From Thioalkalivibrio thiocyanodenitrificans ARhD 1 (GTDB lineage: Bacteria; Pseudomonadota; Gammaproteobacteria; Ectothiorhodospirales; Ectothiorhodospiraceae), in the NCBI RefSeq assembly GCF_000378965.1, contig NZ_KB900537.1:186001-250000 (forward strand): a DNA stretch of 64,000 nt, read 5' to 3'. How positions within the stretch are numbered: the first letter of the stretch is position 1; every line of letters starts with the position of its first letter. The translations under genes and the position numbers were made by a program. The notes under the pieces were generated by a model, which was not told the DNA's origin, did not search any database, and saw nothing but the letters and a program-made list of their open reading frames with translations. Of the stretch, positions 1-64,000 are shown piece by piece.

Positions 1-689
1 GCCCTGGGGTGCTCGCGCTCAATCACAAAACCCCGAACCCCATCATCCGAGCGCCACGCCAGGGTGGTCAGAGGATCGATAGGGTCGTTGACGCGAAAAT
101 CCGGGCGCCCGAGCTCCGCGGACTCGTACATCTGCGCAATGGAATCACGCATCCGGGTAGAGAGCGCAAGGCGCTCAGGGCGCAAGGTGATCGCCTCTGG
201 GTCGATGAACTCTCCCGAGATCACCCGATCCGCGCCTCTCTCTTGGCCCGCCACGCAGCGATCCATGCGCTCGAGCGCAGCCATGGATCCACGCAGGCTC
301 ACGGTCCTTGAGACGCCCTCAGCCTCCAGCACGAGATCAAGGCCCTTGCGAAGCTTGTCTACGTCCAGGCCTTCCAGGGGGATCTCGATCCGGTGCGCGG
401 TGGCTGCGCGCGCCATGGCGGTGCCCGGCGACAGGCGATCGCCGTCCACTTCAAGCGAGATGTTGATGTAAACGCCTGGCGTGAACGCCCATCGCTCATC
501 GAAGAACCCAAGCTGGTGTTCAGAGCCCTCGGCTGAGGCACGCACGGACATGTAGCCGCCCGGGTAGGTGTTCGCATAGGCAGTGCATTCGCCTTGCGTG
601 CCCGGCGCGGCGGAGCGCGCCACGCTCCAGTCCTGGGCGGCAGCGGTGACAGAGAACAAGGCAAGGCAAAGCAAGGTGGCAAGACGCAT
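1..689 (-). CDS. Secreted protein of unknown function, partial (C-terminus off window)
   Basis: The reading frame starts at the ATG at 687-689 and stays open to the window edge, so about 229 residues are visible. The N-terminus (MRLATLLCLALFSVTAAAQ) is a clear Sec signal peptide with a likely cleavage after AAA. The mature part has mixed alpha/beta composition without a motif I recognise, and a longer ORF in another frame at 359-682 is a shadow. A TATAGC element lies about 45 bp upstream, around 738-744. No function is assigned; it is probably periplasmic or exported. Confidence 0.7.
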   Translation of the reverse strand, partial: MRLATLLCLALFSVTAAAQDWSVARSAAPGTQGECTAYANTYPGGYMSVRASAEGSEHQLGFFDERWAFTPGVYINISLEVDGDRLSPGTAMARAATAHRIEIPLEGLDVDKLRKGLDLVLEAEGVSRTVSLRGSMAALERMDRCVAGQERGADRVISGEFIDPEAITLRPERLALSTRMRDSIAQMYESAELGRPDFRVNDPIDPLTTLAWRSDDGVRGFVIEREHPR

Positions 690-897
690 AGTGGGTATCC
701 GTTGGAGAAATGGCGCGGCAGAGCTCGCCGCCGCCTCTGTATAGCTACTTTCGAGACCGCGCGGGAAAATCAAAACGCATCGCCCCGCACGCCCTGATTT
801 TCTTTTCGAGAGCGGGCAAATGAGTTTGCATTATCGCTATACGCAGGGAAGGCGGTCGCGCGGTGTGGCCGTCATCCAACGAAAGAAGAGGTTTGCT

Positions 898-1095
898 ATG
901 ACCCCAACGACGCCGAGGGCCTGGGAGGAAGAAATCGCCTACGCTCAGCGCACACTGCACACCAAGGATTACAGCCAGCATGGCTATGATCCTCGCAGTT
1001 TCCAGCAGTACATCTCAAACCTGGCCGCCGCCGCGGAACAAGCCGGCCACAAGGAGTACAAGCGCAAGCTGCGCCGCATCGCCAGTATCGCCTAG
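898..1095 (+). CDS. Small hypothetical protein, 65 aa
   Basis: An AGAAGAGG ribosome binding site precedes the ATG at 898, and a TATAC element at about 838-842 would give a leader of roughly 50 nt. That spacing recurs in this window. The product (MTPTTPRAWEEEIAYAQR...) is hydrophilic, rich in Ala, Arg and Lys, and predicted helical, with no membrane segment. The frame is open further upstream to 820 but that stretch lies over the promoter. Function unknown. Confidence 0.55.
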   Translation: MTPTTPRAWEEEIAYAQRTLHTKDYSQHGYDPRSFQQYISNLAAAAEQAGHKEYKRKLRRIASIA

Positions 1096-1186
1096 CGCGA
1101 TCTGCCTGGCCGGTGTCGGTGGCCATGGATGCGCGCTTCACCGACATCGGCCTCTTTATTTTCAGTCAAGCCTTCCAGCCCTCCCC

Positions 1187-1226
1187 CGAAAGAAAAGAAC
1201 CACCTCAACGAAAGTCGTTGAGGTGG
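1187..1226 (-). terminator. Intrinsic terminator of the 1246-1710 gene
   Basis: A perfect 12-bp inverted repeat (CCACCTCAACGA / TCGTTGAGGTGG) with a 3-nt loop lies at 1200-1226. On the minus strand it is followed by a T-rich run (complement of 1187-1199). Confidence 0.8.
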
Positions 1227-1245
1227 TTTGAATGGTGCGGTTGAT

Positions 1246-1710
1246 TTAGTACCTGAACATGAACTGCCAGGCAAGCGTCGGGACATCGAGGTCTCCACCC
1301 ATATCAGGGATGAAGGTAACCCTCGTTCTCACCTTGTTGGTGCCGAAAGTCATCATCGGCAACACACCTGGCATGGTCTTGATGTAGTCGAAGTTATCGC
1401 GATACATCAAGAACGCCATGGCGCCCATACCCACCGCGCCGACCCGGTACTCCCAGGCCTTTCCGATGTAGCCGGAAGGCTCTCCGAGGCTGTCAATGAA
1501 GACATCGGCGGTGTTGTAGGTCACGGTGTTCCCGGAATGCTTGAAGTTCCAGGACGCCCCCACGCCGCGGTTATCCTCGTTGTAACCGTGCCCGGCCTCG
1601 GCAAAGTGGTAAGAGCTGCCGTTGACGTGCACCCAAGCGCTGCTGGCAATGGCCGGGGCCATGGTGATCGAGCCGACGATCAGGCACACGAGCATCATGA
1701 AAGTTCTCAT
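1246..1710 (-). CDS. Predicted small outer-membrane beta-barrel or secreted protein, 154 aa
   Basis: The start is placed at the ATG at 1710 because MRTFMMLVCLIVGSITMAP is a good signal peptide; the longer frame upstream adds an unlikely charged extension. The mature protein has alternating hydrophobic and polar strands, a YNEDNRGVG motif, and a C-terminal aromatic residue (FMFRY), as in outer-membrane barrels folded by BAM. It has its own terminator. Small barrels with an N-E-x-N-x-G-x-G motif occur on phages and plasmids, but I do not recognise a named family, so the barrel assignment is inference from pattern. Confidence 0.6.
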   Translation of the reverse strand: MRTFMMLVCLIVGSITMAPAIASSAWVHVNGSSYHFAEAGHGYNEDNRGVGASWNFKHSGNTVTYNTADVFIDSLGEPSGYIGKAWEYRVGAVGMGAMAFLMYRDNFDYIKTMPGVLPMMTFGTNKVRTRVTFIPDMGGDLDVPTLAWQFMFRY

Positions 1711-1872
1711 CGCTAATCTCCTGGTTATGGTTTCCTCAAGGAGATCTAGCGAAAAGCGCCGCTCTTTCTGATCCCTGAAGACGAGCGCGTGTCGCAACAC
1801 GAAAGGAGAGAGAGGCCGATACGGCGCTGGCGGTCGCTATACCGGGTGAGACCCAAAGACAGGAGAAACAAG

Positions 1873-2433
1873 ATGGCGCGCACCCGATACAAGATCTCTA
1901 TCGACCTCTACGCCGATGGAGATGAATGGGAGCTCAAGCAGTTCAAAGACGTGAGCGATGCCCTTCACACCCGCTCGCAGGAGCGAGACCGGCTGGTGAA
2001 GGTGGTTGCCTCGCACCTCGATTCGCTGGCCTGCGAGTACAGCATCAGCAGCTCATCTCACGATGTGAGCCTCAGCGACGAGGAGCAAACCCTCTTTCAT
2101 CGCCTGAGCCAGGAAGAAAACAAGAAAGAGGAGGCCGAGCGCGAGGAGTACAAAAAGATCTCCGATCAACTGGGGATCAAGCGAGCCATCTGGTCGATGG
2201 AGCACAAACTTCTTCACCAGAAAGAGCCTGCCTTCAAGGGGCTCCTCGAAGTGATCTATGACGGGCATTGGGGCGAGGCCGGTGCCGTCTTCGAGGCGGT
2301 CGCCGACCCCACCTGGCGGGATCTCTTCCAGGTCGCGGACCGGCTGATCAGCAAAAGCGGTGACGATCACCACGTGTTCATTGAGGCCTTCCTTCGCAGA
2401 GGCGACAAGCTCAAGCTCTGCACCGGATCCTAA
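1873..2433 (+). CDS. Conserved hypothetical protein, paralog of the next gene, 186 aa
   Basis: ATG 1873 follows an AGGAGAAA site, and a CTATACC element at about 1837 is the probable -10. The protein begins MARTRYKISIDLYADGD and ends with a block containing TWRDLFQVADRLI, which the gene at 2562-3110 shares. The middle (residues about 75-105) is a charged, predicted coiled helix rich in Glu and Lys. It has no signal peptide or membrane segment and is probably cytoplasmic. Function unknown. The paired genes each have their own promoter and terminator. Confidence 0.7.
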   Translation: MARTRYKISIDLYADGDEWELKQFKDVSDALHTRSQERDRLVKVVASHLDSLACEYSISSSSHDVSLSDEEQTLFHRLSQEENKKEEAEREEYKKISDQLGIKRAIWSMEHKLLHQKEPAFKGLLEVIYDGHWGEAGAVFEAVADPTWRDLFQVADRLISKSGDDHHVFIEAFLRRGDKLKLCTGS

Positions 2434-2462
2434 CCCCCGGCGCTCGGCAATAACATCATTCA

Positions 2463-2492
2463 CCCATCCTGGTCACAGGATGGGTTTTCTTT
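2463..2492 (+). terminator. Intrinsic terminator
   Basis: The inverted repeat CCCATCCTG / CAGGATGGG with a 4-nt loop is followed by TTTTCTTT. It directly follows the gene ending at 2433. Confidence 0.85.
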
Positions 2493-2561
2493 GTGCCATC
2501 AGCTCTCCGTGAGAAGGGCTTGTCTCTATACCTTCCGAGGACATTGATAAAGGAGAGTGTT

Positions 2562-3110
2562 ATGGCACAGACAAGATACCAGGTCAGCATCGAGATCTTC
2601 GTCGACGGGGATACCTGGCCCCTTGATACCTGCGATGATTACGGCTCGGGACTGCACGGCCGAGACGCCGAGCGCGAGGCCGTAGCAAGGCGGGTCACCG
2701 AGCAGCTCGAATCGCTCGGTTACCGCCCGAGCGTGCAATGCGAGGGCCGCGATGTTCTGCTCACCGAGCAAGAGGAGGTTCTCCTCAGTCGCGCAAGCGA
2801 GGAGGAAGCCGCAGCGCGGGCGCACTACGAGCAGACGCGCCGGGAGCTGGGTATCGAGCGCGCCATCTGGTCGATGGATTACAGGCTCTTGCAAGACCTT
2901 GCCCCTGCCTTCGAAGGTCCTTTGACCGTGGTCTACCGGGATTTCGCCGACGAGCAGGCCGTTGTTTGCGAGGCGGTCACCGACCCCACCTGGCGGGATC
3001 TCTTCCAGGTCGCGGACCGGCTGATCGGAAGGAACGGAAGTCGTCGCCGCCTGTGCGTGGAAGACTTCAGGCTCAGCGGTGCCGAGCTTCACCTGCACAC
3101 CGGCTTTTGA
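2562..3110 (+). CDS. Conserved hypothetical protein, paralog of the previous gene, 182 aa
   Basis: ATG 2562 follows AAGGAGAG, with TCTATACC about 40 bp upstream as the likely -10. It matches the upstream neighbour from MAQTRYQVSIEIFVDGD through IERAIWSMDYRLLQ to TWRDLFQVADRLI. The nucleotide sequence of the last block (about 2970-3028) is almost identical to that at about 2294-2350, which suggests a recent tandem duplication or gene conversion. Function unknown; a cytoplasmic helical protein is likely. Confidence 0.7.
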   Translation: MAQTRYQVSIEIFVDGDTWPLDTCDDYGSGLHGRDAEREAVARRVTEQLESLGYRPSVQCEGRDVLLTEQEEVLLSRASEEEAAARAHYEQTRRELGIERAIWSMDYRLLQDLAPAFEGPLTVVYRDFADEQAVVCEAVTDPTWRDLFQVADRLIGRNGSRRRLCVEDFRLSGAELHLHTGF

Positions 3111-3145
3111 AGCCGGCTGTCACGCTTTTTTGCTTCGCCATTCAC

Positions 3146-3177
3146 CCCACCCTGTCGCCAGGGTGGGTTTTTCTCTT
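3146..3177 (+). terminator. Intrinsic terminator
   Basis: CCCACCCT / AGGGTGGG stem with a 6-nt loop, followed by TTTTTCTCTT, 36 bp after the gene ending at 3110. Confidence 0.85.
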
Positions 3178-3253
3178 CGCCCCGGGCCGGGGCGCAAGGA
3201 AATCGCCCGCTTTTCCTATACCTCTTGAGGTCAACAACCGATGGAGGGACGAA

Positions 3254-4071
3254 ATGTCCAGGAAGAAAGCAGCGCGTGATCTGTACCGGGAAGTCACCGA
3301 CAGCGTCATCCAGGCGCTTGAGGAGGGCGTCGCGCCCTGGGTCAAGCCCTGGGATAGCGCCACGTCGATCGGCAAACCGGTCAACGCCATCACCAACAAG
3401 CCCTATCACGGGATCAATGTACTGATCCTCTGGAGCCATGCGCGAGCGCAGGGTTATGCACATGACCGCTGGCTGACCTACAAGCAGGCCCAGAGCATCG
3501 GGGCAAACCCCCGAAAAGGCGAGCACGGCGTGCTTTGCATCTACTACAAGATGATCGAGAAGCGCCCCGCGGGCAATGACGAGGAGGCCCCGGAGACCTT
3601 CCCGATGGCGCGGGGGTTCACGCTGTTCAATATCGAGCAGTGCGAGAACCTGCCTGATGGGATGCTCGAGCCGCCCGCCTTGCCTGACTGGGGGCCTGTA
3701 GAGGAGGCCGAGCGCATTGCCGCAGCCTCTGGTGCCAGGATCACCGAGCAGGGTGTTCGGGCCTTCTACCGGCCTTCGGATGACGGCATTCGCATGCCGC
3801 CGAGGGGGGCGTTCAAGGATGCGGGCGCGTACTACAGCGTCTTGCTTCATGAGCTCGTGCACTGGACGGGGCACAAGTCACGTCTGGATCGGCTCCAAAC
3901 CGGCAAGTTCGGCTCTCCGGACTACGCCTTCGAGGAGCTGATCGCCGAGATGGGTGCCGCGTTCCTGTCGGCCCATTGCGGGCTTGAAGGCACGCTCCAA
4001 CACCCGGAATATATAAGGTCGTGGATCGAACGCCTCAAGAATGACAAGCGCGAGCTGTTTCGCGCCTTGAC
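3254..4071 (+). pseudogene. ardC: ArdC-like antirestriction protein, interrupted by an IS element (5' part)
   Basis: The product begins MSRKKAARDLYREVTDSVIQ and has the ArdC N-terminal domain (residues about 5-125, with the PWVKPWD and KGEHGVLCIYYK blocks). A zincin-like metallopeptidase domain follows, with an intact HELVHWTGH zinc motif near residue 200 and a downstream glutamate region. ArdC proteins of conjugative plasmids protect incoming DNA from host restriction. The gene runs into an IS200/IS605 element at 4072 and now stops at 4087 inside it. The native 3' part appears to continue in frame at 5864. The metallopeptidase motifs lie before the insertion, so a shortened protein could still fold; this is not certain. 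Confidence 0.8.
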
Positions 4072-4109
4072 ATCCTCCTCGCCCTAAAGGACGAGGATTC
4101 CTACGGCGC

Positions 4110-5357
4110 TCATCCTGGCCTCGAGCCGGAATGAGTCGCTTCGGCGGGTTCCTGCTTCGCCGGGGCTGCCGTATCGACACCGAGGTATTGGTACGGGCTT
4201 GCATCCCCTCCACAGGCCATGACGGCATGCCCTGCCGCCAGAATGTTGCTTGCGGCGTTCACGTCGGCATGCGCCACGTGGCCGCAGGCAACACACTCGA
4301 ATCGGGATTGGCTTCGGCGATTACCTGCCGACACATGACCACAGGCCGGACAGGTCCGGCTGGTGTTGCGTGGATCGACCGCCACCACCATCCCGCCGCG
4401 CCACGCCTGCTTGTACTCAAGCTGGCGGCGGAACTCGAACCAGCCCTGGTCGAGGATGGCTCGGTTCAGCCCCGCCTTGGCGCGGACATTTCGCCCCGGT
4501 TGATCGACCGTCCCCGACGCGGATTGGGACATATTCCGCACCTGCAAATCCTCAATCACCACCGCCGCGTGGTTTTTGCTGAGGGTGGTGGTGAGTTTGT
4601 GCAGGGCATCGCGTCGGCTGTTGCTGATCCGGGCGTGAATCTTCTGAACCCGAGCCTTGGCCTGGGTCCAGTTGCGAGAAAACTTCTGTTTGCGGCTCAT
4701 CGCCCGTTGGGCGCGCGCCAGTTGTCGCTGTTGTTTCTTGAAGGCATTGGCCGGGGCGATGATCTCGCCGGTCGATAGGGTGGCGAAATTCGCCACCCCC
4801 ATATCCACCCCGACGAGGCTGGTTGCTGGATGCACAGGCTCCGCGACTTCGCGCTCAGACTGGATCGAGACAAACCATTTACCGTTGCTGGCCGATACAG
4901 TGATGTTCTTCGCTATACCCAGCACGTCCCGGCTGTTGCGGTAGCGCATCCATCCAAGCTTGGGCAGGAAGACCCGGCTGTTGGCCTGATCAAGCTTGAT
5001 CTGTTTCGGATCGGGGTAGCGAAAGCTGTCCGACCGTCCCTTCTTCTTGAAGCGCGGAAAGGCGGCGCGTTTTGCGAAGAAGTTGCTGTAAGCCCGCTCC
5101 AAGTCTTTGAGCGTCTGTTGCAGCGGATGCACCGGCGCGTCAGCCAGCCATGCCGTTTCCGGGCTGTTGCGCCACTCGGTGAGTAGCTTGCATAGGCCCG
5201 CATATCCGAGTTTCTTTTCGCCACGCTCGTAGCGCTCCTTCTGCAACGCCAGCGCCTTATTGAACACGAACCGGCACGCACCCGCGAAGCGGCGCATCTG
5301 GCGCTCCTGCTCGCCGGCGGTGCGCAGCTTAAATTTGAAGGCTTGCCGTCGTTTCAT
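4110..5357 (-). CDS. tnpB: TnpB, RNA-guided nuclease of the IS605 family
   Basis: 415 aa from ATG 5357 (MKRRQAFKFKLRTAGEQE); the frame is open further upstream but that would run into tnpA. It has the N-terminal helix-turn-helix-like region, the RuvC motifs GVDMGVANFA, VVIEDLQVRNMS and HADVNAASNIL with all three acidic residues, and a CPAC...CVAC zinc ribbon. TnpB is an omega-RNA-guided DNA nuclease that favours retention of the element. The guide would be read from the element's right end. Length is normal and the gene looks intact. Its start is 21 bp from the tnpA start, with a shared intergenic promoter. Confidence 0.9.
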   Translation of the reverse strand: MKRRQAFKFKLRTAGEQERQMRRFAGACRFVFNKALALQKERYERGEKKLGYAGLCKLLTEWRNSPETAWLADAPVHPLQQTLKDLERAYSNFFAKRAAFPRFKKKGRSDSFRYPDPKQIKLDQANSRVFLPKLGWMRYRNSRDVLGIAKNITVSASNGKWFVSIQSEREVAEPVHPATSLVGVDMGVANFATLSTGEIIAPANAFKKQQRQLARAQRAMSRKQKFSRNWTQAKARVQKIHARISNSRRDALHKLTTTLSKNHAAVVIEDLQVRNMSQSASGTVDQPGRNVRAKAGLNRAILDQGWFEFRRQLEYKQAWRGGMVVAVDPRNTSRTCPACGHVSAGNRRSQSRFECVACGHVAHADVNAASNILAAGHAVMACGGDASPYQYLGVDTAAPAKQEPAEATHSGSRPG

Positions 5358-5378
5358 GGTTTCATTATACTTTGGTCT

Positions 5379-5792
5379 ATGACAGAAAACAATGACATTA
5401 GACACGGTAGACACTGCGTTTTCAAGATGCACGTCCACTTGGTCTTTGTGTCGAAATACCGCCGCAAAGTGTTCGACAGCGACGCTATCGATCGACTGCG
5501 CATCATCTTCGCCAAGACCTGCGCCGACTTCGAGGCGCAACTGATCGAGATGGATGGCGAGGATGATCATGTGCATCTACTGGTCGAGTACCCGCCCAAG
5601 GTCGCCGTCTCCAATCTCGTAAACAGCCTCAAGGGCGTGTCCAGTCGTCTGCTGCGCAAGGAGCGTCCGGACATCGAGAAACGCTACTGGAAGGGTATGC
5701 TGTGGTCGCCGTCCTACTTCGCATCGTCCTGCGGCGGTGCGCCAATCTCCATCGTGCGCCAGTACATCGAGCAGCAGCAGACACCGCACTGA
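5379..5792 (+). CDS. tnpA: TnpA, Y1 HUH single-strand transposase
   Basis: 137 aa from ATG 5379. The HUH motif (DDHVHLLVEY) and the catalytic tyrosine near the C-terminus (IVRQYIEQQ) are present. It has the usual Y1 transposase length and acts as a dimer on the subterminal hairpins. The element is therefore probably autonomous. The longer frame from 5343 overlaps tnpB and is less likely. Confidence 0.9.
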   Translation: MTENNDIRHGRHCVFKMHVHLVFVSKYRRKVFDSDAIDRLRIIFAKTCADFEAQLIEMDGEDDHVHLLVEYPPKVAVSNLVNSLKGVSSRLLRKERPDIEKRYWKGMLWSPSYFASSCGGAPISIVRQYIEQQQTPH

Positions 5793-5863
5793 AAACCAAG
5801 GGCGGCAACGCGGTCCGCGCTATCCTTCCCCGCCCTGAACGGCGGGGCTTGTCGCGCACCGGT

Positions 5864-6095
5864 CAGCAGCCGGTTCGATATGTCCGATTGCGGCGATGGC
5901 GAGGCGGGCAAGATCTTCTGGCTCGCCGATGACGGCACCTTCCACGAGGTGTCTGTTGCCAGCCAGGCCTCGCCGATCAGGGCCGGTGAGCTCGATGAGC
6001 TCTATGCCGAGAATCCGACAATCGTGTACTCCTGGGAGGTGGCTCTGATGGCCAATGGCCAGGTTGTAGGCTCAGCGAGATTCACCGATCACTGA
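5864..6095 (+). pseudogene. 3' part of the IS-interrupted ardC gene, or a small ORF after the IS
   Basis: If the IS is removed precisely from after TTGAC (4071) to 5863, the ardC frame continues without a stop through SSRFDMSDCGDGEAG to the TGA at 6093-6095. That is why I read this as the separated C-terminus. The segment (FWLADDGTFHEVSV...) does not resemble the usual short ArdC tail, so a C-terminal extension or a separate 71-aa ORF from ATG 5880 are alternatives. No ribosome binding site is obvious before 5880, which favours the fragment reading. Confidence 0.5.
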
Positions 6096-6111
6096 CAATC
6101 AGGAGGCTGTA

Positions 6112-6318
6112 ATGCCCAAGACATCGAGAACCTCGAAGGAGGTCGTCAGCGGCAATATCGTGGCCCGCCCGGACAGGCTGGCTCACGATGGAGTCGAATA
6201 TTTCATCGTCAACAGGATCGGCCAGGAGTGGGGAGTCCCCACGCAGAACATCTCCCCGAAGGATCTTCGGGCAATGGCAGATCACCTCGAGGCGATCAGA
6301 GCAGCAAACCAGAGCTGA
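6112..6318 (+). CDS. Small hypothetical protein, 68 aa
   Basis: ATG 6112 follows a good AGGAGG site and lies 16 bp after the previous stop, so it was probably co-transcribed with ardC before the IS arrived. The product (MPKTSRTSKEVV...WGVPTQNISPKDLRAMADHLEAI) has a basic N-terminus and a helical C-terminus. No family recognised. Confidence 0.6.
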   Translation: MPKTSRTSKEVVSGNIVARPDRLAHDGVEYFIVNRIGQEWGVPTQNISPKDLRAMADHLEAIRAANQS

Positions 6319-6339
6319 GTCTCTGGGCTCAATCTCAAC

Positions 6340-6368
6340 AAAGCGGCCACTCGGTGGCCGCTTTTTTC
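6340..6368 (+). terminator. Intrinsic terminator
   Basis: AAGCGGCCAC / GTGGCCGCTT stem with a 2-nt loop followed by TTTT, closing the ardC operon. Confidence 0.85.
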
Positions 6369-6453
6369 TTGCCCGCCCGGGAAGATCCTTCCCGGCACCT
6401 GTGCTTTTCGAGAAATACGCCCCCGAGCGGGAAAATCAGTCCTCCTCATTCCC

Positions 6454-6615
6454 TATATTTACGCGAGGGCGCAAATCCCTCCTCAAACCCCTGGCGACAG
6501 GGGCGGAACCTGACTGCCAGCCCAGAGCTGGAGCTCTCGGATCGCTACCGAGAGCGAGCGACAGTCGGACTTTTCATTCCGCCCCCATTCGCTCGGGGGC
6601 AAGAGGAGTAAGGTT
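6454..6615 (+). promoter_or_regulatory. Promoter and structured 5' leader with mutually exclusive hairpins
   Basis: A TATATT -10 element is at 6454-6459, so the leader before the ATG at 6616 is about 150 nt. The leader can fold into a branched structure. P1 pairs 6500-6508 with 6577-6585 (9 bp, GGGGCGGAA / TTCCGCCCC). P2 pairs 6511-6516 with 6562-6567. It encloses P3 (6517-6521 / 6527-6531) and P4 (6534-6540 / 6548-6554, CTCTCGG / CCGAGAG). Both P1 strands can instead join other hairpins: 6488-6493 / 6498-6503 (CCCCTG / CAGGGG) and 6581-6586 / 6595-6600 (GCCCCC / GGGGGC), the latter just before the GAGGAG site. I found these by eye and do not recognise a known riboswitch class. Confidence 0.5.
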
Positions 6616-6822
6616 ATGAGCAATATGATCGATGCCGTTGAGTCCCGCCGTCGCACCGCCATTTTGAAGAAGATGGCGGCCGAGGATCCTCACACCTTCC
6701 TCGGTTTTCTGCGCAAGGTGGATGGAGACACCCGGGAAGCGCTCGGGTACCTCAAGAGGATCGCCGAGGTGGCGATCAAGGACTCCGCCCGTCGTCAGGC
6801 GGCCGGACTGTTCGAGGGCTGA
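6616..6822 (+). CDS. Small hypothetical helical protein, 68 aa
   Basis: ATG 6616 follows GAGGAGTAAGG. The product (MSNMIDAVESRRRTAILKKMAAEDPHTF...) is short, charged and predicted all-helical. It sits behind the structured leader at 6466-6615 and has its own terminator. Function unknown. Confidence 0.65.
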   Translation: MSNMIDAVESRRRTAILKKMAAEDPHTFLGFLRKVDGDTREALGYLKRIAEVAIKDSARRQAAGLFEG

Positions 6823-6867
6823 TCCCCTCAGAGCCGTGCTTTCCCAGGGCATGGTTCGATTCACACA

Positions 6868-6896
6868 CCCTCTCCGATCTCGGAGAGGGTTTTTCT
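6868..6896 (+). terminator. Intrinsic terminator
   Basis: Perfect CCCTCTCCGA / TCGGAGAGGG hairpin with a 2-nt loop and a TTTTTCTTT tail. Confidence 0.9.
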
Positions 6897-6974
6897 TTGC
6901 CGCGAGCGCTCGCCACCCCTGACCTCGTCATTCCCTATACGAACCACATGCATAGAGGAAATCAAGGAGGTTTT

Positions 6975-7532
6975 ATGGGCACTTATGTGGTTTTTGATAT
7001 GGACGATGTGGTGGCCAACATTGGTCCGCTGATTCTCGAGGCGCTCAATGAGCGCACCGGAAAATCCTTCTCCTTGGAGGACTGGCACACCTACGACCTG
7101 GCTCAGATCTACGATCTTTCCTACAGCCAGATGCTTCAGGCGCTTTATGACCACAAGGTCCTCGAGCGCGCCACTCCTGCAAAGGGGGCATTAGAGGTCA
7201 TGGGTCTTGCGCGCGATGCCGGCTTCCATGTGGGGATCCTCACGGCCCGCGGCTGGCACCCCGAAGGCAGGTCGATCAGCGAGCGCTGGTTGGCCGATAA
7301 CGGCCTGATGGTTGATCGGCTCCATGTCCTGAGTCCTGATGAGTGCAAGGCGGAGGTGATCTGTGAATTCGGCGATGTGGAGCTCTTCATCGACGACTAT
7401 CACAAGCACGTACTCGCGGTGCACGAGTCCGGCAAGACCAGAAAGACGATTCTGCGGAATCAGCCCTGGAATAGGTCGATTGATTTCGATCACAGGGTGG
7501 GTTGCCTGAGCGAGCTCGCCAGCCACTTCTGA
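6975..7532 (+). CDS. HAD-superfamily 5'(3')-deoxyribonucleotidase-like protein
   Basis: 185 aa from ATG 6975, behind a perfect AAGGAGG site; CTATAC at 6933-6938 is the likely -10. HAD motif I is DMDDVVAN (nucleophile Asp8, acid/base Asp10), motif II is in GILTARGWH and motif IV is FIDDYHKH. The layout matches the NT5C/5'(3')-deoxyribonucleotidase group, which dephosphorylates (d)NMPs, and phages and plasmids often carry such enzymes. Substrate is inferred from family resemblance only. The protein is cytoplasmic. With thyA at 16 kb it suggests the replicon adjusts thymidine nucleotide pools. Confidence 0.75.
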   Translation: MGTYVVFDMDDVVANIGPLILEALNERTGKSFSLEDWHTYDLAQIYDLSYSQMLQALYDHKVLERATPAKGALEVMGLARDAGFHVGILTARGWHPEGRSISERWLADNGLMVDRLHVLSPDECKAEVICEFGDVELFIDDYHKHVLAVHESGKTRKTILRNQPWNRSIDFDHRVGCLSELASHF

Positions 7533-7553
7533 TCCCGGTTCCACATGTTCAAC

Positions 7554-7588
7554 GCCCCTTGCCAACAGGCTCAAGGGGCTTTTTCTTT
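7554..7588 (+). terminator. Intrinsic terminator
   Basis: GCCCCTTG / CAAGGGGC stem with a loop of about 10 nt and a TTTTTCTTT tail. Confidence 0.85.
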
Positions 7589-7618
7589 GCATGCCTCCCC
7601 GTGGCGCGGCCAACTCCC

Positions 7619-7648
7619 TTGAAATCATCAAGTTACGGGTGCTATACT
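7619..7648 (+). promoter_or_regulatory. Sigma-70 type promoter
   Basis: -35 TTGAAA (7619-7624), an 18-bp spacer and -10 TATACT (7643-7648) preceded by TGC. The same TGCTATACT arrangement precedes several other genes here (about 11356, 22049, 33567, and on the minus strand at about 8745 and 39900). Downstream in the leader a GAGGGG / CCCCTC hairpin (7719-7734) lies just before the ribosome binding site. Confidence 0.7.
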
Positions 7649-7748
7649 ATCACGGACAAGCCTAAGTGTTATCGGGCGCGGAAGAACGCAAAAAAATACC
7701 CGCAATGCGACAATGACAGAGGGGATCACCCCTCATCGAGGATGGATC

Positions 7749-8291
7749 ATGTTGATGTTCCCGAAAGACAAGGACCGGCAAGAGGCGAAGCCTTCCCGCC
7801 ACGTCAGCCCTGGCGCTGAGGCTGCTCGAGAGATCCTCTCGCAGCACTGGTCCGGGGTAGTTCCCGTGCCACTGGTGGAGCTTTGCTCGGCTTGCGGCGT
7901 CACGCTCGTCGAGGCGGTCAACGCAGACTGGACCGATGATCTGAAGATGCTCGCGCTGACCAGCCACGGCAGCTGCTACATCATGATCGAGCCGAACGCC
8001 CGCGTGGGGGATGTGTTCCCGCCCGAAACCCGCGAGTTGATCGCCGCCGGCCTCGCCGCGCATGTTCTCGACCTGCTGGACGATGACGGGGTGTTCATGG
8101 TCACGGCCAAGGACACGCACCTGCCTGTCGAGATGGAGAGTTTCGTTGCCGCGCTGCTGATCCCGGAGGATGCGGCGGCCCATATCGCCAACACCCGCGG
8201 ACAGGGCCTGTGCGCCCTTGCGCGCGTATTCGGCGTGCGGGAGTCCACCGTCAGCCAGAACTTTCAGGCGACCCCGGCAAATAGCGACTGA
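7749..8291 (+). CDS. ImmA/IrrE-like protein with a degenerate peptidase motif
   Basis: 180 aa if started at ATG 7749, which has a GAGGATGG site; an upstream ATG at 7713 has none. The order of elements resembles the ImmA/IrrE (DUF955) family: AREILSQHW near the start, a beta-rich middle, then a helix, then AALLIPEDAAAHIA...LARVFGVRESTVSQNF at the C-terminus. The helix that should carry HExxH reads ELIAAGLAAHVLD, so the zinc ligands and catalytic Glu are missing. Known family members cleave or sense repressors. This one may act only as a binding protein, or be a different family. Confidence 0.5.
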   Translation: MLMFPKDKDRQEAKPSRHVSPGAEAAREILSQHWSGVVPVPLVELCSACGVTLVEAVNADWTDDLKMLALTSHGSCYIMIEPNARVGDVFPPETRELIAAGLAAHVLDLLDDDGVFMVTAKDTHLPVEMESFVAALLIPEDAAAHIANTRGQGLCALARVFGVRESTVSQNFQATPANSD

Positions 8292-8319
8292 TCAGGGCCA
8301 TGCCGCGCCAGGCTGCGGC

Positions 8320-8625
8320 TCAGTCCTTCACGACCCGAAGCTCCGGTGCGCGGTTCGCGCTTTCTGCCGGGCGGTCGAGCTCTTGATCCACGGCTTCCTC
8401 AAGCGCGCTCAGCTCCTCTTCAGCCATGTCTTTTGTGGCCGCCTCGTAGAGGGCGTCCAGGAGCTCTGGCGCATGCTCTGCGGCGCCATCGATCAGCGCA
8501 TCGAGCTCGCGCGTGATGTCCGCAGCGCTGCGGGCGTGCTCCAGATCCACGCCGAGCGCCTTGTACTCCTCGATCTCTGAACGAGAGATCCGGAAACGGT
8601 CCGGGTTGTCCGGGTCTTTGATCAT
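8320..8625 (-). CDS. Hypothetical acidic protein, 101 aa
   Basis: ATG 8625 follows a GGGGG stretch. The product (MIKDPDNPDRFRISRSEIEEYK...) is rich in Glu, Asp and Ala and predicted helical. A TGCTATACT element on the minus strand near 8743-8751 gives a leader of about 120 nt. It converges with the gene ending at 8291 with 28 bp between them. No family recognised. Confidence 0.6.
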   Translation of the reverse strand: MIKDPDNPDRFRISRSEIEEYKALGVDLEHARSAADITRELDALIDGAAEHAPELLDALYEAATKDMAEEELSALEEAVDQELDRPAESANRAPELRVVKD

Positions 8626-8772
8626 CTGGTATCCCCCTTCGCATGGCTGTCATCCGGCGCCTTCGAGCGCTCATCGGCGTCTCCTGGCGAGCAGGCGTGC
8701 ATTGCCTGACAGGTCAAGGCCTGCCGGCCCCGCCCGGCTGAGGGAAGTATAGCATTCACGCCCCTTCGAGCC

Positions 8773-11196
8773 CTATCCGCCCAGAGCGCCGCTGACCAGC
8801 GATTGGCGCGCAGCCGCGCCTTGGCCTTGCTCCGCGGCGCCGGCGCTCTCAGGGCCTTGCTGGTCATCATTCAGGATCCCGGGGCGCCCGATATAGTAGC
8901 CCTGGACGAAGTCGACCCCGAGCGCTTTGAGGATCTCGAAGGCGTTGCTGTCCTCAACGAACTCGGCCACCGTCTTGAGCCCTAGCGCATGGCCGACCTC
9001 GTTGATCGCTTTTACCATCACAAGGGAGGCCTGGTCGCTGAGGATCTCACGGATGAAGACCCCGTCGATCTTGAGAAAGTCCAGGGGGAGGTTCTTCAGG
9101 TACCCGAACGAGGAGAAGCCGCTACCGAAGTCATCGAGCGCAACCTTGACGCCGTTGCTGCGCAGGGCGGCCATGAACTCGCGCGCCACATCGATATTGC
9201 GAATGGCGGTCGTCTCCGTGAGCTCTACGCAAAGACGCCCTGGGGCGATCCCGCCACTCGAGGCCATGTTCAGGATGTAGCTCCTCAGATCGTCGTTTGA
9301 CAGACTGTCCCCCGACAGATTCATGGCAATCACTCGATCCCTTCCGTTTCGAAGATCCTGGTCGATGAGGGCGACCACGGTATCAAAGACCCAGCGGTCT
9401 ATATGGTGCATGAGCCCGTAGCGCTCCGCGGCCGGGATGAACGCCATCGGGGGCAGGGCCTTGCCGTCAAGATCGCGCATCCGTATCAGGGCTTCAAAGT
9501 GCTGACACCCTTCTGTCAGTTCCTGGGCCCCTCTGATTTCCTGGAACTCCAGGAAGAAGCTACCCTCCTCGAGCGCCTTCTTGATCCTGTGCACCCACCC
9601 CATCTCGAAGCGCCGGCGCTCGATCTCCTCGTCCCCGAGACTGACCAGGTGGACCTGGTTCCTTCCGCCCTCCTTGGCGGCGTAACAAGCCGTGTCCGCG
9701 GTGCTTATGATCTCTGTGATGTTGCGCACATGCTCTTCGATAATCGTTCCGCCGATGCTGATCGTGAGCGTGGTGTACTGCTCCTCCCAGGTGAACACGA
9801 ATGCACGCACGTCCTCGAGAATATCCCGCGAGATGCGCCGCGCGCCATCCTCTCCGCAGTCCTTCAGGAGTACGGCGAACTCATCGCCACCAAGCCGCGC
9901 CACGAGATCCGTGCTGCGCGCTCGCTTCTTGATGATCTTGGCAACCTTTCTGAGCAGATCATCCCCGGCCATGTGGCCCCAGGTGTCGTTGATCACCTTG
10001 AACTGATCGATATCCATCACCAGCAGGGCATGCCGGGGGGCGCGTTTGCTGTCATCGAGCATCGCCCCGAGGGTCTGCTCGAAGGCGCGGCGATTGTACA
10101 GGCCCGTGAGCATGTCGTGAGTGGCCTGGTGCTCCAGGCGCGAGGTCATGGCCCGGTTCTCGGTGACATCCTCTACAGTGACAACCACGCCTGCGTTCAG
10201 GGTGCGCTTGCTGGGGATTGGCGAGGATTCGATGCAAATACGCCGAATCTCTCCGCTTTTCGTCAAGAACGCGAGATCCAGGCTTGATGCGTCGTCGCCC
10301 TGCGCCTGGTCTCCGCCGAGGATCTCATCGATCACGGGCCACCCGGAATCGGTCTGGCAGAGCGGCAGGACCTTCTCCAGGGGCTCCTCCCTGGCATCGT
10401 CGAACTTCCAGCCGGTCAGGCGCTCCGCGGCGCCGTTCATGTACTCGATGCGCCCCGATTCACCCACAAGAAACACGGCACTGGCCACGCAGGCGAGCGT
10501 CAGTTCGGCCTTGAGCTTTTCGTCTTCGAGCTGCGCCTCGGTGGCCACGATGCGCCGGTTGACCGACAGCATGATGATGCCAACGATCGAGAGCCCGGCC
10601 AGGCTGAGTATGAGCTGAAGAAGCGGCTGCATGCGCCCCTGATCTGTTACCGGCCGCGCCCTTGACTCATAACTCTCAAGCAAGAGCGACGTGTAGCCAT
10701 TGAGGGCGGTGATGAGCCTGTGCTGCTCCGGGAAGATCTCGCCATAGAGAATACCGCGGGCAAGCTCGCGATCCTCGAAATGGGGCGATCTCGCCAGCTC
10801 GGCGACCGTTTGCGATCTTGCCCCGAGCTCCATGGCGATCATATCAACCGCTCCAAGGGTAGCCTGCTCCTGCGCGCTACTCATGAGCTCAAGCAGAAGC
10901 GACCGGCGCACCAGGTAATCAGAGCCAATCTCGGCAAGCTCGAGACTAAGGTCCTCCAGCTCGAAAGGGTCCGTGCTCGAGAGCATGTCCACAAGCACCG
11001 CAGGGCGCCGTCGCGCCAGATCGATCAACTCCGAGGTCAGCTTGACCTTGCCGGCCTTCGTGACAACTATTTGCGCGAAATCCGCATGGCGGGTCACCAC
11101 CGTGTAGTGATAGAAAAGCAGGCTCATCACCAGGGCGAGCAGCACAATGGCTCCGGCATCCATGATCGAGCGAGTGGAGATCTTTACAACATGCAT
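8773..11196 (-). CDS. Membrane-bound PAS-GGDEF-EAL cyclic-di-GMP signalling protein
   Basis: 807 aa. Two transmembrane segments (about residues 13-32 and 191-212) enclose a periplasmic helical sensor of about 155 residues. A PAS domain (about 230-350), a GGDEF domain (about 355-520) and an EAL domain (about 535-785) follow. GGDEF is intact at 436-440, with an RxxD inhibitory site at 427-430. The EAL residues are intact too (EAL 568-570, MNLS 625-628, ELTET 658-662, DDFGSG 688-693, KIDG 709-712). Both cyclase and phosphodiesterase activity are therefore possible. It could tune attachment together with the pili and adhesins encoded nearby. The long antisense frames here are shadows. Confidence 0.9.
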   Translation of the reverse strand: MHVVKISTRSIMDAGAIVLLALVMSLLFYHYTVVTRHADFAQIVVTKAGKVKLTSELIDLARRRPAVLVDMLSSTDPFELEDLSLELAEIGSDYLVRRSLLLELMSSAQEQATLGAVDMIAMELGARSQTVAELARSPHFEDRELARGILYGEIFPEQHRLITALNGYTSLLLESYESRARPVTDQGRMQPLLQLILSLAGLSIVGIIMLSVNRRIVATEAQLEDEKLKAELTLACVASAVFLVGESGRIEYMNGAAERLTGWKFDDAREEPLEKVLPLCQTDSGWPVIDEILGGDQAQGDDASSLDLAFLTKSGEIRRICIESSPIPSKRTLNAGVVVTVEDVTENRAMTSRLEHQATHDMLTGLYNRRAFEQTLGAMLDDSKRAPRHALLVMDIDQFKVINDTWGHMAGDDLLRKVAKIIKKRARSTDLVARLGGDEFAVLLKDCGEDGARRISRDILEDVRAFVFTWEEQYTTLTISIGGTIIEEHVRNITEIISTADTACYAAKEGGRNQVHLVSLGDEEIERRRFEMGWVHRIKKALEEGSFFLEFQEIRGAQELTEGCQHFEALIRMRDLDGKALPPMAFIPAAERYGLMHHIDRWVFDTVVALIDQDLRNGRDRVIAMNLSGDSLSNDDLRSYILNMASSGGIAPGRLCVELTETTAIRNIDVAREFMAALRSNGVKVALDDFGSGFSSFGYLKNLPLDFLKIDGVFIREILSDQASLVMVKAINEVGHALGLKTVAEFVEDSNAFEILKALGVDFVQGYYIGRPGILNDDQQGPESAGAAEQGQGAAARQSLVSGALGG

Positions 11197-11410
11197 ATCA
11201 ATGGGCCTCTGGCAACGCCGGTTCTGGCTGCCTCTGGTGTAGCGAATAAATCAACCGCGCCTGCCCGGCACCGGCCTGGCGGGGCCTCTCTCTGGCACGC
11301 AGCCATCTGGCGCCGCGGGCCGGTGGATCAGGTGTTAACATTGGTGCTTACCCATGCTATACTATGGGCGGATGAAGATGAAAACGCCGCAAGGCAAAGG
11401 GATTTAATCC

Positions 11411-11839
11411 ATGAACAAGAACACGGACAACAAGCTCACCGCCATCAGCGAAGAGCACCGAACTCTTCTCAAAGAGGGCGCCCCACTGAGCACCTTCTTC
11501 CCGGTCAAGTTCACGAACGGAGCGGTCGCCGACAACCTGCATTGCAGCTGCGGGAATTGCGGCAAACGCATCGACGATGAGCGTACCCGGTTCGAGGGCC
11601 ACACCCCGAACCCGGACCTACTGGATCTTCGCGGCGTCGGCGTCTGCCGCCAGTGCAGCGTACTGACGCCCTTTCGTTACCGGGTGCGCGCCCGCGCCAA
11701 GCTCTTTCAGATCGAAGGCCCTTCCCCGAAAGGAGATGGCTCCTGGATGGTTTGGCGGCTGCGCCCGGCACGCCCAGCCTTCTGGAATATTATCGGCTGG
11801 GCCCGCTACTTGAGGCGCTATCTGCATGCCAAAGCGTAA
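11411..11839 (+). CDS. Hypothetical protein with a zinc-ribbon-like cysteine cluster, 142 aa
   Basis: Promoter -35 TTAACA (11335-11340), 17-bp spacer and -10 TATACT (11358-11363). The protein has CSCGNC near residue 46 and CRQC near residue 79, a plausible zinc ribbon, and a basic C-terminus (RARAKLF...RYLRRYLHAKA). The frame overlaps the next gene by 14 bp, so the two are co-translated. Function unknown; nucleic-acid binding is possible. Confidence 0.65.
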   Translation: MNKNTDNKLTAISEEHRTLLKEGAPLSTFFPVKFTNGAVADNLHCSCGNCGKRIDDERTRFEGHTPNPDLLDLRGVGVCRQCSVLTPFRYRVRARAKLFQIEGPSPKGDGSWMVWRLRPARPAFWNIIGWARYLRRYLHAKA

Positions 11840-12476
11840 TCACACCCCCTTCTTCGATCAGCCTCGCTCGAGGAAGAAGCTCGACTACATCAGGATCAAG
11901 AACAGGGTCCAGGCGCACGCACCCGTTCTGGGCGGCGAGTTCTATTCCAATCACCTCATCCACGGCCACAATGGCTGGCTGGACTTCTACTTTCTGAGCA
12001 CCTATGGGCGGTACTTCTACAACGCCACCGCGCGCACGGCTGGCTATGTCATCAAAGAGAGCGCTTATGAGCAGGCGTTTGATCGCTCAGAGCAGATCAA
12101 GCCCTACAAGGTGAGGTTTCGCCGCCACGACGGCCCCGGCTTTGTTATGGATTCAAGCGAAAGCGAGGCCCCTGAGCTGTTCGACGGCCTCACGCGCCAC
12201 GAATGGGTCACCCGCGAGCGCCGCCGGATCCTGGAAGCGGAGCCCTTTGAGGTTCACGAAACCATTGATAAAGACTACGGATATCGCTTTGGGGTAGGGC
12301 TTGATGCGGTGCTCGACGTGCCTGGTCTGTCGATCGAGGAGATCAACCGCTTCATAGAGCGGTTCCGCGATCTGGGCGAGCCCGAGCACTATCGAAGACC
12401 GCACCCGGTCGCCTACGACCCGGCAAGTCTTTCAGAGGATGCGCACCTGGAATCGAACGAGCTGTTGATTGACTGA
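11826..12476 (+). CDS. Hypothetical protein, 216 aa
   Basis: Overlaps the 3' end of the previous gene by 14 bp. The product begins MPKRNHTPFFDQPRSRKK and is rich in aromatic and charged residues (DFYFLSTYGRYFYNATARTAGYV), with no signal peptide or membrane segment. No family recognised. It is probably translationally coupled to the zinc-ribbon protein. Confidence 0.65.
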   Translation: MPKRNHTPFFDQPRSRKKLDYIRIKNRVQAHAPVLGGEFYSNHLIHGHNGWLDFYFLSTYGRYFYNATARTAGYVIKESAYEQAFDRSEQIKPYKVRFRRHDGPGFVMDSSESEAPELFDGLTRHEWVTRERRRILEAEPFEVHETIDKDYGYRFGVGLDAVLDVPGLSIEEINRFIERFRDLGEPEHYRRPHPVAYDPASLSEDAHLESNELLID

Positions 12477-12519
12477 CCTCTTCCCCTGAGGGATGTCAGC
12501 TCCCGGCCGGGAAGAGGTC
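12475..12519. terminator. Bidirectional terminator between convergent genes
   Basis: Perfect 11-bp arms GACCTCTTCCC (12475-12485) and GGGAAGAGGTC (12509-12519). The right arm lies inside the 3' end of the minus-strand gene. Confidence 0.6.
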
Positions 12520-12771
12520 TTGCAGGCACTTTCGAACCGAGGAGTAGGCCTCGATGGGGACCCGCGTCATGCGGGAAGTGTGCGTATCGGTGATGCTCAC
12601 ATAGTGCGCGGATTCGGTCTCGTCAACGAGAAAGCGTGACGGCACGTTTCGCATGCGTGCAACATCCAGCATGGCCTGCCGGAGCTCCTGCGCCCACGCG
12701 GAGGTCTCCGGCGCTACAGGGAACCCCCGGGGTTGAGGATCTGGTTGCTTGCTCTGGTTGATCTCGGACAT
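12496..12771 (-). CDS. Hypothetical protein, 91 aa
   Basis: ATG 12771; a CTATACA element on the minus strand near 12826-12832 gives a leader of about 50 nt. The product (MSEINQSKQPDPQPRGF...) has a disordered N-terminus and a compact C-terminal half (YVSITDTHTSRMTRVPIEAYSSV). No family recognised. Confidence 0.6.
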   Translation of the reverse strand: MSEINQSKQPDPQPRGFPVAPETSAWAQELRQAMLDVARMRNVPSRFLVDETESAHYVSITDTHTSRMTRVPIEAYSSVRKCLQDLFPAGS

Positions 12772-12893
12772 ATCGGCTCATCAGAAGGATTACAAAAGCG
12801 AGGGGCTGGCCCTCGCGCGTGATCTGTATAGCGAATCCCGTGGAGAGCCTGCGCACGATGAACTCGGCCTTGATGCCGGGGAGGATGTCAAAA

Positions 12894-13661
12894 ATGCACC
12901 AGGAGCCCCGCGCCCTTCTGTCAAGCGCGCAACCAGATCCCGCCATGGACGGGATCTCCCATATCAACGTCTACAGCAAGGGTCGCACCCGGCTGGGGCA
13001 GCTGCTGTCGAACTTCGCCAGGACCCCTTTTGTCGTTGATGGCTTCGGCCGCTTTGCCAGCGTGGAGGCCTACTGGTACTGGCTTTCCTGTGAGCAGGAT
13101 GAGCTGAGAGATCTTGCCGGGTTCGAGGCCAAGGCGCAGGGCCGGCGGCTGATCAAGGAGAGAGGGCGCAAGCCCCGGGCGGATTTCGAGAACCTGATCC
13201 GCGCAGCCGTTCAGGCAAAGATCGAACAACACCCTGAAATCCAGGATCTGCTGAGAAAGGCACCTGGCGGCATCCCGCTGCTGCATTATTACGTCTACGG
13301 CGACCAGCTGCGCGACGTTTCGCGATCGCACCCCTGGCTTATGGAGTGCCTCGAGCAGGTCAGGGTGCATGCCCGGCGCTCTCTGGCGCCGACCCGGGTG
13401 CAAGACCCCGGCGGTGTCGGTGTCAACGTGGGCCCGGGGAGCCGATTCTGCCCGGACCAGGTACGGGGCCTGACGGATCGCCAGTACCTCCAGTGGCTCT
13501 GTGAGCAGCTCAGTCGCGACAATGGCCTGCTCAGGGCGCTTGTAGCGCTCCAGGGCGAGACTTTGCTCTGTCCGCAGGCCCTGGCCCCGGCCAGGGTGTT
13601 GCCGGCTTGGCTGGACGGCGTAGGGGCGAGTGAGAGCGTTCAGGCGGAGCTTGAGATCTAG
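12894..13661 (+). CDS. NADAR-family protein (YbiA-like, N-glycosidase / ADP-ribose-related)
   Basis: 255 aa from ATG 12894, which is spaced 9 nt from a GGGGAGG site; an ATG at 12885 in the same frame abuts that site. Residues about 25-150 resemble the NADAR superfamily: LGQLLSNFARTPFVVDGFGRFASVEAYWYW, then a helical segment with FEAKAQGRRL and KIEQHPEIQDLLRKA. NADAR proteins act on ADP-ribose conjugates or glycosidic bonds and are linked to defence and phage counter-defence. A C-terminal extension of about 90 aa (DRQYLQWLCEQLSRDN...) has no recognised match. The call rests on the SNF and SVEAYWYW blocks. Confidence 0.6.
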   Translation: MHQEPRALLSSAQPDPAMDGISHINVYSKGRTRLGQLLSNFARTPFVVDGFGRFASVEAYWYWLSCEQDELRDLAGFEAKAQGRRLIKERGRKPRADFENLIRAAVQAKIEQHPEIQDLLRKAPGGIPLLHYYVYGDQLRDVSRSHPWLMECLEQVRVHARRSLAPTRVQDPGGVGVNVGPGSRFCPDQVRGLTDRQYLQWLCEQLSRDNGLLRALVALQGETLLCPQALAPARVLPAWLDGVGASESVQAELEI

Positions 13662-13676
13662 GCCGAGCGGGGTGCA

Positions 13677-13716
13677 AGAAAAACCCCTCGCGGCCAGGTG
13701 GCTGGCTACAAGGGGT
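13677..13716 (-). terminator. Intrinsic terminator of the 13724-14080 gene
   Basis: AACCCCT (13681-13687) pairs with AGGGGTT (13710-13716), with internal GGCCA / TGGCT pairing. A-rich sequence at 13677-13682 gives the T-run on the minus strand. Confidence 0.65.
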
Positions 13717-13723
13717 TTGAAGA

Positions 13724-14080
13724 TCAACGCCAGTTGGTCCTGATGAGCTCCCCGGGCTTGGTGTGGAAAAAGATCCAACCCCAATATCCGCCCTCGGAGA
13801 AGCACCTGGGCTTGAGCTGTGAGGGTACGGTGTTGAGCTTGGGGTCCAGGACCCCGCGCAACCGCCACCAGGCCTGACCGCGGTAATACGACAGGCGCGC
13901 CTCACACCACTGGACACGCTTGATGAACCTCTCACGACGCTCATCGCGATTACGCGCGCTGACGCCGATGTCGTTCATGTCATCACGAGCCCGCTCGAGC
14001 TCCACCGCTTCGCGGCGCACCCTGGGGCGGCGACGCAACCCCCAGACATAGGTCGGGGTTGAGCGATAAGTCCTCGCCAT
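13724..14080 (-). CDS. Basic hypothetical protein, 118 aa
   Basis: ATG 14080 follows AAGGAGG, and CTATACC about 30 bp further upstream is the likely -10. The product (MARTYRSTPTYVWGLRRRPRVRRE...) is strongly basic and Arg-rich, with several Trp residues near the C-terminus. DNA or RNA binding is possible but unproved. Confidence 0.65.
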   Translation of the reverse strand: MARTYRSTPTYVWGLRRRPRVRREAVELERARDDMNDIGVSARNRDERRERFIKRVQWCEARLSYYRGQAWWRLRGVLDPKLNTVPSQLKPRCFSEGGYWGWIFFHTKPGELIRTNWR

Positions 14081-14168
14081 AACAGCCTCCTTCTGCATGT
14101 ACCTCCTTGGTATAGCGACCTGCCGGACGAGAACACCGCGCGCCTCTATCGCACACTCCGATCTCGCG

Positions 14169-15901
14169 CTAGTGCACGACAAAGGTGCCGATGCTTATCG
14201 CATTCTCGTTCCACTCAGGGATGCGAATGACAAGCGGGTAGTTACCCGGCTGAAGCTCTTCCCAGAAAGAGACTCTCGCGCTCGTGACGCCGCCACCGCC
14301 AATTGTTGTATGCAGGGGCGTCCCGTCAAACACCACCCGAGCGCTATGCGGCGCGCAGCCGATGACCATCCAAAGCGCAGAATCTCCGGAAGGCTGAAGA
14401 TTGAACGGTTCGCCGGCCTGGGTCGATTTCGGCCCCCAGTTCTCAACTTCGCACTGACCCCACTGCGCATAGACCGTAGTCCCCTGGGGTTCCGAATAGG
14501 TCGTAGAGGGGGTTGTGTTGCTGGTTTGGGACGCGCCGGTACTCCAACCAAAGAACGTGTACCCTTGGCGCACAGGAACAGGCAATGCGCCGATCTCCTC
14601 GCCGTAGGTCACGCTCTTGGTCGTCGGGCTGACCGATCCACCCTGGGGATCGAAGGACAGGGTGTAGGTGCTGGCCTCAAACGAAGCCGAGACCGAACAT
14701 GCGCCGGTGATCGCACCGGTGGTGTAGGTGGATCCGGAGAGCGATCCGCCGCAACCGGTCACCGAAGCGATGCTGTATCCGGAGTCAGGTGTCACGGTAA
14801 AGGTGGTGCTCGAGCCATGCTCCACGTTCCGGGAGGCTGGCGTGATGGAGCCATTGGCGCCAGGTGATGTCGAGACCGTGTAGCTCTCGATATCCCACTG
14901 GGCATACAGCGTGGCGTCCGCCGCCGCGTAGACCGTGGTCTCGCTCCAGGTGGCGCCACCGCCGCCCGCCTGGGTATTCCAGCCGCCAAAGACGTGCCCG
15001 TCCCGGGTCGGGGTGGGCAGGGCGCCAACCTGGGCGTCGAACGTGACCGTCTTCCAGGAAGGCTGCACGGTGCCGCCCTGGGCATCGAAGGAGAGGGTGT
15101 ACTCGTTGGCCTCAAACGAGGCCGAGACCGCGCAGTCCTCGCTGATCGCACCGGTGGTGTAGGTGGATCCGGCAAGCGATCCGGCGCAGCCGGTCACAGC
15201 GTCCACGCTGTAACCCACATCAGCACTGACGGTGAAGGCCGCGGTATCGCCGTACTCCACCAGCCGGCTTGCCGGGCTGATCGAGCCGCCGGCGCCCGCG
15301 GTCGCCGCGATCATAAAGCTCTCGATATCCCACTGGGCGTAGACGGTGGAATCCCCCGCGATCAGGTAGGGCTCGGAGGCCTGCCAGGGGCTGCCGCCGG
15401 TGGGCTGCCAGTCCCAGCCAAGGAAGTTGTGCCCGTCGCGCGAAGGCTCAGGCAGGGTGCCTGTCGGCTCGCCGTAGACCACCGCCTGGCTGGAGGGGGT
15501 CACCGATCCGCCCTGGGCATTGAGATTCAGGGTGTAGGTGTTGGCCTCGAAGGCGGCAAACACGTTGCAGTGCGCCGTGACCGGGGCGGTGACAAATACC
15601 GAGCCCGAGAGCGCGCCGTCGCAGCCCGAGACCGAGAAGATCGAGTGCCCGGTATCGGGGCTCACGCCCACATTGGCGCTCTCGCCCTCGAGCACCTCCT
15701 GCATGGCGGGGTTGACCGAGCCCCCGTCGCCGGCCGAGGCCGAGACCACGTAGCTCTCAGGATCGGGCTCCGGGGCGCTGGCGGGCCCGCCCGTTACCCC
15801 TTGAAGGGGTAAATGAACCGGTAGGTGCTGGCCGAGGCCACGGAGGTGCTGGCAATAAGAATCAGGGCCAGCAGATAAACTGTGAATTCGCGATACTTCA
15901 T
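14169..15901 (-). pseudogene. Secreted InlB-type repeat protein with a frameshift after the signal peptide (paralog 1)
   Basis: ATG 15901 opens a 35-aa ORF, MKYREFTVYLLALILIASTS..., an ideal signal peptide, that stops at 15794. The remaining roughly 540 residues are in the -1 frame and start near GPASAPEPDPESYVVSASAG, exactly the sequence that follows the signal peptide in the paralog at 19.6 kb. The body alternates divergent InlB B-repeats (VSASAGxGGSxxPxSxxVxxG...) with Listeria-Bacteroides repeats ending in TVYAQW, then a C-terminal beta domain. Such proteins are surface adhesins or secreted spacers. The frameshift is at a GGGG run in a perfect palindrome (15794-15812), so it is a recent mutation, phase variation, a programmed -1 slip or a sequencing error. 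Confidence 0.75.
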
Positions 15902-15964
15902 GACAGTATTTCTCTCTGCGGTTGCTTGTATTCAACGTATAGCGATAAACAGGGGAACCTCCGC

Positions 15965-16001
15965 GCAGAGAAACCCCCGGGCGCTGGCGCGCACCGGGGG
16001 G
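15965..16001 (-). terminator. Probable terminator of thyA
   Basis: CCCCCGG (15974-15980) pairs with CCGGGGG (15994-16000), enclosing a GC-rich loop; the minus-strand tail is TTTCTCT. It lies 72 bp after the thyA stop. Confidence 0.6.
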
Positions 16002-16073
16002 TGAATTACAATAAGCCTGTATGTCAATCCGCCTGCGGCTGAAGCTCGCGGGGAGGTCTTCCTTCGCGGCGTA

Positions 16074-17024
16074 TCAGACTGCCACCGGCGCCTTGATCTT
16101 CGGGTGGTGCTGATAGCCGATCAGCTCGAAGTCCTCGAGGGTGAACTGATCGATATCGGCAACCTCGTGGTTGATCTTAAGCCTGGGCAGCGGCTTTGGC
16201 TCGCGCCTGAGCACCTCTTGCGCCATCTCGAAATGATTGCTATAGAGATGCACATCTCCTCCGGTCCAGACGAAATCACCGACCGCGTGACCTGTGACCT
16301 GCGCGATCATGTGGGTCAATAATGCGTAGCTTCCTACATTGAATGGTGCACCCACTCCGACATCTGCCGACCGTTGGTAGAGCTGGCAAGAGAGCTTGCG
16401 CTTGGGGATTCCGGCGCCTGCGGCAGCCGCCAGAGATGCCTCGGCACCAACGGCTTTCGACCAGGTCACTCGCTCCTCTCGACTCATTGGCGCAGAGTAG
16501 AACTGGAAGAAGGAGTGGCAAGGTGGCAGGGCCATATCGCCGCTCTCCACGTCCGCCACGTTCCAGGCGCTCACGATCAGGCGCCGGTTGTCCGGATCGG
16601 TCTTCAGGCGCTCGATGACGTTGGCGATCTGGTCGATCTCGGCACGCTCAAACCGCCCCAGCCGCATCGTCTCGTGGTTGTGTCCAGAACGCTGAGGCTC
16701 GTCGGTCCACTTGTAAGAGGGCCAGGAGCGCCACTGCTGGCCGTAGATCGGCCCGAAGGTACCGTCCTCCTTCACCCAATGATCCCAGATGTGGCAGTTG
16801 TGCTTGTGCAGGTAGGAGATGTCCGGGTTGCCCTTGAGAAACCACAACAGCTCCACAGCGATCAGACGAAACGGGGTGAACTTGGTTGTGACCAAAGGGA
16901 ACCCCTCTGTCAGATCGAAGCGCATCTGGTGACCAAAGACAGAGCGGGTCCCTGTGCCGGTCCGATCCCCCTTGTCTACTCCGTGCTCGAGAATCCTTCT
17001 GATCAAACTTTGATACTGCTCCAT
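16074..17024 (-). CDS. thyA: Thymidylate synthase ThyA
   Basis: 316 aa from ATG 17024, behind GGAGGT; the frame is open further upstream. It converts dUMP to dTMP with methylene-tetrahydrofolate. The catalytic cysteine is in [12 protein letters not shown], and the folate and dUMP blocks [41 protein letters not shown] and the terminal KIKAPVAV are present. It is longer than the 264-aa E. coli enzyme, mainly because of an insertion (about residues 195-225) between the active-site strand and the QRSAD block, as in some other bacterial ThyA. A CTATACC element lies about 40 bp upstream. An extra thyA on a mobile replicon is typical of large phages and phage-plasmids. Confidence 0.92.
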
Positions 17025-17109
17025 AATTACCTCCAATGATTGATTGAGCCTCTTCAGACAGGTATAGAGACTGGCGCGCTCGGCGTTTGGTGGCGCTGCG
17101 TAAATCAAA

Positions 17110-17124
17110 GGGGGGGGGGGGGGG
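17110..17124 (+). repeat. 15-nt poly-G tract upstream of thyA
   Basis: An uninterrupted run of 15 G lies 85 bp upstream of the thyA start and just upstream of its likely promoter. Homopolymers of this length are slippage-prone and may vary between cells or be misread. The 17109-17193 interval otherwise holds no gene. Confidence 0.9.
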
Positions 17125-17193
17125 TGCTACAGCGAGGCGGCGCGGCCCTTGGGCCCCGGTGCTGGCGTCTTGCTCTGACGGCCCCGGGAGAGC

Positions 17194-17754
17194 TTACTTG
17201 CCCGGCGCCGCGCCCTGCTTGGAGATCGCGCCCAGCGCCTGGAGGTACTTGTCCGGAGAGCCGTACTCCAGAGCATAGAGCGCATCAAGAAAGGCGATGA
17301 TATCGTCGTGCTCGATCAGCACGCGCTTGGGGATGTTGTAGGTCGTCTTTCCTTCAGGATTCCAGGTGATGCGCTCTCCTTTCACGTAGAAAGACAGCGC
17401 CTTGTACAGTACGGTTTCCGCCTTGTCGGCACAGAACATGTGCCCTTCGGCGCGGGTGAATATCTCTTTCAGGTGGCAAATGACGAAGCGGTAGCGTTTG
17501 AGCGCAAATGCGGCCGTGCCGCGGATCCCGGCGCTGGCGATCAATCCATCGAGCAGCTTCTCGAAAGGGAAGACCACCTCGGCCCAGAGTCTTGTGGCAT
17601 CCAGGTTCTTCGCCGCGGCGTGCGCGCGCTGGAGTGCCGGCAAGCCGGAGACCGCCTGATAAGACGCCTCGCTCTGAGCCTGCGCTGCCGCCATCAGGCC
17701 CTCGAGCACCTGCGCAACAGGTTCGTTCTCGTCGCTGTGTTTCGTGCTTGTCAT
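17194..17754 (-). CDS. Hypothetical protein, 186 aa
   Basis: Start chosen at ATG 17754 (MTSTKHSDENEPVAQVLEGL) after GGGGTG; the frame is open upstream and overlaps the preceding gene's 3' end. The product is Ala-rich and helical in its first half, then FALKRYRFVICHLKEIF and a C-terminal segment ending KQGAAPGK. It has no signal peptide and no family I recognise. It lies 47 bp downstream of the HTH-type gene and is probably in the same transcript. Confidence 0.6.
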   Translation of the reverse strand: MTSTKHSDENEPVAQVLEGLMAAAQAQSEASYQAVSGLPALQRAHAAAKNLDATRLWAEVVFPFEKLLDGLIASAGIRGTAAFALKRYRFVICHLKEIFTRAEGHMFCADKAETVLYKALSFYVKGERITWNPEGKTTYNIPKRVLIEHDDIIAFLDALYALEYGSPDKYLQALGAISKQGAAPGK

Positions 17755-17801
17755 CGTAGACACCCCGGCCCTTGAGCCTTTGCGTTTTTCTGGAATGGGT
17801 T

Positions 17802-18263
17802 TTATTCGTAGAACGCCACGGTCGCCCATGCCGCACGCGCCTGCTCGCTGTCCGGCTCACCCTTGAGCCACCCGAGGTATGCGCTTTCCTTGAACATCTG
17901 GAGGTGAATTCTGATGCCGGCGCGGGCGCAGGCACGGCGAATACGATCCATGTAGAGGCCGTGCGTCGTGTTCGGCAGGCCCGAGAAATCCTCCCGGTAG
18001 CGGGACAAAGAGGCGTTGTCGGGGAAGCGCAACAGCACCGCTTCTCGATATCCGCCCTCAAGCAGCGAACTCACCGCGCTCTCAACGCCGGAGTCGAGAA
18101 GCGCATTGAGACGATCAAGGGAAGAAGAGAGATCCTCCGGGACAGGCTCGGCATCGCTCTCGAAGCGGATGATGCGCTCCTCGGATGTCGCGCAGAATCG
18201 CGCCAGATCGGCGACAGTCATACCCAGCCCTTCGCGAACAGTCTGAAGCGTAATTCCGTTCAT
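17802..18263 (-). CDS. HTH (Xre-like) domain protein, 153 aa
   Basis: ATG 18263 follows GAGAGG. The N-terminus (TLQTVREGLGMTVADLARFCATSEERIIRFES) fits an Xre-type helix-turn-helix. The C-terminal half (MDRIRRACARAGIRIHLQMF...WLKGEPDSEQARAAW) is of unknown type. TGCTACACT on the minus strand near 18333-18341 is the likely -10. It may regulate its own operon with the 186-aa gene downstream. Confidence 0.6.
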   Translation of the reverse strand: MNGITLQTVREGLGMTVADLARFCATSEERIIRFESDAEPVPEDLSSSLDRLNALLDSGVESAVSSLLEGGYREAVLLRFPDNASLSRYREDFSGLPNTTHGLYMDRIRRACARAGIRIHLQMFKESAYLGWLKGEPDSEQARAAWATVAFYE

Positions 18264-18383
18264 TCAAGCCTCTCTTCAATGCGCCACCCGAAGAGGGGCG
18301 CCATGGTTGTGATTTTGTCGTTCTGTTGTTAAGAGTGTAGCATGGGATACGGCCGATTCTCAAGATCAGAAGGCGGCGCGATA

Positions 18384-18415
18384 AAAACCCGGGCACCGCA
18401 AGGCGCCGGGTTGGT
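18384..18415 (-). terminator. Intrinsic terminator
   Basis: A GC-rich stem (AACCCGG / CCGGGTT type, about 18388-18412) with the T-run of the minus strand at 18382-18387. Confidence 0.6.
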
Positions 18416-18440
18416 AATGATTTCGCTGGTTGAGGCTCAT

Positions 18441-18638
18441 CTAGGCGCCCAGCCCGATAAGCTCAACAAACCTGCGCCCTGGGTGTTCACGCACGCGATC
18501 CCCGATGCATCGGGTCGGCTTCCACTCACCGTAAACCTGCTCCAGCGTGTGTGGCTGGATGACCTCGTTCGGGCCCTGCTGGCGAACGGTGACCAGGCGG
18601 TTCCCGTTTTTCATCTTGATCTTGAATGGTCGATTCAC
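18441..18638 (-). CDS. Small basic hypothetical protein, 65 aa
   Basis: The start is a GTG at 18638 because GAGGAGG lies at the right distance and no in-frame ATG fits. CTATACA near 18677-18683 is the probable -10. The product (NRPFKIKMKNGNRLVTVRQQGPNEVIQP...) looks like a small beta-barrel. Function unknown. Confidence 0.6.
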   Translation of the reverse strand: MNRPFKIKMKNGNRLVTVRQQGPNEVIQPHTLEQVYGEWKPTRCIGDRVREHPGRRFVELIGLGA

Positions 18639-18761
18639 TGCTCTGCCTCCTCGGTTGCCTATGACCTCTTGCAGTTTGTATAGCGATCACCGACCGACAT
18701 TCTCATTGACAGGAAGGCCAGGGCGTTACAGCGTCATGCGCCGCCCGGCGCCGTGAGCCGC

Positions 18762-19151
18762 TTAGAACAGATCGGGCTGCTCCACCAGGCGATGAACCCA
18801 TAGCCGAATCTGTTCAGGATCGGGCGTATGGGTGGAGCATAGCCCTCGCAGTTCCCCGAGAAGCGCCTCCGGGTGCAGGGCGATGCGGTGACCATTGAGG
18901 CGCAAGATGATATCGAGTACAGCGAAAGCCGTGCGCGCATTGGCGCCCGCGAAGGGCCGCTCGATGAGAATCTGCGCAAATATCCAGGCCGCCTCATCAA
19001 GAATACCGCCTCCGCAGCGATCCAGGGGCCGGCAGAGCGTGGATCTCAGAACCTCCGGTGCGCTCACGCCGCGCTCACCCCCGTAGCGCTCGGCCAGCTG
19101 GGCGTTCAGTGATAGCACCTGATCGAGATCTGGAAGGAGGGGCGTACTCAA
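18762..19151 (-). CDS. doc: Doc-like toxin of a type II toxin-antitoxin module
   Basis: 129 aa with the Fic/Doc fold pattern of death-on-curing proteins: an N-terminal helical region with ERYGGERGVSAPEVLRSTLCRP, then ERPFAGANARTAFAVLDIILRLNG. The core motif differs from Doc's HPFxxANKRTA: the His is Arg and the Lys is Ala. Doc phosphorylates EF-Tu; whether this variant is active is unclear. It overlaps the upstream antitoxin by 4 bp, the usual toxin-second order. The role would be stabilisation of the replicon. Confidence 0.75.
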   Translation of the reverse strand: MSTPLLPDLDQVLSLNAQLAERYGGERGVSAPEVLRSTLCRPLDRCGGGILDEAAWIFAQILIERPFAGANARTAFAVLDIILRLNGHRIALHPEALLGELRGLCSTHTPDPEQIRLWVHRLVEQPDLF

Positions 19152-19381
19152 GCGTCCAGCCCTCGGTAGATCTCATGGAATTCCCGCAAACTGGCATCGA
19201 AATGGCGCTGGATCGTGAGCCATCGACTTCCGTTCTGGTGGGTGCTCAGGTATTCGGAGCACGCCTTCTGGATAAGAGCCTCGAGAGTCTTTCCCTCGGA
19301 TCGAGCAATGGAGCGAAGCGCTTCGATGTGCTCGTGGCTCACCAAGATGCGGGTTTCCTCGGCCGGGGTTGGTGGGGGCAT
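19148..19381 (-). CDS. Antitoxin partner of the Doc-like toxin (ribbon-helix-helix type)
   Basis: 77 aa. The N-terminal TRILVSHEHIEALRSIARSEGKTLEALIQKACSEYL fits a ribbon-helix-helix DNA-binding domain, and the C-terminal SLREFHEIYRGLDA would wrap the toxin. It overlaps doc by ATGA. A CTATACA element near 19423 is the likely promoter, presumably autoregulated. Confidence 0.7.
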   Translation of the reverse strand: MPPPTPAEETRILVSHEHIEALRSIARSEGKTLEALIQKACSEYLSTHQNGSRWLTIQRHFDASLREFHEIYRGLDA

Positions 19382-19452
19382 ACGTTGAAGCCTCAGTTGG
19401 AGGGTTGCACGTTTTCACCCGTGTATAGCAACACCCCGCGTGATCCCTGGCG

Positions 19453-19500
19453 GTAACAAAGAGAAAGGCCCTCGCCGCCGTTTATGGCTGCGAGGGCCTT
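19453..19500 (-). terminator. Intrinsic terminator of the 19593-21935 gene
   Basis: AAGGCCCTCGC / GCGAGGGCCTT stem at 19465-19500 with a loop of about 14 nt, then a T-rich tail on the minus strand. Confidence 0.8.
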
Positions 19501-19592
19501 CTCGTCAAGCAGGCCCAGGGAATCAGGCGACGTGGGTGCTCAAGCTTCCGACACCCCGCCCGCGCTGGCATGTAGCGCGGGCGTCTGCGGCC

Positions 19593-21935
19593 TTAGAACC
19601 ATCCACCCCCGCCGCTTTCTTCGCATACGTCGTCCTGCTGCGCATAGCCGGTCGGCCAGTCCCAGCTATTGCCATAGAAGCCGCAAGCGTCCGCGCTGCT
19701 TGGGATTGCGACAAAGCCCGAACGGTTCTGGATGCCGAGGGGAATCTTGATCTGACCGTTCATAATCGAGAGAGTCTCAAGCCCGGTAAGGTCAACAAGA
19801 TTCGGATTATTGCTCAGATCCAGATCCCCGCCGACATAGTTCAGCTTGCTGAGGCCGTCGAGGCTCGTGAAGGAGTTCGAATCGAGGCGCAAATCTCCGC
19901 TTACCTGCGCCAACTTACGCAGACCGTCGATCGTCGTCAGCCCGTTGTTCTGAAGAAGGAGCGCACCGGTCACGTTTTCAAGATTACGCAATCCTTCTAC
20001 GTTGGGCAGAGAGTTCCCTGCAAGATCGATGGCGCCGCTGCTTACAACACTCGAAAGACCTTCTACGTTGCTGAGCGAACTGAACTTCACGGTGATCCCG
20101 CCACTGCTGATCGTTACAGTCGGGTAGGGCTTGTTGTACTGCCCGCAGCTTGCGCCGCCCATCGGGAGGCAATCAAGCGTCACGTGGGTCCAGTTGATCC
20201 CGCTCTCCCAGTTGCTCGGTACAGTAAGACCGTGGTCGAGCGCAAAGGACTCCCATGCGTTTGCAGCATCGGGTTCAAAGCTCGCAATCACCGTGCAGTC
20301 TTCGGTGATCGCGCCGGTGAAGTACTCGGTATTGTTCTGAAGCCATCCGCCACAACCGGTGGCGCCGACAACCACATAGCCGGCATCCGGGGTAATGGTG
20401 AATGACGTGCTGTCTCCGTACTCCACGGACCTTGAAGTCGGGCTGATCGAGCCGCCCTCTCCAGGCGATGTCGAGACCGTGTAGCTCTCGATATCCCACT
20501 GAGCATACAGCGTAGCGTCATTGGCCACTGCGTAGACCGTGGTGTCGCTCCAGGTGGCGCCACCGCCGCCCGCCTGGGTATTCCAGCCGGCAAAGCTGTG
20601 TCCGTCCCGGGTCGGGGTGGGCAGGGTGCCGACCTGCGAGTCAAACGTGACCGTCTTCCAGGAAGGCTGCACGGTGCCGCCCTGGGCATCGAAGGAGAGG
20701 GTGTACTCGTTGGCATCGAAAGAGGCCGAGACCGAGCAGTCCTCACTGATCGCACCGGTGGTGTAGGTGGATCCGTCGAGCGATCCGGCGCAGCCGGTCA
20801 CCGCATCGAGGCTGTAACCCGCATTGATGCTGACCGTGAAGTCCGCGGTATCGCCGTACTCCACCAGCTGGCTGGCCGGGCTGATCGAACCCCCTGTGCC
20901 GGCCGAGGCCGAGACCGTGTAGGCCTCGATATCCCACTGGGCATACAGCGTGGCGTTGCTGGGCTGAGTGTAGACGGTGGCGCTCGCCCAGGTGACGCCG
21001 TCACCACCCGCCTGGGTGTTCCACTCACCGAAGCTGTGCCCGTCCCGGGTCGGGGTGGGCAGGGTGCCGATGGCCTCGTCAAAGACCACTGCCTTGGAGG
21101 TTGGGCTGACCGATCCGCCCTGGGGATCGAAGGACAGCATGTAGGTGTTGGCATCAAACGAGGCCGACACCGAGCACACGCCGGTGATCACACCGGTGGT
21201 GTAGACGGATCCGGCCAACGCGCCTTCACACCCGGTCACCGCCGCGATGTAGTACCCGGTGTCCGGCGTAACCGTGAAGTCGGCGGTATCACCATACTCC
21301 ACCAGCTGGCTGGCGGGGCTGATCAAGCCGCCCGCCCCGGCGGTCGCCACGATCATAAAGCTCTCGATATCCCACTGGGCGTAGACGGCGGAGTCTCCCG
21401 CGATCAGGTAGGGCTCGGAGGCCTGCCAGGGGCTGCCGCCGGTGGGCTGCCAGTCCCAGCCAAGGAAGTTGTGCCCGTCGCGCGAAGGCTCAGGCAGGGT
21501 GCCTGTCGGCTCGCCGTAGACCACCGCCTGGCTGGAGGGGGTCACCGATCCGCCCTGGGCATTGAGATTCAGGGTGTAGGTGTTGGCCTCGAAGGCGGCA
21601 AACACGTTGCAGTGCGCCGTGACCGGGGCGGTGACAAACGTCGAGCCCGAGAGCGTGCCCCCACAGCCCGAGACCGAGAGAATCGAGTGCCCGGTATCGG
21701 GGCTCACGCCCACATTGGCGGTCTCGCCCTCGAGCACCTCCTGCATGGCGGGGTTGACCGAGCCCCCGTCGCCGGCCGAGGCCGAGACCACGTAGCTCTC
21801 AGGATCGGGCTCCGGCGCGCCGGAGGGCTCCTCCGAGGCGTTCTGGATGGAGATGCGCAGAACATATTCCGCGCCGCTGGCCGCAGGGCTTACCGCAAGC
21901 CCGCCGATCAGAAGTGCATAAAGTAGTGGTTTCAT
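19593..21935 (-). CDS. Large secreted InlB-repeat / leucine-rich surface protein (paralog 2)
   Basis: 780 aa from ATG 21935, which has a GAGGGG site and a signal peptide (MKPLLYALLIGGLAVSPAASG). After a Pro-rich linker (GAPEPDPES) there are several alternating divergent InlB B-repeats and Listeria-Bacteroides repeats ending in LYAQW. The last roughly 180 residues are leucine-rich receptor-L-like repeats (IDLAGNSLPNVEGLRNLENV, DGLSKLNYVGGDLDLSNN). The gene ends in a Gly-rich GGGGWF tail with no LPXTG anchor. The first 450 bp of repeat region is almost identical to paralog 1 (about 21360-21830 against 15340-15790). Probable adhesin. Confidence 0.85.
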   Translation of the reverse strand: MKPLLYALLIGGLAVSPAASGAEYVLRISIQNASEEPSGAPEPDPESYVVSASAGDGGSVNPAMQEVLEGETANVGVSPDTGHSILSVSGCGGTLSGSTFVTAPVTAHCNVFAAFEANTYTLNLNAQGGSVTPSSQAVVYGEPTGTLPEPSRDGHNFLGWDWQPTGGSPWQASEPYLIAGDSAVYAQWDIESFMIVATAGAGGLISPASQLVEYGDTADFTVTPDTGYYIAAVTGCEGALAGSVYTTGVITGVCSVSASFDANTYMLSFDPQGGSVSPTSKAVVFDEAIGTLPTPTRDGHSFGEWNTQAGGDGVTWASATVYTQPSNATLYAQWDIEAYTVSASAGTGGSISPASQLVEYGDTADFTVSINAGYSLDAVTGCAGSLDGSTYTTGAISEDCSVSASFDANEYTLSFDAQGGTVQPSWKTVTFDSQVGTLPTPTRDGHSFAGWNTQAGGGGATWSDTTVYAVANDATLYAQWDIESYTVSTSPGEGGSISPTSRSVEYGDSTSFTITPDAGYVVVGATGCGGWLQNNTEYFTGAITEDCTVIASFEPDAANAWESFALDHGLTVPSNWESGINWTHVTLDCLPMGGASCGQYNKPYPTVTISSGGITVKFSSLSNVEGLSSVVSSGAIDLAGNSLPNVEGLRNLENVTGALLLQNNGLTTIDGLRKLAQVSGDLRLDSNSFTSLDGLSKLNYVGGDLDLSNNPNLVDLTGLETLSIMNGQIKIPLGIQNRSGFVAIPSSADACGFYGNSWDWPTGYAQQDDVCEESGGGGWF

Positions 21936-22026
21936 CGACAAAGTCCCCTCACAGGATAGGTTGGTATTTTTCCGTATAGGTAAAATCCCACCCGTTTCGA
22001 AGGGCGCCCGCACCCGCCGCAGATCA

Positions 22027-22056
22027 TTGATGCCTGGTGTTTACTGGTGCTATACT
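22027..22056 (+). promoter_or_regulatory. Sigma-70 type promoter for the GNAT gene
   Basis: -35 TTGATG (22027-22032), an 18-bp spacer and -10 TATACT (22051-22056) preceded by TGC. Confidence 0.7.
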
Positions 22057-22094
22057 TTGTCACACCTTAAACAGAACGATCGGATACCCTGACC

Positions 22095-22751
22095 ATGCTG
22101 CACTTTGAACCTGCCTCTGACGGCGAATCCCCTCTGGGCTGGTGTACCTCCCAGAACACTTCCTCTGATTTCATTGAACGCCGGCGCGAGTCTCTGTCCT
22201 GGTACAGCGAGTCCGGCGCCCGCCTGGAGATCGGCGCCCTTTCATACACCGAGATCAGCGTCGAAGACGCCCAGGCGCTTCGCCACCCCCTTCATGATCT
22301 GTTTCGCGAGGCCGAGGACCTTCACGACATCTACCTCGCCTTGTTTGAAGACGATGACTACATCAAGCGCGGCGCGGAGCGCCTGGGGTACTACGGCACA
22401 GAGGATATCCTGGTCATCGACCAGATCTACCTCAACCCCAAGTACCGCGGGCACAAGATCGGGCTGGCCGCGATCGAGACGCTTATCGCGCGTCATTCGC
22501 ATTGCGGCGCGGTCACGCTCAATGCCTACCCTTATGCGCTCAGCCCGTCAGGCACGCCGGATGAGCAGCTCAAGACGCTTCGAAAAGGAATCGAGAAGCT
22601 CCATCTCTACTACCGCCAGCTTGGTTTTGAGGCGGTTGATCACACTTGCGCCGGAAGCCCGGTGATGCTGCGTCTGCCCGTAGGGCGCTACCCCAGCGCG
22701 CAGGACGCGGGATTCGACCCCTGGGCGCTGGATTCCATGGCGGTTGCCTGA
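22095..22751 (+). CDS. GNAT-family acetyltransferase-like protein, 218 aa
   Basis: The central part carries the GNAT core: ILVIDQIYLNPKYRGHKIGLAAIETLIARH, where RGHKIG resembles the acetyl-CoA loop R/QxxGxG/A, followed by a strand (AVTLNAYPYAL) and LYYRQLGFEAV. The acceptor is unknown. It lies 9 bp before the DUF4031 gene, which is probably co-transcribed. Confidence 0.75.
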   Translation: MLHFEPASDGESPLGWCTSQNTSSDFIERRRESLSWYSESGARLEIGALSYTEISVEDAQALRHPLHDLFREAEDLHDIYLALFEDDDYIKRGAERLGYYGTEDILVIDQIYLNPKYRGHKIGLAAIETLIARHSHCGAVTLNAYPYALSPSGTPDEQLKTLRKGIEKLHLYYRQLGFEAVDHTCAGSPVMLRLPVGRYPSAQDAGFDPWALDSMAVA

Positions 22752-22760
22752 TCGCGCGCC

Positions 22761-23039
22761 ATGGCGGTGTATGTCGACAAGCCGAGAAACCCTTATGGGC
22801 GGATGTTGATGTGCCACATGGTGGCGGACACCCTCGAGGAGCTCCATGAGATGGCCGATCGTATCGGGGTGGCGCGGCGCTGGTTCCAGGCCAACGCCAG
22901 CCACCCCCACTACGACATCTGCAAGGCCAAGCGGGCGATCGCGCTCTCTCTTGGCGCCGTCGAGGTCGGCCGTCGCGAACTGGCCGCCATCCTTCGAAGA
23001 ACCCGCCACCTGAGAGCCCAGGCGTCCCCTCTGCGTTGA
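22761..23039 (+). CDS. DUF4031 family protein, 92 aa
   Basis: MAVYVDKPRNPYGRM... followed by MCHMVADTLEELHEMADRIG, then WFQ...SHPHYDICKAKR, is the characteristic DUF4031 signature. It is a short family found on phages, plasmids and actinobacterial chromosomes, of unknown biochemical role. It looks full length and is in an operon with the acetyltransferase. Confidence 0.8.
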   Translation: MAVYVDKPRNPYGRMLMCHMVADTLEELHEMADRIGVARRWFQANASHPHYDICKAKRAIALSLGAVEVGRRELAAILRRTRHLRAQASPLR

Positions 23040-23076
23040 GGCTCGCGCCCCCTTTGCCCCGTTCTGGCCGGATTGC

Positions 23077-26000
23077 CTAGTTGTCGAGCGCGCTAAGCGG
23101 GGAGAGGTCTATCCACGAGCGCCTCCCGGGCCGGAAGTTAGGGCCCAGCGCGGGCAGCAGGTCGGTCTCGAGATCCTCGATCGTCACCGGAGTGCCATCC
23201 TCTCCCACCAGGCCGCTCTCAGTGAGGCGCCGGTCGATCTCCAGGAGCATGTGATCCGGCACCACCCCGGGCGCATAGATCCGGTACCGGTGGTAATCGC
23301 CGAGCTCCTGGTTGCGATCAAACAGATCCGCGAGCTCCTGGAGAATCTGCTCCACCTCCGCATCATCTTCGTTGAGCGTCGCGCGGTTGAGCTGCTCGAG
23401 CAGATCGGCGTAGGCGGCGATCACCCCCTCGCCAGACGGATCGAAGGCGATCAGCGCCGAGTACTGGCCGTAGTTGATACCGCGCAGCTCGTGCGTCATC
23501 TGCGCCTTGTAGTTATTCGCCCCGTAGCAGGACATCGGCTGACCTTGCTGCTGGAGCTCGTGCATATCCCCCACGTTCCAGAAGAGGCTCAGCTCATAGA
23601 GCAGCCCGTTCCACTGCTCAGGCGCCGCGGGCACGATGCGCCCCTGGGAGACGGAGAATCCGTGCGCGTAGACCCCGCCAAAGCCAATCTCGTCGCGGTT
23701 GTTTCGCGCAACGGGCAGGTACTGCTCTGGCTGAAGGCTGTAGTGCGCCGAACCGTCCCCGGCCACGGCGAGCAGCTGCACGGTGAGCGCTCCGTTTCTC
23801 CAGCGATACCCTCGACCCTCGTCGTTGACGGTGACGTGAGGATCCACGCTGTAGAGGTCCTGGGTGGTCTTTGGTGTATTGCGGTAATCATGGGTGTTGT
23901 TCACGCACCCGGCCTTGGTGCCATGCAGCACGCCTTCCTGGCCGATCCGCCCGGTGATGCTGATGCGAATGGTGGGGTTCGCGCACGGGCCCTCAGCGAG
24001 GATCTCATCGAGAGACACCACCAGCGACTGGCCCTGCTCATCGACCAGGTCCTGCGGATCACGGCCCAGCCGCACCAGCTGCTCGGTGAGCATCTGCTGG
24101 TACTCGAAACTGTCCCAGACCCGGCAGCCGATCTGGATTTCGGTGCCCCGGGAGAGATCGGCGTTGGTGAGCGTGACGATAAATCGCTGCGACGCGCTCA
24201 TCCCGACCACCTCATCGACCCGGTTGAGCTCGGGCTGCACCGTGTAGGGGGTTACCCCGACCTGTAGGCTCGGGCGAGCCCGCCGGGGCTCGATCTCCAG
24301 CAGATCGACGTAGTTGACGCCCTGCACCTTGTCGTAGGCGTGGTGGTGTGCATCCACGCGCCCGCCGGTCCCGTCCGCCTCGAGATAGGGGTTGATCTGC
24401 TCGGGATCCGGGTAGCCTTGCGCGGGGGTGCGCGCGGCGCCGGCGGGGCTGTCGGTCGTGACATCGAGATTGCCTCCGAACATGATCCCGCTCATGGGGG
24501 CATGCAGGTCCGGCAGCAGGGCGCCGTTGAGAAACACGGCATCCTTCCCGAAGCTCACCCGGGCGAAGGCCGGCTGGGAGATGTTGCCGGCGCCGAGGTT
24601 GAGCCCGAGCGGGTAGTGCTTCTCCTCATCGATGATCAGGGCATCCTGGTCATTGAGGGTGCCGTCGCGGTTGAAATCGAACAAGGCCCTGCTAAAGCGC
24701 CCTCCGGCATGGAGCTCGAGCTGCATGACCCAGTTCTCGCCGCTGTTGCTCACGGCGGGATTGTTGGTGGTGAACTGCACCCGGCCGCCCCTGACCTGCG
24801 GGCGGCCAAGCAGGCGCTCGCCGGCGCGCGGGAACTCCACCTCCCAGCCAAGATCCGGCGTCTCGCCGGACCAATCGGGGGTATTTGCGCTGGCCGCGAT
24901 GCGCACCTCACGGGTATTGTCGCCGCCATCAGCCGCGTCCCAGGTGTAGATGTGCTCCTCGAGATCCTGGCTTATCAGGCGGCTCTGCGTCACGCACGGG
25001 CTGACGCGCGATTCGCAATCATGACGGTCCCAGATGCCATAGAATGCCTGGGTATCGACATTGACCTCGTCGATGTTGCTGAGCAGGCTGCCGGTACCGA
25101 AGTAGACGAAAAGTCCGCCGGCGGGGTGGCGGGCGACATCGGGCTCGGCGGTGATCGGGCGATCGGCGCCAGCCGAGAACAGCAGGGCAGGGGAGCGATC
25201 GGCAAGCGTGATCCGCCAGAGATTGCCGCCGATATCGCCCGCGTAGGCATAATCCACCCGCCCGTCGATATCCGAATCAACCAGCGTCGGCCCGCCCAGC
25301 CCTTCCGAGGGCAGCGGCATCGAGACCGTGCTCACGGACCCGCCATCGAGCGGGATCAGGATCAGCGCCGAACTCTGAGACTGGCTGCCATAGCCATTGC
25401 CGCTGACGACATACCACCGCCCGTTGGGCAGGCGCGAGATCGCCGGGCGCTTGTGGATATGCCCGATCGTGGCGCCGATCGAGGGGTGTCCCTCGCCGGC
25501 CTCGAACAGCACCTTCGGGGACTCGCGGTCGGAAACATCGAGAACGAACAGCCCCTTACCCCCGGCGCCGAACCCTCCAGCCACGATCTGGCGCCCGTCT
25601 GGAAGGCGCCGCGCGCCCAGCTCGCCGTCCGCCATGTAGGTATGCGTATACGGGGTGCGCATCAGCCTGCTCATCCTTTGAAACAGGGGGGATGGCGCGT
25701 ATGCAAACACCTCTTCACCGTCCGCGGTGGAGAATCCGTGAACCAGCCCGTCATTGGCACCCACCACCACCAGATCATTGATGATCACGGGGCGCGAGTT
25801 GACGATATCGCCCAGCAGGCTGAAGCGGGTTCGATAGATACCGCCTTCCTCGGATCGCTCCAGGCTTCGATCCCCGCGCACGTAATTGAGGATGTCGCTT
25901 TCGTAGGGCCCGCTGGCCAGGGTTTCGTGGGCATAAGGATCGAGCGCCTCGCGCTGCTGTTCGCTGAGCCGGTCCCAGCGAAAGGCCACGGTGCCTGCCT

Positions 26001-26358
26001 CGTTGTAGGTGACGATGTTTCGTTCCTGCCAGAACAGCGCCGAGGCTTGCTCTGATTCCCACAAACGCGCCCTGGCGCTCCAGTTGCTGACGCCGTTCTC
26101 GGGCGGATTCGAGCCGATGGGCACGTCGGTGGATCGCTCGCCCTCGGCGCTGATACGGTACTGGATCAGGTCGCCCTGCCAGCCGCCGTTTTCAAACCAG
26201 ACCCGGTAGGCATGGGTATCGCCAAGCTCCAGGTTGTCGCTCTCCAGCACGTAGGGGGCGATGGTGCGCACCGGCTGGCTCTCGGGGTCGTGTACCGCCG
26301 CCCCGAGAGCAGGGGCGCAGAAAAGGAGGAGGAGGGGTGCAAGGATGCTGTTTTTCAT
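23077..26358 (-). CDS. pilY1: PilY1-like type IV pilus tip / adhesin protein
   Basis: 1093 aa with a signal peptide (MKNSILAPLLLLFCAPALG). The PilC/PilY1 beta-propeller lies in the N-terminal half (about residues 170-480: NSRPVIINDLVVVGANDGLVHGF, GGFGAGGKGLFVLDVSD, then the calcium loop DSDIDGRVDYAYAGDIGGNLW). The N-terminal von Willebrand A domain of P. aeruginosa PilY1 is missing, and instead there are about 600 residues of C-terminal sequence. PilY1 sits at the pilus tip, acts in adhesion and supports pilus extension. It is the last gene of the fimU-pilV-pilW-pilX-pilY1 operon. Confidence 0.85.
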   Translation of the reverse strand: MKNSILAPLLLLFCAPALGAAVHDPESQPVRTIAPYVLESDNLELGDTHAYRVWFENGGWQGDLIQYRISAEGERSTDVPIGSNPPENGVSNWSARARLWESEQASALFWQERNIVTYNEAGTVAFRWDRLSEQQREALDPYAHETLASGPYESDILNYVRGDRSLERSEEGGIYRTRFSLLGDIVNSRPVIINDLVVVGANDGLVHGFSTADGEEVFAYAPSPLFQRMSRLMRTPYTHTYMADGELGARRLPDGRQIVAGGFGAGGKGLFVLDVSDRESPKVLFEAGEGHPSIGATIGHIHKRPAISRLPNGRWYVVSGNGYGSQSQSSALILIPLDGGSVSTVSMPLPSEGLGGPTLVDSDIDGRVDYAYAGDIGGNLWRITLADRSPALLFSAGADRPITAEPDVARHPAGGLFVYFGTGSLLSNIDEVNVDTQAFYGIWDRHDCESRVSPCVTQSRLISQDLEEHIYTWDAADGGDNTREVRIAASANTPDWSGETPDLGWEVEFPRAGERLLGRPQVRGGRVQFTTNNPAVSNSGENWVMQLELHAGGRFSRALFDFNRDGTLNDQDALIIDEEKHYPLGLNLGAGNISQPAFARVSFGKDAVFLNGALLPDLHAPMSGIMFGGNLDVTTDSPAGAARTPAQGYPDPEQINPYLEADGTGGRVDAHHHAYDKVQGVNYVDLLEIEPRRARPSLQVGVTPYTVQPELNRVDEVVGMSASQRFIVTLTNADLSRGTEIQIGCRVWDSFEYQQMLTEQLVRLGRDPQDLVDEQGQSLVVSLDEILAEGPCANPTIRISITGRIGQEGVLHGTKAGCVNNTHDYRNTPKTTQDLYSVDPHVTVNDEGRGYRWRNGALTVQLLAVAGDGSAHYSLQPEQYLPVARNNRDEIGFGGVYAHGFSVSQGRIVPAAPEQWNGLLYELSLFWNVGDMHELQQQGQPMSCYGANNYKAQMTHELRGINYGQYSALIAFDPSGEGVIAAYADLLEQLNRATLNEDDAEVEQILQELADLFDRNQELGDYHRYRIYAPGVVPDHMLLEIDRRLTESGLVGEDGTPVTIEDLETDLLPALGPNFRPGRRSWIDLSPLSALDN

Positions 26359-26370
26359 GAGAATCTCCTC

Positions 26371-26862
26371 TCAAGGGGCCTCAAACGTGCCGTAGATTGA
26401 CTGCACGGTGCGAAGCGCCCCGCGCGGCCCTGCTGCCCGCGCGCTGACGCGGTGCAGGTGGATCTCACTGCCGGCGATGCTGTAGCCGTCAGCCATCGAT
26501 TCCCCAGGAACCTTGCGCGGACCGATGTACTCGAGCAGGTAGCCGGCCTCCCGGTCGTGCGCGTAATCAAAGTCCCACTCGATGCGCAGAACATCGGGCG
26601 GGGTCAGCTCAGCGTTGCCGTGGAGGAAGTAGTAGTGATCGGGCTTGATCTCGCCGTTGAGCAGCGTGAGAAGCTCCTGTTCGGCATGCACCAGCGTGTT
26701 CTCCGCGCGCCCGAGCGCCTGGCTCTGGGATTGGTACCCCTCGCTCATCCGGGTCTGAAGCAGGGCGCTGTTCAGCGCGCTCGCCCCGAGAAGCGTCATG
26801 ACCACCAGCAGGATCAAGCTGACAACCAGCGCGACCCCTTGTTGTTTGCGGGCTGTATTCAT
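26371..26862 (-). CDS. pilX: PilX-like minor pilin
   Basis: 163 aa. It has the PilX N-terminus: a short basic leader, QQGVALVVSLILLVVMTLLGASALNSALLQTRM, then a soluble domain (GRAENTLVHAEQELL...). The pilin helix is inserted in the membrane and then into the pilus tip. It lies between pilW (2-bp gap) and pilY1 (12-bp gap). Confidence 0.85.
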   Translation of the reverse strand: MNTARKQQGVALVVSLILLVVMTLLGASALNSALLQTRMSEGYQSQSQALGRAENTLVHAEQELLTLLNGEIKPDHYYFLHGNAELTPPDVLRIEWDFDYAHDREAGYLLEYIGPRKVPGESMADGYSIAGSEIHLHRVSARAAGPRGALRTVQSIYGTFEAP

Positions 26863-26864
26863 GC

Positions 26865-27821
26865 TCAGAGACCTCCATTTCGCAGCCGCACCGTCGCGGT
26901 AAAGAGTTGGCGGCGAAAATTATCGCTCGGGGTGTAGCTGACATCGCCCATCAGGTAGGTTTGCGTGTTCTCGATCCCCGGGTGCGGGCATTGCGCGCGC
27001 ATCAGCACCCAGATCCGTGCCGCGATGACCTCTCCCCAATCAAGCACCCCGTCGGCATCCACGTAGCCTCCGGCGGTCAGATCCAGGAACTGGATCTGGA
27101 GGTGCTCGACCCCCGGCGCCAGGCTTCGGACCACCGGTCTTGCATCGGCGTCAAGCGAGATCACGTTCAACCCCGGTACGTTGTCGCCCTGCGCGCAGGC
27201 GGCACCGCTCGCCGGCATTTGCGCGACATAGTAGGCGCGCGCGTTCATCTCCCTGACCACAGGCTCATCGGCGCCAATCTGCTCGATCTGGTTGAGATTG
27301 ATGTGGGCGTTGTTGCCGCGCATCAGGCGCCCGGCGAACATGGAGGCGCGCAGGTACAGGCGCTCAGTGGAGAGGTTCTCGGTGGGCTCCGGGGAGGCAT
27401 AGCGCACTGTCACGATGTCGCCTCGAAGGTAATCAGAGGCGCAGTCATGGCCGCCGAGCCCGTTGTTGGTGGCGTCGATGGGTTGCTCGAGCATGCGCCC
27501 CCAGGCGTCAGAGCCCGGGGTACATCCCGGCTCGTAGGGCGCAACCCCCGGAACACCCAGGATCTGGGTGACATCCGCGTTTCCGCCCCAGAAGCCCGCC
27601 CGGCGAAGGTCCCGAGAAAGCGTCTCGACGACAAACCGGCCGTTCTCCTGGATCCGCGCGAGCGTATCCTGCGCCCGATGGGTCTCTTTGACGCCGAGAT
27701 ACATCTGGAGCGCCCCTGCGACCAGGATCAGGCTCAAGAGCAGGGAGACCATCAACTCGACCAGCGAGAATCCCGCCTGGCGAGCCATGGCGCCGCCCCC
27801 GACCCCGCGCGCGGCGATCAC
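26865..27821 (-). CDS. pilW: PilW-like minor pilin
   Basis: 318 aa from GTG 27821, which overlaps the pilV stop by 4 bp and has GGAGGTG at the right distance; ATG 27788 is a possible alternative. The prepilin signal is ARQAGFSLVELMVSLLLSLILVAGALQMYLGV, with cleavage expected at G|FSLVE. The rest is a long soluble domain typical of PilW (ENGRFVVETLSRDLRRAGFWGG). Part of the tip complex with FimU, PilV, PilX and PilY1. Confidence 0.88.
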   Translation of the reverse strand: MIAARGVGGGAMARQAGFSLVELMVSLLLSLILVAGALQMYLGVKETHRAQDTLARIQENGRFVVETLSRDLRRAGFWGGNADVTQILGVPGVAPYEPGCTPGSDAWGRMLEQPIDATNNGLGGHDCASDYLRGDIVTVRYASPEPTENLSTERLYLRASMFAGRLMRGNNAHINLNQIEQIGADEPVVREMNARAYYVAQMPASGAACAQGDNVPGLNVISLDADARPVVRSLAPGVEHLQIQFLDLTAGGYVDADGVLDWGEVIAARIWVLMRAQCPHPGIENTQTYLMGDVSYTPSDNFRRQLFTATVRLRNGGL

Positions 27822-28273
27822 AGCACCACCTCCAGGCTGAGCTGCTCGCTGTGGGGCTCATCGGCTGCGCCTTGCGCCATGGAGGCGCGCCACAAGACGG
27901 TGATGCGATACCCCTCGCCGGTCTGTTGCACATGGCCGACCCCGGCCGGCAGGGCGCAGGCGACCGTGTTCAGCCAGTAGTCGCGATCCTCGCTGCCGAG
28001 GGCCACTGCGCCGTTCGGGGGCGCCTCGCAGTCACCCCCCGGCCCGTCGCCGTTGTAGAGATACTGCGTGAGCAGGCTCTCATCGGTGCGGTGCGCCACA
28101 CGCAGCTGATCGCCCATGCCTTGGGCAAGCACCACCGCCTGCGAGGCCAGGTAGGCGTCATAACAACTCTTGAGCCCGACGATCTGAAGGGATGCGACCC
28201 CCAGAAGGCCGACAGCAAAGATCGCCAGGGCGATAAGCACCTCGATCAGGCTGAATCCGCTCTCGTGTCGCAT
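27818..28273 (-). CDS. pilV: PilV-like minor pilin
   Basis: 151 aa from ATG 28273, with AAGGGGTG upstream. The prepilin signal is MRHESGFSLIEVLIALAIFAVGLLGVASLQ. The start overlaps the stop region of the upstream fimU gene. Cysteines and a compact C-terminal domain fit PilV. Confidence 0.88.
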   Translation of the reverse strand: MRHESGFSLIEVLIALAIFAVGLLGVASLQIVGLKSCYDAYLASQAVVLAQGMGDQLRVAHRTDESLLTQYLYNGDGPGGDCEAPPNGAVALGSEDRDYWLNTVACALPAGVGHVQQTGEGYRITVLWRASMAQGAADEPHSEQLSLEVVL

Positions 28274-28274
28274 C

Positions 28275-28757
28275 TCAGCACCCCTTTCGCTCAACACGAA
28301 TCTGCCCGGTCACCGCGACCGTGATCTCGCGCGCTCTCTGGGTGTCGGCGGCACAGGCGGCGGGGTGCAGCATGATCGTCGCGGCCAGGGCCTCGGAGGG
28401 CAGCACCCGGGCGCCGCGCTCATCAAAACCGAGCACCGCGAAACCCGCGTGAGCCTCCAGACGGTCAAACCCGTAGCTCACCCGTATGGCGTTGTCCTCG
28501 TTACATTCTCCGGGCAGGTGAACGCACCAGCCTCTGGAGAACCCGCCCTCAGCGGCCGTCACAAGGACCGGCACGCCCCGCTTGACCGCCTCGGAGCGGG
28601 CCAGGTTGAGCGATGAGATGAGGGAATTGGTCTGCGCCGTGACCTGGTTGTTCTGGACCAGATTGAAGAAACCGGGTACGGCAACGGTCATGAGCACCGC
28701 GGCGACACTCATCGTCACGATCAGCTCAATCAGGGTGAATCCACGAATCTTTTTCAT
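28275..28757 (-). CDS. fimU: FimU/FimT (GspH-type) minor pilin
   Basis: 160 aa. MKKIRGFTLIELIVTMSVAAVL is a classical prepilin leader; LISSLNLARSEAVKRGVPV and a C-terminal beta domain with paired cysteines follow, as in GspH/FimT proteins. It is the first gene of the minor-pilin operon. On Pseudomonas chromosomes the matching operon is activated by AlgR; this window encodes an AlgR-like protein at 55.4 kb. No clear promoter is visible in 28758-28830 by eye. Confidence 0.85.
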   Translation of the reverse strand: MKKIRGFTLIELIVTMSVAAVLMTVAVPGFFNLVQNNQVTAQTNSLISSLNLARSEAVKRGVPVLVTAAEGGFSRGWCVHLPGECNEDNAIRVSYGFDRLEAHAGFAVLGFDERGARVLPSEALAATIMLHPAACAADTQRAREITVAVTGQIRVERKGC

Positions 28758-28869
28758 GATCTCGACATCCTATCGTCACGAGAACGGCCTTTACCACCGC
28801 TCTACTCTTACAATAGTTTAGCAAACGACGGGGTATATCGGCAAGCGCCGGGCGACGCCTTATCAGCTC

Positions 28870-28898
28870 TTGAGGCCCGGCTATACCCGTGCTACACT
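28870..28898 (+). promoter_or_regulatory. Sigma-70 type promoter
   Basis: -35 TTGAGG (28870-28875), 17-bp spacer, -10 TACACT (28893-28898) preceded by TGC, facing the 96-aa gene. The 28758-28942 interval between divergent genes holds only promoter sequence. Confidence 0.6.
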
Positions 28899-28942
28899 TT
28901 GAGTGTGCCAAATAGGCGGAAAAGTTCGACGGAGAGATCACC

Positions 28943-29233
28943 ATGATCGCAAGCACAGCCACACCCGGGCATCTGCTCACAGCCAGGCCCCTGACGGAGC
29001 CCGCCACGCGCGGCGCTGTTCAGGTCATCCCCTACCTTCCAGGGGCGCCATTGCGCCTGGTGCGCTCGGAGGGGAAGCTCCAGGGGATCGTGAGAAAGCA
29101 CCTCAGCGACCCGCTCACGCCGAGCGATCCGCAGGAGATCCGCGATTACCTGACGCGCAAGGGTGTTCTGGTATCGCGCAACGAAGCGCAGGTGCTGGCC
29201 TGCTACGCAAGGCTCTATCGCGCCCGGCAATAG
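28943..29233 (+). CDS. Hypothetical protein, 96 aa
   Basis: ATG 28943 after GGAGAG. The product (MIASTATPGHLLTARPL...GIVRKHLSDPLTPSDPQEIRDYLTRKGV...) has a helical C-terminal half (YLTRKGVLVSRNEAQVLACYARL). No family recognised. Confidence 0.6.
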   Translation: MIASTATPGHLLTARPLTEPATRGAVQVIPYLPGAPLRLVRSEGKLQGIVRKHLSDPLTPSDPQEIRDYLTRKGVLVSRNEAQVLACYARLYRARQ

Positions 29234-29255
29234 GGCGGCCAGGGGCGCGCTTGCG

Positions 29256-29486
29256 CTACTTCTGGGCCACGGGGCGGGGCAGGTGGTGGTATTCGATGCC
29301 GCATACCGGGCAGTGATAGCCGGTCACGCGCCGATCCTTTTCGGTGGCGATGCTGCGAGATCCAGGCCCATAGAGTCCCGCCCCCTCGTAGGGGATGTAC
29401 GGGATCACGCTGCGCTCGAGGATCTCGTGGCCACACACCACGCAGGCCTCGCCGCTTGATTTCTCGCGCGGCTCAATCGGTCGCAT
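29256..29486 (-). CDS. Zinc-ribbon protein, 76 aa
   Basis: Two CxxC pairs (CVVCGHE and CPVCGIEYHH) about 45 residues apart make a zinc ribbon. The start is placed at ATG 29486 (MRPIEPREKSSG); GTG or TTG codons just upstream are possible. It may be translationally linked to the short frame at 29473-29661, which overlaps its start. Confidence 0.55.
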   Translation of the reverse strand: MRPIEPREKSSGEACVVCGHEILERSVIPYIPYEGAGLYGPGSRSIATEKDRRVTGYHCPVCGIEYHHLPRPVAQK

Positions 29487-29661
29487 GCTCACCAACCGCT
29501 GGATCCAGCGCGGCGGCGCTGTGTGCCCGGCGCGTGAGAGCGCCTGGCGCAGCGCCCGGCATTCTTCGCGTTCTCACGGGTGCCGGCGCAAACAAGAGCT
29601 GACGCATGCCGTCATCGGCAAGCGCGTGCTTGAGGTTCGGATTCGGTTTTCTTTGACGCAT
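29473..29661 (-). CDS. Possible small protein, 62 aa
   Basis: MRQRKPNPNLKHALADDGMRQLLFAPAPVR is a plausible basic N-terminus, but the second half is low-complexity and might be out of frame. A weak GAGAAT lies upstream. It overlaps the zinc-ribbon gene by 14 bp. Low confidence. Confidence 0.3.
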   Translation of the reverse strand: MRQRKPNPNLKHALADDGMRQLLFAPAPVRTRRMPGAAPGALTRRAHSAAALDPAVGEHATD

Positions 29662-29731
29662 ATCGCATATTCTCTGTGTTTGGCTGTAGCCCTGGTAACC
29701 GCGCACGGCGCGACTGCCCGGGTGGATAATT

Positions 29732-29756
29732 AAGTCCCCGGTAACAAGTACCGGGG
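29732..29756 (-). terminator. Intrinsic terminator
   Basis: GTCCCCGGTA / TACCGGGGAC perfect 10-bp stem with a 5-nt loop; the minus-strand tail is TTAATTAT. It follows the gene ending at 29768. Confidence 0.7.
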
Positions 29757-29767
29757 ACGATGAATGA

Positions 29768-29983
29768 CTAGATCACGAGAGTGACCCAATCCCCGCAGGA
29801 AACGGTCCTGCCGCTGACCGATGCCCTCGCCTTGGAGAAGTCATAGCTCCAGGTGTTCCAGTTGCGCCGAGAGTACTGCTCGTGGGCGCATACCACCGCT
29901 TTCTCGGGCGGCAGTGAGTAACTGAGCTCCTGCTCGGTGCTCATGTTGATCACCCGTGTGATCGGCTGCTCTGCCATATTCAT
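29768..29983 (-). CDS. Hypothetical protein, 71 aa
   Basis: ATG 29983 overlaps the stop of the upstream gene by 4 bp (ATGA). The product (MNMAEQPITRVINMSTEQELSY...) is soluble. No family recognised; it is probably translationally coupled to the gene above. Confidence 0.65.
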   Translation of the reverse strand: MNMAEQPITRVINMSTEQELSYSLPPEKAVVCAHEQYSRRNWNTWSYDFSKARASVSGRTVSCGDWVTLVI

Positions 29984-30591
29984 GCCCCACCTCCCTGATT
30001 AACCCGGCTGTCGCTGCCGTGAAACTGCGCCGCGGCGCGCATCCACGCCGGCCAACCGGCTATTGCGTTCTTCGCCTGCCATATCTGGTCCGAATACCCG
30101 GAGGCGGTGAACTCGCGCGTACGCCAGACGCACACCCAGCTCCCGGCCGGGTTTCGCGTATAGAGGGCGACCTCGACTCCGCTGCCCACGACCGCGTACA
30201 CGCTGGGCGTCATCAGGGAGCGCAGATCGATCCTCGATTGCACGCGCGCCAGATCACCGGCGGCGATGTCACGTTCAATGGCGCACAGCTCCGGCCAGTA
30301 GCCGACCAGCGCCAAGGCCTCGTCATTGGCGCCAAACCGCACGTAGGGCGGGCAGTGCCGGTTGACCAGGTCCTCGAGATCAGCCAGCAGGCTGATGCCT
30401 TGATCGGGGTATCGCACGCGCCGGGGATCGACATCACCCAGGCGCTCGATCAGCAGGTTCTTGCACTGGGCCGGGGCAAGGCGCATTGCCTCGCCGGCAA
30501 CCCGGGGCAGCAGCTGCGCCAGATCCAGGCTCTTGCCAATGGCCGTACCAACCACCAGCGGCTTTCGTTGATTACTGTCATCAAGCTCCAT
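29980..30591 (-). CDS. Hypothetical protein, 203 aa
   Basis: Start at ATG 30591 (MELDDSNQRKPLVVGTAIGKSLDL), which has an AAAGGAGG site; CTATATC near 30627-30633 is the -10. Mostly helical, with AGEAMRLAPAQCKNLLIERLGDVDPRRVRYPDQG in the middle. No known domain recognised. Confidence 0.65.
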   Translation of the reverse strand: MELDDSNQRKPLVVGTAIGKSLDLAQLLPRVAGEAMRLAPAQCKNLLIERLGDVDPRRVRYPDQGISLLADLEDLVNRHCPPYVRFGANDEALALVGYWPELCAIERDIAAGDLARVQSRIDLRSLMTPSVYAVVGSGVEVALYTRNPAGSWVCVWRTREFTASGYSDQIWQAKNAIAGWPAWMRAAAQFHGSDSRVNQGGGA

Positions 30592-30846
30592 AACCCCTCC
30601 TTTTGATGAATGTTGTCCTGTCGGTAGATATAGGGACTTCGCGCACCGCAATTACCGGCGCGCAGAGTCAACCGCCGCCCTGGTGGTTTCCGATGAAAAC
30701 AGGAGAAGGAGAGATCTGCTCGCCCGACGCACTCGCTGAGAGATGTGCCGGGCGGGCAGGTGTGTAGGCGCTTCAGCCAGCCGCATGCAGGTGCTCACCC
30801 CAAGGCCTCAGCGCCAGCGGCGAGACCTTGGGGCGAGGGTGCTTGC

Positions 30847-33399
30847 TTACCACCCGCACCCGGTCCACACGTTCAACGTGCAGTCGCTGGTAACAGGGCC
30901 GACGGTGTACCCGCTGCCATTCCAGCTGCGCGTACAGGTGCCTGTGGCGCTTACATTGACCGCGCCTGTTACGCTGACAGTGGCTGTCGCATTCATATCG
31001 ACCAAGAGAGTGCCGGTCGGGCTGACGGTCGAGCACCACGTGTCTCCGCTATGGGTGATGGTCACCGCGCGCCTGTTATCGGAGAAATTCGCGTGAAGCG
31101 TGCAGTCCCCGGTAACCGGTCCCGTGGTAACGGTCGTGCCGGAGTGGCTGTTGACGTAGCACCCGCCTGAAGCGCCCAGTGCGTCGAGCTTGAACCCATC
31201 TGGGGTTGTCAGGGTAAAGCTGGTGGCGCTGCCGTGCGTCACCAGGCGGCTACTCGGCGACCAACTTTGGGCCAGGTTGTTCGAGGTCGTGGAGACGGTG
31301 TAGTTCTTCAGCGCGTACGTCACCGAAATCGAGCAATTTGCCGTGATCGGCCCGGTGACGTATATCGGGTAGTACGTCCCCTGGACATCGACCACCTGCC
31401 CGCCGCAGCCTGTAGCCGAAACCAGTCGGTAGCCCTCATCCCAGGCAAGCCCGAAGGAGGTGGTATCGCCATGGTTCACTGTGCGGCTGCTTGGCGTGAC
31501 AATGCCTCCGGGCCCCGCGCTTGCAGAGACGGTGTAGGAGTTGACGCTCCACTGGGCGTAGACCGTGGTATTGCCTGCCACGTTGTAGGTGGTGGAGGCG
31601 TAATACCAGGCACCCCCGGAGGTGCGCCAGCCGGTAAAGGTGTAGCCGGTGCGCGAGGGCGTCGGCAGTGACCCGACATTCTGCCCGTAGGTGACCGACT
31701 TGGATCCCGGGCTCACCGACCCGCCGTTGGCGTTAAAGAACAGCGTGTAGGTGTCTGCCGCCCACTGGGCATAGACGGTCGTATCGCCGGTTTCGGTGTA
31801 GACGGTGGCGTTGGTCCAGGTTGCACCACCCCCGCCGGCCTGGGTGTTCCAGCCGGTAAAGGTGTAGCCGGTGCGCGAGGGCGTCGGCAGTGACCCGACA
31901 TTCTGCCCGTAGGTGACCGACTTGGATCCCGGGCTCACCGACCCGCCGTTGGCGTTAAAGAACAGCGTGTAGGTGTCTGCCGCCCACTGGGCATAGACGG
32001 TCGTATCGCCGGTTTCGGTGTAGACGGTGGCGTTGGTCCAGGTTGCACCACCCCCGCCGGCCTGGGTGTTCCAGCCGGTAAAGGTGTAGCCGGTGCGCGA
32101 AGGCGTTGGCATCGAGCCGATCGGCTCCCCGTGGGTCACCGTCATCGAGCCGGGGTTGACCGACCCGCCGTTGGCGTTGAAGGACAGCGTGTGCTCATTA
32201 GCCTCGAACGAGGCGCTCACCGAGCAATTTGCCGTGATCGGCCCGGTGGTGTAGGTCGAGCCCGAGAGCGAACCGGCGCAGCCGGTCACCGACTCGATGG
32301 CATATCCTGAATCGGCGCTCACGGTAAAGGTGGTGCTCGATCCATGATCCACGGCCCGAGACGCCGGGCTGATCGAGCCGCCAGCGCCGGCCGCGGCCGA
32401 GACCGTGTAGGTGTCGAGATCCCACTGGGCGTGCAGCGTGGCATCAGCCGCCTGGGCGTAGACCGTGGTCTCGCTCCAGGTGGCGCCACTGCCGCCCGCC
32501 TGGGTGTTCCAGCCGAGGAAGGTGTGCCCGGCCCGGGTCGGGGTGGGCAGGGCGCCTACCGGCTGATCGAAGATCACGTTCTTCCAGGAAGGCTGCACGG
32601 TGCCGCCCTGGGCGTTGAAGGACAGGGTGTAGGTGTTGGCATCGAAGGAGGCCGATACCGTGCAGTTCTCGATAATGGGCCCGGTGGTGTAGGTGGATCC
32701 GGCGAGCGAGCCGGCGCAGCCGGTGACCGCGTCTACGCTGTACCCGGTGGCCGCGGCCACGGTGAAGGTGGCACTCGAACCATGCTCCACGGTCCGGGAC
32801 GCCGGGCTGATCGAGCCATTTGAGCCGCTGACGGCGCTCACCACGTAGGTGTTGAGATCCCACTGGGCGTAGATGGTGGAATCCGCGCTGGTGTTGTAGA
32901 TCGTCGCGGAGGTGTACTGGGTGCCTCCGCCCTCTGCGAACTGATTCCAGCCACCGAACCCGTAACCGGTTCTCTCGGGCACAGGCAGCGCCCCCACCGA
33001 GGAGGCGTAGGTAACGACCTTCGAGCCGGGGCTGACCGATCCGCCCTGGGCATCAAAGAAGAGGGTGTAGTCATTGGGCGCAAAGGAGGCGTTTACAGTG
33101 CACGACTCCATCACCGCGCCTGTGGCGTAGGTATCGCCGCTAAGCGCGCCGTCGCAGCCCGAGGCGCCGAAGATGCTGTAGCCGGGGTAGGGCGAGAGGC
33201 TCAGATAGGCGGTCTCCCCAAAGGCAACCTCCTGGCTTGCCGGGGAGATCGCGCCCCCTGTCGTCGAGGCGCCGTACACGGTGATCTCTGGCGAGGGTGC
33301 AGTGTATCCCTCGCCCGTCAACGGCACGATCGTGATCAGATTGTTGGCAAAAGCGGCAGTGCAAAGCACCATCGCCAGCAAAGCTGAGACAAGTCTCAT
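30847..33399 (-). CDS. Large secreted InlB-type repeat protein (paralog 3)
   Basis: 850 aa from ATG 33399, with GGGAGG and a signal peptide (MRLVSALLAMVLCTAAFA). Built from alternating divergent InlB B-repeats and Listeria-Bacteroides repeats ending in YAQW, with three further beta modules at the C-terminus ending NVWTGCGW. Two neighbouring 74-residue repeats are identical at DNA level (31651-32094). No LPXTG or autotransporter domain is present. Probable secreted or surface adhesin. A CTATACA element near 33455 is the likely promoter. A CCCCAAGG / CCTTGGGG inverted repeat around 30800-30836 is the likely terminator; the 30652-30846 interval otherwise holds no gene. Confidence 0.85.
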   Translation of the reverse strand: MRLVSALLAMVLCTAAFANNLITIVPLTGEGYTAPSPEITVYGASTTGGAISPASQEVAFGETAYLSLSPYPGYSIFGASGCDGALSGDTYATGAVMESCTVNASFAPNDYTLFFDAQGGSVSPGSKVVTYASSVGALPVPERTGYGFGGWNQFAEGGGTQYTSATIYNTSADSTIYAQWDLNTYVVSAVSGSNGSISPASRTVEHGSSATFTVAAATGYSVDAVTGCAGSLAGSTYTTGPIIENCTVSASFDANTYTLSFNAQGGTVQPSWKNVIFDQPVGALPTPTRAGHTFLGWNTQAGGSGATWSETTVYAQAADATLHAQWDLDTYTVSAAAGAGGSISPASRAVDHGSSTTFTVSADSGYAIESVTGCAGSLSGSTYTTGPITANCSVSASFEANEHTLSFNANGGSVNPGSMTVTHGEPIGSMPTPSRTGYTFTGWNTQAGGGGATWTNATVYTETGDTTVYAQWAADTYTLFFNANGGSVSPGSKSVTYGQNVGSLPTPSRTGYTFTGWNTQAGGGGATWTNATVYTETGDTTVYAQWAADTYTLFFNANGGSVSPGSKSVTYGQNVGSLPTPSRTGYTFTGWRTSGGAWYYASTTYNVAGNTTVYAQWSVNSYTVSASAGPGGIVTPSSRTVNHGDTTSFGLAWDEGYRLVSATGCGGQVVDVQGTYYPIYVTGPITANCSISVTYALKNYTVSTTSNNLAQSWSPSSRLVTHGSATSFTLTTPDGFKLDALGASGGCYVNSHSGTTVTTGPVTGDCTLHANFSDNRRAVTITHSGDTWCSTVSPTGTLLVDMNATATVSVTGAVNVSATGTCTRSWNGSGYTVGPVTSDCTLNVWTGCGW
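31651..32094 (-). repeat. Two perfect tandem 222-bp repeats within the surface-protein gene
   Basis: The segment 31651-31872 recurs directly at 31873-32094, coding two identical 74-residue modules (DTYTLFFNANGG... to ...TTVYAQW). Its identity, compared with the diverged flanking modules, points to recent duplication. Confidence 0.8.
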
Positions 33400-33545
33400 G
33401 ATAGAGCCTCCCTTCCCTAGAAAACCAAAACCGGCTTCTATTCGTTAGCCTTGTATAGGGAATCTTTCGTGCGTCATCGGTCCGGGGCCTGATTTGCACC
33501 CCAGCCCGGCAAACGCGTCACGCCCCGGGGACTGGCGCCCGATCT

Positions 33546-33574
33546 TTGAATATGGGCGTTACCTATGCTATACT
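33546..33574 (+). promoter_or_regulatory. Sigma-70 type promoter
   Basis: -35 TTGAAT (33546-33551), 17-bp spacer, -10 TATACT (33569-33574) preceded by TGC. The transcript could run through the 108-aa gene into the tRNA-like gene. Confidence 0.7.
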
Positions 33575-33603
33575 TGGCACGTCCTTGAAACACGACGAGA
33601 GCC

Positions 33604-33930
33604 ATGAGCAAGACCCCGCCCGACCTGAAGCCGCTTCTTGCGAGATGTCGCCGGATGCTTGGATGCGACACGGTTCGCCTGTCCACCCCGGGCGGGACAA
33701 TGTTTCTGGTCATGGGTTTTCGTCGAAACACGCGCGACGACGCGGGTCAGTGGCGCGATGAGCATGGGAGGCCGGCCGACTTCGACTATGTGGCAGAGCA
33801 GACCGTGGCCAGCGGGGAAACCCCTGAGCAGCTGCTCGCCTCGGTCGAGGAGTACCTCGAGCACCTTTCCATGAGCCCGCGAGAGCATCTGGAGAAGATC
33901 CTGCTCCTGGCACAAGGAGCCGGGCAGTGA
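33604..33930 (+). CDS. Hypothetical protein, 108 aa
   Basis: MSKTPPDLKPLLARCRRMLGCDTVRLSTPGG... The C-terminal half is helical and acidic (SVEEYLEHLSMSPREHLEKILLLAQ). It lies 12 bp before the tRNA-like gene. No family recognised. Confidence 0.6.
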   Translation: MSKTPPDLKPLLARCRRMLGCDTVRLSTPGGTMFLVMGFRRNTRDDAGQWRDEHGRPADFDYVAEQTVASGETPEQLLASVEEYLEHLSMSPREHLEKILLLAQGAGQ

Positions 33931-33942
33931 GAGAGCATCGGT

Positions 33943-34093
33943 GAGGGCGTAGCTCAATAGGCAGAGCGCCCCCTTGACTCATGAGGAGAGGGGGAGGTTG
34001 GCAAAAGCGCGAGAACGGAAGCTGGGTAGCGCCCAATGACCAAGGCAGTCCGGACTGCTGGTCGCGCCGGTTCGAGTCCGCCCGCCCTCGCCA
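33943..34093 (+). tRNA. tRNA-like gene, 151 nt, with aberrant anticodon and variable regions
   Basis: The 5' GAGGGCG (33943-33949) pairs with CGCCCTC (34083-34089), followed by G and an encoded CCA. A normal D-arm (GCTC-AATAGGCA-GAGC) follows two bases later, and a T-arm with GGTTCGAGTCC precedes the 3' acceptor strand (one mismatch in the T-stem). Between them are about 110 nt instead of about 25: a CCCCC / GGGGG stem with a 16-nt loop (including CTCATGAG), then a long region with a GACCA / TGGTC stem closed by the palindrome GCAGTCCGGACTGC. I could not assign an anticodon. It could be an interrupted tRNA, a tRNA with an extra-long arm, or a tRNA-mimic RNA. Confidence 0.55.
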
Positions 34094-34188
34094 ATGCTTT
34101 CTTGCGAAAACATGAATCCGATTCACCCTGCGCGCGCTAACCCCGGGGAAGCCCGACCAGGGGCGCGCAAGACGCTAAGGAGAACGGC

Positions 34189-34440
34189 GTGGAAATACTG
34201 ATCCTGATGGCCCAGCGCAAATGCAGCTACCCCGGCGAGTACGCCCCTGAGACGCTTGGCTGCATGGCGGAAGCGGAACTGATCGATAATCCGGAGTACC
34301 TGGAGAACGAGCGCCGGAAGCACATCGATTCGGGTGAATTCGAGGCGGTCGAAATCCTTACGCTGAAGGTCGATGACGACGCCGTATCCAGCAGGCTTTT
34401 CCCGGCCCACGACCCCATCGATGCCGAGGTGCTCGAGTGA
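34189..34440 (+). CDS. Hypothetical acidic protein, 83 aa
   Basis: MEILILMAQRKCSYPGEYAPETLG... First gene of a tightly overlapping four-gene run ending at 36995; the stop overlaps the next start. Family resembles small phage-type proteins with a CxYPGEYAPE start, but I cannot name it. Confidence 0.65.
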   Translation: MEILILMAQRKCSYPGEYAPETLGCMAEAELIDNPEYLENERRKHIDSGEFEAVEILTLKVDDDAVSSRLFPAHDPIDAEVLE

Positions 34441-34781
34441 GCGCCGGCCCTGCCCTGGACGAGGCCCTCGCCAAGTGGCGCGCCGACGGCCGGCACCTGC
34501 CGGCTGAGTTTCGCGACTTTCACGATCAGAAGGCGCTGTTCAAGGCCATCCACGAGCTCGTGGCGGTGACAAATCACGAGTACGTCAAAGACATCTCCTG
34601 GGTGGAGGGTCATTGCTACGTGATCGACATCTTTCTCTGGTTCATGGCGCGCCACGGGTATGTCCTTCAAAAGAGCCGCGCCCGACTCCCCTTCGAGGAT
34701 CTCGAGCAGCGCATCCAGGCGTGCGAGAAGCGCCGCCAGGCCTCTGTCCTGTCGCTTATGGGGGATGCCGCAGATGGCTGA
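34437..34781 (+). CDS. Hypothetical protein, 114 aa
   Basis: GTG 34437 overlaps the previous stop by 4 bp (GTGA). Helical throughout (PALDEALAKWRADGRHLPAEF...), with a C-terminal AQSIQA-free helix ending SLMGDAADG. The next gene starts inside its last codons. No family recognised. Confidence 0.6.
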   Translation: MSAGPALDEALAKWRADGRHLPAEFRDFHDQKALFKAIHELVAVTNHEYVKDISWVEGHCYVIDIFLWFMARHGYVLQKSRARLPFEDLEQRIQACEKRRQASVLSLMGDAADG

Positions 34782-35037
34782 GCCGTACCCCGGCGATACG
34801 GTCGAATGGGAGGGCAGCACGAAGGCCCCCTTGCGCGGCGTCCTGGTGGGGTACTCCAAGCACGGCAAGCCGCGGGTGCGCCGGTGGCTGAAATCGAAAG
34901 ACGGCTTCGGCCCCTTGCAGACCGTGGACTGCGTCAGGGTCGTACCTGGCGATCCATGGGGAAACGCCCAGGCCGACAAAACAACCAGGAATGAGGAGTC
35001 TCAGGCGTCATGCGAGACCGAGCAGGAACAAGAGTGA
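34774..35037 (+). CDS. Hypothetical protein with a KOW/SH3-like start, 87 aa
   Basis: ATG 34774 overlaps the previous gene by 8 bp. The N-terminal 55 residues (YPGDTVEWEGSTKAPLRGVLVGYSKHGKPRVRRW) look like a small SH3-like barrel; the C-terminus is disordered and Glu/Gln-rich. Function unknown. Confidence 0.6.
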   Translation: MAEPYPGDTVEWEGSTKAPLRGVLVGYSKHGKPRVRRWLKSKDGFGPLQTVDCVRVVPGDPWGNAQADKTTRNEESQASCETEQEQE

Positions 35038-36995
35038 GCGCGCAGCATCCGGCCCCGCTCACGCCCCGCGAAGGGCCTGAGCCGCGTGCGCATGTGCTGC
35101 CAAACACGGCCGTACTGAAGGTCGGCGCATGGTACTGGGTGGAGCGCGAGGACGCCCGCTGGCTTGGGTGCGTCATGCGCATCGGCTCGAATTTCGCCGA
35201 TCTGGAGGGCCCCGGGAATGCTCGACGCACCCTGTCTACCAGAATTCACCTGGAGCAGGCCGGTGAGCTGCTCATGCCCGAGCCCGACGCGGCGCGGATC
35301 ATCAAGGAGCGCATAGGCGATTACCAGCGCCAGATCAATGCACAGCTCGAGGAGGTGCGCCGTATCACCGCAGCCCTCGGCCTTGGTCCGCAGGATGCGC
35401 TCGAGCGCGCGCCAGATGACGCCCCGGGACAGGCCCTGGCCGTACTCAGCTCCCAGACCGACATCAGGCGCCATGCCCAGGCGCTGGAGAAAGCCAAGGA
35501 GGTGACGTTGCCCGCGCTTTTCGCCGAGATCGGCGCGCTCAACGAAACCATGGCGCTCTGGATGCAGGCCGAGGCGCTGCCGCTCAAGGCCCAGACACAG
35601 GGATTTCAAGCCCATATCGATCAGATCGAAGATCGCATCTTCAACGTCTCTCTCTACGCGGGCCTGACCGAGTCCGTCGTTCAGTGCTGCGCCGGCACGC
35701 CGGCAGGCATGCACGAGAAGCTCCATGTCATGCAAAGGCGCCTGTACATGGATGAGGAGTGCCTGCTCGGGTATCGCCTCGGCGGGATGTCGTTCGAGCA
35801 TATCGCCGACTTCGACGCCTGGTTGTGCGAGCCCGAGAACCGGGACCGCATCCTGCCGTTCGCGCGCTGTATCACCGCCATGCGAGTGCGGCGCCACGAA
35901 AAGTACCGCGAGGGTGACGGCACGCTCAGGACGAGCCTGATTCAAATTGAGCTGGCCGAGCTCGACAAGTCCACCTTCCTCTATATCAGAAACGGCGAGC
36001 AGGTCTACCGCCTGACCTGCGATCTTGACTTCGATGAGCTCATCTTTCCGGATCACACGGTGTTCAGCGACGCTGAGCCGCTGATGTTCGAGGTGTTCGC
36101 CGGGCGGGTCAGCAAGTTCATGACCAGGCGCGAGTACGAGGATCGAGTGGCGACAAGGGACCGGCTCCTGGCCGAGCGAAAGGCCTGGGAGTCCGCCAAC
36201 CCGAGAAGGCAATGGGAGGCGCGCAATCCCGGCAGGTCCTATCATTTTGCCGGCCCCCAGGTGGATCGATTCGATCGCCTCGATGCGTGGGAGCCCTTCG
36301 ACCCCTCCAGCCTCTACTACGACGAGGCTGCCCGGGTGGTCGCCGCCCAGATCAAGCTCCACAACCGCATCGCGCTGATCATTCAGGGGCTGTTCGATCG
36401 CTCCGACGTCCTGCACCCCCACCCGCCGGTCAAGATCTGGACGCCCGAGGGTTTCGCTGCGGCCGTCGAGCTTGTCTATGACGGCACGCGCACGCTGGGC
36501 CATGGCGAGAAGCCGGATTTCGAGGCCTACCGCGCCCGCCTGAATGCCTCGATCGGCAAGAACTGCGTGCTCGCGGGGCAGGAGGATTACTGGGAGCGCA
36601 AGGAGGCGGAGAAAGAATCCCGGCGCATGGACGCGGACATGCGCATCAAGGGTGAATGGCGCCCCACGCGACATCGCCCCTACGGCAACCCGGGCCCCGG
36701 CACGCTCGCGCGAGCGCGCAGCTGGCAGCCAAAGAAACGCAGCGCGGTATTCTCCTGGTATCGGGAGCGCCAGACCTATGACTGGAACAATGAACCTGTT
36801 CGCGCAACGATCACGGTGCCGGCCGATGAGCTCCTGAACGTGTCGGCCTACACGCCTGGGGATTACAGGCAGTTCTTCGAGGATCCGCGCACTCGCCAGG
36901 AGTACCTGAAGTGGGCGCCCTTGCTGCTGCTCGCCGAGGAATACCATGCGGGCAATCTCGAGGCCCAGGATCCGGTCCCCTCCAAGGGGGGCTGA
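35034..36995 (+). CDS. Large hypothetical protein, about 653 aa
   Basis: Start chosen at GTG 35034, which overlaps the previous stop (GTGA) and has AGGA upstream; ATG 35010 in the same frame is an alternative. The N-terminal 70 residues (LKVGAWYWVEREDARWLGCVMRIG) look like another small barrel. Two long coiled-coil helices follow (about 95-200), then a mixed domain with PENRDRILPFARCITAMRVRRHEKYREGD and a C-terminal domain ending EAQDPVPSKGG. I see no catalytic motif. Large proteins in such four-gene clusters are typical of big phage or plasmid backbones. The antisense frame of similar length is a shadow. Confidence 0.7.
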   Translation: MSAQHPAPLTPREGPEPRAHVLPNTAVLKVGAWYWVEREDARWLGCVMRIGSNFADLEGPGNARRTLSTRIHLEQAGELLMPEPDAARIIKERIGDYQRQINAQLEEVRRITAALGLGPQDALERAPDDAPGQALAVLSSQTDIRRHAQALEKAKEVTLPALFAEIGALNETMALWMQAEALPLKAQTQGFQAHIDQIEDRIFNVSLYAGLTESVVQCCAGTPAGMHEKLHVMQRRLYMDEECLLGYRLGGMSFEHIADFDAWLCEPENRDRILPFARCITAMRVRRHEKYREGDGTLRTSLIQIELAELDKSTFLYIRNGEQVYRLTCDLDFDELIFPDHTVFSDAEPLMFEVFAGRVSKFMTRREYEDRVATRDRLLAERKAWESANPRRQWEARNPGRSYHFAGPQVDRFDRLDAWEPFDPSSLYYDEAARVVAAQIKLHNRIALIIQGLFDRSDVLHPHPPVKIWTPEGFAAAVELVYDGTRTLGHGEKPDFEAYRARLNASIGKNCVLAGQEDYWERKEAEKESRRMDADMRIKGEWRPTRHRPYGNPGPGTLARARSWQPKKRSAVFSWYRERQTYDWNNEPVRATITVPADELLNVSAYTPGDYRQFFEDPRTRQEYLKWAPLLLLAEEYHAGNLEAQDPVPSKGG

Positions 36996-37085
36996 CGCCT
37001 GCCCTGGCGAAGGGCGCCCGGGGTCTTTCTCTCCTGAAAAGTCCCTATACAAAGCGCACAAGAGCAAGGCCAAGAGGAGCCAGAT

Positions 37086-37421
37086 ATGTTTGAAGTTCTA
37101 CACGATTCCGGGGAGATTCCGGCCCGCACATGGAATGCCTTTGTCGCCGACACCGGGTGCTGGCACAACAGGCTCTGCGAGGAAGTGGTGGTCGAGGAGG
37201 TTCGCGACGGGCTGCCTTCCGTGCTGCTGCGCGACAAGATGGTGCCGTCAGACGCCGATGCCGTGCGAATCCGCTGCGGCTGGGTACGGGCTCTCGATAC
37301 GCAGAGCGACCTGCGGGTCCGCCTGAACACCTATTTCGCCAACTGGATCGAGCGCCACGCAGGTCTTCTGCATGTACGCCTGGATCCGATGATGAACCAC
37401 GGCGCCCGCGCCGTCGCCTGA
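37086..37421 (+). CDS. Hypothetical protein, 111 aa
   Basis: ATG 37086 after AAGAGGAG; CTATACA about 45 bp upstream is the -10. Product MFEVLHDSGEIPARTWNAFVADTGCWHNRLCEEVV... contains three cysteines. No family recognised. Own terminator follows. Confidence 0.65.
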   Translation: MFEVLHDSGEIPARTWNAFVADTGCWHNRLCEEVVVEEVRDGLPSVLLRDKMVPSDADAVRIRCGWVRALDTQSDLRVRLNTYFANWIERHAGLLHVRLDPMMNHGARAVA

Positions 37422-37436
37422 ACTCCCTGCCTCATT

Positions 37437-37465
37437 CAGCCACCTCTCCCGAGGTGGCTTTTTCA
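37437..37465 (+). terminator. Intrinsic terminator
   Basis: AGCCACCTC / GAGGTGGCT stem with a 4-nt loop and TTTTTC tail. Confidence 0.85.
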
Positions 37466-37496
37466 TGTCGCCACCCCGCCTGAGAAAGCAGGCGGC

Positions 37497-37679
37497 TCAG
37501 TCTACCAGCAGGCTTCGTGCCTGCGCCCAGGCTCGCCTTGTTTCCGCCCGGATGCGGCCTATCGATGGCCCCGCATGGGCGGCAAACGCCGCGTGAAAGG
37601 CGCGTGTCTGCTCCCTGGAGAGCGTGACGCACTCGCCGGAGGCCAGCGCCTGCTCAGCGAGCCGCCTCAGGCTTTTCAC
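37497..37679 (-). CDS. Small helical protein, 60 aa
   Basis: GTG start overlapping the upstream gene's stop by 4 bp. Product (KSLRRLAEQALASGECVTLSREQTRAFHAAFAA...) is Ala/Arg-rich and helical. No family recognised; translationally coupled to the gene above. Confidence 0.5.
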   Translation of the reverse strand: MKSLRRLAEQALASGECVTLSREQTRAFHAAFAAHAGPSIGRIRAETRRAWAQARSLLVD

Positions 37680-37969
37680 GCCCTGGCTCTCCGGCGCTCC
37701 CGGCGGTCAATCTCCGCCGCGATCAATGCGCCCGCCTTCTCAAGGTTTCGAATCGGGTCATGCGAGGGCTTCCACCAATGCGCATCCCAGGGCCACCGCG
37801 CCGGTACCCCGCGAGCATCGAGGGTATTGTCTTGTGTCGCCTGGAGCGCGTAGCAGGCTGCGGCCAGAGACAGATCCCCCTGACCACGTTCATCGTCGTG
37901 ATCCGGCGTCCAGCCTTCCTGCTCGATCTGGCGCTGACGCTCGCTTGTGATTCGCTCGATTCCACTCAC
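37676..37969 (-). CDS. Phage/plasmid-type conserved protein (ERQRQIEQEGWTPDHDD family), 97 aa
   Basis: GTG 37969 after GGAGGTG; GTTATAC about 30 bp upstream is a likely -10. The sequence SERQRQIEQEGWTPDHDDERG...LAAACYAL...WPWDAHWWKPSHDPIRNLEKAGALIAAEIDR is a widespread family of small phage and prophage proteins. Its biochemical role is not known to me. It is one of several hints of phage ancestry for this replicon. Confidence 0.75.
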   Translation of the reverse strand: MSGIERITSERQRQIEQEGWTPDHDDERGQGDLSLAAACYALQATQDNTLDARGVPARWPWDAHWWKPSHDPIRNLEKAGALIAAEIDRRERRRARA

Positions 37970-38174
37970 TGCACACCTCCGGTTGAATTGGTTCGTATAA
38001 CAAGGCCAGCGCCCTGAGGTGTTAGTCCCCGGGCGCTGGGCTGTATAGCGAATATTGAAGGAAGGGCAGGGGGCGAGGCCGGATGCGCTCCGGCAACCTA
38101 TGACTCCCGAGCGCTGCCGCTAAACGGGAGGTATGACTACCGATACTGCGGCCGAAACAAGCGGCCTCAGGCGG

Positions 38175-38552
38175 CTATGCGCCGCGCTTGATGTCGTCGG
38201 TGATGAGCTTCACCAGGTCGTCGATCGTGGCTATGGTGCGAAGCTCCTCGCCAGGCAATCCGGCTTGCATGGGCTGCTCTCCGAGCCTGCACTCCAGCCA
38301 CCACCATTCAAGCCATCCGCCAATCCCATAAGCCGCATCGAGCGCGCCCTTATAGGCGCCGGCCATGGCCCATACGTTGGAGCAGAGGTCGCTTTCCGGC
38401 GAGACCCCGAGCAGATCGCTGAGCCGATCCAGGGCCCCGTCCGCACCGCTCACGGCGGTGTGAAAATCGCGCGCCGCTTTCTCGATCAGCGCCAGGCTCG
38501 CGCCTGGGGTGCCGTCTCCTGTCGCGCAAGTGCTCACGTCGTGGGAACCCAT
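38175..38552 (-). CDS. Hypothetical protein, 125 aa
   Basis: Start at ATG 38552 (MGSHDVSTCATGDGTPGASLALI), overlapping the upstream stop by 19 bp. Predicted helical with a Trp-rich stretch (GIGGWLEWWWLECRLGE) and a C-terminal IDDLVKLITDDIKRGA. The opposite-strand frame at 38133-38603 is a shadow. The 37998-38174 interval has two possible minus-strand TATAC elements and no gene. Confidence 0.6.
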   Translation of the reverse strand: MGSHDVSTCATGDGTPGASLALIEKAARDFHTAVSGADGALDRLSDLLGVSPESDLCSNVWAMAGAYKGALDAAYGIGGWLEWWWLECRLGEQPMQAGLPGEELRTIATIDDLVKLITDDIKRGA

Positions 38553-39124
38553 ACGGCCCGCCCTATCGTTTCGATCACGCGCTGCTCTTGCTTGCCGCAG
38601 TAGCTGCAAGATCGGGTGTCTCCGCGCTCCTCCCAATGATGAGCGCGATCCCCGTGGATGGCGCAGACGCCAATGCGCATGTACTGCTCCCACCACTCCC
38701 GGGTGATTTCTTCCCAGTGCGCGGTGTCGAATGCCGGGCCGTACGCGTAGCCGTCCAGGTTCCCTGCAAGCAGGCACAGATTTCGCAGCATCCGGCCGTG
38801 AAACCATCGCTCTGCGCTATCGGTGATGTCCATGTGGCCGATGTAGAGCACCGGCCTCTCACGGTCGATCCCCGTCGCTGCGTTCCATGTCCCGCGCCAG
38901 ATCTGCACACCGTAGGGCCTCTCCTTCACCCAGCGGTAGAGCTGCCATGAATGGAAATCGGCTTTGCCGCGAACAGCGGGCCTGATGGCGGCAGCCTCGA
39001 TGCACGGCATGGCGCCGCCCGTCGAACCGAGAGGCTCGCTTTGCCGGCCGCCATGCTCAGGCGTGCGCACGGGCGGACCGACCCGGCGCTGGCGCCCTGC
39101 TGTGTTTCGTTCAATCTCGCTCAT
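38534..39124 (-). CDS. Hypothetical protein with a C-terminal zinc-ribbon-like pair, 196 aa
   Basis: Start at ATG 39124 (MSEIERNTAGRQRRVGPPVRTPEHG) after a GGAGAAAG site. The C-terminus has CAIHG...CSYCGKQEQRVIE, a plausible zinc site, and the middle is Trp-rich (WQLYRWVKERPYGVQIW). Part of a tight minus-strand run from 39581 to 38175. Confidence 0.6.
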   Translation of the reverse strand: MSEIERNTAGRQRRVGPPVRTPEHGGRQSEPLGSTGGAMPCIEAAAIRPAVRGKADFHSWQLYRWVKERPYGVQIWRGTWNAATGIDRERPVLYIGHMDITDSAERWFHGRMLRNLCLLAGNLDGYAYGPAFDTAHWEEITREWWEQYMRIGVCAIHGDRAHHWEERGDTRSCSYCGKQEQRVIETIGRAVWVPTT

Positions 39125-39156
39125 GCTCTTTCTCCGAATCCGGGGTTGTGGCGTCA

Positions 39157-39336
39157 TCAAAGGTCTGCGTACACGATGCCGTAGCACGCCTTGCAGACCT
39201 CTCCGCCCTCCAGAGGCCCTGGCTTGTGGCACCGGGCGCACCGCTCTTCGGTGGCGGGCAGCGCGTTGAGATAGCCACACACCTCCTCGTCACTGGTCAT
39301 CAGGGTTTCGCGCAGCGCTTCGTTTTTCTCAATCAT
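39157..39336 (-). CDS. Small zinc-ribbon protein, 59 aa
   Basis: Start at ATG 39336 (MIEKNEALRETLMTSDEEV) because GGAGG lies 8 nt upstream; an ATG at 39357 overlaps the previous stop. It ends with CARCHKPGPLEGGEVCKACYG, two CxxC pairs. Confidence 0.6.
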   Translation of the reverse strand: MIEKNEALRETLMTSDEEVCGYLNALPATEERCARCHKPGPLEGGEVCKACYGIVYADL

Positions 39337-39353
39337 TGAGCAATCCTCCATCA

Positions 39354-39581
39354 TCAAGGCAGGTAGACTTGCCGCCCTTCATTATCCGGACCCACCCAGG
39401 CACGCATTTCCCTGAGCGCACGCCCGAAGGCCATCGCGCATCCCGGAGGGCCTCCGTTATTGCTGTAACGCCAGGCATTAGGGTACTCATCCTCGGGGAA
39501 AACGGCGCGCATTAGCTCGTGGTACCCGATTCCCGGGATGTACGATTCACGGATCCTGGTTTTAATCGGTATCGATTTCAT
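39354..39581 (-). CDS. Hypothetical protein, 75 aa
   Basis: MKSIPIKTRIRESYIPGIGYHELMRAVFPEDEYPNAW... is a compact soluble protein. It heads the minus-strand run of small genes. No family recognised. Confidence 0.6.
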   Translation of the reverse strand: MKSIPIKTRIRESYIPGIGYHELMRAVFPEDEYPNAWRYSNNGGPPGCAMAFGRALREMRAWVGPDNEGRQVYLP

Positions 39582-39635
39582 CAGTCGAAAAGGTTGTTGA
39601 TCCGGGGTTTGTTGGGTATCGGCTACTTCTCGCGC

Positions 39636-39881
39636 TCAGCCGTTCGCCTTGCGAGCCTGGCGCCGCCGTTTGGCTTGAGCGCGCATGATGGCCGCCCCCC
39701 GGTCCGGCGCCTCGATGATAAACAGCTCGCACTGCGCATAGTCGGGATCGTCGGGCCGCCCGCCGGTGGTCCAGCTGCCATCAGGAAAGCGTGCGACGGT
39801 CCATTCTTGGGCGCTGGGCTTGCCTTTCGGGGGCCAGATATCGCCAGGGCGCGGCGCCTTTCTGTAGGCGCTCGCAATCAA
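39636..39881 (-). CDS. Hypothetical protein, about 81 aa, start uncertain
   Basis: The frame is open to 39989, but a TATACT -10 lies at 39897-39902 inside the upper part, so the coding start is probably a TTG at 39881 or another codon just after the promoter. The product (IASAYRKAPRPGDIWPPKGKPSAQEWTVARFPDGSW...) has a basic Arg-rich tail. The very short predicted leader suggests a near-leaderless message. Confidence 0.45.
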   Translation of the reverse strand: MIASAYRKAPRPGDIWPPKGKPSAQEWTVARFPDGSWTTGGRPDDPDYAQCELFIIEAPDRGAAIMRAQAKRRRQARKANG

Positions 39882-39896
39882 CAGTAGAGTAGACCC

Positions 39897-39946
39897 AGTA
39901 TAGCACAGGTAACGACTGTCGGTCCATGAATATGAACCATGGTTCA
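39897..39946 (-). promoter_or_regulatory. Minus-strand promoter with an upstream palindromic operator
   Basis: The -10 TATACT (complement of 39897-39902) is preceded by TGC. A perfect 14-bp palindrome TGAACCATGGTTCA lies at 39933-39946, at about -45 to -58, where an activator or an upstream repressor would bind. Confidence 0.55.
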
Positions 39947-40023
39947 AGATAAGTGAACCCGGGAAGTTGTCTGAGCGCGCAGCATCCAATGCTGTCGCGG
40001 CCCTGAGGCCAGAGAAGGGGTAG

Positions 40024-41577
40024 AGCCAATCCCCGCTCGCGCGGGGGAGACTGACAAATGCGGTCCTCCGGGCTGCGGATCTGCGGTCGATCCCCGCTCA
40101 CGCGGGGGAGGCCGGGAGCAACTCGATGTCTGGATCCGCGGCCAGGGTCGATCCCCGCTCACGCGGGGGAGACATCCTCAAGAAACACCTCAACGACCCG
40201 GCCTACGGTCGATCCCCGCTCGCGCGGGGGAGACGTGGCGTCGAGGCGGTATAGCTACAAATACAAAGGTCGATCCCCGCTCACGCGGGGGAGACCATGA
40301 CCTGCGCCATGAAGCCACATCTCGTATGGGTCGATCCCCGCTCACGCGGGGGAGACGTTCGACTTGCGTTTTAGGGCATGCACCATGTGGGTCGATCCCC
40401 GCTCACGCGGGGGAGACGCTCCGATCGCCGTACCTTTCCCGCCAATTTCAGGTCGATCCCCGCTCACGCGGGGGAGACCCAGGACGCAGGCGCCGGGCGC
40501 GGTGAGGGTTGGGTCGATCCCCGCTCACGCGGGGGAGACACGCAAGGTGACCCTGGCCGAGGTCCTGAAGGAGGTCGATCCCCGCTCACGCGGGGGAGAC
40601 TCCTCATCGTCATCCGTGCATGCCGCACGGTAGGGTCGATCCCCGCTCACGCGGGGGAGACGCTTCGCGAGGGTTTCGTTGGTGATAATCATCGGGTCGA
40701 TCCCCGCTCACGCGGGGGAGACTATGTGCATAATTAAATCCTCTTAGCTAAGTGGGGTCGATCCCCGCTCACGCGGGGGAGACATCTCGCGATCTCGATA
40801 CGGGAATGCCCCTGGCGGTCGATCCCCGCTCACGCGGGGGAGACATCACCTCGACCGTCGCCCCGGCCAGGGAAGAGGGTCGATCCCCGCTCACGCGGGG
40901 GAGACACCGCAGTAACCCCGCCAAACATTGACATTGGGGGTCGATCCCCGCTCACGCGGGGGAGACTCGGGATTCCGAGCCCAGTACGCTGATGTACTGG
41001 GGTCGATCCCCGCTCACGCGGGGGAGACCGAGAGGCCAAGAACCTCTGCCGCAGCTCTTGGGGTCGATCCCCGCTCACGCGGGGGAGACGAAGACCGGAC
41101 ACGCAAGCTGACTCCAGGCAAAGGTCGATCCCCGCTCACGCGGGGGAGACGTGTGAAGAACTCTCGCTCGAAGAGTGCGCGGCGGTCGATCCCCGCTCAC
41201 GCGGGGGAGACTGAGTATCGGCCGGCAGTCATTGCGGGCGTATCGGTCGATCCCCGCTCACGCGGGGGAGACGTAGTTGGTCGCCTGGAGGGGCGGCTAT
41301 CAGAGGGTCGATCCCCGCTCACGCGGGGGAGACCGCGATCCGATCTCTCGATAGCTTAGCCCCTGCGGTCGATCCCCGCTCACGCGGGGGAGACGCATAA
41401 GCAAAGATGCCGCCGCCAACAATCATGGGTCGATCCCCGCTCACGCGGGGGAGACGTAGTTGGTCGCCTGGAGGGGCGGCTATCAGAGGGTCGATCCCCG
41501 CTCACGCGGGGGAGACGTCGAAGTCACCAAGCTTTGCCGGCTTCGGTGGGGTCGATCCCCGCTCACGCGGGGGAGAC
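40024..41577 (-). CRISPR. Type I-E CRISPR array, 26 repeats and 25 spacers
   Basis: The 28-nt repeat in plus orientation starts GGTCGATCCCCGCTC and ends GCGGGGGAGAC, the reverse complement of a type I-E repeat. Period is 61 bp (33-nt spacers), with one 62-bp step at 40939-41001. The repeats at 40024 and 40085 are degenerate, so the old trailer end is at the left and the leader at the right, next to cas2; transcription is on the minus strand. Spacers 41273-41305 and 41456-41488 are identical (leader-proximal spacers 5 and 2). Frames running through the array are not genes. Cas6e from the adjacent operon would process it. Confidence 0.97.
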
Positions 41578-41634
41578 TCTATCGCATAAGCGACTGTTAC
41601 TACGAAGATTTTACCTAGTTGTTAAAGAGCGTGA
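41578..41634 (-). promoter_or_regulatory. Type I-E array leader
   Basis: 57 bp of more AT-rich sequence between the last repeat and the cas2 stop. Expected to hold the array promoter and the Cas1-Cas2 integration site, although it is short; the array might also be read from the cas operon. Confidence 0.6.
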
Positions 41635-41940
41635 TCAATCAGGGGATGCTGCTCTTCGCGCCAGTAGCAGACCATCAACATCGATCAGGGTGACCGGCGG
41701 ACTGCCGAGCACTCGCATCGCCTGACCTCCAGGCATTTCCTTGTCCTGCCACAGCATGACTATCGACGCCTCTCTTTCGTTGACAAACCATTCCTCAAGT
41801 ACGCCCCACACGCGATCCCTTACTGCGGGGGAGATACGCGGGGCGCTGTACACTCCGGGTGCCACCTCGAGCATAGCTGAGGCCAAAAAACCACGCACAC
41901 GAGGCGATACATTACGAGTCACTACTGCGGTCATCGACAT
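41635..41940 (-). CDS. cas2: Cas2, type I-E
   Basis: 101 aa. TAVVTRNVSPRVRGFLASAMLEVAPGVYSAP matches the I-E (CasB-type) Cas2 rather than the ordinary ferredoxin Cas2; VTLIDVDGLLLARR is at the C-terminus. Structural partner of Cas1 in spacer integration. Overlaps cas1 by 29 bp. Confidence 0.92.
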   Translation of the reverse strand: MSMTAVVTRNVSPRVRGFLASAMLEVAPGVYSAPRISPAVRDRVWGVLEEWFVNEREASIVMLWQDKEMPGGQAMRVLGSPPVTLIDVDGLLLARRAASPD

Positions 41941-42811
41941 CGAGTAACTCCTTAATCCGGTCGATCATTCGAGGAATGATCTTTTCCTGGCGGAATAGTC
42001 GCACTGCTCTGCGTCGCACCTCTCGCTCCATGCCGTCTGCCTTGCCGTCTTTCATCGCCTGAACAGCCCCAAAGGCCAACGGCAAGGTGACGTCTATTCT
42101 CCAGAGGTCCGCGATGTCGAGCGTAAATGCATTGCTCGAGTGCTCATGAATAAATCCCAGAGGAGGTAGCGCGCCAACAGCTGCTACGGAAATATCGGCA
42201 GCCGCCTCAACGAACGTCGCCGCGTGATTGATCGCTTGATTTGGCAGATCCGCAGAGTTCGGGTTCGCCCTGTCGTATCGCCGCCCGCGCCATTCAATTC
42301 CGAACTGTCGCGCCACAAGCTTATAACTTTCCTTGACGCGCGCACCTTCTATACCGCGCAGGGTCTCAATGTCGCGATGTGGCAGTACCCGACCAAACCG
42401 CCAGGCGTATAGCCGTCGAGCCAGTCTCAGACGCTGCTCAGGATCAGCCCAGCTCTGCGCATGCCGGCGCGCAACATCCGAACGGCTCTTTCCCATCGGA
42501 GGCGCGGTGTAGCTCTTAACGCCCCCTTCACCAACAGCTGCAATCAACACGCCGTGGCGAGCACAAAGCCGCAGCACGTCGTGTGTAAGACTGGTGCCAG
42601 GGCCTAGAAGCAGCATGGTGACTGCCTGATACGGAATAGCGTACTGGCCGGCATCCAGAGCCTGGCTTTGCGCTGCCAAAAAGATCAAAGTGCCGTCCTC
42701 CACAGAAAGCCTGCCGTAGTCCAGCCACAACAGTCCATGCCGGTCGGCATGAGGGATGCGTGATGCCGCCAACCCTAACCGCCCATGCAGCAGCCCCGGC
42801 GAAGAGCTCAT
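41912..42811 (-). CDS. cas1: Cas1, type I-E integrase
   Basis: 299 aa. The metal site is present: Glu in RGIEGARVK, His in GFIHEHSSNAFTLDIADLWR, and the following Asp. With Cas2 it integrates spacers at the leader end. Overlaps cas6e by 4 bp. Confidence 0.95.
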   Translation of the reverse strand: MSSSPGLLHGRLGLAASRIPHADRHGLLWLDYGRLSVEDGTLIFLAAQSQALDAGQYAIPYQAVTMLLLGPGTSLTHDVLRLCARHGVLIAAVGEGGVKSYTAPPMGKSRSDVARRHAQSWADPEQRLRLARRLYAWRFGRVLPHRDIETLRGIEGARVKESYKLVARQFGIEWRGRRYDRANPNSADLPNQAINHAATFVEAAADISVAAVGALPPLGFIHEHSSNAFTLDIADLWRIDVTLPLAFGAVQAMKDGKADGMEREVRRRAVRLFRQEKIIPRMIDRIKELLDVDDRSSDS

Positions 42812-43506
42812 GCAGGAGGGGACACTAAAGCCATGCCGAACCCGAAAGTCCTGTGCCGTCCAATGCCTCGCATCAAAAGCTCAGAGAATCGCTGAGGGTC
42901 TGAGATCGACGCTTGCGCCACAAACAGTACGCTTGGGCGCTCGATGGTCGCCAGGCGCTTCGTGCCATCATGGATCCGTCTCTGCATGCTTTGACGCGCC
43001 CGCATACCTCGCAGCTCGATAAGCTCGAAGTCCAAGGCGCCTTCCCAGCGCCGCAGAAACCAGTCCTGATAGACCTCGCCGCGCTTCGGCGCCACGTCAT
43101 CAGCACGATCCAAGGCGCGCAGGAATGCATCCTTCTCCTCCGCGCCACGCCTCTCAACCGGACACGCAAGAACTTCCACTTGCAGCCGCTGACCGACAGT
43201 CCAGCGTCCGGGCATGGGCTTGCTGACTACTCCGTCCGCCTGAAGGGCCGCCCACGCCTCCGGCGGAGCAAATGCCTGCGCATGCTCGAGCAACTGTTCG
43301 TGACTTACGACAGAGTACCCAAGCACTTCTCCTTTTCGCTCAAAAAAGCGAAACGGCTTCGGCGCATGCTCGCCAAAAAGCGTGGTCAGCAATAGGTGCA
43401 GGCTGTATCCAAACCCTTCATCACCCTGAGTAACGCCATGTGATACTGCAAAACGCAGCAGCGCCTGCGGGTTCAAGGGCAACCGAACGAGATGTGACAT
43501 ACTCAT
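42808..43506 (-). CDS. cas6e: Cas6e, crRNA-processing endoribonuclease
   Basis: 232 aa. N-terminal GVTQGDEGFGYSLHLLL supplies the expected His near position 37, and the C-terminal Gly-rich loop is LLMRGIGRHRTFGFGMALV. It cuts within the repeat hairpin and remains in Cascade. Overlaps cas5 by 4 bp. Confidence 0.92.
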   Translation of the reverse strand: MSMSHLVRLPLNPQALLRFAVSHGVTQGDEGFGYSLHLLLTTLFGEHAPKPFRFFERKGEVLGYSVVSHEQLLEHAQAFAPPEAWAALQADGVVSKPMPGRWTVGQRLQVEVLACPVERRGAEEKDAFLRALDRADDVAPKRGEVYQDWFLRRWEGALDFELIELRGMRARQSMQRRIHDGTKRLATIERPSVLFVAQASISDPQRFSELLMRGIGRHRTFGFGMALVSPPA

Positions 43507-44216
43507 GCCATCACCTCCAGGAAACCCTGCGCGTAACGCCGGCTGCCCCGGTGTATGTTGCCCACCCAGTCCCGAAGGTCATACCGCTCCTCGACCTGGG
43601 TAGCCTCACCCTCATCGATCGGCCATTGGGCTTGTATGCGCTCTGGCCGCCGACGCGATCCGATATCTGCAAGCGGCTCCCTTGCCAGCGCTTCTTTCAC
43701 GCTCTCGGCCTGTCTGCGCCCGGCGAACAGCGGTCCCGCCGGCAGGCAATTCTTACGGCCGAAGAACGGGGGTCTCGCGGGCTCTTTCAGAGCCGCCTCC
43801 AAGTCACTGATGGAGAGATCACCTTCACCGTCAAGCGTCAGCGCCACAGTAAGGACCCCGTTCGCCCAGTAATCGCGCTCCCGGATATGCGTACCTTTCT
43901 TCGCATCACCGCCTTTGCGCTTCTCGGCCTGCCCACGCGTAGTCCACCCCGTGTCGAGCAGGAAATCCTGCCCCAGATCCACAGTTTGGTATTCACGCAT
44001 AGGCTCAGGCTCAGCGTCCCAGCGAGCCGCAAAGCGTAGACGATCTTGAAGCTCCTGCTGACGATCAGTGTCGTGATAGCTCCATCCCAGGGTATTACCG
44101 AGCAGCCCGGTGAGCATCGATGCGGCCGGAAACCGCCAAGTGGGGTTTCTCTGATCGACCACGACCGCACCAAAGCTCATCATCGGCGCGTCAAGACGTA
44201 AGATCAGGCAATCCAT
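43503..44216 (-). CDS. cas5e: Cas5e, Cascade subunit
   Basis: 237 aa. MDCLILRLDAPMMSFGAVVVDQRNPTWRFPAASMLTGLLGNTLG is the family's characteristic start. It caps the 5' handle of the crRNA. Overlaps cas6e and lies 18 bp after cas7. Confidence 0.93.
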   Translation of the reverse strand: MDCLILRLDAPMMSFGAVVVDQRNPTWRFPAASMLTGLLGNTLGWSYHDTDRQQELQDRLRFAARWDAEPEPMREYQTVDLGQDFLLDTGWTTRGQAEKRKGGDAKKGTHIRERDYWANGVLTVALTLDGEGDLSISDLEAALKEPARPPFFGRKNCLPAGPLFAGRRQAESVKEALAREPLADIGSRRRPERIQAQWPIDEGEATQVEERYDLRDWVGNIHRGSRRYAQGFLEVMA

Positions 44217-44234
44217 AAAAGCATCTCCGTGTTT

Positions 44235-45419
44235 TTAAGCGCCAAAGATCGCGTCGAGCGTTGCGTTCACGGCTTGCGGGACAGGCTGCTTGTCCGGCAG
44301 CCCCGCGGACCCCTCGAACACCGTAGACATGTGGCGGACCCCTTCGCTCGGGCTTCCGTACATGCCATCGAGCTGCGCCACGTACTCGCCCAGCCGCCCG
44401 ATGGCTTCCCGGCGCAAATCACCGCGAAACGGCAACGCCTCGATGAACGCGTTGCTCAACGCGCGCGGCTGCTGCGCGCCAGTCTCAAACAGCGAGAAGT
44501 CGGCGTGCGCGTAAGGCGCCGTACTGCCGAGCTTGGCTCCGGGGCTTTTTTGGAGGATCGCGGCGATCAGCGCTCTGAGTATCTCGCGAGCCCGCGACGA
44601 ATCCTGGTCTCGCCAGTCCTTGCGCTCGCAACCGGTGAGGTTGGACATCAGCAAGGGAATGTCGACCACTACATATCCGTAGAATACGCCGGCTCCGAGC
44701 TCGCTTTGGTTGGCATGAGCGGCGCCTGTCTCATCATCCCGATTGAGGTCGTCGACCACGGTAAAATAGTCGATCTCGGTATTAGCGGCATGCACTGTAA
44801 GCGCATGCGCCACATGGACCGGGGCGTCGACACGCGCAAGGAGGTCAGAGGTGACCATACGGCCAAACAGGCTCGCGGTCAGTCCCTCCGTGCCCAGCGC
44901 CGACTTGCGCAGAGCCTGGAGATTGTCTTTCCCGATCGCCTCGACGAGCGCCTCGCCAGCTACCTTCGCAAGCTCCTTGTCGACCTTCTCGCTCTGCTCC
45001 TTGCTCGCCACCTCCTGAATATGAGGCTCTTGGCTCACCGCTTTTAGCAGGGAAACGAAGTAATCCGCCTCAGCCAGCCCGAACAGGATCGGCTGATTAA
45101 GGTCTCCTCCCTTCTTGACCCCGCCTTTTACGACAACCGCGGCCAGAGGCTCGATGAGTCGCTTAGCGAGGTCTTCCGGCACGCCCCCGGCGACCGCCTT
45201 GGGCAGGACGGTGCGCGTGAAGAACGAGCGGGTGCGTTGGCCGTCCTGAATCTCGGGCAATTGCGCAGCAAGACTCTCCCGCCAATGGCGCTTCTGGCAC
45301 TGCGAGGATACGCGCAAGCGCATGCTGTTCCCGAAAGGAATGCGCTTCTGTAGGCCGGCATCGTCACGGTTGAGAAGGCTGGCCGGATAGCTGGTCAGTG
45401 TGTGGATCTGCAAGAACAT
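44235..45419 (-). CDS. cas7e: Cas7e (Cse4), Cascade backbone subunit
   Basis: 394 aa. It starts MFLQIHTLTSYPASLLNRDDAGLQKRIPFG, with SSQCQKRHWRESL and the AHALTVHAANTEIDYFTVVDDL block, all typical. Six copies would coat the crRNA. Length normal. Confidence 0.95.
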   Translation of the reverse strand: MFLQIHTLTSYPASLLNRDDAGLQKRIPFGNSMRLRVSSQCQKRHWRESLAAQLPEIQDGQRTRSFFTRTVLPKAVAGGVPEDLAKRLIEPLAAVVVKGGVKKGGDLNQPILFGLAEADYFVSLLKAVSQEPHIQEVASKEQSEKVDKELAKVAGEALVEAIGKDNLQALRKSALGTEGLTASLFGRMVTSDLLARVDAPVHVAHALTVHAANTEIDYFTVVDDLNRDDETGAAHANQSELGAGVFYGYVVVDIPLLMSNLTGCERKDWRDQDSSRAREILRALIAAILQKSPGAKLGSTAPYAHADFSLFETGAQQPRALSNAFIEALPFRGDLRREAIGRLGEYVAQLDGMYGSPSEGVRHMSTVFEGSAGLPDKQPVPQAVNATLDAIFGA

Positions 45420-45450
45420 GGTTCATTACTCCATAAGGATGGTTGATGAT

Positions 45451-45987
45451 TCAGCCGACCGTGTGGCTATGTCGGTAGTAGCTGCTGGCGATTCGCCGGT
45501 TCACCGCCTCACGCTTCTCTGCGTCTCGAGTGAGCAGGTAGTGAGCGAGCTCCGAGAAATTCCAGCGCTCGCCCTTGGCCGCCAGAAACCGCACAGCCGC
45601 CTGGCAAAGTCTCGCGCGCACCTCTTCTGGAGCAGAGAGCATCTGCTCGAGACGCGCCTCAGAGAACCGCGCCTCTGCCAGCGCCTGGCCCAGAGGGCGT
45701 GAGGGTTGGTGTGAGGCGCCGCCGGCCGAAGCCAGCGCCCACGCGACACACGACCACGCCATAGTCTGAGAGTCGGACGGCGGATCCTGACGCAGGTGAC
45801 ACATCCACAACCGGTAGTACGCCAGCGGAGTGGGCTGCCCAGGGGCCCAGCGCTTAAGGGCTGCTCGGTCGCTGCTCGGGTAGTGGGCGCTCGAAAACAG
45901 CGCGGCGATTCGCCCGACCAGCGCGGGCAGGCCTGGTTTGTGCTCGCCACCCTGCTCATCAGGCGCGGCATCGGTAACAGATGTCAT
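45451..45987 (-). CDS. cse2: Cse2 (Cas11), Cascade small subunit
   Basis: 178 aa with the Cse2 pattern ALKRWAPGQPTPLAYYRLW and a C-terminal block LLTRDAEKREAVNRRIASSYY. Stabilises the R-loop. Start overlaps cse1 by 4 bp. Confidence 0.9.
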   Translation of the reverse strand: MTSVTDAAPDEQGGEHKPGLPALVGRIAALFSSAHYPSSDRAALKRWAPGQPTPLAYYRLWMCHLRQDPPSDSQTMAWSCVAWALASAGGASHQPSRPLGQALAEARFSEARLEQMLSAPEEVRARLCQAAVRFLAAKGERWNFSELAHYLLTRDAEKREAVNRRIASSYYRHSHTVG

Positions 45988-47585
45988 GCGGTCTTCTCCA
46001 GATCAGGCGCAGCTTCTGGCAAAAGGTGGTGCTTACGAAGTGCGCGGGTTAGTTCTGCGTGAGAGCGTGTCAGCGCCCTCCAGCGCCTGCTTCCAGGTGT
46101 CGGCAGTCGCTGCACGGCCGTATCCAGAAGCTCCCGGGTTATAGCGACCAGCTCCCTGCGCCAGTTGCTGAATACGGTTTCGGTGGGTTCATCAAAAGCA
46201 CGCCAGAGCGCTGGGTAATAGTGCTGCGGCCAGCTTTGCTCGAAGGCGCTTGCGCTTGCGTCAACCCAAGACTTAATCGCCTTTTTTTGAAAGTCGGCCT
46301 GGCCGGGCCCGCCTTCCGCGAGGATAAAGAGCGCTGTTCGTAGCGCCCCGGCCGCGTTTTTCGCATCAGCGAGAAGATCCTGGGCGCATTTGGCACCGCG
46401 CTCGCGCGCTGAGGCACCCTCCCGGCTAAACAAGGCCGCCTTCACCTTGGCCGGCACGGGTAATTCGAGCCTGTGAAACCCCTCTGTCTTGCCTTGGCCT
46501 CGCGCCAGCGCGCTGGCTATAAGCCACCCCGCGGTGCCGCCCGCCCTGGCTTTTTGCAGAGCCGTGAGTTCGAACCCCTGCTCGAAAAGCAGGTTTGTTA
46601 CAAGCTTTGGGGTAAAGCCGCTTTTTGAGACGTTGAGAGCGACGGGCTTTTCCTTTTGCAGGTTAAGCGGAATCCAGGGATCGCCCACATCGCCTTCCTC
46701 CATGCTCTTGGGCCCGATCTGCCGTCCCTTGCGAGGGGCATTCAGTGCCACCACCCCGCCGGCCGTATTCGGTCGTAGCCGCACCGTCCGACATGCCTCG
46801 ATGAAACAGGGATCCAATCCCTGAAGCGCGTCTTCGTATTGGTGCTCACTTCGGCCCCATGGTTTTACCCACGTGAGCACATGCCCATCGTCACGGTAGC
46901 CGTAACGCATCAAGAGGTCTTTGCGCATATCGCGCACCAGCATCGCCTCTTCCTGAAAACGTCGGGCAGGGTGGCGGTCGGAGGTCCAGGACACAATCGG
47001 GCGATTGCCAGTCCCGGTATACATGCGCACGACACCGTACCCCTTGCCGAGGTAGCCATTTGTGGTCTGGTGCATCAGGAGCGCAAACAGCCAGGCTTCG
47101 ACATCCGCGTCAGATACTCGACAGGCTTTAACGTCGTGATTCCTGGAGGTGAGCACCACATCCAGCTGATCGGGGGTATGCGCTTTGATTTTGATGCTCT
47201 TCACACGACCCTGGTCGTCAAATTTGACACCATAGGCTTCAGCCTCATCCTTCCAGCTGCTCCATGGGTGTTGCAGGAATGCGGGCTTGGTCACGTCCTC
47301 CTCAAGTAGATGCCAGGCCGAAGCCTGCCCCTCGGCCAGCTCAAGAAGCCCGTCGCGCCAATACGAGACGTCAACGGGGAGCGTGTCAGTGGGATGGCGC
47401 GCCAGAATGGCAGCGGCGAGCTGAACCAGAAACACATGCCACGAGTCGCTTTGATGGGCTCGCAGGCCTGTATATCCGTCGATCCGCCCCTCAGAGAGCA
47501 ACGCAAGAACCTCCGGAAGGCTCGCGCTTCGCGGCTCGTCGTCAATCAACACCCCGATCAAGGGGTCAGTCAGTAAGTCGTGCAT
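45984..47585 (-). CDS. cse1: Cse1 (Cas8e), Cascade large subunit
   Basis: 533 aa from ATG 47585 (MHDLLTDPLIGVLIDDE); the frame is open further upstream inside cas3. Contains SLPEVLALLSEGRIDGYTGLRAHQSDSWHVFLVQL and HPWSSWKDEAEAYG blocks of Cse1. Recognises the PAM and recruits Cas3. Overlaps cas3 by 20 bp. Confidence 0.93.
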   Translation of the reverse strand: MHDLLTDPLIGVLIDDEPRSASLPEVLALLSEGRIDGYTGLRAHQSDSWHVFLVQLAAAILARHPTDTLPVDVSYWRDGLLELAEGQASAWHLLEEDVTKPAFLQHPWSSWKDEAEAYGVKFDDQGRVKSIKIKAHTPDQLDVVLTSRNHDVKACRVSDADVEAWLFALLMHQTTNGYLGKGYGVVRMYTGTGNRPIVSWTSDRHPARRFQEEAMLVRDMRKDLLMRYGYRDDGHVLTWVKPWGRSEHQYEDALQGLDPCFIEACRTVRLRPNTAGGVVALNAPRKGRQIGPKSMEEGDVGDPWIPLNLQKEKPVALNVSKSGFTPKLVTNLLFEQGFELTALQKARAGGTAGWLIASALARGQGKTEGFHRLELPVPAKVKAALFSREGASARERGAKCAQDLLADAKNAAGALRTALFILAEGGPGQADFQKKAIKSWVDASASAFEQSWPQHYYPALWRAFDEPTETVFSNWRRELVAITRELLDTAVQRLPTPGSRRWRALTRSHAELTRALRKHHLLPEAAPDLEKTA

Positions 47586-50166
47586 CTTCCTTTTCCAGGC
47601 CGAATCTGGTGTATGTAAATGCGTGCCCCTCGACAGTGATTCGAAACCCGCCCTCAAAGGGCTGAGCCTCGACCTGCTCTGGTGTCGCGAGGCTGTATAG
47701 GTAATATGCGGGGATGTTTACCCTCTCGATCATCGAGCCGATCGGCGACCTCGTCGGCGTCACCAACGCAAGCTCGCAGGAGGGGTCTCCCAGCCGACTG
47801 GTGACCCGCTCCTCGTCGGCGGAATAGTGGAGCTCTCCGAAAGGCTGAGGCTCGAGGGAGTTACGCATGGCCTGGCGGATCTCCGCCAGGTACGCCCCTT
47901 GGATGTACTGAGCGTGTGTCTCCCACACCTGCGGCAGGGCTGCCCACGCCTCAGGGTGCGTGGTTTGCTCGATGCGCTGACGGTTTTGCTCGGGAATGAC
48001 GAGACGAGGGTTGTTTCTCAGGCTGGCCAAGGTGCATTCAAGCACCCGACCGTCTGCATAGACCGAGCCAAGCCCAGCAGGGCCCCTTAGCTGCCCCCCG
48101 GGGTGCAGGTACTCATGCAGCGCTTTACTGGGTACACGAATCAGGACCTTCGGCGTGCGGAAAGACGCCGGACGGTTCTCGCGCAGATGCCTGTGCAGCC
48201 GGCCCAGGCGCTGTAGGAGCACATCCATCGAGGTGATGTCAGTGATCAGCCAATCCGCGTCGATATCAAGGCTCTGCTCCAGGGTTTGTGTGCCGATGAG
48301 CAGCACAGGCCCATCAGGCGATCCCTTGCCGAGCCTGCGGGTAACCTCGGCATCCATCCTCTCCCTGTCCGCGCGGGTGTAGCGCCCATGATGTGGGCAG
48401 CGAACACCGTCGATTGCAAACACCGCGTCGAGAAGCTCAGGAGCGTGCCTGGATAGGTGTGCCTCAACAGCCCTTAGCATGGCCGTCGCGCGCTTCACGG
48501 TGTTGCAAATAACCAGTATTCTGGCGCCCTCGCGCAAAGCGCTCGTGATGTCATCGAGCAACGCATCGTCGTTTTCGAGGGTAGGGCTCAGCTCGACATC
48601 GATCACTCGCCCAGAACGATTCACAAGGACAGCCTGCTCCTGAGCGCGGGTCGTCAGGGACGGGTATGGCCGCTGCGTGGATTGCGCCAACGGGCGCAAC
48701 GTGCGCTCAAAAAAGGCGCTGGCGGCCGACTCACCCAGGGTGGCTGACAACAGCAACACCCATCCGCCACGGGCAACGTGCCCTCGGATGAGCGTCGTAA
48801 GCACCTCGCGCATGTAGGCATCAGAGGCATGAACCTCATCCACCACGAGCAAGTGACGATCCAGACACACGGATCGCAGCAAGCTGTGCTTAACCTTGAG
48901 CACCGATAGCAATGCCTGATCAATGGTGCCTACCGCAACAGGCGCGGCCAGGAACCTCTTGGGGCGTTCAGATGCCCACAAGCGTTCGCGTTGCCGCGAA
49001 AGATTCTCGTCATCCCACAACACCCCTTCCGGATCAGCAAGTACCGGCGCGCCGTCCACGCGCACATAGCCGGGGGCGGCCAACAGTACAGGCCCGGGGC
49101 GGGATTCAGGCTTAAAGGCGGCCTCGATGGCCCGCAGCGTTCTGGAATACAGCTCGCGCGCCGCCACGCGCGTAGGCAGCGCGAAATAAAGCCCGTCAAC
49201 CTTGCCTTCGGCGTAAAGGCGCAGAAACCATGCGAGCGCCGCCTCGGTTTTCCCTGAGCCTGTATCAGACTCCGCAAGTACAAGCTGCGTGCTCTCGTTT
49301 ACCGGTAGCTCGTGGAAGAGCTGGCGCTGCAAGGGAGTAGGCTCGAAACCGAAAATCTCCAGAAACGATGCGATGTTGCGGCACTCGCCCGGGGCCAGCC
49401 CTATCTGCGATAGGGCATGCTCGGCAGCCCTCTGAGCGAAGGCGAACCGGCTCTCATCGGATTCGGGTTTGCACGGGAAGAATTGCCTATCGGAACCCAC
49501 CCAATCGGCCAGCATCAGGAGGCCGGCGAATCGGTGCTGTAGCTCCGGGGTCGCGTCGATACAGGGCGTATCGGCAACGAAGGCGTCTGGAAACAGCTTG
49601 CGAGCCACGCGTGCCATATCCGCCAGCGCAGACATGGGGTCGTAGCCGTCTCTTACCTCCCAATACCTCTCAAGATCACGCAGGCCGGGTTCGCTCCAGC
49701 GAGCCGGCTTTCCGTGATGCGAGAGTGCGGCCAGGAGCATTGCAACAGCCGCCTCCTCGCCCTGGGTGAACCAGCCACAAACCTCCTGCAACAGATCCCG
49801 CCATTCCGCCGGGTAGCGCTGCTGGAGCGCTTCACTTCGCAGTAGTGCAACCGTCTCCGTCACATGCCCGGCCGTGCCGCGCCTATAGGGATTGTTCTTT
49901 ACCTGAAATCCCCAGTTGCATTTCCCAATATCGTGCAAAAACACGAGCACCGCCAGCCGAACCAGCTGCCTGTCATCGAGCGTCTTTCCTTGAGTCAGTA
50001 AGCGTGCGCGCCGCCACGGCTGCCTGACCAACGCCATAAAGACCTGAGCAACATCAATGCTATGGTTGCTCAGTGGTAGCCACTCGTTCTCATCGACCCA
50101 CTTGCCCCAAGGCAGTGTGTATCGTGGAGTGACTTGGGCTTCGCGGCTGCTGGGGTCCTGGTTCAT
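47566..50166 (-). CDS. cas3: Cas3 HD nuclease-helicase, type I-E
   Basis: 866 aa. The HD motif is LVFLHDIGKCNWGFQ near residue 75; the Walker A is ESDTGSGKTEAAL, the DExH box is VVDEVHASDAYM and motif VI is in LLQRLGRLHRH. It degrades target DNA after recruitment by Cascade. It is the first gene of the operon cas3-cse1-cse2-cas7-cas5-cas6e-cas1-cas2. A minus-strand -10-like TATACG sits at 50172-50177, so the transcript may begin at or next to the ATG. Confidence 0.95.
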   Translation of the reverse strand: MNQDPSSREAQVTPRYTLPWGKWVDENEWLPLSNHSIDVAQVFMALVRQPWRRARLLTQGKTLDDRQLVRLAVLVFLHDIGKCNWGFQVKNNPYRRGTAGHVTETVALLRSEALQQRYPAEWRDLLQEVCGWFTQGEEAAVAMLLAALSHHGKPARWSEPGLRDLERYWEVRDGYDPMSALADMARVARKLFPDAFVADTPCIDATPELQHRFAGLLMLADWVGSDRQFFPCKPESDESRFAFAQRAAEHALSQIGLAPGECRNIASFLEIFGFEPTPLQRQLFHELPVNESTQLVLAESDTGSGKTEAALAWFLRLYAEGKVDGLYFALPTRVAARELYSRTLRAIEAAFKPESRPGPVLLAAPGYVRVDGAPVLADPEGVLWDDENLSRQRERLWASERPKRFLAAPVAVGTIDQALLSVLKVKHSLLRSVCLDRHLLVVDEVHASDAYMREVLTTLIRGHVARGGWVLLLSATLGESAASAFFERTLRPLAQSTQRPYPSLTTRAQEQAVLVNRSGRVIDVELSPTLENDDALLDDITSALREGARILVICNTVKRATAMLRAVEAHLSRHAPELLDAVFAIDGVRCPHHGRYTRADRERMDAEVTRRLGKGSPDGPVLLIGTQTLEQSLDIDADWLITDITSMDVLLQRLGRLHRHLRENRPASFRTPKVLIRVPSKALHEYLHPGGQLRGPAGLGSVYADGRVLECTLASLRNNPRLVIPEQNRQRIEQTTHPEAWAALPQVWETHAQYIQGAYLAEIRQAMRNSLEPQPFGELHYSADEERVTSRLGDPSCELALVTPTRSPIGSMIERVNIPAYYLYSLATPEQVEAQPFEGGFRITVEGHAFTYTRFGLEKEDARLTD

Positions 50167-50171
50167 GGGGG

Positions 50172-50200
50172 CGTATAGCGAATACCCCCACGGTCTTATC
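50172..50200 (-). promoter_or_regulatory. Putative cas operon promoter, possibly giving a leaderless message
   Basis: The minus-strand sequence GCTATACGCCCCC directly precedes the cas3 ATG at 50166. With transcription starting about 6 nt after the hexamer, the message would begin near the start codon. No Shine-Dalgarno is visible. The -35 region is weak. Confidence 0.4.
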
Positions 50201-50290
50201 CTGACGTGGTACTGCCTGAGATATATGTGGTCTTACAGCTACTTTGGGTGGTGCCGCTTCGCCTCTTGGCCAGGAGTCTCTCTCATTGAC

Positions 50291-50355
50291 ATCCTTCCCC
50301 GGCCTGAAGGCCAGAGACCTCTATGGCGCTCAGGCGGGGCTTGTCGCGCACCGGT
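50291..50355 (+). mobile_element. Minimal IS200/IS605-derived palindromic element (PATE/MITE-like)
   Basis: It follows TTGAC (50286-50290), as the full IS does at 4067-4071. The first half resembles the IS left end (ATCCTTCCCCGGCCTGAAGG... GGCGCTCA), and the second is the IS right end (GGCGGGGCTTGTCGCGCACC then GGT). It has no gene and could be mobilised by the TnpA at 5.4 kb. The rest of 50167-50482 holds only the cas3 and NERD-gene promoters (CTATACA near 50416). Confidence 0.65.
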
Positions 50356-50482
50356 AACGCGCAAGGCACACGCAAGCACCGCCAGACCCTTGTTTGACTC
50401 CAACCTGTTGATTAGTAGCTATACACAAGAACGCCTTACCAGAGCCGCCTTGGCTTGAATCCCAAATCAACAGGAGTGTGTG

Positions 50483-51388
50483 ATGATCATTAAAGAGTTG
50501 GATGATGTCGAGCCGTCAATAAAGGCCCTTGAAAGCTTGCGTGCTCGCCCTGGCGTTTCCGCGAGAACAAAAAAGAAGATTGAGCGCGAGATCCGAAACA
50601 TTCGAGCCGGCGCGAAGGCAGAGAAAGGCGCCGCCTATGAAATCAATTTTCACTATGGCGCCAGCAAGAACTGGATGATTATTCATGACCTGCGTCTCGA
50701 GCACGAGAACCTTGTCGCCCAGATCGACCACCTCATCATCAACCGCTTTCTCGATATTGTCGTCTGTGAGAGCAAGAGCTTCTCGGAGGGGATAGAGATC
50801 AATGAACGTGGCGAGTACGCGGCCCTCTACCGAAACACGCCCCGCGGTATCCCTTCTCCGTTCGAGCAGAACGGAAAACACATCGAGGTGCTGCGCGCTG
50901 CATTCAAGTCGGGCTTGGTGAGGCTTCCGAGACGGCTTGGCCTCTCCATCCAACCCTCCTACAGGAACCTCATCCTGATATCCAAATATGCCCAGATCAA
51001 TCGCCCCTCTACAGATATTCCGGATCTCGACAGCCTCATCAAGGTAGACCAGATGAAGCCCTGGCTAGAGAAAATGCTGGATTCGGACAACAATCCGCTA
51101 ACGCTCGGGAAAGTGGTAAGCACAGATACCGTCGAGATGTTCGCGCGCTCGCTTGCCTCGGTCCACCGGCCTCTTGATTTCAATTGGGCTGCCAAATTCG
51201 GGATCTCTGACGATAAATCGAGCCCTCAAAATAAAGATACGCAAAGCGCTGAGGGGAAGAAGAAGAGCAAGCTGGCCTGCGCAAGCTGCACTGTTTCTGT
51301 GCCGTATGTGGTCGCGCAGTTCTGCTGGAAAAACAAGGCGAGGTTTGGAGGGGATGTGTATTGTCGCGACTGTCAGGGGAAGTTCTGA
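50483..51388 (+). CDS. NERD-domain nuclease-like protein with C-terminal zinc ribbon, 301 aa
   Basis: Start at ATG 50483, 7 nt after AGGAG; a GTG precedes it. Residues about 45-160 form a NERD (nuclease-related) domain with the PD-(D/E)xK pattern AQIDHLIINRFLDIVVCESKSF. The C-terminus has CASC...CRDC, a zinc ribbon. Family members occur on plasmids and may act on DNA. It lies between the I-E cas operon and the Cas12m repeats. Function is inferred from motifs. Confidence 0.75.
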   Translation: MIIKELDDVEPSIKALESLRARPGVSARTKKKIEREIRNIRAGAKAEKGAAYEINFHYGASKNWMIIHDLRLEHENLVAQIDHLIINRFLDIVVCESKSFSEGIEINERGEYAALYRNTPRGIPSPFEQNGKHIEVLRAAFKSGLVRLPRRLGLSIQPSYRNLILISKYAQINRPSTDIPDLDSLIKVDQMKPWLEKMLDSDNNPLTLGKVVSTDTVEMFARSLASVHRPLDFNWAAKFGISDDKSSPQNKDTQSAEGKKKSKLACASCTVSVPYVVAQFCWKNKARFGGDVYCRDCQGKF

Positions 51389-51422
51389 CCAGGTGTCCGC
51401 GGCGGTTTAAGGCAAGAGAGAA

Positions 51423-51456
51423 GACACCCTCAACCGGTTTGATTGAGGATGTCCTG
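51423..51456 (-). terminator. Intrinsic terminator
   Basis: Imperfect GACACCCTCAA (51423-51433) / TTGAGGATGTC (51443-51453) stem following the 57-aa gene; the minus-strand tail is TTCTCTCTTG. Confidence 0.65.
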
Positions 51457-51462
51457 GTTGAA

Positions 51463-51636
51463 TCAGAAGAGGGGGAGGTGGGTTACCTGCTCGCCGTCTT
51501 TCTCGCAGATCACAACAGTCACCTCGTACTCCTTCTTGGCCTTGAAGAAAGCAGCTGCTTTTTGCTGCGCCTCGCGGCTGCTGCCGGCCTCGACCTCTGT
51601 CTCTCGGCCGCGGTAAAACGCCTTGTATCCGTTCAT
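51463..51636 (-). CDS. Small phage/plasmid-type protein (MNGYKAFYRGRE family), 57 aa
   Basis: ATG 51636 after GAGAGGATAAGAG. The product starts MNGYKAFYRGRETEVEA, continues SSREAQQKAAAFFKAKK and ends DGEQVTHLPLF. This is a recognisable family of very small proteins on phages and plasmids; function unknown. A minus-strand CTATACC near 51723-51729 is the promoter. It is shorter than 60 aa, so it is easily missed; the frame at 51407-51670 is a shadow. Confidence 0.75.
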   Translation of the reverse strand: MNGYKAFYRGRETEVEAGSSREAQQKAAAFFKAKKEYEVTVVICEKDGEQVTHLPLF

Positions 51637-51739
51637 CTCTTATCCTCTCGTCGGGGCTCCAGATCCGCATGACCTGGCTGAGCCGAAAGCACCTTTAGGG
51701 CCCTCGGCGCACTGATCTCGCATGGTATAGGGAAAACAT

Positions 51740-52061
51740 CATGGGCGGGGTGGTTCGCCGAGCAGGCATTATCATGCCGCGCGCCAGTTCAGAGGCTCGA
51801 ACGTCAGGTAGGTCTCTACTACAAGGCCGCAGAGCGGGCATTATCCCTCACCGGAATCTTCAACGTGTTACACATCTCCTGAAAGTCTCTACTACGAGGC
51901 CGCAGAGCGGGCATTATCAAGAGCCACAGAGCTCGACCGCCCATCCAGACAGAAAGTCTCTACCACAAAGCCGCAGAGCGGGCATTATCACTACGCTCAC
52001 GTTCGTTTCCTTGAACAGCGTAACCGCGTCTCTACTACAAGGCCGCAGAGCGGGCATTATC
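51740..52061 (+). CRISPR. Cas12m-type CRISPR array A (four intact 34-nt repeats plus one degenerate)
   Basis: Repeats are at 51812-51845, 51885-51918, 51956-51989 and 52028-52061, with spacers of 39, 37 and 38 nt. Each starts GTCTCTACTACAAGG or a one- or two-base variant and ends GCAGAGCGGGCATTATC. A degenerate copy ends at 51773 (GCAGGCATTATC), 38 nt before the first intact repeat. CCGC-AGA-GCGG can form a hairpin near the repeat 3' end, so a 5'-handle crRNA in plus orientation is expected for a type V effector. Directly downstream lies a cas12m 3' remnant, convergent with the array. Confidence 0.88.
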
Positions 52062-52095
52062 ACGACAGCTCTTAAAGCTCATTCTCCGGGGTGGT

Positions 52096-52252
52096 TCATG
52101 GGCCCATTTTCGAGCGCTCATTAAAGCTCGGCTGGCTGGAATTATAACGCTTTGATTCTGCTTGCGCCAGCGTCGCCACCACCGGAGCGCTCGCGCTCAT
52201 CGCAGCCTCGAGGATATCGAGTCTGATCCAAACAATCCCGCAGTACCGCCCT
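52096..52252 (-). pseudogene. 3' remnant of a second cas12m gene
   Basis: The minus strand reads ...ILEAAMSASAPVVATL, then SKRYNSSQPSFNERSKMGP and stop at 52096. It aligns with the intact Cas12m C-terminus (ILDSAMGASAPAATTL, SRRYDLTQPNFRERSKTGS). Upstream, DNA similarity continues to about 52252 with a deletion of about 13 bp, then ends. It has the same position relative to its repeats as the intact gene has to array B. The 52253-52472 interval has a palindrome (CGGAAG / CTTCCG around 52370-52388) and no gene I can support. Confidence 0.8.
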
Positions 52253-52472
52253 GCTTAGCTCGGCGCTAGGCGATCAACGAACAAGAACCCCGCAACGCAC
52301 TTTGGCGCCACAGGGTGCCACCACCTTCAAGCCCTTCAAGCATTCAATGGAGGGCAGCATCTTGTCGTCGGAAGTTATACCTTCCGACCAGGGTAGGTGG
52401 TAGGTTCTTGGGTATTTGATTTTCATGGCCAATGCCTCTCGATCCAAGTTTCCCGCTCGATCGCTCGAATCA

Positions 52473-52513
52473 TCAAAAAAGGCCTCCCCAGTCGGATAGA
52501 CTGAGAAGGCCTT
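52473..52513 (-). terminator. Intrinsic terminator
   Basis: AAGGCC / GGCCTT outer stem with an inner CAGTC / GACTG stem and a minus-strand T-run, following the gene ending at 52535. Confidence 0.8.
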
Positions 52514-52534
52514 GGTTGAATCAATCCTTGGGAA

Positions 52535-53497
52535 TTACCCCTCGTCGTCCCCCGTCGAGATCCTGGCGATCTCGCGCGAATACCAGCTGTAATGCCCGTC
52601 AGGGGAGCTCACTTGCACCTCAACCACCGAATAGCGCCGCTCCGGGATTTCCTCGCCGTATTCATTCAGATCGGCCTCTTCGACAACCCAGTCGATAGTG
52701 GGGTCGCTCAACACGCCCCCGGAGGCCTCCACCTCGTCGCGCAGCTGGCGCAACACCTCCAGCTCCTTGAGGGTCGGCTTGCGCCGGCGCTCTCCGCCCT
52801 TGGTGCCCCGGGAGAACCCGTCAGGGGCGTGCGCGTCCTGATACTCCTCACGCGCCACCGCCTGCCAATCGCCGACCTGCATGTCGAGCATCATCCGCAG
52901 TCTGTCGGAGCCATTGGCCTGCGCCCATTCGTGCAACTTCTGCTGCCCGGCCGCCCTTTCTTCGCGTTGACGTTGCGCCTCCCTGGCCATCTCATCGAAT
53001 TCGGCCTGAGCGCGAGACAAAGCCTCTCGCTCAACCCGATCACGCACGGCCTTGATACGAGGGTCTGCTCTTGCCTCTTTGTCCAGGGGCACGAACCGCG
53101 GCGACGGCGCTACCACGGCGCGCCTGTGTTCGCCTGAGCCGTTACTCTCAATCCAGTGCTTCTCGGGAGCCTCGAGCGCCTTGAGGATCTGCTCCTCACG
53201 CTTCTCAGCGTCGCGCTTGCGACGATGTTCCCGTACATGGCTCCGATACTTCAGCATCTCGATGACAGCCTGTGGGGAGGCCTCGGAAAGCACGGGTGGC
53301 TTGGGATCGTCCTGCCGCCGGCAGTTGTCGATAAGATCCGTCAAATCAACAACGCCTTCCTTTTCGGGGGCATCTTGAATCTCTGCCCGAAGGTCTGCGG
53401 GGATCTCGGAAAGCGCCACCTCCACGATCTGAAGGCCGTACGCCTCATTACAGGCCGCAATCGCCGCGGTGCGATCTACCTCGATATTGAACTTCAT
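52535..53497 (-). CDS. Hypothetical coiled-coil protein, 320 aa
   Basis: Start at ATG 53497 (MKFNIEVDRTAAIAACNEAYG) after CGAGGAG. The N-terminal 60 residues are a mixed domain; residues about 85-215 are long charged helices (REHRRKRDAEKREEQILKALE, ALSRAQAEFDEMAREAQRQRE); the C-terminal 60 residues are a beta domain with YSVVEVQVSSPDGHYSWY. Cytoplasmic. No family recognised. It is inside the Cas12m region but has its own promoters and terminator, so a role in the CRISPR system is not shown. Confidence 0.65.
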   Translation of the reverse strand: MKFNIEVDRTAAIAACNEAYGLQIVEVALSEIPADLRAEIQDAPEKEGVVDLTDLIDNCRRQDDPKPPVLSEASPQAVIEMLKYRSHVREHRRKRDAEKREEQILKALEAPEKHWIESNGSGEHRRAVVAPSPRFVPLDKEARADPRIKAVRDRVEREALSRAQAEFDEMAREAQRQREERAAGQQKLHEWAQANGSDRLRMMLDMQVGDWQAVAREEYQDAHAPDGFSRGTKGGERRRKPTLKELEVLRQLRDEVEASGGVLSDPTIDWVVEEADLNEYGEEIPERRYSVVEVQVSSPDGHYSWYSREIARISTGDDEG

Positions 53498-53678
53498 ACT
53501 GATCTCCTCGCCCATTGCCGGGGGCTACCGGTTGCCAAGTGACCGCTTGGCGCGGCAGTGGAATATCCACCAGAGAGCACACATGAGAGTGGCCCCGTAC
53601 TCCGGCAATTGCCCCTGCCGTCGGGGTGTCCTGGTTGCCTCCAGGCAGGTGGTAAAGCATGTTCAAACCGTAGCGCAA

Positions 53679-53684
53679 GTATAC
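53679..53684 (-). promoter_or_regulatory. Minus-strand -10 element
   Basis: GGTATACTTGCG on the minus strand (TATACT complement at 53679-53684), about 180 bp before the ATG at 53497. The intervening leader holds no convincing gene. Confidence 0.45.
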
Positions 53685-53726
53685 CCTGAAACCGCGTCCA
53701 AAATAAACGAGAAATCAACCCTAACT

Positions 53727-53758
53727 TCGATCAATTTGATCGATATCCGTGTATAGCC
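53727..53758. promoter_or_regulatory. Palindromic operator between divergent promoters
   Basis: A perfect 17-nt palindrome TCGATCAA-T-TTGATCGA lies at 53727-53743, next to a minus-strand GCTATACAC -10 (53749-53758) and upstream of a plus-strand CTATACG near 53771-53777. A dimeric repressor at this site could control both directions. Confidence 0.5.
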
Positions 53759-53821
53759 ACGAGAATTTCGCTATACGGAGTTCGCTATGAAACTCCTGAT
53801 AATTCAAGAAGGTCTTTAAGC

Positions 53822-54385
53822 ATGGGAATGTTCGAGTTCGACCGCCTCCGCTGCGAGGCGACTCTGCCTGACGAGGCTGCCAACTCGCTCGAGTTCCAAA
53901 CCAAGGATCTCGAGCGCAGACTCGACACCTACACCATCAGCAAAGAAGGGCGCCTCACAGGGCCTGCCGGCGATATCGCGTACCACGGCTACTTGAACTT
54001 CTATGCGGCAGATGTCTCCGGGCGGTGGTACGAGTACCGGGCAAAGTTCACAGACGGGCGCCTGGTGCATATAGAGAAAAGCTCGAGAGATTCCCGCGGA
54101 TATCCGGCCGCCATCGCAGAGGAGGCCCCGGATACCGAGAAGGTCTGCGCTCGCGCCGAGATCGTCAAGCACTATCACGGACACGAGGTCCGAGCGTTCA
54201 TTCCGGCCGGCCTGTGGGAGGAACATCCGTTCCCCTGGCGGTTCACGGTGCGCACCCCCACGGGCGAGCTTCATCGCTTTACTGGGATCCCGAATCAGTG
54301 TCAGAGCGCCCGCTCCGCCCTCGGAAGGGGCTGGTGGCGGGCCAAGTGGCTGGCTGACGGGAGCTTCGGCGATCGGTACCGATAG
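53822..54385 (+). CDS. Hypothetical protein, 187 aa
   Basis: ATG 53822 after AAGAAGG; promoter CTATACG near 53772. The product (MGMFEFDRLRCEATLPDEAANSLEF...) starts like phage-type MGMFD proteins and has beta-rich content with aromatic clusters (FYAADVSGRWYEYRAKFTDG). No signal peptide. Function unknown. Confidence 0.65.
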   Translation: MGMFEFDRLRCEATLPDEAANSLEFQTKDLERRLDTYTISKEGRLTGPAGDIAYHGYLNFYAADVSGRWYEYRAKFTDGRLVHIEKSSRDSRGYPAAIAEEAPDTEKVCARAEIVKHYHGHEVRAFIPAGLWEEHPFPWRFTVRTPTGELHRFTGIPNQCQSARSALGRGWWRAKWLADGSFGDRYR

Positions 54386-54486
54386 CGGCTCGATCTGAGC
54401 CGCCCCCTCCCTGATAAGAGGGGTAGGGCAGCGAGAATCAGTACGCACACCGATACCTCCGCGCATTCGGGTGCGCGAGAGAAGAG

Positions 54487-55194
54487 CTATGTCTTCTTGA
54501 ATTGTCTCGATGGTCGGCGGGAGGTACGCACGGCGGGCCTGAGTGGTCCGGTGGGCGCCTTCTCAGGCCTGTTTCCGCCTTTATACGATTCAACCTGGGT
54601 CTGATGCTTCTCCCGCGCCTCTTGATCGGCTCGATGGGCTTGCTTCAAAGCAGCAGCGAAAGCATCGACCTCTGATTGGCTCAGCCGCGAGCTCCTCTGG
54701 CGAAGGATGTACTGCGGAACCCTACCGAGCGACAGCACGCCAGGTATCGGTGTTATGAGCTTACCGAACCCGGAGAGTGCGACCACGTTGAAGAGTTTTG
54801 CAGGCGCAACCCCCAGCACCTCCTGAACGGCTTTCAGGTGGGTCGCATTTTGCTTGAGGGGGCTGTAGAAATAGCGCTTTGAGTGCCGGTAAGCAAGCGC
54901 TTGCATCCATCTCTTATCCTCTTTCGACCCGAAAATTTGACCGTTGAGGTTCTTCACCTCGATGACGAAGATCCCCCTTCGGCAGGCAACGATCAGGTCG
55001 ATCTGGGAGAGCCTCCCGTTAGGACGCTCAAGTAGCACATCGCGAAAGATGCGCGCGTCCTGCCCTTTGAGCTCCTTCTCCAGAAGCTTGTGCAGAACGT
55101 ACTCGGCAAGCCAGCCCTTGCCGTGCGAGTTGTTTGTCTTGAGATAGAAAAGGCCCAGGACACTTGCCAGTGTCGCCTTGATCCAGAACCACAT
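54487..55194 (-). CDS. NERD-domain nuclease-like protein with N-terminal membrane segment, 235 aa
   Basis: Start at ATG 55194 after AAAGGAGG. One transmembrane helix (about residues 4-18, WIKATLASVLGLFYL) precedes a NERD domain with the nuclease pattern SQIDLIVACRRGIFVIEVKNLNG (D..ExK). The C-terminus is a basic disordered tail (RPAVRTSRRPSRQFKKT). The protein would face the cytoplasm at the inner membrane. Second NERD gene in the Cas12m region, but of a different architecture from the one at 50.5 kb. A CTATACA near 55217 is the likely promoter. Confidence 0.75.
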   Translation of the reverse strand: MWFWIKATLASVLGLFYLKTNNSHGKGWLAEYVLHKLLEKELKGQDARIFRDVLLERPNGRLSQIDLIVACRRGIFVIEVKNLNGQIFGSKEDKRWMQALAYRHSKRYFYSPLKQNATHLKAVQEVLGVAPAKLFNVVALSGFGKLITPIPGVLSLGRVPQYILRQRSSRLSQSEVDAFAAALKQAHRADQEAREKHQTQVESYKGGNRPEKAPTGPLRPAVRTSRRPSRQFKKT

Positions 55195-55324
55195 GCGAGA
55201 TCCTCCTTTTAGGCCATGTATAGGCAAAAGGAGGAGCGGGTTGTGCGTTTTGACTGGGATCGAGCTTCTAAGACTGTCTATACTTGCCGTGCCCGCTGAA
55301 GGCTACGACATCCGCACGGTGCAG

Positions 55325-55428
55325 GTCTCCACTACAAAGCCGCGGAGCAGGCATCGTTGTTGGGAAGCGTTTCGGTGCCAAGTTTATCTATCTTGTCTCT
55401 ACTACCAAGCCGCAGAGCAGGCATTGTC
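55325..55428 (+). CRISPR. Cas12m-type array B, first segment (two repeats)
   Basis: Repeats at 55325-55358 and 55395-55428 enclose a 36-nt spacer. The first is imperfect (GTCTCCACTACAAAGCCGCGG... CATCGTT), the second nearly canonical. Upstream, a TATACT -10 (about 55279-55284) and about 40 nt of leader precede the first repeat. The block at about 55291-55320 recurs before the repeat at 56375. Confidence 0.8.
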
Positions 55429-55433
55429 GTTCC

Positions 55434-56165
55434 CTAAAGGGATTTCAGAAACCGCCGCACCTCGGCCACGTGGCGCCGGCTGACCTCCAGGCGCTCCCTG
55501 GTGTCCTTGAGCACCACCTCGAAACATCCCTGCAAGTTCCTCTCCATTCCGGCGAAGCTGTTGCGCGCCACCAGGGCGTTGCGGTGAATGCGCAGGAAGG
55601 CCTCACCGAACTCGTCTTCCAGGGACTTGAGCGCCCCCTCGATCAGCACCTCTCCACCGGCATGGCGCACCGTGACGTACTTCTTGTGCGCCTGGAAATA
55701 GTAGATCTGGCTGACGGGAATCAACTCCAGGTTGCCGCGCACGCGGGCACAGATATGGCTCCGGCTGGAGTCCCCGCCGAGGCCCTCCATGGCGCCCAGC
55801 TGCGCCCGGTTGGGCCGTCTGGCGGCCCCCAGGGCACTCTTGAGACGCTCGCTGCGCACCGGCTTGAGCAGGTAATCCACCGCATGCGACTCGAAGGCCT
55901 CGAGGGCGTGCTCCTCGTAGGCCGTCACGAAGATGATCGCCGGGGGCGTGTCCATTCCGGATATGTGCCTGGCCGCCTCCAGCCCGTCCATGCCGGGCAT
56001 GCGAATGTCCATCAGCACGATGTCGGGTTGCGTCTCCTCCGCCATGCGCACGGCCTGGATGCCGTTCGAGGCACTGCCGCAGGCCTCGTACCCGGAAAAG
56101 GATTGCATCAGGGCCGCCAGCCGCTCCCTGGCCGGCGCCTCGTCGTCTACCACCAGCACTTTCAT
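55434..56165 (-). CDS. AlgR-like LytTR response regulator inserted between two Cas12m repeats
   Basis: 243 aa from ATG 56165 (MKVLVVDDEAPARERLAALM). The receiver domain (1-120) has the acidic pair at the start, the phospho-acceptor Asp in VLMDIRMPGMDG, and the conserved Thr and Lys (VTAYEE, LLKPV). The LytTR domain (about 145-240) has IYYFQAHKKYVTVRH and LRIHRNALVARNSF; the gene looks complete. In Pseudomonas AlgR controls alginate and the fimU-pilV-pilW-pilX-pilY1 operon, which this window also carries. The ORF ends 5 bp from the repeat at 55395-55428 and starts 19 bp from the one at 56185-56218, so the whole gene occupies one inter-repeat interval. No cognate kinase gene is present. Confidence 0.9.
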   Translation of the reverse strand: MKVLVVDDEAPARERLAALMQSFSGYEACGSASNGIQAVRMAEETQPDIVLMDIRMPGMDGLEAARHISGMDTPPAIIFVTAYEEHALEAFESHAVDYLLKPVRSERLKSALGAARRPNRAQLGAMEGLGGDSSRSHICARVRGNLELIPVSQIYYFQAHKKYVTVRHAGGEVLIEGALKSLEDEFGEAFLRIHRNALVARNSFAGMERNLQGCFEVVLKDTRERLEVSRRHVAEVRRFLKSL

Positions 56166-56184
56166 CGGGCTTATACCTAAGGAT

Positions 56185-56290
56185 ATCTCCACTACGAGGC
56201 CGCAGAGCGGGCATTGTCACGTTTCGGATGGACTACGAGCGGGCGCTGGTCATCACGTCTCTACCACAAAGCCGCAGAGCTGGCGTTGCC
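56185..56290 (+). CRISPR. Cas12m-type array B, second segment (two repeats)
   Basis: Repeats at 56185-56218 (starting ATCTCCACTACGAGG) and 56257-56290 (degenerate end, GCTGGCGTTGCC) with a 38-nt spacer. A degenerate last repeat fits a trailer end in plus orientation. Between this and the next repeat are 84 nt: about 50 nt of unique sequence plus a copy of the leader block. Confidence 0.8.
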
Positions 56291-56374
56291 ATGAAAGAAA
56301 AAAGCGTAATGATTTCTTTCGAATCTCGCTCCTCCTGTAAGCCGGCTGAAGGCTACGACATCCGCACGGTCCGG

Positions 56375-56408
56375 GTCTCTACTACCAAGCCGCAGAGCAG
56401 GCATTATC
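56375..56408 (+). CRISPR. Cas12m-type array B, third segment (single repeat)
   Basis: A full repeat ending GCAGGCATTATC, preceded by GCTGAAGGCTACGACATCCG and a few further bases, the same block found before 55325. It lies 17 bp from the cas12m stop (56426). Confidence 0.75.
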
Positions 56409-56425
56409 AAAGAAAACCTCAATAC

Positions 56426-58225
56426 TCACGCGCGGGCGGAGGCTCTCGAGCCTGTTTTCGAGCGCTCTCGAAAGTTCGGCTGAGTGAGATCATAACGCCT
56501 TGATTTTGCTTTTGCCAACGTAGTCGCCGCCGGAGCACTCGCACCCATCGCGCTATCGAGGATATTGCCGGCCGCATTGAGATCCTGATCCCAAACGGCC
56601 CCGCAGTGCTCGCACGTCCAGATCAGCGAAGCTCTGTCTTTTTGCCCTGTGGCGGCGCCGCATGCCCGACAGGTCGTCGTGGTTTTCCCTGAAACATGCA
56701 CAAGCTGCGCCCCGTGCTTGTTCGCCTGGTGCTCGATCTCATGACGTAGCGCGTGCACCGCAGCGCGTTGACGTTGGGCCCGTGCGGTGGCATGGAGCTC
56801 CGGATCACTTGCGTCCTTGCGCTTTTTCGTCTTCGCGATCTTGCTCAGATCCATATCCTCGATACCGATCACGGCGTAGCGCCCCGCCAGATCCGCGGCC
56901 AGCAGCCGATACACCTCTCGGCGGCTGCGCAGCAGCTTCGCACGAAGATTATCTCGCCACGTCTTTAGGTGCCGGTATCGCTCGTACCAGTGCCGGATCT
57001 CTGCTGGCACCTCCCAGTTCAGGGCGCGAACCGCATCGTGCAGCTCCTTGTCTCGAAGCCACTTGGATCCTTTCCCCGGCGACCAATTGGCCGCAGGCTG
57101 GGTCAACTTCTCAGGAAGTTCGTCGCGGTGTGCGTGGACCCATGCCGCCACCTCCATGGCATTCTCATCCAGGTGCGAGCTCAGGCGCTCCACCTGGTCC
57201 ATACCACGCATCCAGTCTGCGGGCAGGGTGTAGGTGTAAAGACGGCTTTTTGAGTCCGCCACGGTGGCCACGCGCAGGGCCCCGTCCTTCTGGAGGCGCC
57301 ACCCCAGGTCGATGCCGCACGCTTCTACACCAGGGTGCTCTCGCTCCTGTTTCGGGCTTGAGACAGTCAGGCACAGCTGGCCGCGCCAGCGCTCGCCTTC
57401 GCGCTTCCAGACAAGCTGTGCGGCCTTGATCCTCGCGCCCGGGGGCACCGGGCGGTGCAGCACCACCGGGAACTCGATCATGTGGCCGGCTGCGTCCACG
57501 CGCATGCGCGCTGTAACGCGCGCCTCACGCCGGCGCCTGTTGGCTGGGAGGAATTCAACGCCGGGCGGCGGGCGGTCTATCTGCAACTGAGATACATTGC
57601 CGGAAAACAGCTCCTCGGGGGATGCGCCAAGCCCTGATTTGGTGCGCTGAATCTGGACGGCGAGTATGCCGTCGTCTCTGGCCGGATCCGAGGGTCGCAC
57701 GCGGCGCCCCTTCTTGAGGGTTTGCTGGCGGGCTCGCTGGAACGAGTCCAGCACCCGGTTGTAATTCCCCCAGTACAGGCCACACCCCTGGCGCAGACGC
57801 TTGGCCTCCTCTTTCATCCTTGCCTGATGCTCCGAGACAGCCTCCTTGTTTGCCTTGCGCCATTCGCCCGCAAGCCGCCAGACCTCCTTTCGAGCAGCGT
57901 TTTTCTCTGTGATGCGCTCTTTGACCTCGCCGTCCACTGAGGTTGTCCTGCTGCGGGTCTTGGCGCGTTCGGCGTTGCGCCGTTCGATAGCCTCGCGCAC
58001 CGCCTGAGAGGCGTCTATCAGCGCCTGCACGGCCGCCGCGTACTGCGGCGAGTCCGCCTTCATACGATCATCGAGCTCGCGCTCCGCCGCCAGGGTGGCT
58101 TCCACCAGGGCGTCCCAGAAGGCCCGCTGCTTTCGAAGCTCCTCCTGGAGATGAGGATCATCGAGCGGGATTCTGGCTCCGTAGGCGTATACCAGTGCTT
58201 CTGTGTCTTCCTGCTGACGCTTCAT
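56426..58225 (-). CDS. cas12m: Cas12m (type V-M, formerly V-U1) effector with a D-E-D RuvC site
   Basis: 599 aa, close to characterised Cas12m proteins (about 590-600). Recognised from the N-terminal VYAYGARIPL block, a charged helical REC-like region (about 50-145), then CGLYWGNYNRVLDSFQRARQQ and DDGILAVQIQRTKSG, which match Cas12m wedge sequences. RuvC-I is CGIDLGWRL (Asp306), RuvC-II is AVIGIEDMDL (Glu456) and RuvC-III is VWDQDLNAAGNI (Asp548); the zinc ribbon is Cys519, 522, 538 and 541. Characterised Cas12m enzymes bind DNA and block transcription without cutting, and in the best known one acidic residues are lost (HLGWR at RuvC-I). Here all three acidic positions are present. No cas1/cas2 of its own. 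Convergent with array B. TnpB is an alternative but is usually about 400 aa and has no CRISPR repeats. Confidence 0.85.
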   Translation of the reverse strand: MKRQQEDTEALVYAYGARIPLDDPHLQEELRKQRAFWDALVEATLAAERELDDRMKADSPQYAAAVQALIDASQAVREAIERRNAERAKTRSRTTSVDGEVKERITEKNAARKEVWRLAGEWRKANKEAVSEHQARMKEEAKRLRQGCGLYWGNYNRVLDSFQRARQQTLKKGRRVRPSDPARDDGILAVQIQRTKSGLGASPEELFSGNVSQLQIDRPPPGVEFLPANRRRREARVTARMRVDAAGHMIEFPVVLHRPVPPGARIKAAQLVWKREGERWRGQLCLTVSSPKQEREHPGVEACGIDLGWRLQKDGALRVATVADSKSRLYTYTLPADWMRGMDQVERLSSHLDENAMEVAAWVHAHRDELPEKLTQPAANWSPGKGSKWLRDKELHDAVRALNWEVPAEIRHWYERYRHLKTWRDNLRAKLLRSRREVYRLLAADLAGRYAVIGIEDMDLSKIAKTKKRKDASDPELHATARAQRQRAAVHALRHEIEHQANKHGAQLVHVSGKTTTTCRACGAATGQKDRASLIWTCEHCGAVWDQDLNAAGNILDSAMGASAPAATTLAKAKSRRYDLTQPNFRERSKTGSRASARA

Positions 58226-58374
58226 GGAGTGGTCGCTTTGTAGGGTTTGTGGGGCCTGCGCCGCACCAACGGAATATTATCCTCGTCGTTGACGCCGAAT
58301 TCCAGCAGCCTTTGCCTGAAGCTCTGCTGGCAATGCTAAAACAGTTGCACCTTTCTATTCTTCGAAACCTCGTC

Positions 58375-58445
58375 TGGAGATAAGGGCTCTTGAGCGGGAT
58401 TCTGGCTCCGTAGGCGTATACGGATGCCTCTGCGGGCTCATGCCG
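58375..58445 (-). pseudogene. 5' remnant of a second cas12m gene
   Basis: The minus strand reads EPAEASVYAYGARIPLKSPYLQ, against EDTEALVYAYGARIPLDDPHLQ in the intact gene, with a long stretch of identical DNA (about 58392-58420 against 58165-58193). Similarity ends after the LQ codons and the frame is not maintained. Between this and the intact start is about 150 bp with no supported gene; a TAATAT element near 58269 may serve cas12m. Confidence 0.7.
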
Positions 58446-58492
58446 ATACCTATACCAAGGGAGGCCTGAGCAATCAAACAAGGGAGTATGCG

Positions 58493-59047
58493 ATGAAGAT
58501 CGAGTATTTGAAGTTTTCCAACGGCAAAGTCTGGCGCGAGACGCACGACCATCAGATCCAGGGCACGGTGTATGTCGACTACGTCTCAGGCGTGTCTCCG
58601 GTCACGGTCTCCATGGCGGCGACAGGATTGAATCGGGCGCTCTACGGTCTTGATTACCGGATCCTCGGCCATGGGCTGGTGAAGTTCTCCTTCAACGCGG
58701 ACGCGCTGAAGGAGGGCGAGCTCAAGGCGCTCGAGACGCTCAGCCTGGGTGATCCGGCGCTCGCAGATGCGCTTGGCGACCAGTATCACCTCAATGACGC
58801 CGAGCTCCAGCACGCGATTGACGCAGAACGCGCCTACGGCGAGGCAAAACCCGATCCGGCCGGCGAATTTGATGTGCTGATCGCCCGCAATGGCCGCGAG
58901 ATCCGCTGCCCCGGTTATCCTCAGGAGTGCGACTACGTGCGCGTCGTGATCGATGACTGGGAGCTCGCCTACTGGCATCACCAGGAGTGGGGGGAGGCCC
59001 CCAAGGAAGTCATGGGTGCCTTGCTGGGTGCCCTGGGAGGAAATTAA
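58493..59047 (+). CDS. Hypothetical protein, 184 aa
   Basis: ATG 58493 after AAGGGAG; the -10 CTATACC is at about 58450-58456. The product MKIEYLKFSNGKVWRETHDHQIQG... is a mixed alpha/beta soluble protein with a beta C-terminal part (ECDYVRVVIDDWELAYWHHQEW). No family recognised. Confidence 0.65.
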   Translation: MKIEYLKFSNGKVWRETHDHQIQGTVYVDYVSGVSPVTVSMAATGLNRALYGLDYRILGHGLVKFSFNADALKEGELKALETLSLGDPALADALGDQYHLNDAELQHAIDAERAYGEAKPDPAGEFDVLIARNGREIRCPGYPQECDYVRVVIDDWELAYWHHQEWGEAPKEVMGALLGALGGN

Positions 59048-59070
59048 GAACAGGGTTCCTTTTTTCTCCG

Positions 59071-59104
59071 CCCGCATCAGTCCACCTGATGCGGGTTTTC
59101 CTTT
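59071..59104 (+). terminator. Intrinsic terminator
   Basis: CCCGCATCAG / CTGATGCGGG stem with a 5-nt loop and TTTTCCTTTTC tail. Confidence 0.85.
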
Positions 59105-59187
59105 TCTCATGGCCGGTACGGAGGGCTTCCCGCGCCGACCAGGTGAAGGTACGATCAGAGCAGGTCCTGGGAGAAAGGAGAGCTGAA

Positions 59188-59565
59188 ATGGGAACGCTAT
59201 TCGATCCGCAGTATCCGCCGAAGAACCGGGTCGCCACGGTACGCTCGCCTTTGGATCTGGAGATCGAGGACGCGCAGCGAAAACACAGCTTCGACCCCAA
59301 CGGGCTCGTGCTTGCCGTATTTCAGAACCAGCTCGAGCTGGGTCCTGCCGTGCAAGCTTCCGACCTCTCCGGCGCACCCGGGTATCTCTACCGCGCAGAA
59401 GATGTCGAGATCGCCCTGACGATCGAAGAGATTCGACGACTCGTCCTGCGCGCCCTGACGCCGGAGGAGTACTTCAAATTGCGGACCCGCTACGGCGTCT
59501 TCTTCGAGATCCATGACGATTTCTACGACTCGCTGAGCGGCGCGGCGTGCCAGCCAAAGGCCTGA
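59188..59565 (+). CDS. Hypothetical protein, 125 aa
   Basis: ATG 59188 after GAAAGGAGAG. Product MGTLFDPQYPPKNRVATVRSPLDLEIEDAQ...; the C-terminal half (TIEEIRRLVLRALTPEEYFKLRTRYGVFFEI) is helical. No family recognised. Confidence 0.6.
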   Translation: MGTLFDPQYPPKNRVATVRSPLDLEIEDAQRKHSFDPNGLVLAVFQNQLELGPAVQASDLSGAPGYLYRAEDVEIALTIEEIRRLVLRALTPEEYFKLRTRYGVFFEIHDDFYDSLSGAACQPKA

Positions 59566-59793
59566 ACCCTCGGGCCTTGCCCCCGCAGCGGCTCTGACAC
59601 CAGGCCCAGGCCCTCATACCGAGCTCAACCCCTTGGCGCGCAACAGCCCCGCAGGCGTGCCGCGCCCTCCTGTTCGCTATACACCAGCACTTCATGGCCC
59701 CCTGCGCAGGTCTTCTTAAGGCCTTCGCAAGGGCGTGCCAGCGACGCATCGTGCATCGAAACCAACTCACTCAACTCAGAGGAGGCCCTGGAA

Positions 59794-60243
59794 ATGCCTA
59801 TTTCTCATGAAAACCCGCTATTTCTGCTTGGACGCTTGCAGGAAGATTTCACCAGCGTTGCCGACAGGGGGCGCGCGCTGATCCGTGCAGGCGCCGAGGA
59901 GTGCGTGGCCGCAAGCTGGAAGCCGGCCGCGGATATCTACGAGCAGTCGCATCAGTTCGTGGTCCGGCTCGACCTCCCCGGAGTGAGCGCAAAGAAGACT
60001 GAGATCACGCTGGAAGGCGGCATCCTTCGAATCAGTGCCGAGCGAGAGATCGCGCCGGCGCCGGGCGAGGCCGGCGAGTACACCCGAAATGAGCGCCCGC
60101 ACGGTCGATTCCACCGTCAATTCCGCATGCCTCAGAGCGCAGACCCGGAGTCGGTCACGGCCCGTCTTGAGGACGGCGTCCTGGAGGTGATCATCGCAAA
60201 GCGCGAAAAAGAAAAATCCAGGCGTATCGAGATCTCGAACTGA
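59794..60243 (+). CDS. Small heat-shock protein Hsp20
   Basis: 149 aa. Alpha-crystallin domain (about 45-140) begins WKPAADIYEQSHQFVVRLDLPGVSAKK and has the GVLEVIIAK strand; the C-terminal IxI motif is RRIEISN. It holds unfolding proteins in an ATP-independent way. The promoter is probably CTATACA near 59675, which gives a leader of about 110 nt before GAGGAGG. The 59566-59793 interval holds no other gene. Hsp20 leaders often act as RNA thermometers; I have not shown a stem that hides this GAGGAGG. Confidence 0.92.
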   Translation: MPISHENPLFLLGRLQEDFTSVADRGRALIRAGAEECVAASWKPAADIYEQSHQFVVRLDLPGVSAKKTEITLEGGILRISAEREIAPAPGEAGEYTRNERPHGRFHRQFRMPQSADPESVTARLEDGVLEVIIAKREKEKSRRIEISN

Positions 60244-60250
60244 GCGCCTC

Positions 60251-60291
60251 CCCCCGCAAGGCCTCAGCGCTCGCCAAGGGCCTTGCGGGGG
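60251..60291. terminator. Inverted repeat between convergent genes
   Basis: CCCCCGCAAGGCC / GGCCTTGCGGGGG stem with a loop of about 14 nt between hsp20 and the pilin-like gene; no clear T-run on the plus strand. Confidence 0.5.
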
Positions 60292-60296
60292 TCCCG

Positions 60297-60701
60297 TCAA
60301 TCCTCTCCTGATTCGCAGCACCCAAGCACAGCAACGCCGGGGGTGCACTGCGGAATCCCCTCGATACCCAGCGACTCGTTGACCTTCAGGCACATCGACT
60401 CCGTCAGGTAGGGTGCCTCGAAGATCATGTGCCCGGAGAACTCATCCTCGCCGGCAACCCACCCATCGGGCAGCGCCCGCAGGTAGGCCGGCACGAAATC
60501 GTCGATCGTCTCCGGCATGCGCAGATGGTCGACCCGGTAGATCGAAACCGCGGAGCGGATCTGGTTGATCTCGCTGACCGCCTGGGCGGCGCGGGCCTGC
60601 TCGCCGCGGTTGAGAAATGAGCTTCCCCCGTAGAGCAGCGCAACGAAAGAGAGGATCACCACCAGGGCAATCGAGATCATGGTAAGAATCAATGACATCA
60701 T
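60297..60701 (-). CDS. Pilin-like or type IV pilin-fold protein without a canonical cleavage site, 134 aa
   Basis: ATG 60701 after AAAGGAG. An N-terminal hydrophobic helix (SLILTMISIALVVILSFVALLYGG) and the following ARAAQAVSEINQIRSAVSIYRVDH look like type IVb-type pilins. No GFxxxE cleavage motif is visible. The C-terminus has cysteines (MCLKVNESLG, QCTPG, CCESGED). It lies 13 bp after the BspA-like gene. Either a pilin variant or a simple membrane-anchored protein. Confidence 0.55.
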   Translation of the reverse strand: MMSLILTMISIALVVILSFVALLYGGSSFLNRGEQARAAQAVSEINQIRSAVSIYRVDHLRMPETIDDFVPAYLRALPDGWVAGEDEFSGHMIFEAPYLTESMCLKVNESLGIEGIPQCTPGVAVLGCCESGED

Positions 60702-60714
60702 GGTGGTGCTCCTT

Positions 60715-62439
60715 TTACGGGCAAGTGCCCCATTGAGGCTGGCGGGCTGAGTCACCCCAGAAACCAGCTTGGAAGTCGAATGCGAACGGGATTTCGCTGA
60801 GTCCGCTCACGCACCACCCGGAGAGGTCCTGATCGAACTGCCAGGCATCCTGGAACATGCGCACCATGTCCGTTACGGAAGCGGTATTCCACCCGCCGAT
60901 CGGCTGGTTGAATGCGCGGGCATCCCGAAACATCTGAGCCATGCTGGAAACCCCGGACACATCCCAAGTTCCCAGCGGCTGGTTGAACGCCTGCGCATCA
61001 CGGAACATTGAGCCCATCTGGGTCACGTTGGAGACATTCCACCCCCCAATCGGCCGATCAAAGGCCAGGGCGCCTTCGAACATCAGCGCCATGGTCTGTA
61101 CACCAGAGGTGTTCCAGTTGCCGATGGGCTGATCAAACGCCGAGGCATGGGCAAAGGTTTGGTGCATCTGGGTCACGTTGGACGTATCCCAGTACCCAAT
61201 AGGCGCGTTGAACTGGGTGTCGCCGAAGAAGAGCCCGCCCAGCGTGGTGACGTGCGCTGTATAGATGTCGTCCCCATTCTGCCCGAAGGTGAAGGTTCGG
61301 CCGCTGGAGTGGGCGTAGCATCGATCGTCACCGCACGCGGAGAACTGATCCATCAGGCTGCGGTCCACGATCAGCTGATCCTGGCAAGCGCCTGTCGTTC
61401 CGATGAGTCCGATCGACTGCGGGTCTGAGCAGTCAACATGGATCGTACCTCCGCAGGACCCCCAGTTCGGGCGGGTGAAGGGCTTGCCTTCCCACGAAGT
61501 CGCATTGGAATCAAAGTTGGTGGGCTCGGTTGGTATCTGGGTAACACACCAGGAAGACAGGTCCTGATTGAACGCGCTCGCCTGGGAGAACATCTGCACC
61601 ATGTTTGTCACGTTGCTGACATTCCACGCGCCAAGCGGCTGGTTGAAGGCCTCTGCCCGATTAAACATCCCTCTCATGCTGGTGACCGAACCGACATTCC
61701 AGCCACCGAGCGGTTGGTTGAAGACCTCCGCTCGGGTGAACATGAATTCCATATTGGTCACCGAGCTGACATCCCAGCCACCGAGCGGCTGATTGAACAG
61801 GGATGCCTCGAAGAAGAGCCCCTCCATGTTGGTCACATTGGAGACATTCCAGGAGGAGATGCTCGGATCGTTCAGGGCCAGCGCCCCTACGAATGCGTAG
61901 CTCAGGTCGGTGACCGTGGAGGGGATCCAGTTCGGAACGCTCACCAGGCGATCGGTCCATTGAGGGAAGGAGAGGGAAAGGCTCTGAATGCCCAGGTCCC
62001 CCCAATCAAGGACCCGCGTGACGCTCTCCGCACCTTCCCACCACCACCAGTCCCCGGTGTCGCCGAAATGCACGATGGAGTCGCCCGAGATCGTGATGAT
62101 ATAGAGCCCGTACTCATCATAGGTGTGCGCATACGGGGAGCCGGAGGTTTGCGCGCCATCTCCCCAGTCCACGTTGATGTTGACCCCGCCGTGGATGGGC
62201 AAAACCACATCCCGATCTGCCCAGCTGGACTCATCGATCAGTATCTCCAGAATCATCGCTCCGGAGGTTTCCGGCTCTGTGGCCTCTTCTCCGCCCTCTC
62301 CCGGGGCTGCCGCCGTTTCAGACGAGTCACTCACCGGTACGAGGATCTTGTACGAAGCATGCGCCGGCGCCGCGATCAAGAACAGGGCGAGAAACAGCCA
62401 CGCGATCAGGACATGCATAAAGGTTTTCGGGGTGGGCAT
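60715..62439 (-). CDS. Secreted BspA-like (DUF285) repeat surface protein, 574 aa
   Basis: Signal peptide (KTFMHVLIAWLFLALFLIAAPAHA), a Glu/Thr-rich linker, then a PKD-like beta domain (ILEILIDESSWADRDVVLPIHG, DWGDGAQTSG). Two blocks of BspA-type repeats of about 25 residues follow, each of the form xxFNQPLGGWDVSSVTNMxxMF, with a separating segment (CGDDRCYAHSSGRTFTFGQNGDD). DUF285/BspA repeats are adhesive surface modules. No anchor motif is visible. Probably co-transcribed with the pilin-like gene 13 bp downstream. Confidence 0.85.
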   Translation of the reverse strand: MPTPKTFMHVLIAWLFLALFLIAAPAHASYKILVPVSDSSETAAAPGEGGEEATEPETSGAMILEILIDESSWADRDVVLPIHGGVNINVDWGDGAQTSGSPYAHTYDEYGLYIITISGDSIVHFGDTGDWWWWEGAESVTRVLDWGDLGIQSLSLSFPQWTDRLVSVPNWIPSTVTDLSYAFVGALALNDPSISSWNVSNVTNMEGLFFEASLFNQPLGGWDVSSVTNMEFMFTRAEVFNQPLGGWNVGSVTSMRGMFNRAEAFNQPLGAWNVSNVTNMVQMFSQASAFNQDLSSWCVTQIPTEPTNFDSNATSWEGKPFTRPNWGSCGGTIHVDCSDPQSIGLIGTTGACQDQLIVDRSLMDQFSACGDDRCYAHSSGRTFTFGQNGDDIYTAHVTTLGGLFFGDTQFNAPIGYWDTSNVTQMHQTFAHASAFDQPIGNWNTSGVQTMALMFEGALAFDRPIGGWNVSNVTQMGSMFRDAQAFNQPLGTWDVSGVSSMAQMFRDARAFNQPIGGWNTASVTDMVRMFQDAWQFDQDLSGWCVSGLSEIPFAFDFQAGFWGDSARQPQWGTCP

Positions 62440-62615
62440 GAGGCTCCATCTCCTTGTTGTTGTTTGAATATCCGCCGCGCCTTTCCTGTGCGACGCGGGG
62501 AATGACAGAAAAACATCACCAGGTATAGGGAAAATGCTGGCGGGTGGCGATGCGTTTCAATCCAGGCCGTGCGGGCGCTTCGGAGTCTCATACGCTCCGG
62601 CGGGCTCTCTTCAAT

Positions 62616-62651
62616 GAAAAAGACCTCCGCAGCTGGCTGGCTGCGAAGGTC
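62616..62651 (-). terminator. Intrinsic terminator of the 62657-62875 gene
   Basis: GACCTCCGCAGC / GCTGCGAAGGTC imperfect stem at 62622-62651 with A-rich 62616-62621 as T-run on the minus strand. Confidence 0.75.
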
Positions 62652-62656
62652 GAGAA

Positions 62657-62875
62657 TCACCCAGAGGGTGCGCGCAAGGGCACGTTTTCGGCGGATGCTC
62701 TCGGGTTCGTGCGGCGCACGGTTTTGGCCCATGCCGCGAACTCCCTCGCATCGCAGTTGCAAATAAAATGCTTCTCCAGGTAATACACCCTGCCTTTGGA
62801 AATCTGGCGGATCTCTCGCTGATCCCCTTTCTTGTTTACGTACACCCTCCCGGCTTCGAGCTGAGCCACTTTCAT
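62657..62875 (-). CDS. Small hypothetical protein, 72 aa
   Basis: ATG 62875 after AGGAGA; minus-strand CTATACC near 62905-62911 is the promoter. Product MKVAQLEAGRVYVNKKGDQREIRQISKGRVYYLEKH... looks like a small beta-barrel followed by CNCD and a basic tail. Function unknown. Confidence 0.6.
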   Translation of the reverse strand: MKVAQLEAGRVYVNKKGDQREIRQISKGRVYYLEKHFICNCDAREFAAWAKTVRRTNPRASAENVPLRAPSG

Positions 62876-62942
62876 GAGGTTCTCCTGTCTTCTGGGTCTG
62901 AGCAGGTATAGCGAACCCGCGCAGGCGCAGATGGCAGGCAAG

Positions 62943-62970
62943 AAAAAGCCCGCGGACATCGTCCACGGGC
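62943..62970 (-). terminator. Intrinsic terminator
   Basis: GCCCGTGGAC / GTCCGCGGGC imperfect stem (62948-62970) with a T-run on the minus strand, after the gene ending at 62983. Confidence 0.8.
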
Positions 62971-62982
62971 TTGATGAGAAAA

Positions 62983-63693
62983 TTACTCGTCGCTGTCCTG
63001 ATCGTGGCTCAGCCGGGGGGCCTGCTGGCGCAGGGTGTCGAGCCCGGTTCTCATTGCAACATTGGCCACATGCGCTTCGATCTCCGCCTTGCCAGCCTCC
63101 ACGGTCTTCTCCATGCTCTCGACAAACCGGGACTGAAGAAAGGCCATATCCTGCGGCATGTTCTCCACCAGGGTGCGAAGGCGCCTAACGCAGCTTCTGG
63201 CTTCCTTCTTGGGGATCGCTTTGCCGCTCTCGAGCATCTGCTCAAAGCGCTCGAGGAGCCCCTTGGCGTCCTGGATCTGCTTCTCGCATGCCTGGCGGAT
63301 CTCGTCATCGAAGACCTTTTTGGTCGGCTCCGCCGCAAGCCCCGGCATCGGGTCTGACGGCGTTCCCGGCGTCGGCGCCCTCGTAAGCGTCACGGGCGTT
63401 CCCGTGCCGCATCCCATGCTGGAGACCAGTTGCGCCCACTGGGCTTCCGACATCACCATCTCGACGATGGTATCGGTGCCTCGCACCCAGTCCGTTGAGA
63501 GGTGGCGATCGAGCGTGGCCCGCTCAATGGTCAAGCAGACCTGGTTGCTGTGCTTGAGCGCGGACCCGAACAGGTTGCCCGAGCCCTGGCGCTTGGTGAG
63601 CGTCACCCGGCCAAAGGCGTTGTGCTCGTATCGAACCGCCTCGTGAACGGTGCCCTGCTGCAAGACCGTCTTGCTTGCGGGAATATCTCTCAT
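62983..63693 (-). CDS. Conserved phage/plasmid-type protein, 236 aa
   Basis: Start at ATG 63693 (MRDIPASKTVLQQGTVHEAVRYEH) after AGGAGG. The N-terminal half (AFGRVTLTKRQGSGNLFGSALKHSNQVCLTIERATLDRHLS, then MSEAQWAQLVSSMGCGTGTPVTL) matches a family I recall from phages and plasmids, without known function. The C-terminal half is long helices (IRQACEKQIQDAKGLLERFEQML). Confidence 0.7.
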   Translation of the reverse strand: MRDIPASKTVLQQGTVHEAVRYEHNAFGRVTLTKRQGSGNLFGSALKHSNQVCLTIERATLDRHLSTDWVRGTDTIVEMVMSEAQWAQLVSSMGCGTGTPVTLTRAPTPGTPSDPMPGLAAEPTKKVFDDEIRQACEKQIQDAKGLLERFEQMLESGKAIPKKEARSCVRRLRTLVENMPQDMAFLQSRFVESMEKTVEAGKAEIEAHVANVAMRTGLDTLRQQAPRLSHDQDSDE

Positions 63694-63792
63694 TATCAGC
63701 CTCCTGATGTTCATTCCACGCTACGTGTAGCGAACGCCCAGGAAGCGCCGTCCGGGATATCGCCGGTACGCGCAGGGTAGGGTGGGTGGAGA

Positions 63793-63820
63793 GAAAAAAC
63801 CCGGGTCAGGCGACCCGGGT
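63793..63820 (-). terminator. Intrinsic terminator
   Basis: ACCCGGGTC / GACCCGGGT perfect 9-bp stem with a 4-nt loop and a run of A at 63793-63798 (T-run on the minus strand). Confidence 0.85.
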
Positions 63821-63835
63821 GAATTGTGTGGTTCT

Positions 63836-64000
63836 TCAGGCTGCGGACAGCGACATCGCGTCCAGGCCCTTGATCATGGCTCTCGTGAGCTTCTTGCCGC
63901 GCTTCTCCTCGTAGACTGTCCACCTCTTGAACATGTCCATGGCCGCTTCTCCGACCAGGAGCTGGCCGCGATACCCGCTGCCAGAGAGCATGGCGTCGTG
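63836..64000 (-). CDS. Hypothetical protein, C-terminal part (start off window)
   Basis: The minus-strand frame open from the window edge reads ...GYRGQLLVGEAAMDMFKRW and ends KGLDAMSLSAA with stop at 63836, followed by a strong terminator. No family recognised from the 54 visible residues. Confidence 0.55.
   Translation of the reverse strand, partial: HDAMLSGSGYRGQLLVGEAAMDMFKRWTVYEEKRGKKLTRAMIKGLDAMSLSAA

Follow-up and report, generated by a model that had tools for sequence, protein, structure and literature searches.

The stretch of DNA analysed here (the window) comprises 64,000 nucleotides of Thioalkalivibrio thiocyanodenitrificans ARhD 1, positions 186001-250000 of contig C2 (301,689 bp). 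The host assembly consists of three contigs (3.75 Mb), and the 302-kb contig C2 is probably a plasmid. In the window, an intact cas12m gene is followed on its 3' side by an array of five 34-nt repeats (array B), and a second array of four repeats (array A) lies nearby. The repeat core GCCNGCTCNGCGGC occurs nine times in the window, five times in array B and four times in array A, against 0.03 copies expected by chance.

The successive intervals of array B measure 36, 756, 38 and 84 nt, and the 756-bp gap between R2 and R3 (55429-56184) encloses a complete LytTR response-regulator gene of 732 bp (Table 1). A preliminary description of this DNA had reported a whole, intact gene at spacer position with flanks of only 5 and 19 bp, and we confirmed its coordinates and lengths for the repeats, the gap and the gene. 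It also gave 36-39 nt as the normal spacer size, which fits the 36- and 38-nt intervals but overlooks a second off-size interval of 84 nt, in which a 34-nt copy of spacer S0 is accompanied by 50 further nt. By eye, this 50-nt segment (56291-56340) contains a AGGAGGAG motif and an A/T-rich inverted repeat. Array B thus does not consist of short spacers only, a departure that belongs to the array and not to the effector; we classify the system as type V-M (V-U1) and regard the embedded gene as a variation found in one array.

A broken remnant of the cas12m 3' end (C2:238096-238275 in contig coordinates), with two stop codons, stands ahead of array A and still contains the array leader. Array A and this remnant look like a duplicated locus that lost its effector and kept its array. 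The two arrays are adjoined by genes that each encode a nuclease-related (NERD) domain (54487-55227 and 50480-51388).

Table 1. Features of the two Cas12m-type arrays and of the embedded gene, in window coordinates.
Feature	Position	Strand	Basis
cas12m (V-U1/V-M effector, 599 aa)	56426..58225	-	PADLOC and PDB matches, alignment
Promoter-like site TTGGCA-18-TATGAT, within the cas12m 3' end, ahead of array B	56489..56518	-	motif scan
Repeat R5, first after cas12m, 17 nt from the cas12m stop codon	56375..56408	-	pseudoknot intact
Spacer S0b, diverged second copy of S0a	56341..56374	-	91% over 64 nt
Additional 50 nt separating S0b from R4, unlike the repeats	56291..56340	-	
Repeat R4	56257..56290	-	repeat search, fold check
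Spacer S2, 38 nt, without convincing target	56219..56256	-	
Repeat R3, directly upstream of the regulator	56185..56218	-	repeat search, fold check
19-nt stub after R3, 5' leader of the regulator	56166..56184	-	
AlgR-like LytTR response regulator, 243 aa plus stop, intact	55434..56165	-	
5 nt separating the regulator stop codon from R2	55429..55433	-	
Repeat R2	55395..55428	-	repeat search, fold check
Spacer S1, matches csm6 (NE0113 family) of the III-B locus of congener G004	55359..55394	-	
Repeat R1, compensatory pseudoknot change U-A to C-G relative to R2	55325..55358	-	
Spacer S0a, matches integron integrase genes including that of the host chromosome	55291..55324	-	
Array A, four repeats of the array B family, 3' of the cas12m remnant	51812..52065	-	
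cas12m 3'-end remnant, leader of array A, broken frame	52090..52217	-	75% to 56438-56565

The effector, its repeats and related arrays

The effector belongs to the Cas12u1/Cas12m family, with matches to Cas12u1 in PADLOC (2e-163) and to Cas12m proteins in the PDB (Cas12m 23vw, 2.7e-53; Cas12m2 8hhl, 3.6e-19). Its RuvC residues, read by eye from alignments, are D306-E456-D548, i.e., of the D-E-D type. The Cas12m proteins tested, D-E-D ones included, are reported to bind double-stranded DNA without cutting it (PMC11013384), and the effector of array B probably does the same with its targets. Published accounts also state that Cas12m processes its own pre-crRNA by a cut within the repeat or upstream of it (PMC10442227; PMC11013384), and that the crRNA scaffold of Cas12m2 comprises a pseudoknot and a stem, with a 17-bp guide-target duplex (PMC10442227).

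The primary sequence of the array B repeats varies (85-97% to the reference copy), and the crRNA fold is kept in all five. In an alignment of 22 selected repeats, made up of all nine window repeats and 13 picked from four outside arrays (L085, L087, L089, and L111), the pseudoknot-and-stem layout was paired in 153/153 cells (17 distinct repeats by nine pairs). Two-sided changes occurred at five pairs, in 26 cells as compared with 7.8 in shuffles; the covariation score was reached by none of 500 shuffles, and sliding the pairing partners destroyed the pairing. When every copy of the four outside arrays is counted, 186 of 189 pairs hold, and the three failures all fall in the last L111 copy, whose 3' end is lost; each of the nine window repeats holds 9/9 pairs. 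This fold matches the Cas12m2 layout as described in PMC10442227. A dead array can be rejected as far as the repeats are concerned, since all nine keep the Cas12m crRNA pseudoknot, and the best reading of array B is a working CRISPRi-type array. The likeness of R3 to the array A repeats was uninformative (2 versus 3 differences in 30 nt).

Type V-M systems are described as being enriched on plasmids and as serving plasmid competition (PMC11656645). The present locus resembles plasmid type V-M (V-U1) Cas12m systems in its effector family, in an array placed directly 3' of the effector (as in L085 and L087), in its stem-and-pseudoknot repeat and in T at PAM positions -3 and -2, as given for Cas12m2. 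It differs from them in the protein-coding gene at spacer position, in the second array and cas12m remnant 3.3 kb away, and in two spacers that match chromosomal genes of the host genus.

The suggestion that such an array might be a general landing site for cargo is not borne out by other Cas12m loci. A search of genome contigs returned no Cas12m loci at first and 20 once it was run with alignment, and 14 plasmid records had a Cas12m match, five of which are among the 37 Cas12m-type loci gathered. Thirty-four of these were scanned over 4 kb downstream of the match, leaving out the most distant (L106, L107, and L108), and 12 were judged to hold an array (L085, L087, L089, L092, L111, L112, L113, L114, L116, L117, L118, and L120). 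None of these 12 recognised arrays has a gene-sized gap, the largest accepted interval being 139 nt (in L092, where an 18-nt core was used for measuring). In L114, a step of 1767 nt is bounded by a 13/18 match that was taken as chance, and repeats in L088, L091, L097, and L098 were judged not to be CRISPR. The scan found no CRISPR array in 22 of the 34 loci, several of which lie on short contigs.

A homologous array, filled or empty, was sought as a further comparison, and neither was found in 47 genomes of the family, in 72,556 plasmid records (searched as DNA) or in viral contigs (searched for the repeat pattern); in the plasmid records, the best 20 of 52 matches all lay within the regulator, and a search of viral contigs for the repeat or the regulator found nothing. 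Among 369 genomes of the class, the host alone has a Cas12u1 match at 1e-40, which leaves few systems for comparison. The literature search, mostly of openly accessible papers, likewise returned no genes inside arrays and no Cas12m spacers against integrases. A gene captured inside a CRISPR array is unusual and so far a single case, and the arrangement seems to have arisen by one capture event rather than as a recurrent design.

Spacer matches to csm6 and integron integrase genes

Array B was queried against genomes G000-G004, and a wider spacer search took in 47 genomes of the family, phages, and plasmids. Spacer S1 matches the congener G004 (C1:1907647-1907682) at 33 of 36 positions, including the first 17/17, with an E-value of 1.9e-9 and TTC on the PAM side. 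The target gene is of the NE0113/Csm6 family (TIGR02584, 4.1e-72; PF09623, 6.2e-50) and adjoins Cmr1, Cas10, Cmr3, and Cmr4 in a type III-B locus. No match to S1 was found in the host genome, which counts against the account of the locus that we prefer below.

The leading 24 nt of spacer S0a are matched at 24/24 positions in G003 (E 5.5e-6), at 23/24 in the host's own chromosome (C1:2909032, E 1.5e-4) and at 23/24 in G004 (position 3085787, E 1.4e-4, with no ORF over 150 aa there), and G004 has a weaker site at 2845928; TTC stands at each. The host target is an integron integrase gene (TIGR02249, 3.4e-137), as is the gene at the weaker G004 site (2.8e-143), and the target gene of G003 was recognised as an integrase by eye. 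Because the S0 match ends after 24 nt, the matched integrase genes are relatives of the source of S0. S0b differs from S0a at 3 of 34 sites and has two further guide mismatches. S0a is possibly a self-matching guide of a probably non-cutting effector. The integron integrase of the host chromosome (L130:3934-5325) carries about 150 additional N-terminal amino acids before the TIGR02249 match (153-461 of 463).

The PAM is TTC at 5/5 distinct S0 and S1 sites (four integrase-type and one csm6), in a check that drew on loci already chosen, many for these matches, and so not on an unbiased sample; since the four integrase-type sites are homologous, the five sites amount to two independent cases. A 5' PAM with T at -3 and -2 is described for Cas12m2, and T- and C-rich PAMs for the family (PMC11013384; PMC10442227).

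For S2 and the array A spacers, nothing convincing was found in the 47 genomes, phages or plasmids, which again counts against our preferred account, and the 19-nt stub after R3 has no target in G000-G004. Several candidates were set aside. A phage match of S0b (28/32, E 0.2) and a match of S0a in G001:C474 (18/20) lack the TT PAM, the former being treated as chance, and an exact 17-nt scan of viral contigs with S1 gave 14 stretches, none with TT at -3/-2, again chance. Matches of array A to G000:C3 (22 nt, E 0.015, running into the repeat) and G036:C59 (83% over 35 nt, E 0.006), of S2 to G023 (E 0.008, without TT PAM) and weaker ones of the S2 region to G005, G022, and others are about at chance level for 47 genomes.

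Origin and junctions of the embedded regulator

The embedded gene encodes a Response_reg domain (1.8e-26) and a LytTR domain (1.2e-19); its best NCBIfam match, BtsR, is below the cut-off (154 versus 246). The host chromosome holds one close copy (C1:2354914-2355645, 92.1% identity, 58 of 732 sites differing), and the copy of the congener G001 is 92.2% identical to that of the array, while the two chromosomal copies are 96.2% identical to each other. Among the relatives found, these host and G001 copies are the nearest to the array regulator. The chromosomal copy lies beside a sensor-kinase gene, with neighbours named by eye as hemC, hemD, and argH, in what we take to be the algZ-algR-hemC locus. 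In the phylogenetic tree, the array, host and G001 copies group together with a support of 100/100, although their order within the group is weak (55.5/69), and the tree supports the array regulator as an orthologue of the regulator beside the histidine kinase gene. The branch of the array copy is long, 0.064 as compared with about 0.02. The array copy is therefore not a recent duplicate of the gene in the host, nor can it be called clearly foreign to the genus, and none of 70 plasmid records with any match to the regulator covers 80% of it.

Short repeats and a chromosomal paralogue could in principle mislead an assembler, and we considered an assembly error at the array. It is highly improbable, since the 58 differing sites separate the array copy from the chromosomal one, the 301,689-bp contig belongs to a three-contig genome and both junctions adjoin distinct repeats.

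The array copy is like the chromosomal AlgR/LytTR regulator in 92% DNA identity over the whole coding sequence and in its receiver and LytTR domains, and unlike it in having no kinase gene beside it, no chromosomal flanks, a weaker ribosome-binding site, and altered LytTR residues. Homology with the chromosomal copies sets in 1 nt before the ATG and extends past the TAG by 1 nt (host) or 3 nt (G001). The chromosomal flanks themselves are still alike between host and G001, with 56 of 60 nt in common upstream of the ATG and 74 of 80 nt in a gapped comparison downstream of the TAG (19 of 60 if ungapped), and the edges of the array copy are therefore true junctions and not the result of flank decay. 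Since homology ends within 1-3 nt of both the ATG and the TAG, what was captured is the coding sequence and nothing more.

Junctions as exact as these are not particularly well explained by repeat recombination, nor by random DNA capture. Recombination through the repeats, by which the array pieces R5-S0b..R3 and R2-S1-R1-S0a would have been joined around the gene, is a tentative proposal for the entry route. The presence of S0 and its repeat on both sides of the gene (91%) fits such a rearrangement, but the two S0 copies differ at 3/34 sites, so S0 may have been duplicated at another time than the capture, and recombination gives no account of homology junctions falling at ATG and TAG. It concerns the route alone and is compatible both with the account that we prefer and with a gene carried passively.

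A second route, in which an integrase moved the gene into the array as a tight cassette of the integron type, appears very unlikely. Its tight flanks make the coding sequence resemble a cassette, the host has an integron integrase, and S0 points at such genes; attC sites, however, are marked by a pair of RYYYAAC/GTTRRRY motifs, and no such pair was seen by eye beside the gene, just 5 nt separate the stop codon from R2, and no attC-like repeat family was recognised in the 8 kb examined beside the chromosomal integrase.

Parsimony counts of substitutions on the array-copy branch, restricted to codons shared by host and G001, gave about 20 nonsynonymous and 21 synonymous changes, compared with a neutral expectation of 29.3 nonsynonymous (P 0.003). 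A stop-free frame persisted in 43% of neutral runs, so that the intact ORF alone is not telling. Eight of 21 array-specific residues are absent from all 19 other sequences compared, among them the changes D160H, Q161K, E177G, and P178A in the DNA-binding LytTR domain, of which the first three lie at mostly conserved positions and the last at a less conserved one. Judging from the sequence, the regulator is intact, evolved under constraint during at least some of its past, and may have relaxed or changed its binding; given the LytTR changes it may also be drifting, which counts against our preferred account.

The simplest rival to that account is a passive passenger, a coding sequence that landed by chance, is slowly losing function and is tolerated without any link to the array, which we regard as possible but the less probable of the two. 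Omega, 0.10 between host and G001, is higher when the array copy is compared with either of them (0.19 and 0.30, respectively), and the long branch (0.064 against about 0.02), the substitutions at mostly conserved LytTR positions, the poor ribosome-binding site and the finding of a gene in no other recognised Cas12m array point the same way. Against a passenger, the ORF is intact and its amino-acid changes are fewer than neutral drift predicts (P 0.003), with the caveats that part of this constraint may predate the capture and that an intact ORF alone says little; the gene is also co-directional with the array and has exact coding boundaries.

Predicted transcription and possible roles of the embedded gene

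The regulator was first described as antisense to the array, which is true only relative to the + strand of the window. In L085 (Methylomonas plasmid) and L087 (Pelobacter plasmid), the array lies 3' of cas12m and the repeats end in ..GAGAC in the direction of cas12m; the same orientation of repeat and array here places the crRNAs on the - strand. The effector gene, the crRNAs and the regulator are thus all co-directional. A promoter-like site (TTGGCA-18-TATGAT), scoring 10/12, is situated upstream of the array on the strand of the crRNAs and makes a long guide-regulator transcript plausible. A -10-like hexamer stands at the same place in both arrays (TATAAT in the leader of array A, TATGAT in array B), with a poorer -35 (CTGGCG) in array A.

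Overall, we lean towards a one-off capture of a genus algR-like coding sequence into a type V-M array, with the regulator probably transcribed within the pre-crRNA. Three signals weigh against this account, in addition to those given above. A promoter scan of the region gave two sites on the - strand as compared with 1.0 in shuffles, a count that does not exceed chance and is weak alone; the strong GGAGG of the chromosomal gene is absent from the start region of the array regulator, where a weak AGG Shine-Dalgarno-like motif was seen by eye 10 nt before the ATG; and the predicted RNA folding of R3, leader and start is no better than in shuffles (z 1.25).

From this arrangement, we infer how transcription, processing, and translation, and any regulatory effect, might proceed under the capture account. 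The promoter at the end of cas12m, together with read-through from cas12m, would transcribe array B into a single RNA, R5-S0-R4-S2-R3-regulator-R2-S1-R1-S0. Cas12m would bind each repeat pseudoknot, and the RNA would be cut on the 5' side of the pseudoknot repeat, which would free the flanking crRNAs and leave the regulator mRNA as one giant "spacer". This mRNA would carry the Cas12m-bound R3 at its 5' end, followed by a 19-nt leader of about one guide length before the start codon, and the bound repeat might damp or couple translation of the regulator.

A more far-reaching version appears improbable as it stands. It would make the array a mixed operon on a mobile replicon, in which guides and regulator mRNA come from one Cas12m-processed transcript with the leader held by a Cas12m-bound repeat; the guides would lower functions of rivals or the host (III-B csm6, integron integrase), and guide production would be coupled to the expression of a host-derived transcription factor.

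Guides directed at host genes have a precedent in the spacer of a type IV-A megaplasmid against host pilN (PMC11656645). The array described here resembles that system in being probably plasmid-borne, in a CRISPR effector predicted not to cut and in a guide matching a host gene; it differs in its Class 2 Cas12m effector and in what its guides match, a congener's csm6 and integron integrases.

A second comparison is with TldR proteins, which follow a flagellin replacement logic. They are described as RNA-guided repressors (PMC13418256), and the present system would be like them in using a TnpB-type protein, guided by RNA and borne on a mobile element, to regulate host genes; unlike in TldR, no guide here matches the homologous host gene. 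A corresponding swap, in which the system silences the host algR and supplies its own copy, would suit a cargo that is a variant of a host regulator and tested Cas12m proteins that bind without cutting. We reject it as hardly credible, since nine spacer strings from the two arrays, compared with 14 kb surrounding the chromosomal regulator, agreed there at no more than 15/20 guide positions and gave no match.

If the regulator is expressed, array B would yield a CRISPR transcript in which one "spacer" codes for a protein and repeat processing operates on an mRNA. It would then also become testable whether type V-M systems steer host functions beyond plasmid competition, given that the guides match an accessory gene of type III-B and integron integrases, the host's own among them. 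If it is not expressed, the locus still documents a coding-sequence-exact capture at spacer position, for which the mechanism is not obvious.

The same contig also holds a type I-E locus (40021-50166) with Cas1e, Cas6e, Cas5e, Cas7e, Cas11e, Cas8e, and Cas3 and an array of at least 24 repeat copies at 61-nt spacing, with one step of 123; this locus could be the adaptation supplier of the V-M array. Tandem repeats spaced at 222 and 438 nt lie at 31534-33141, perhaps in a gene for a long repetitive protein.
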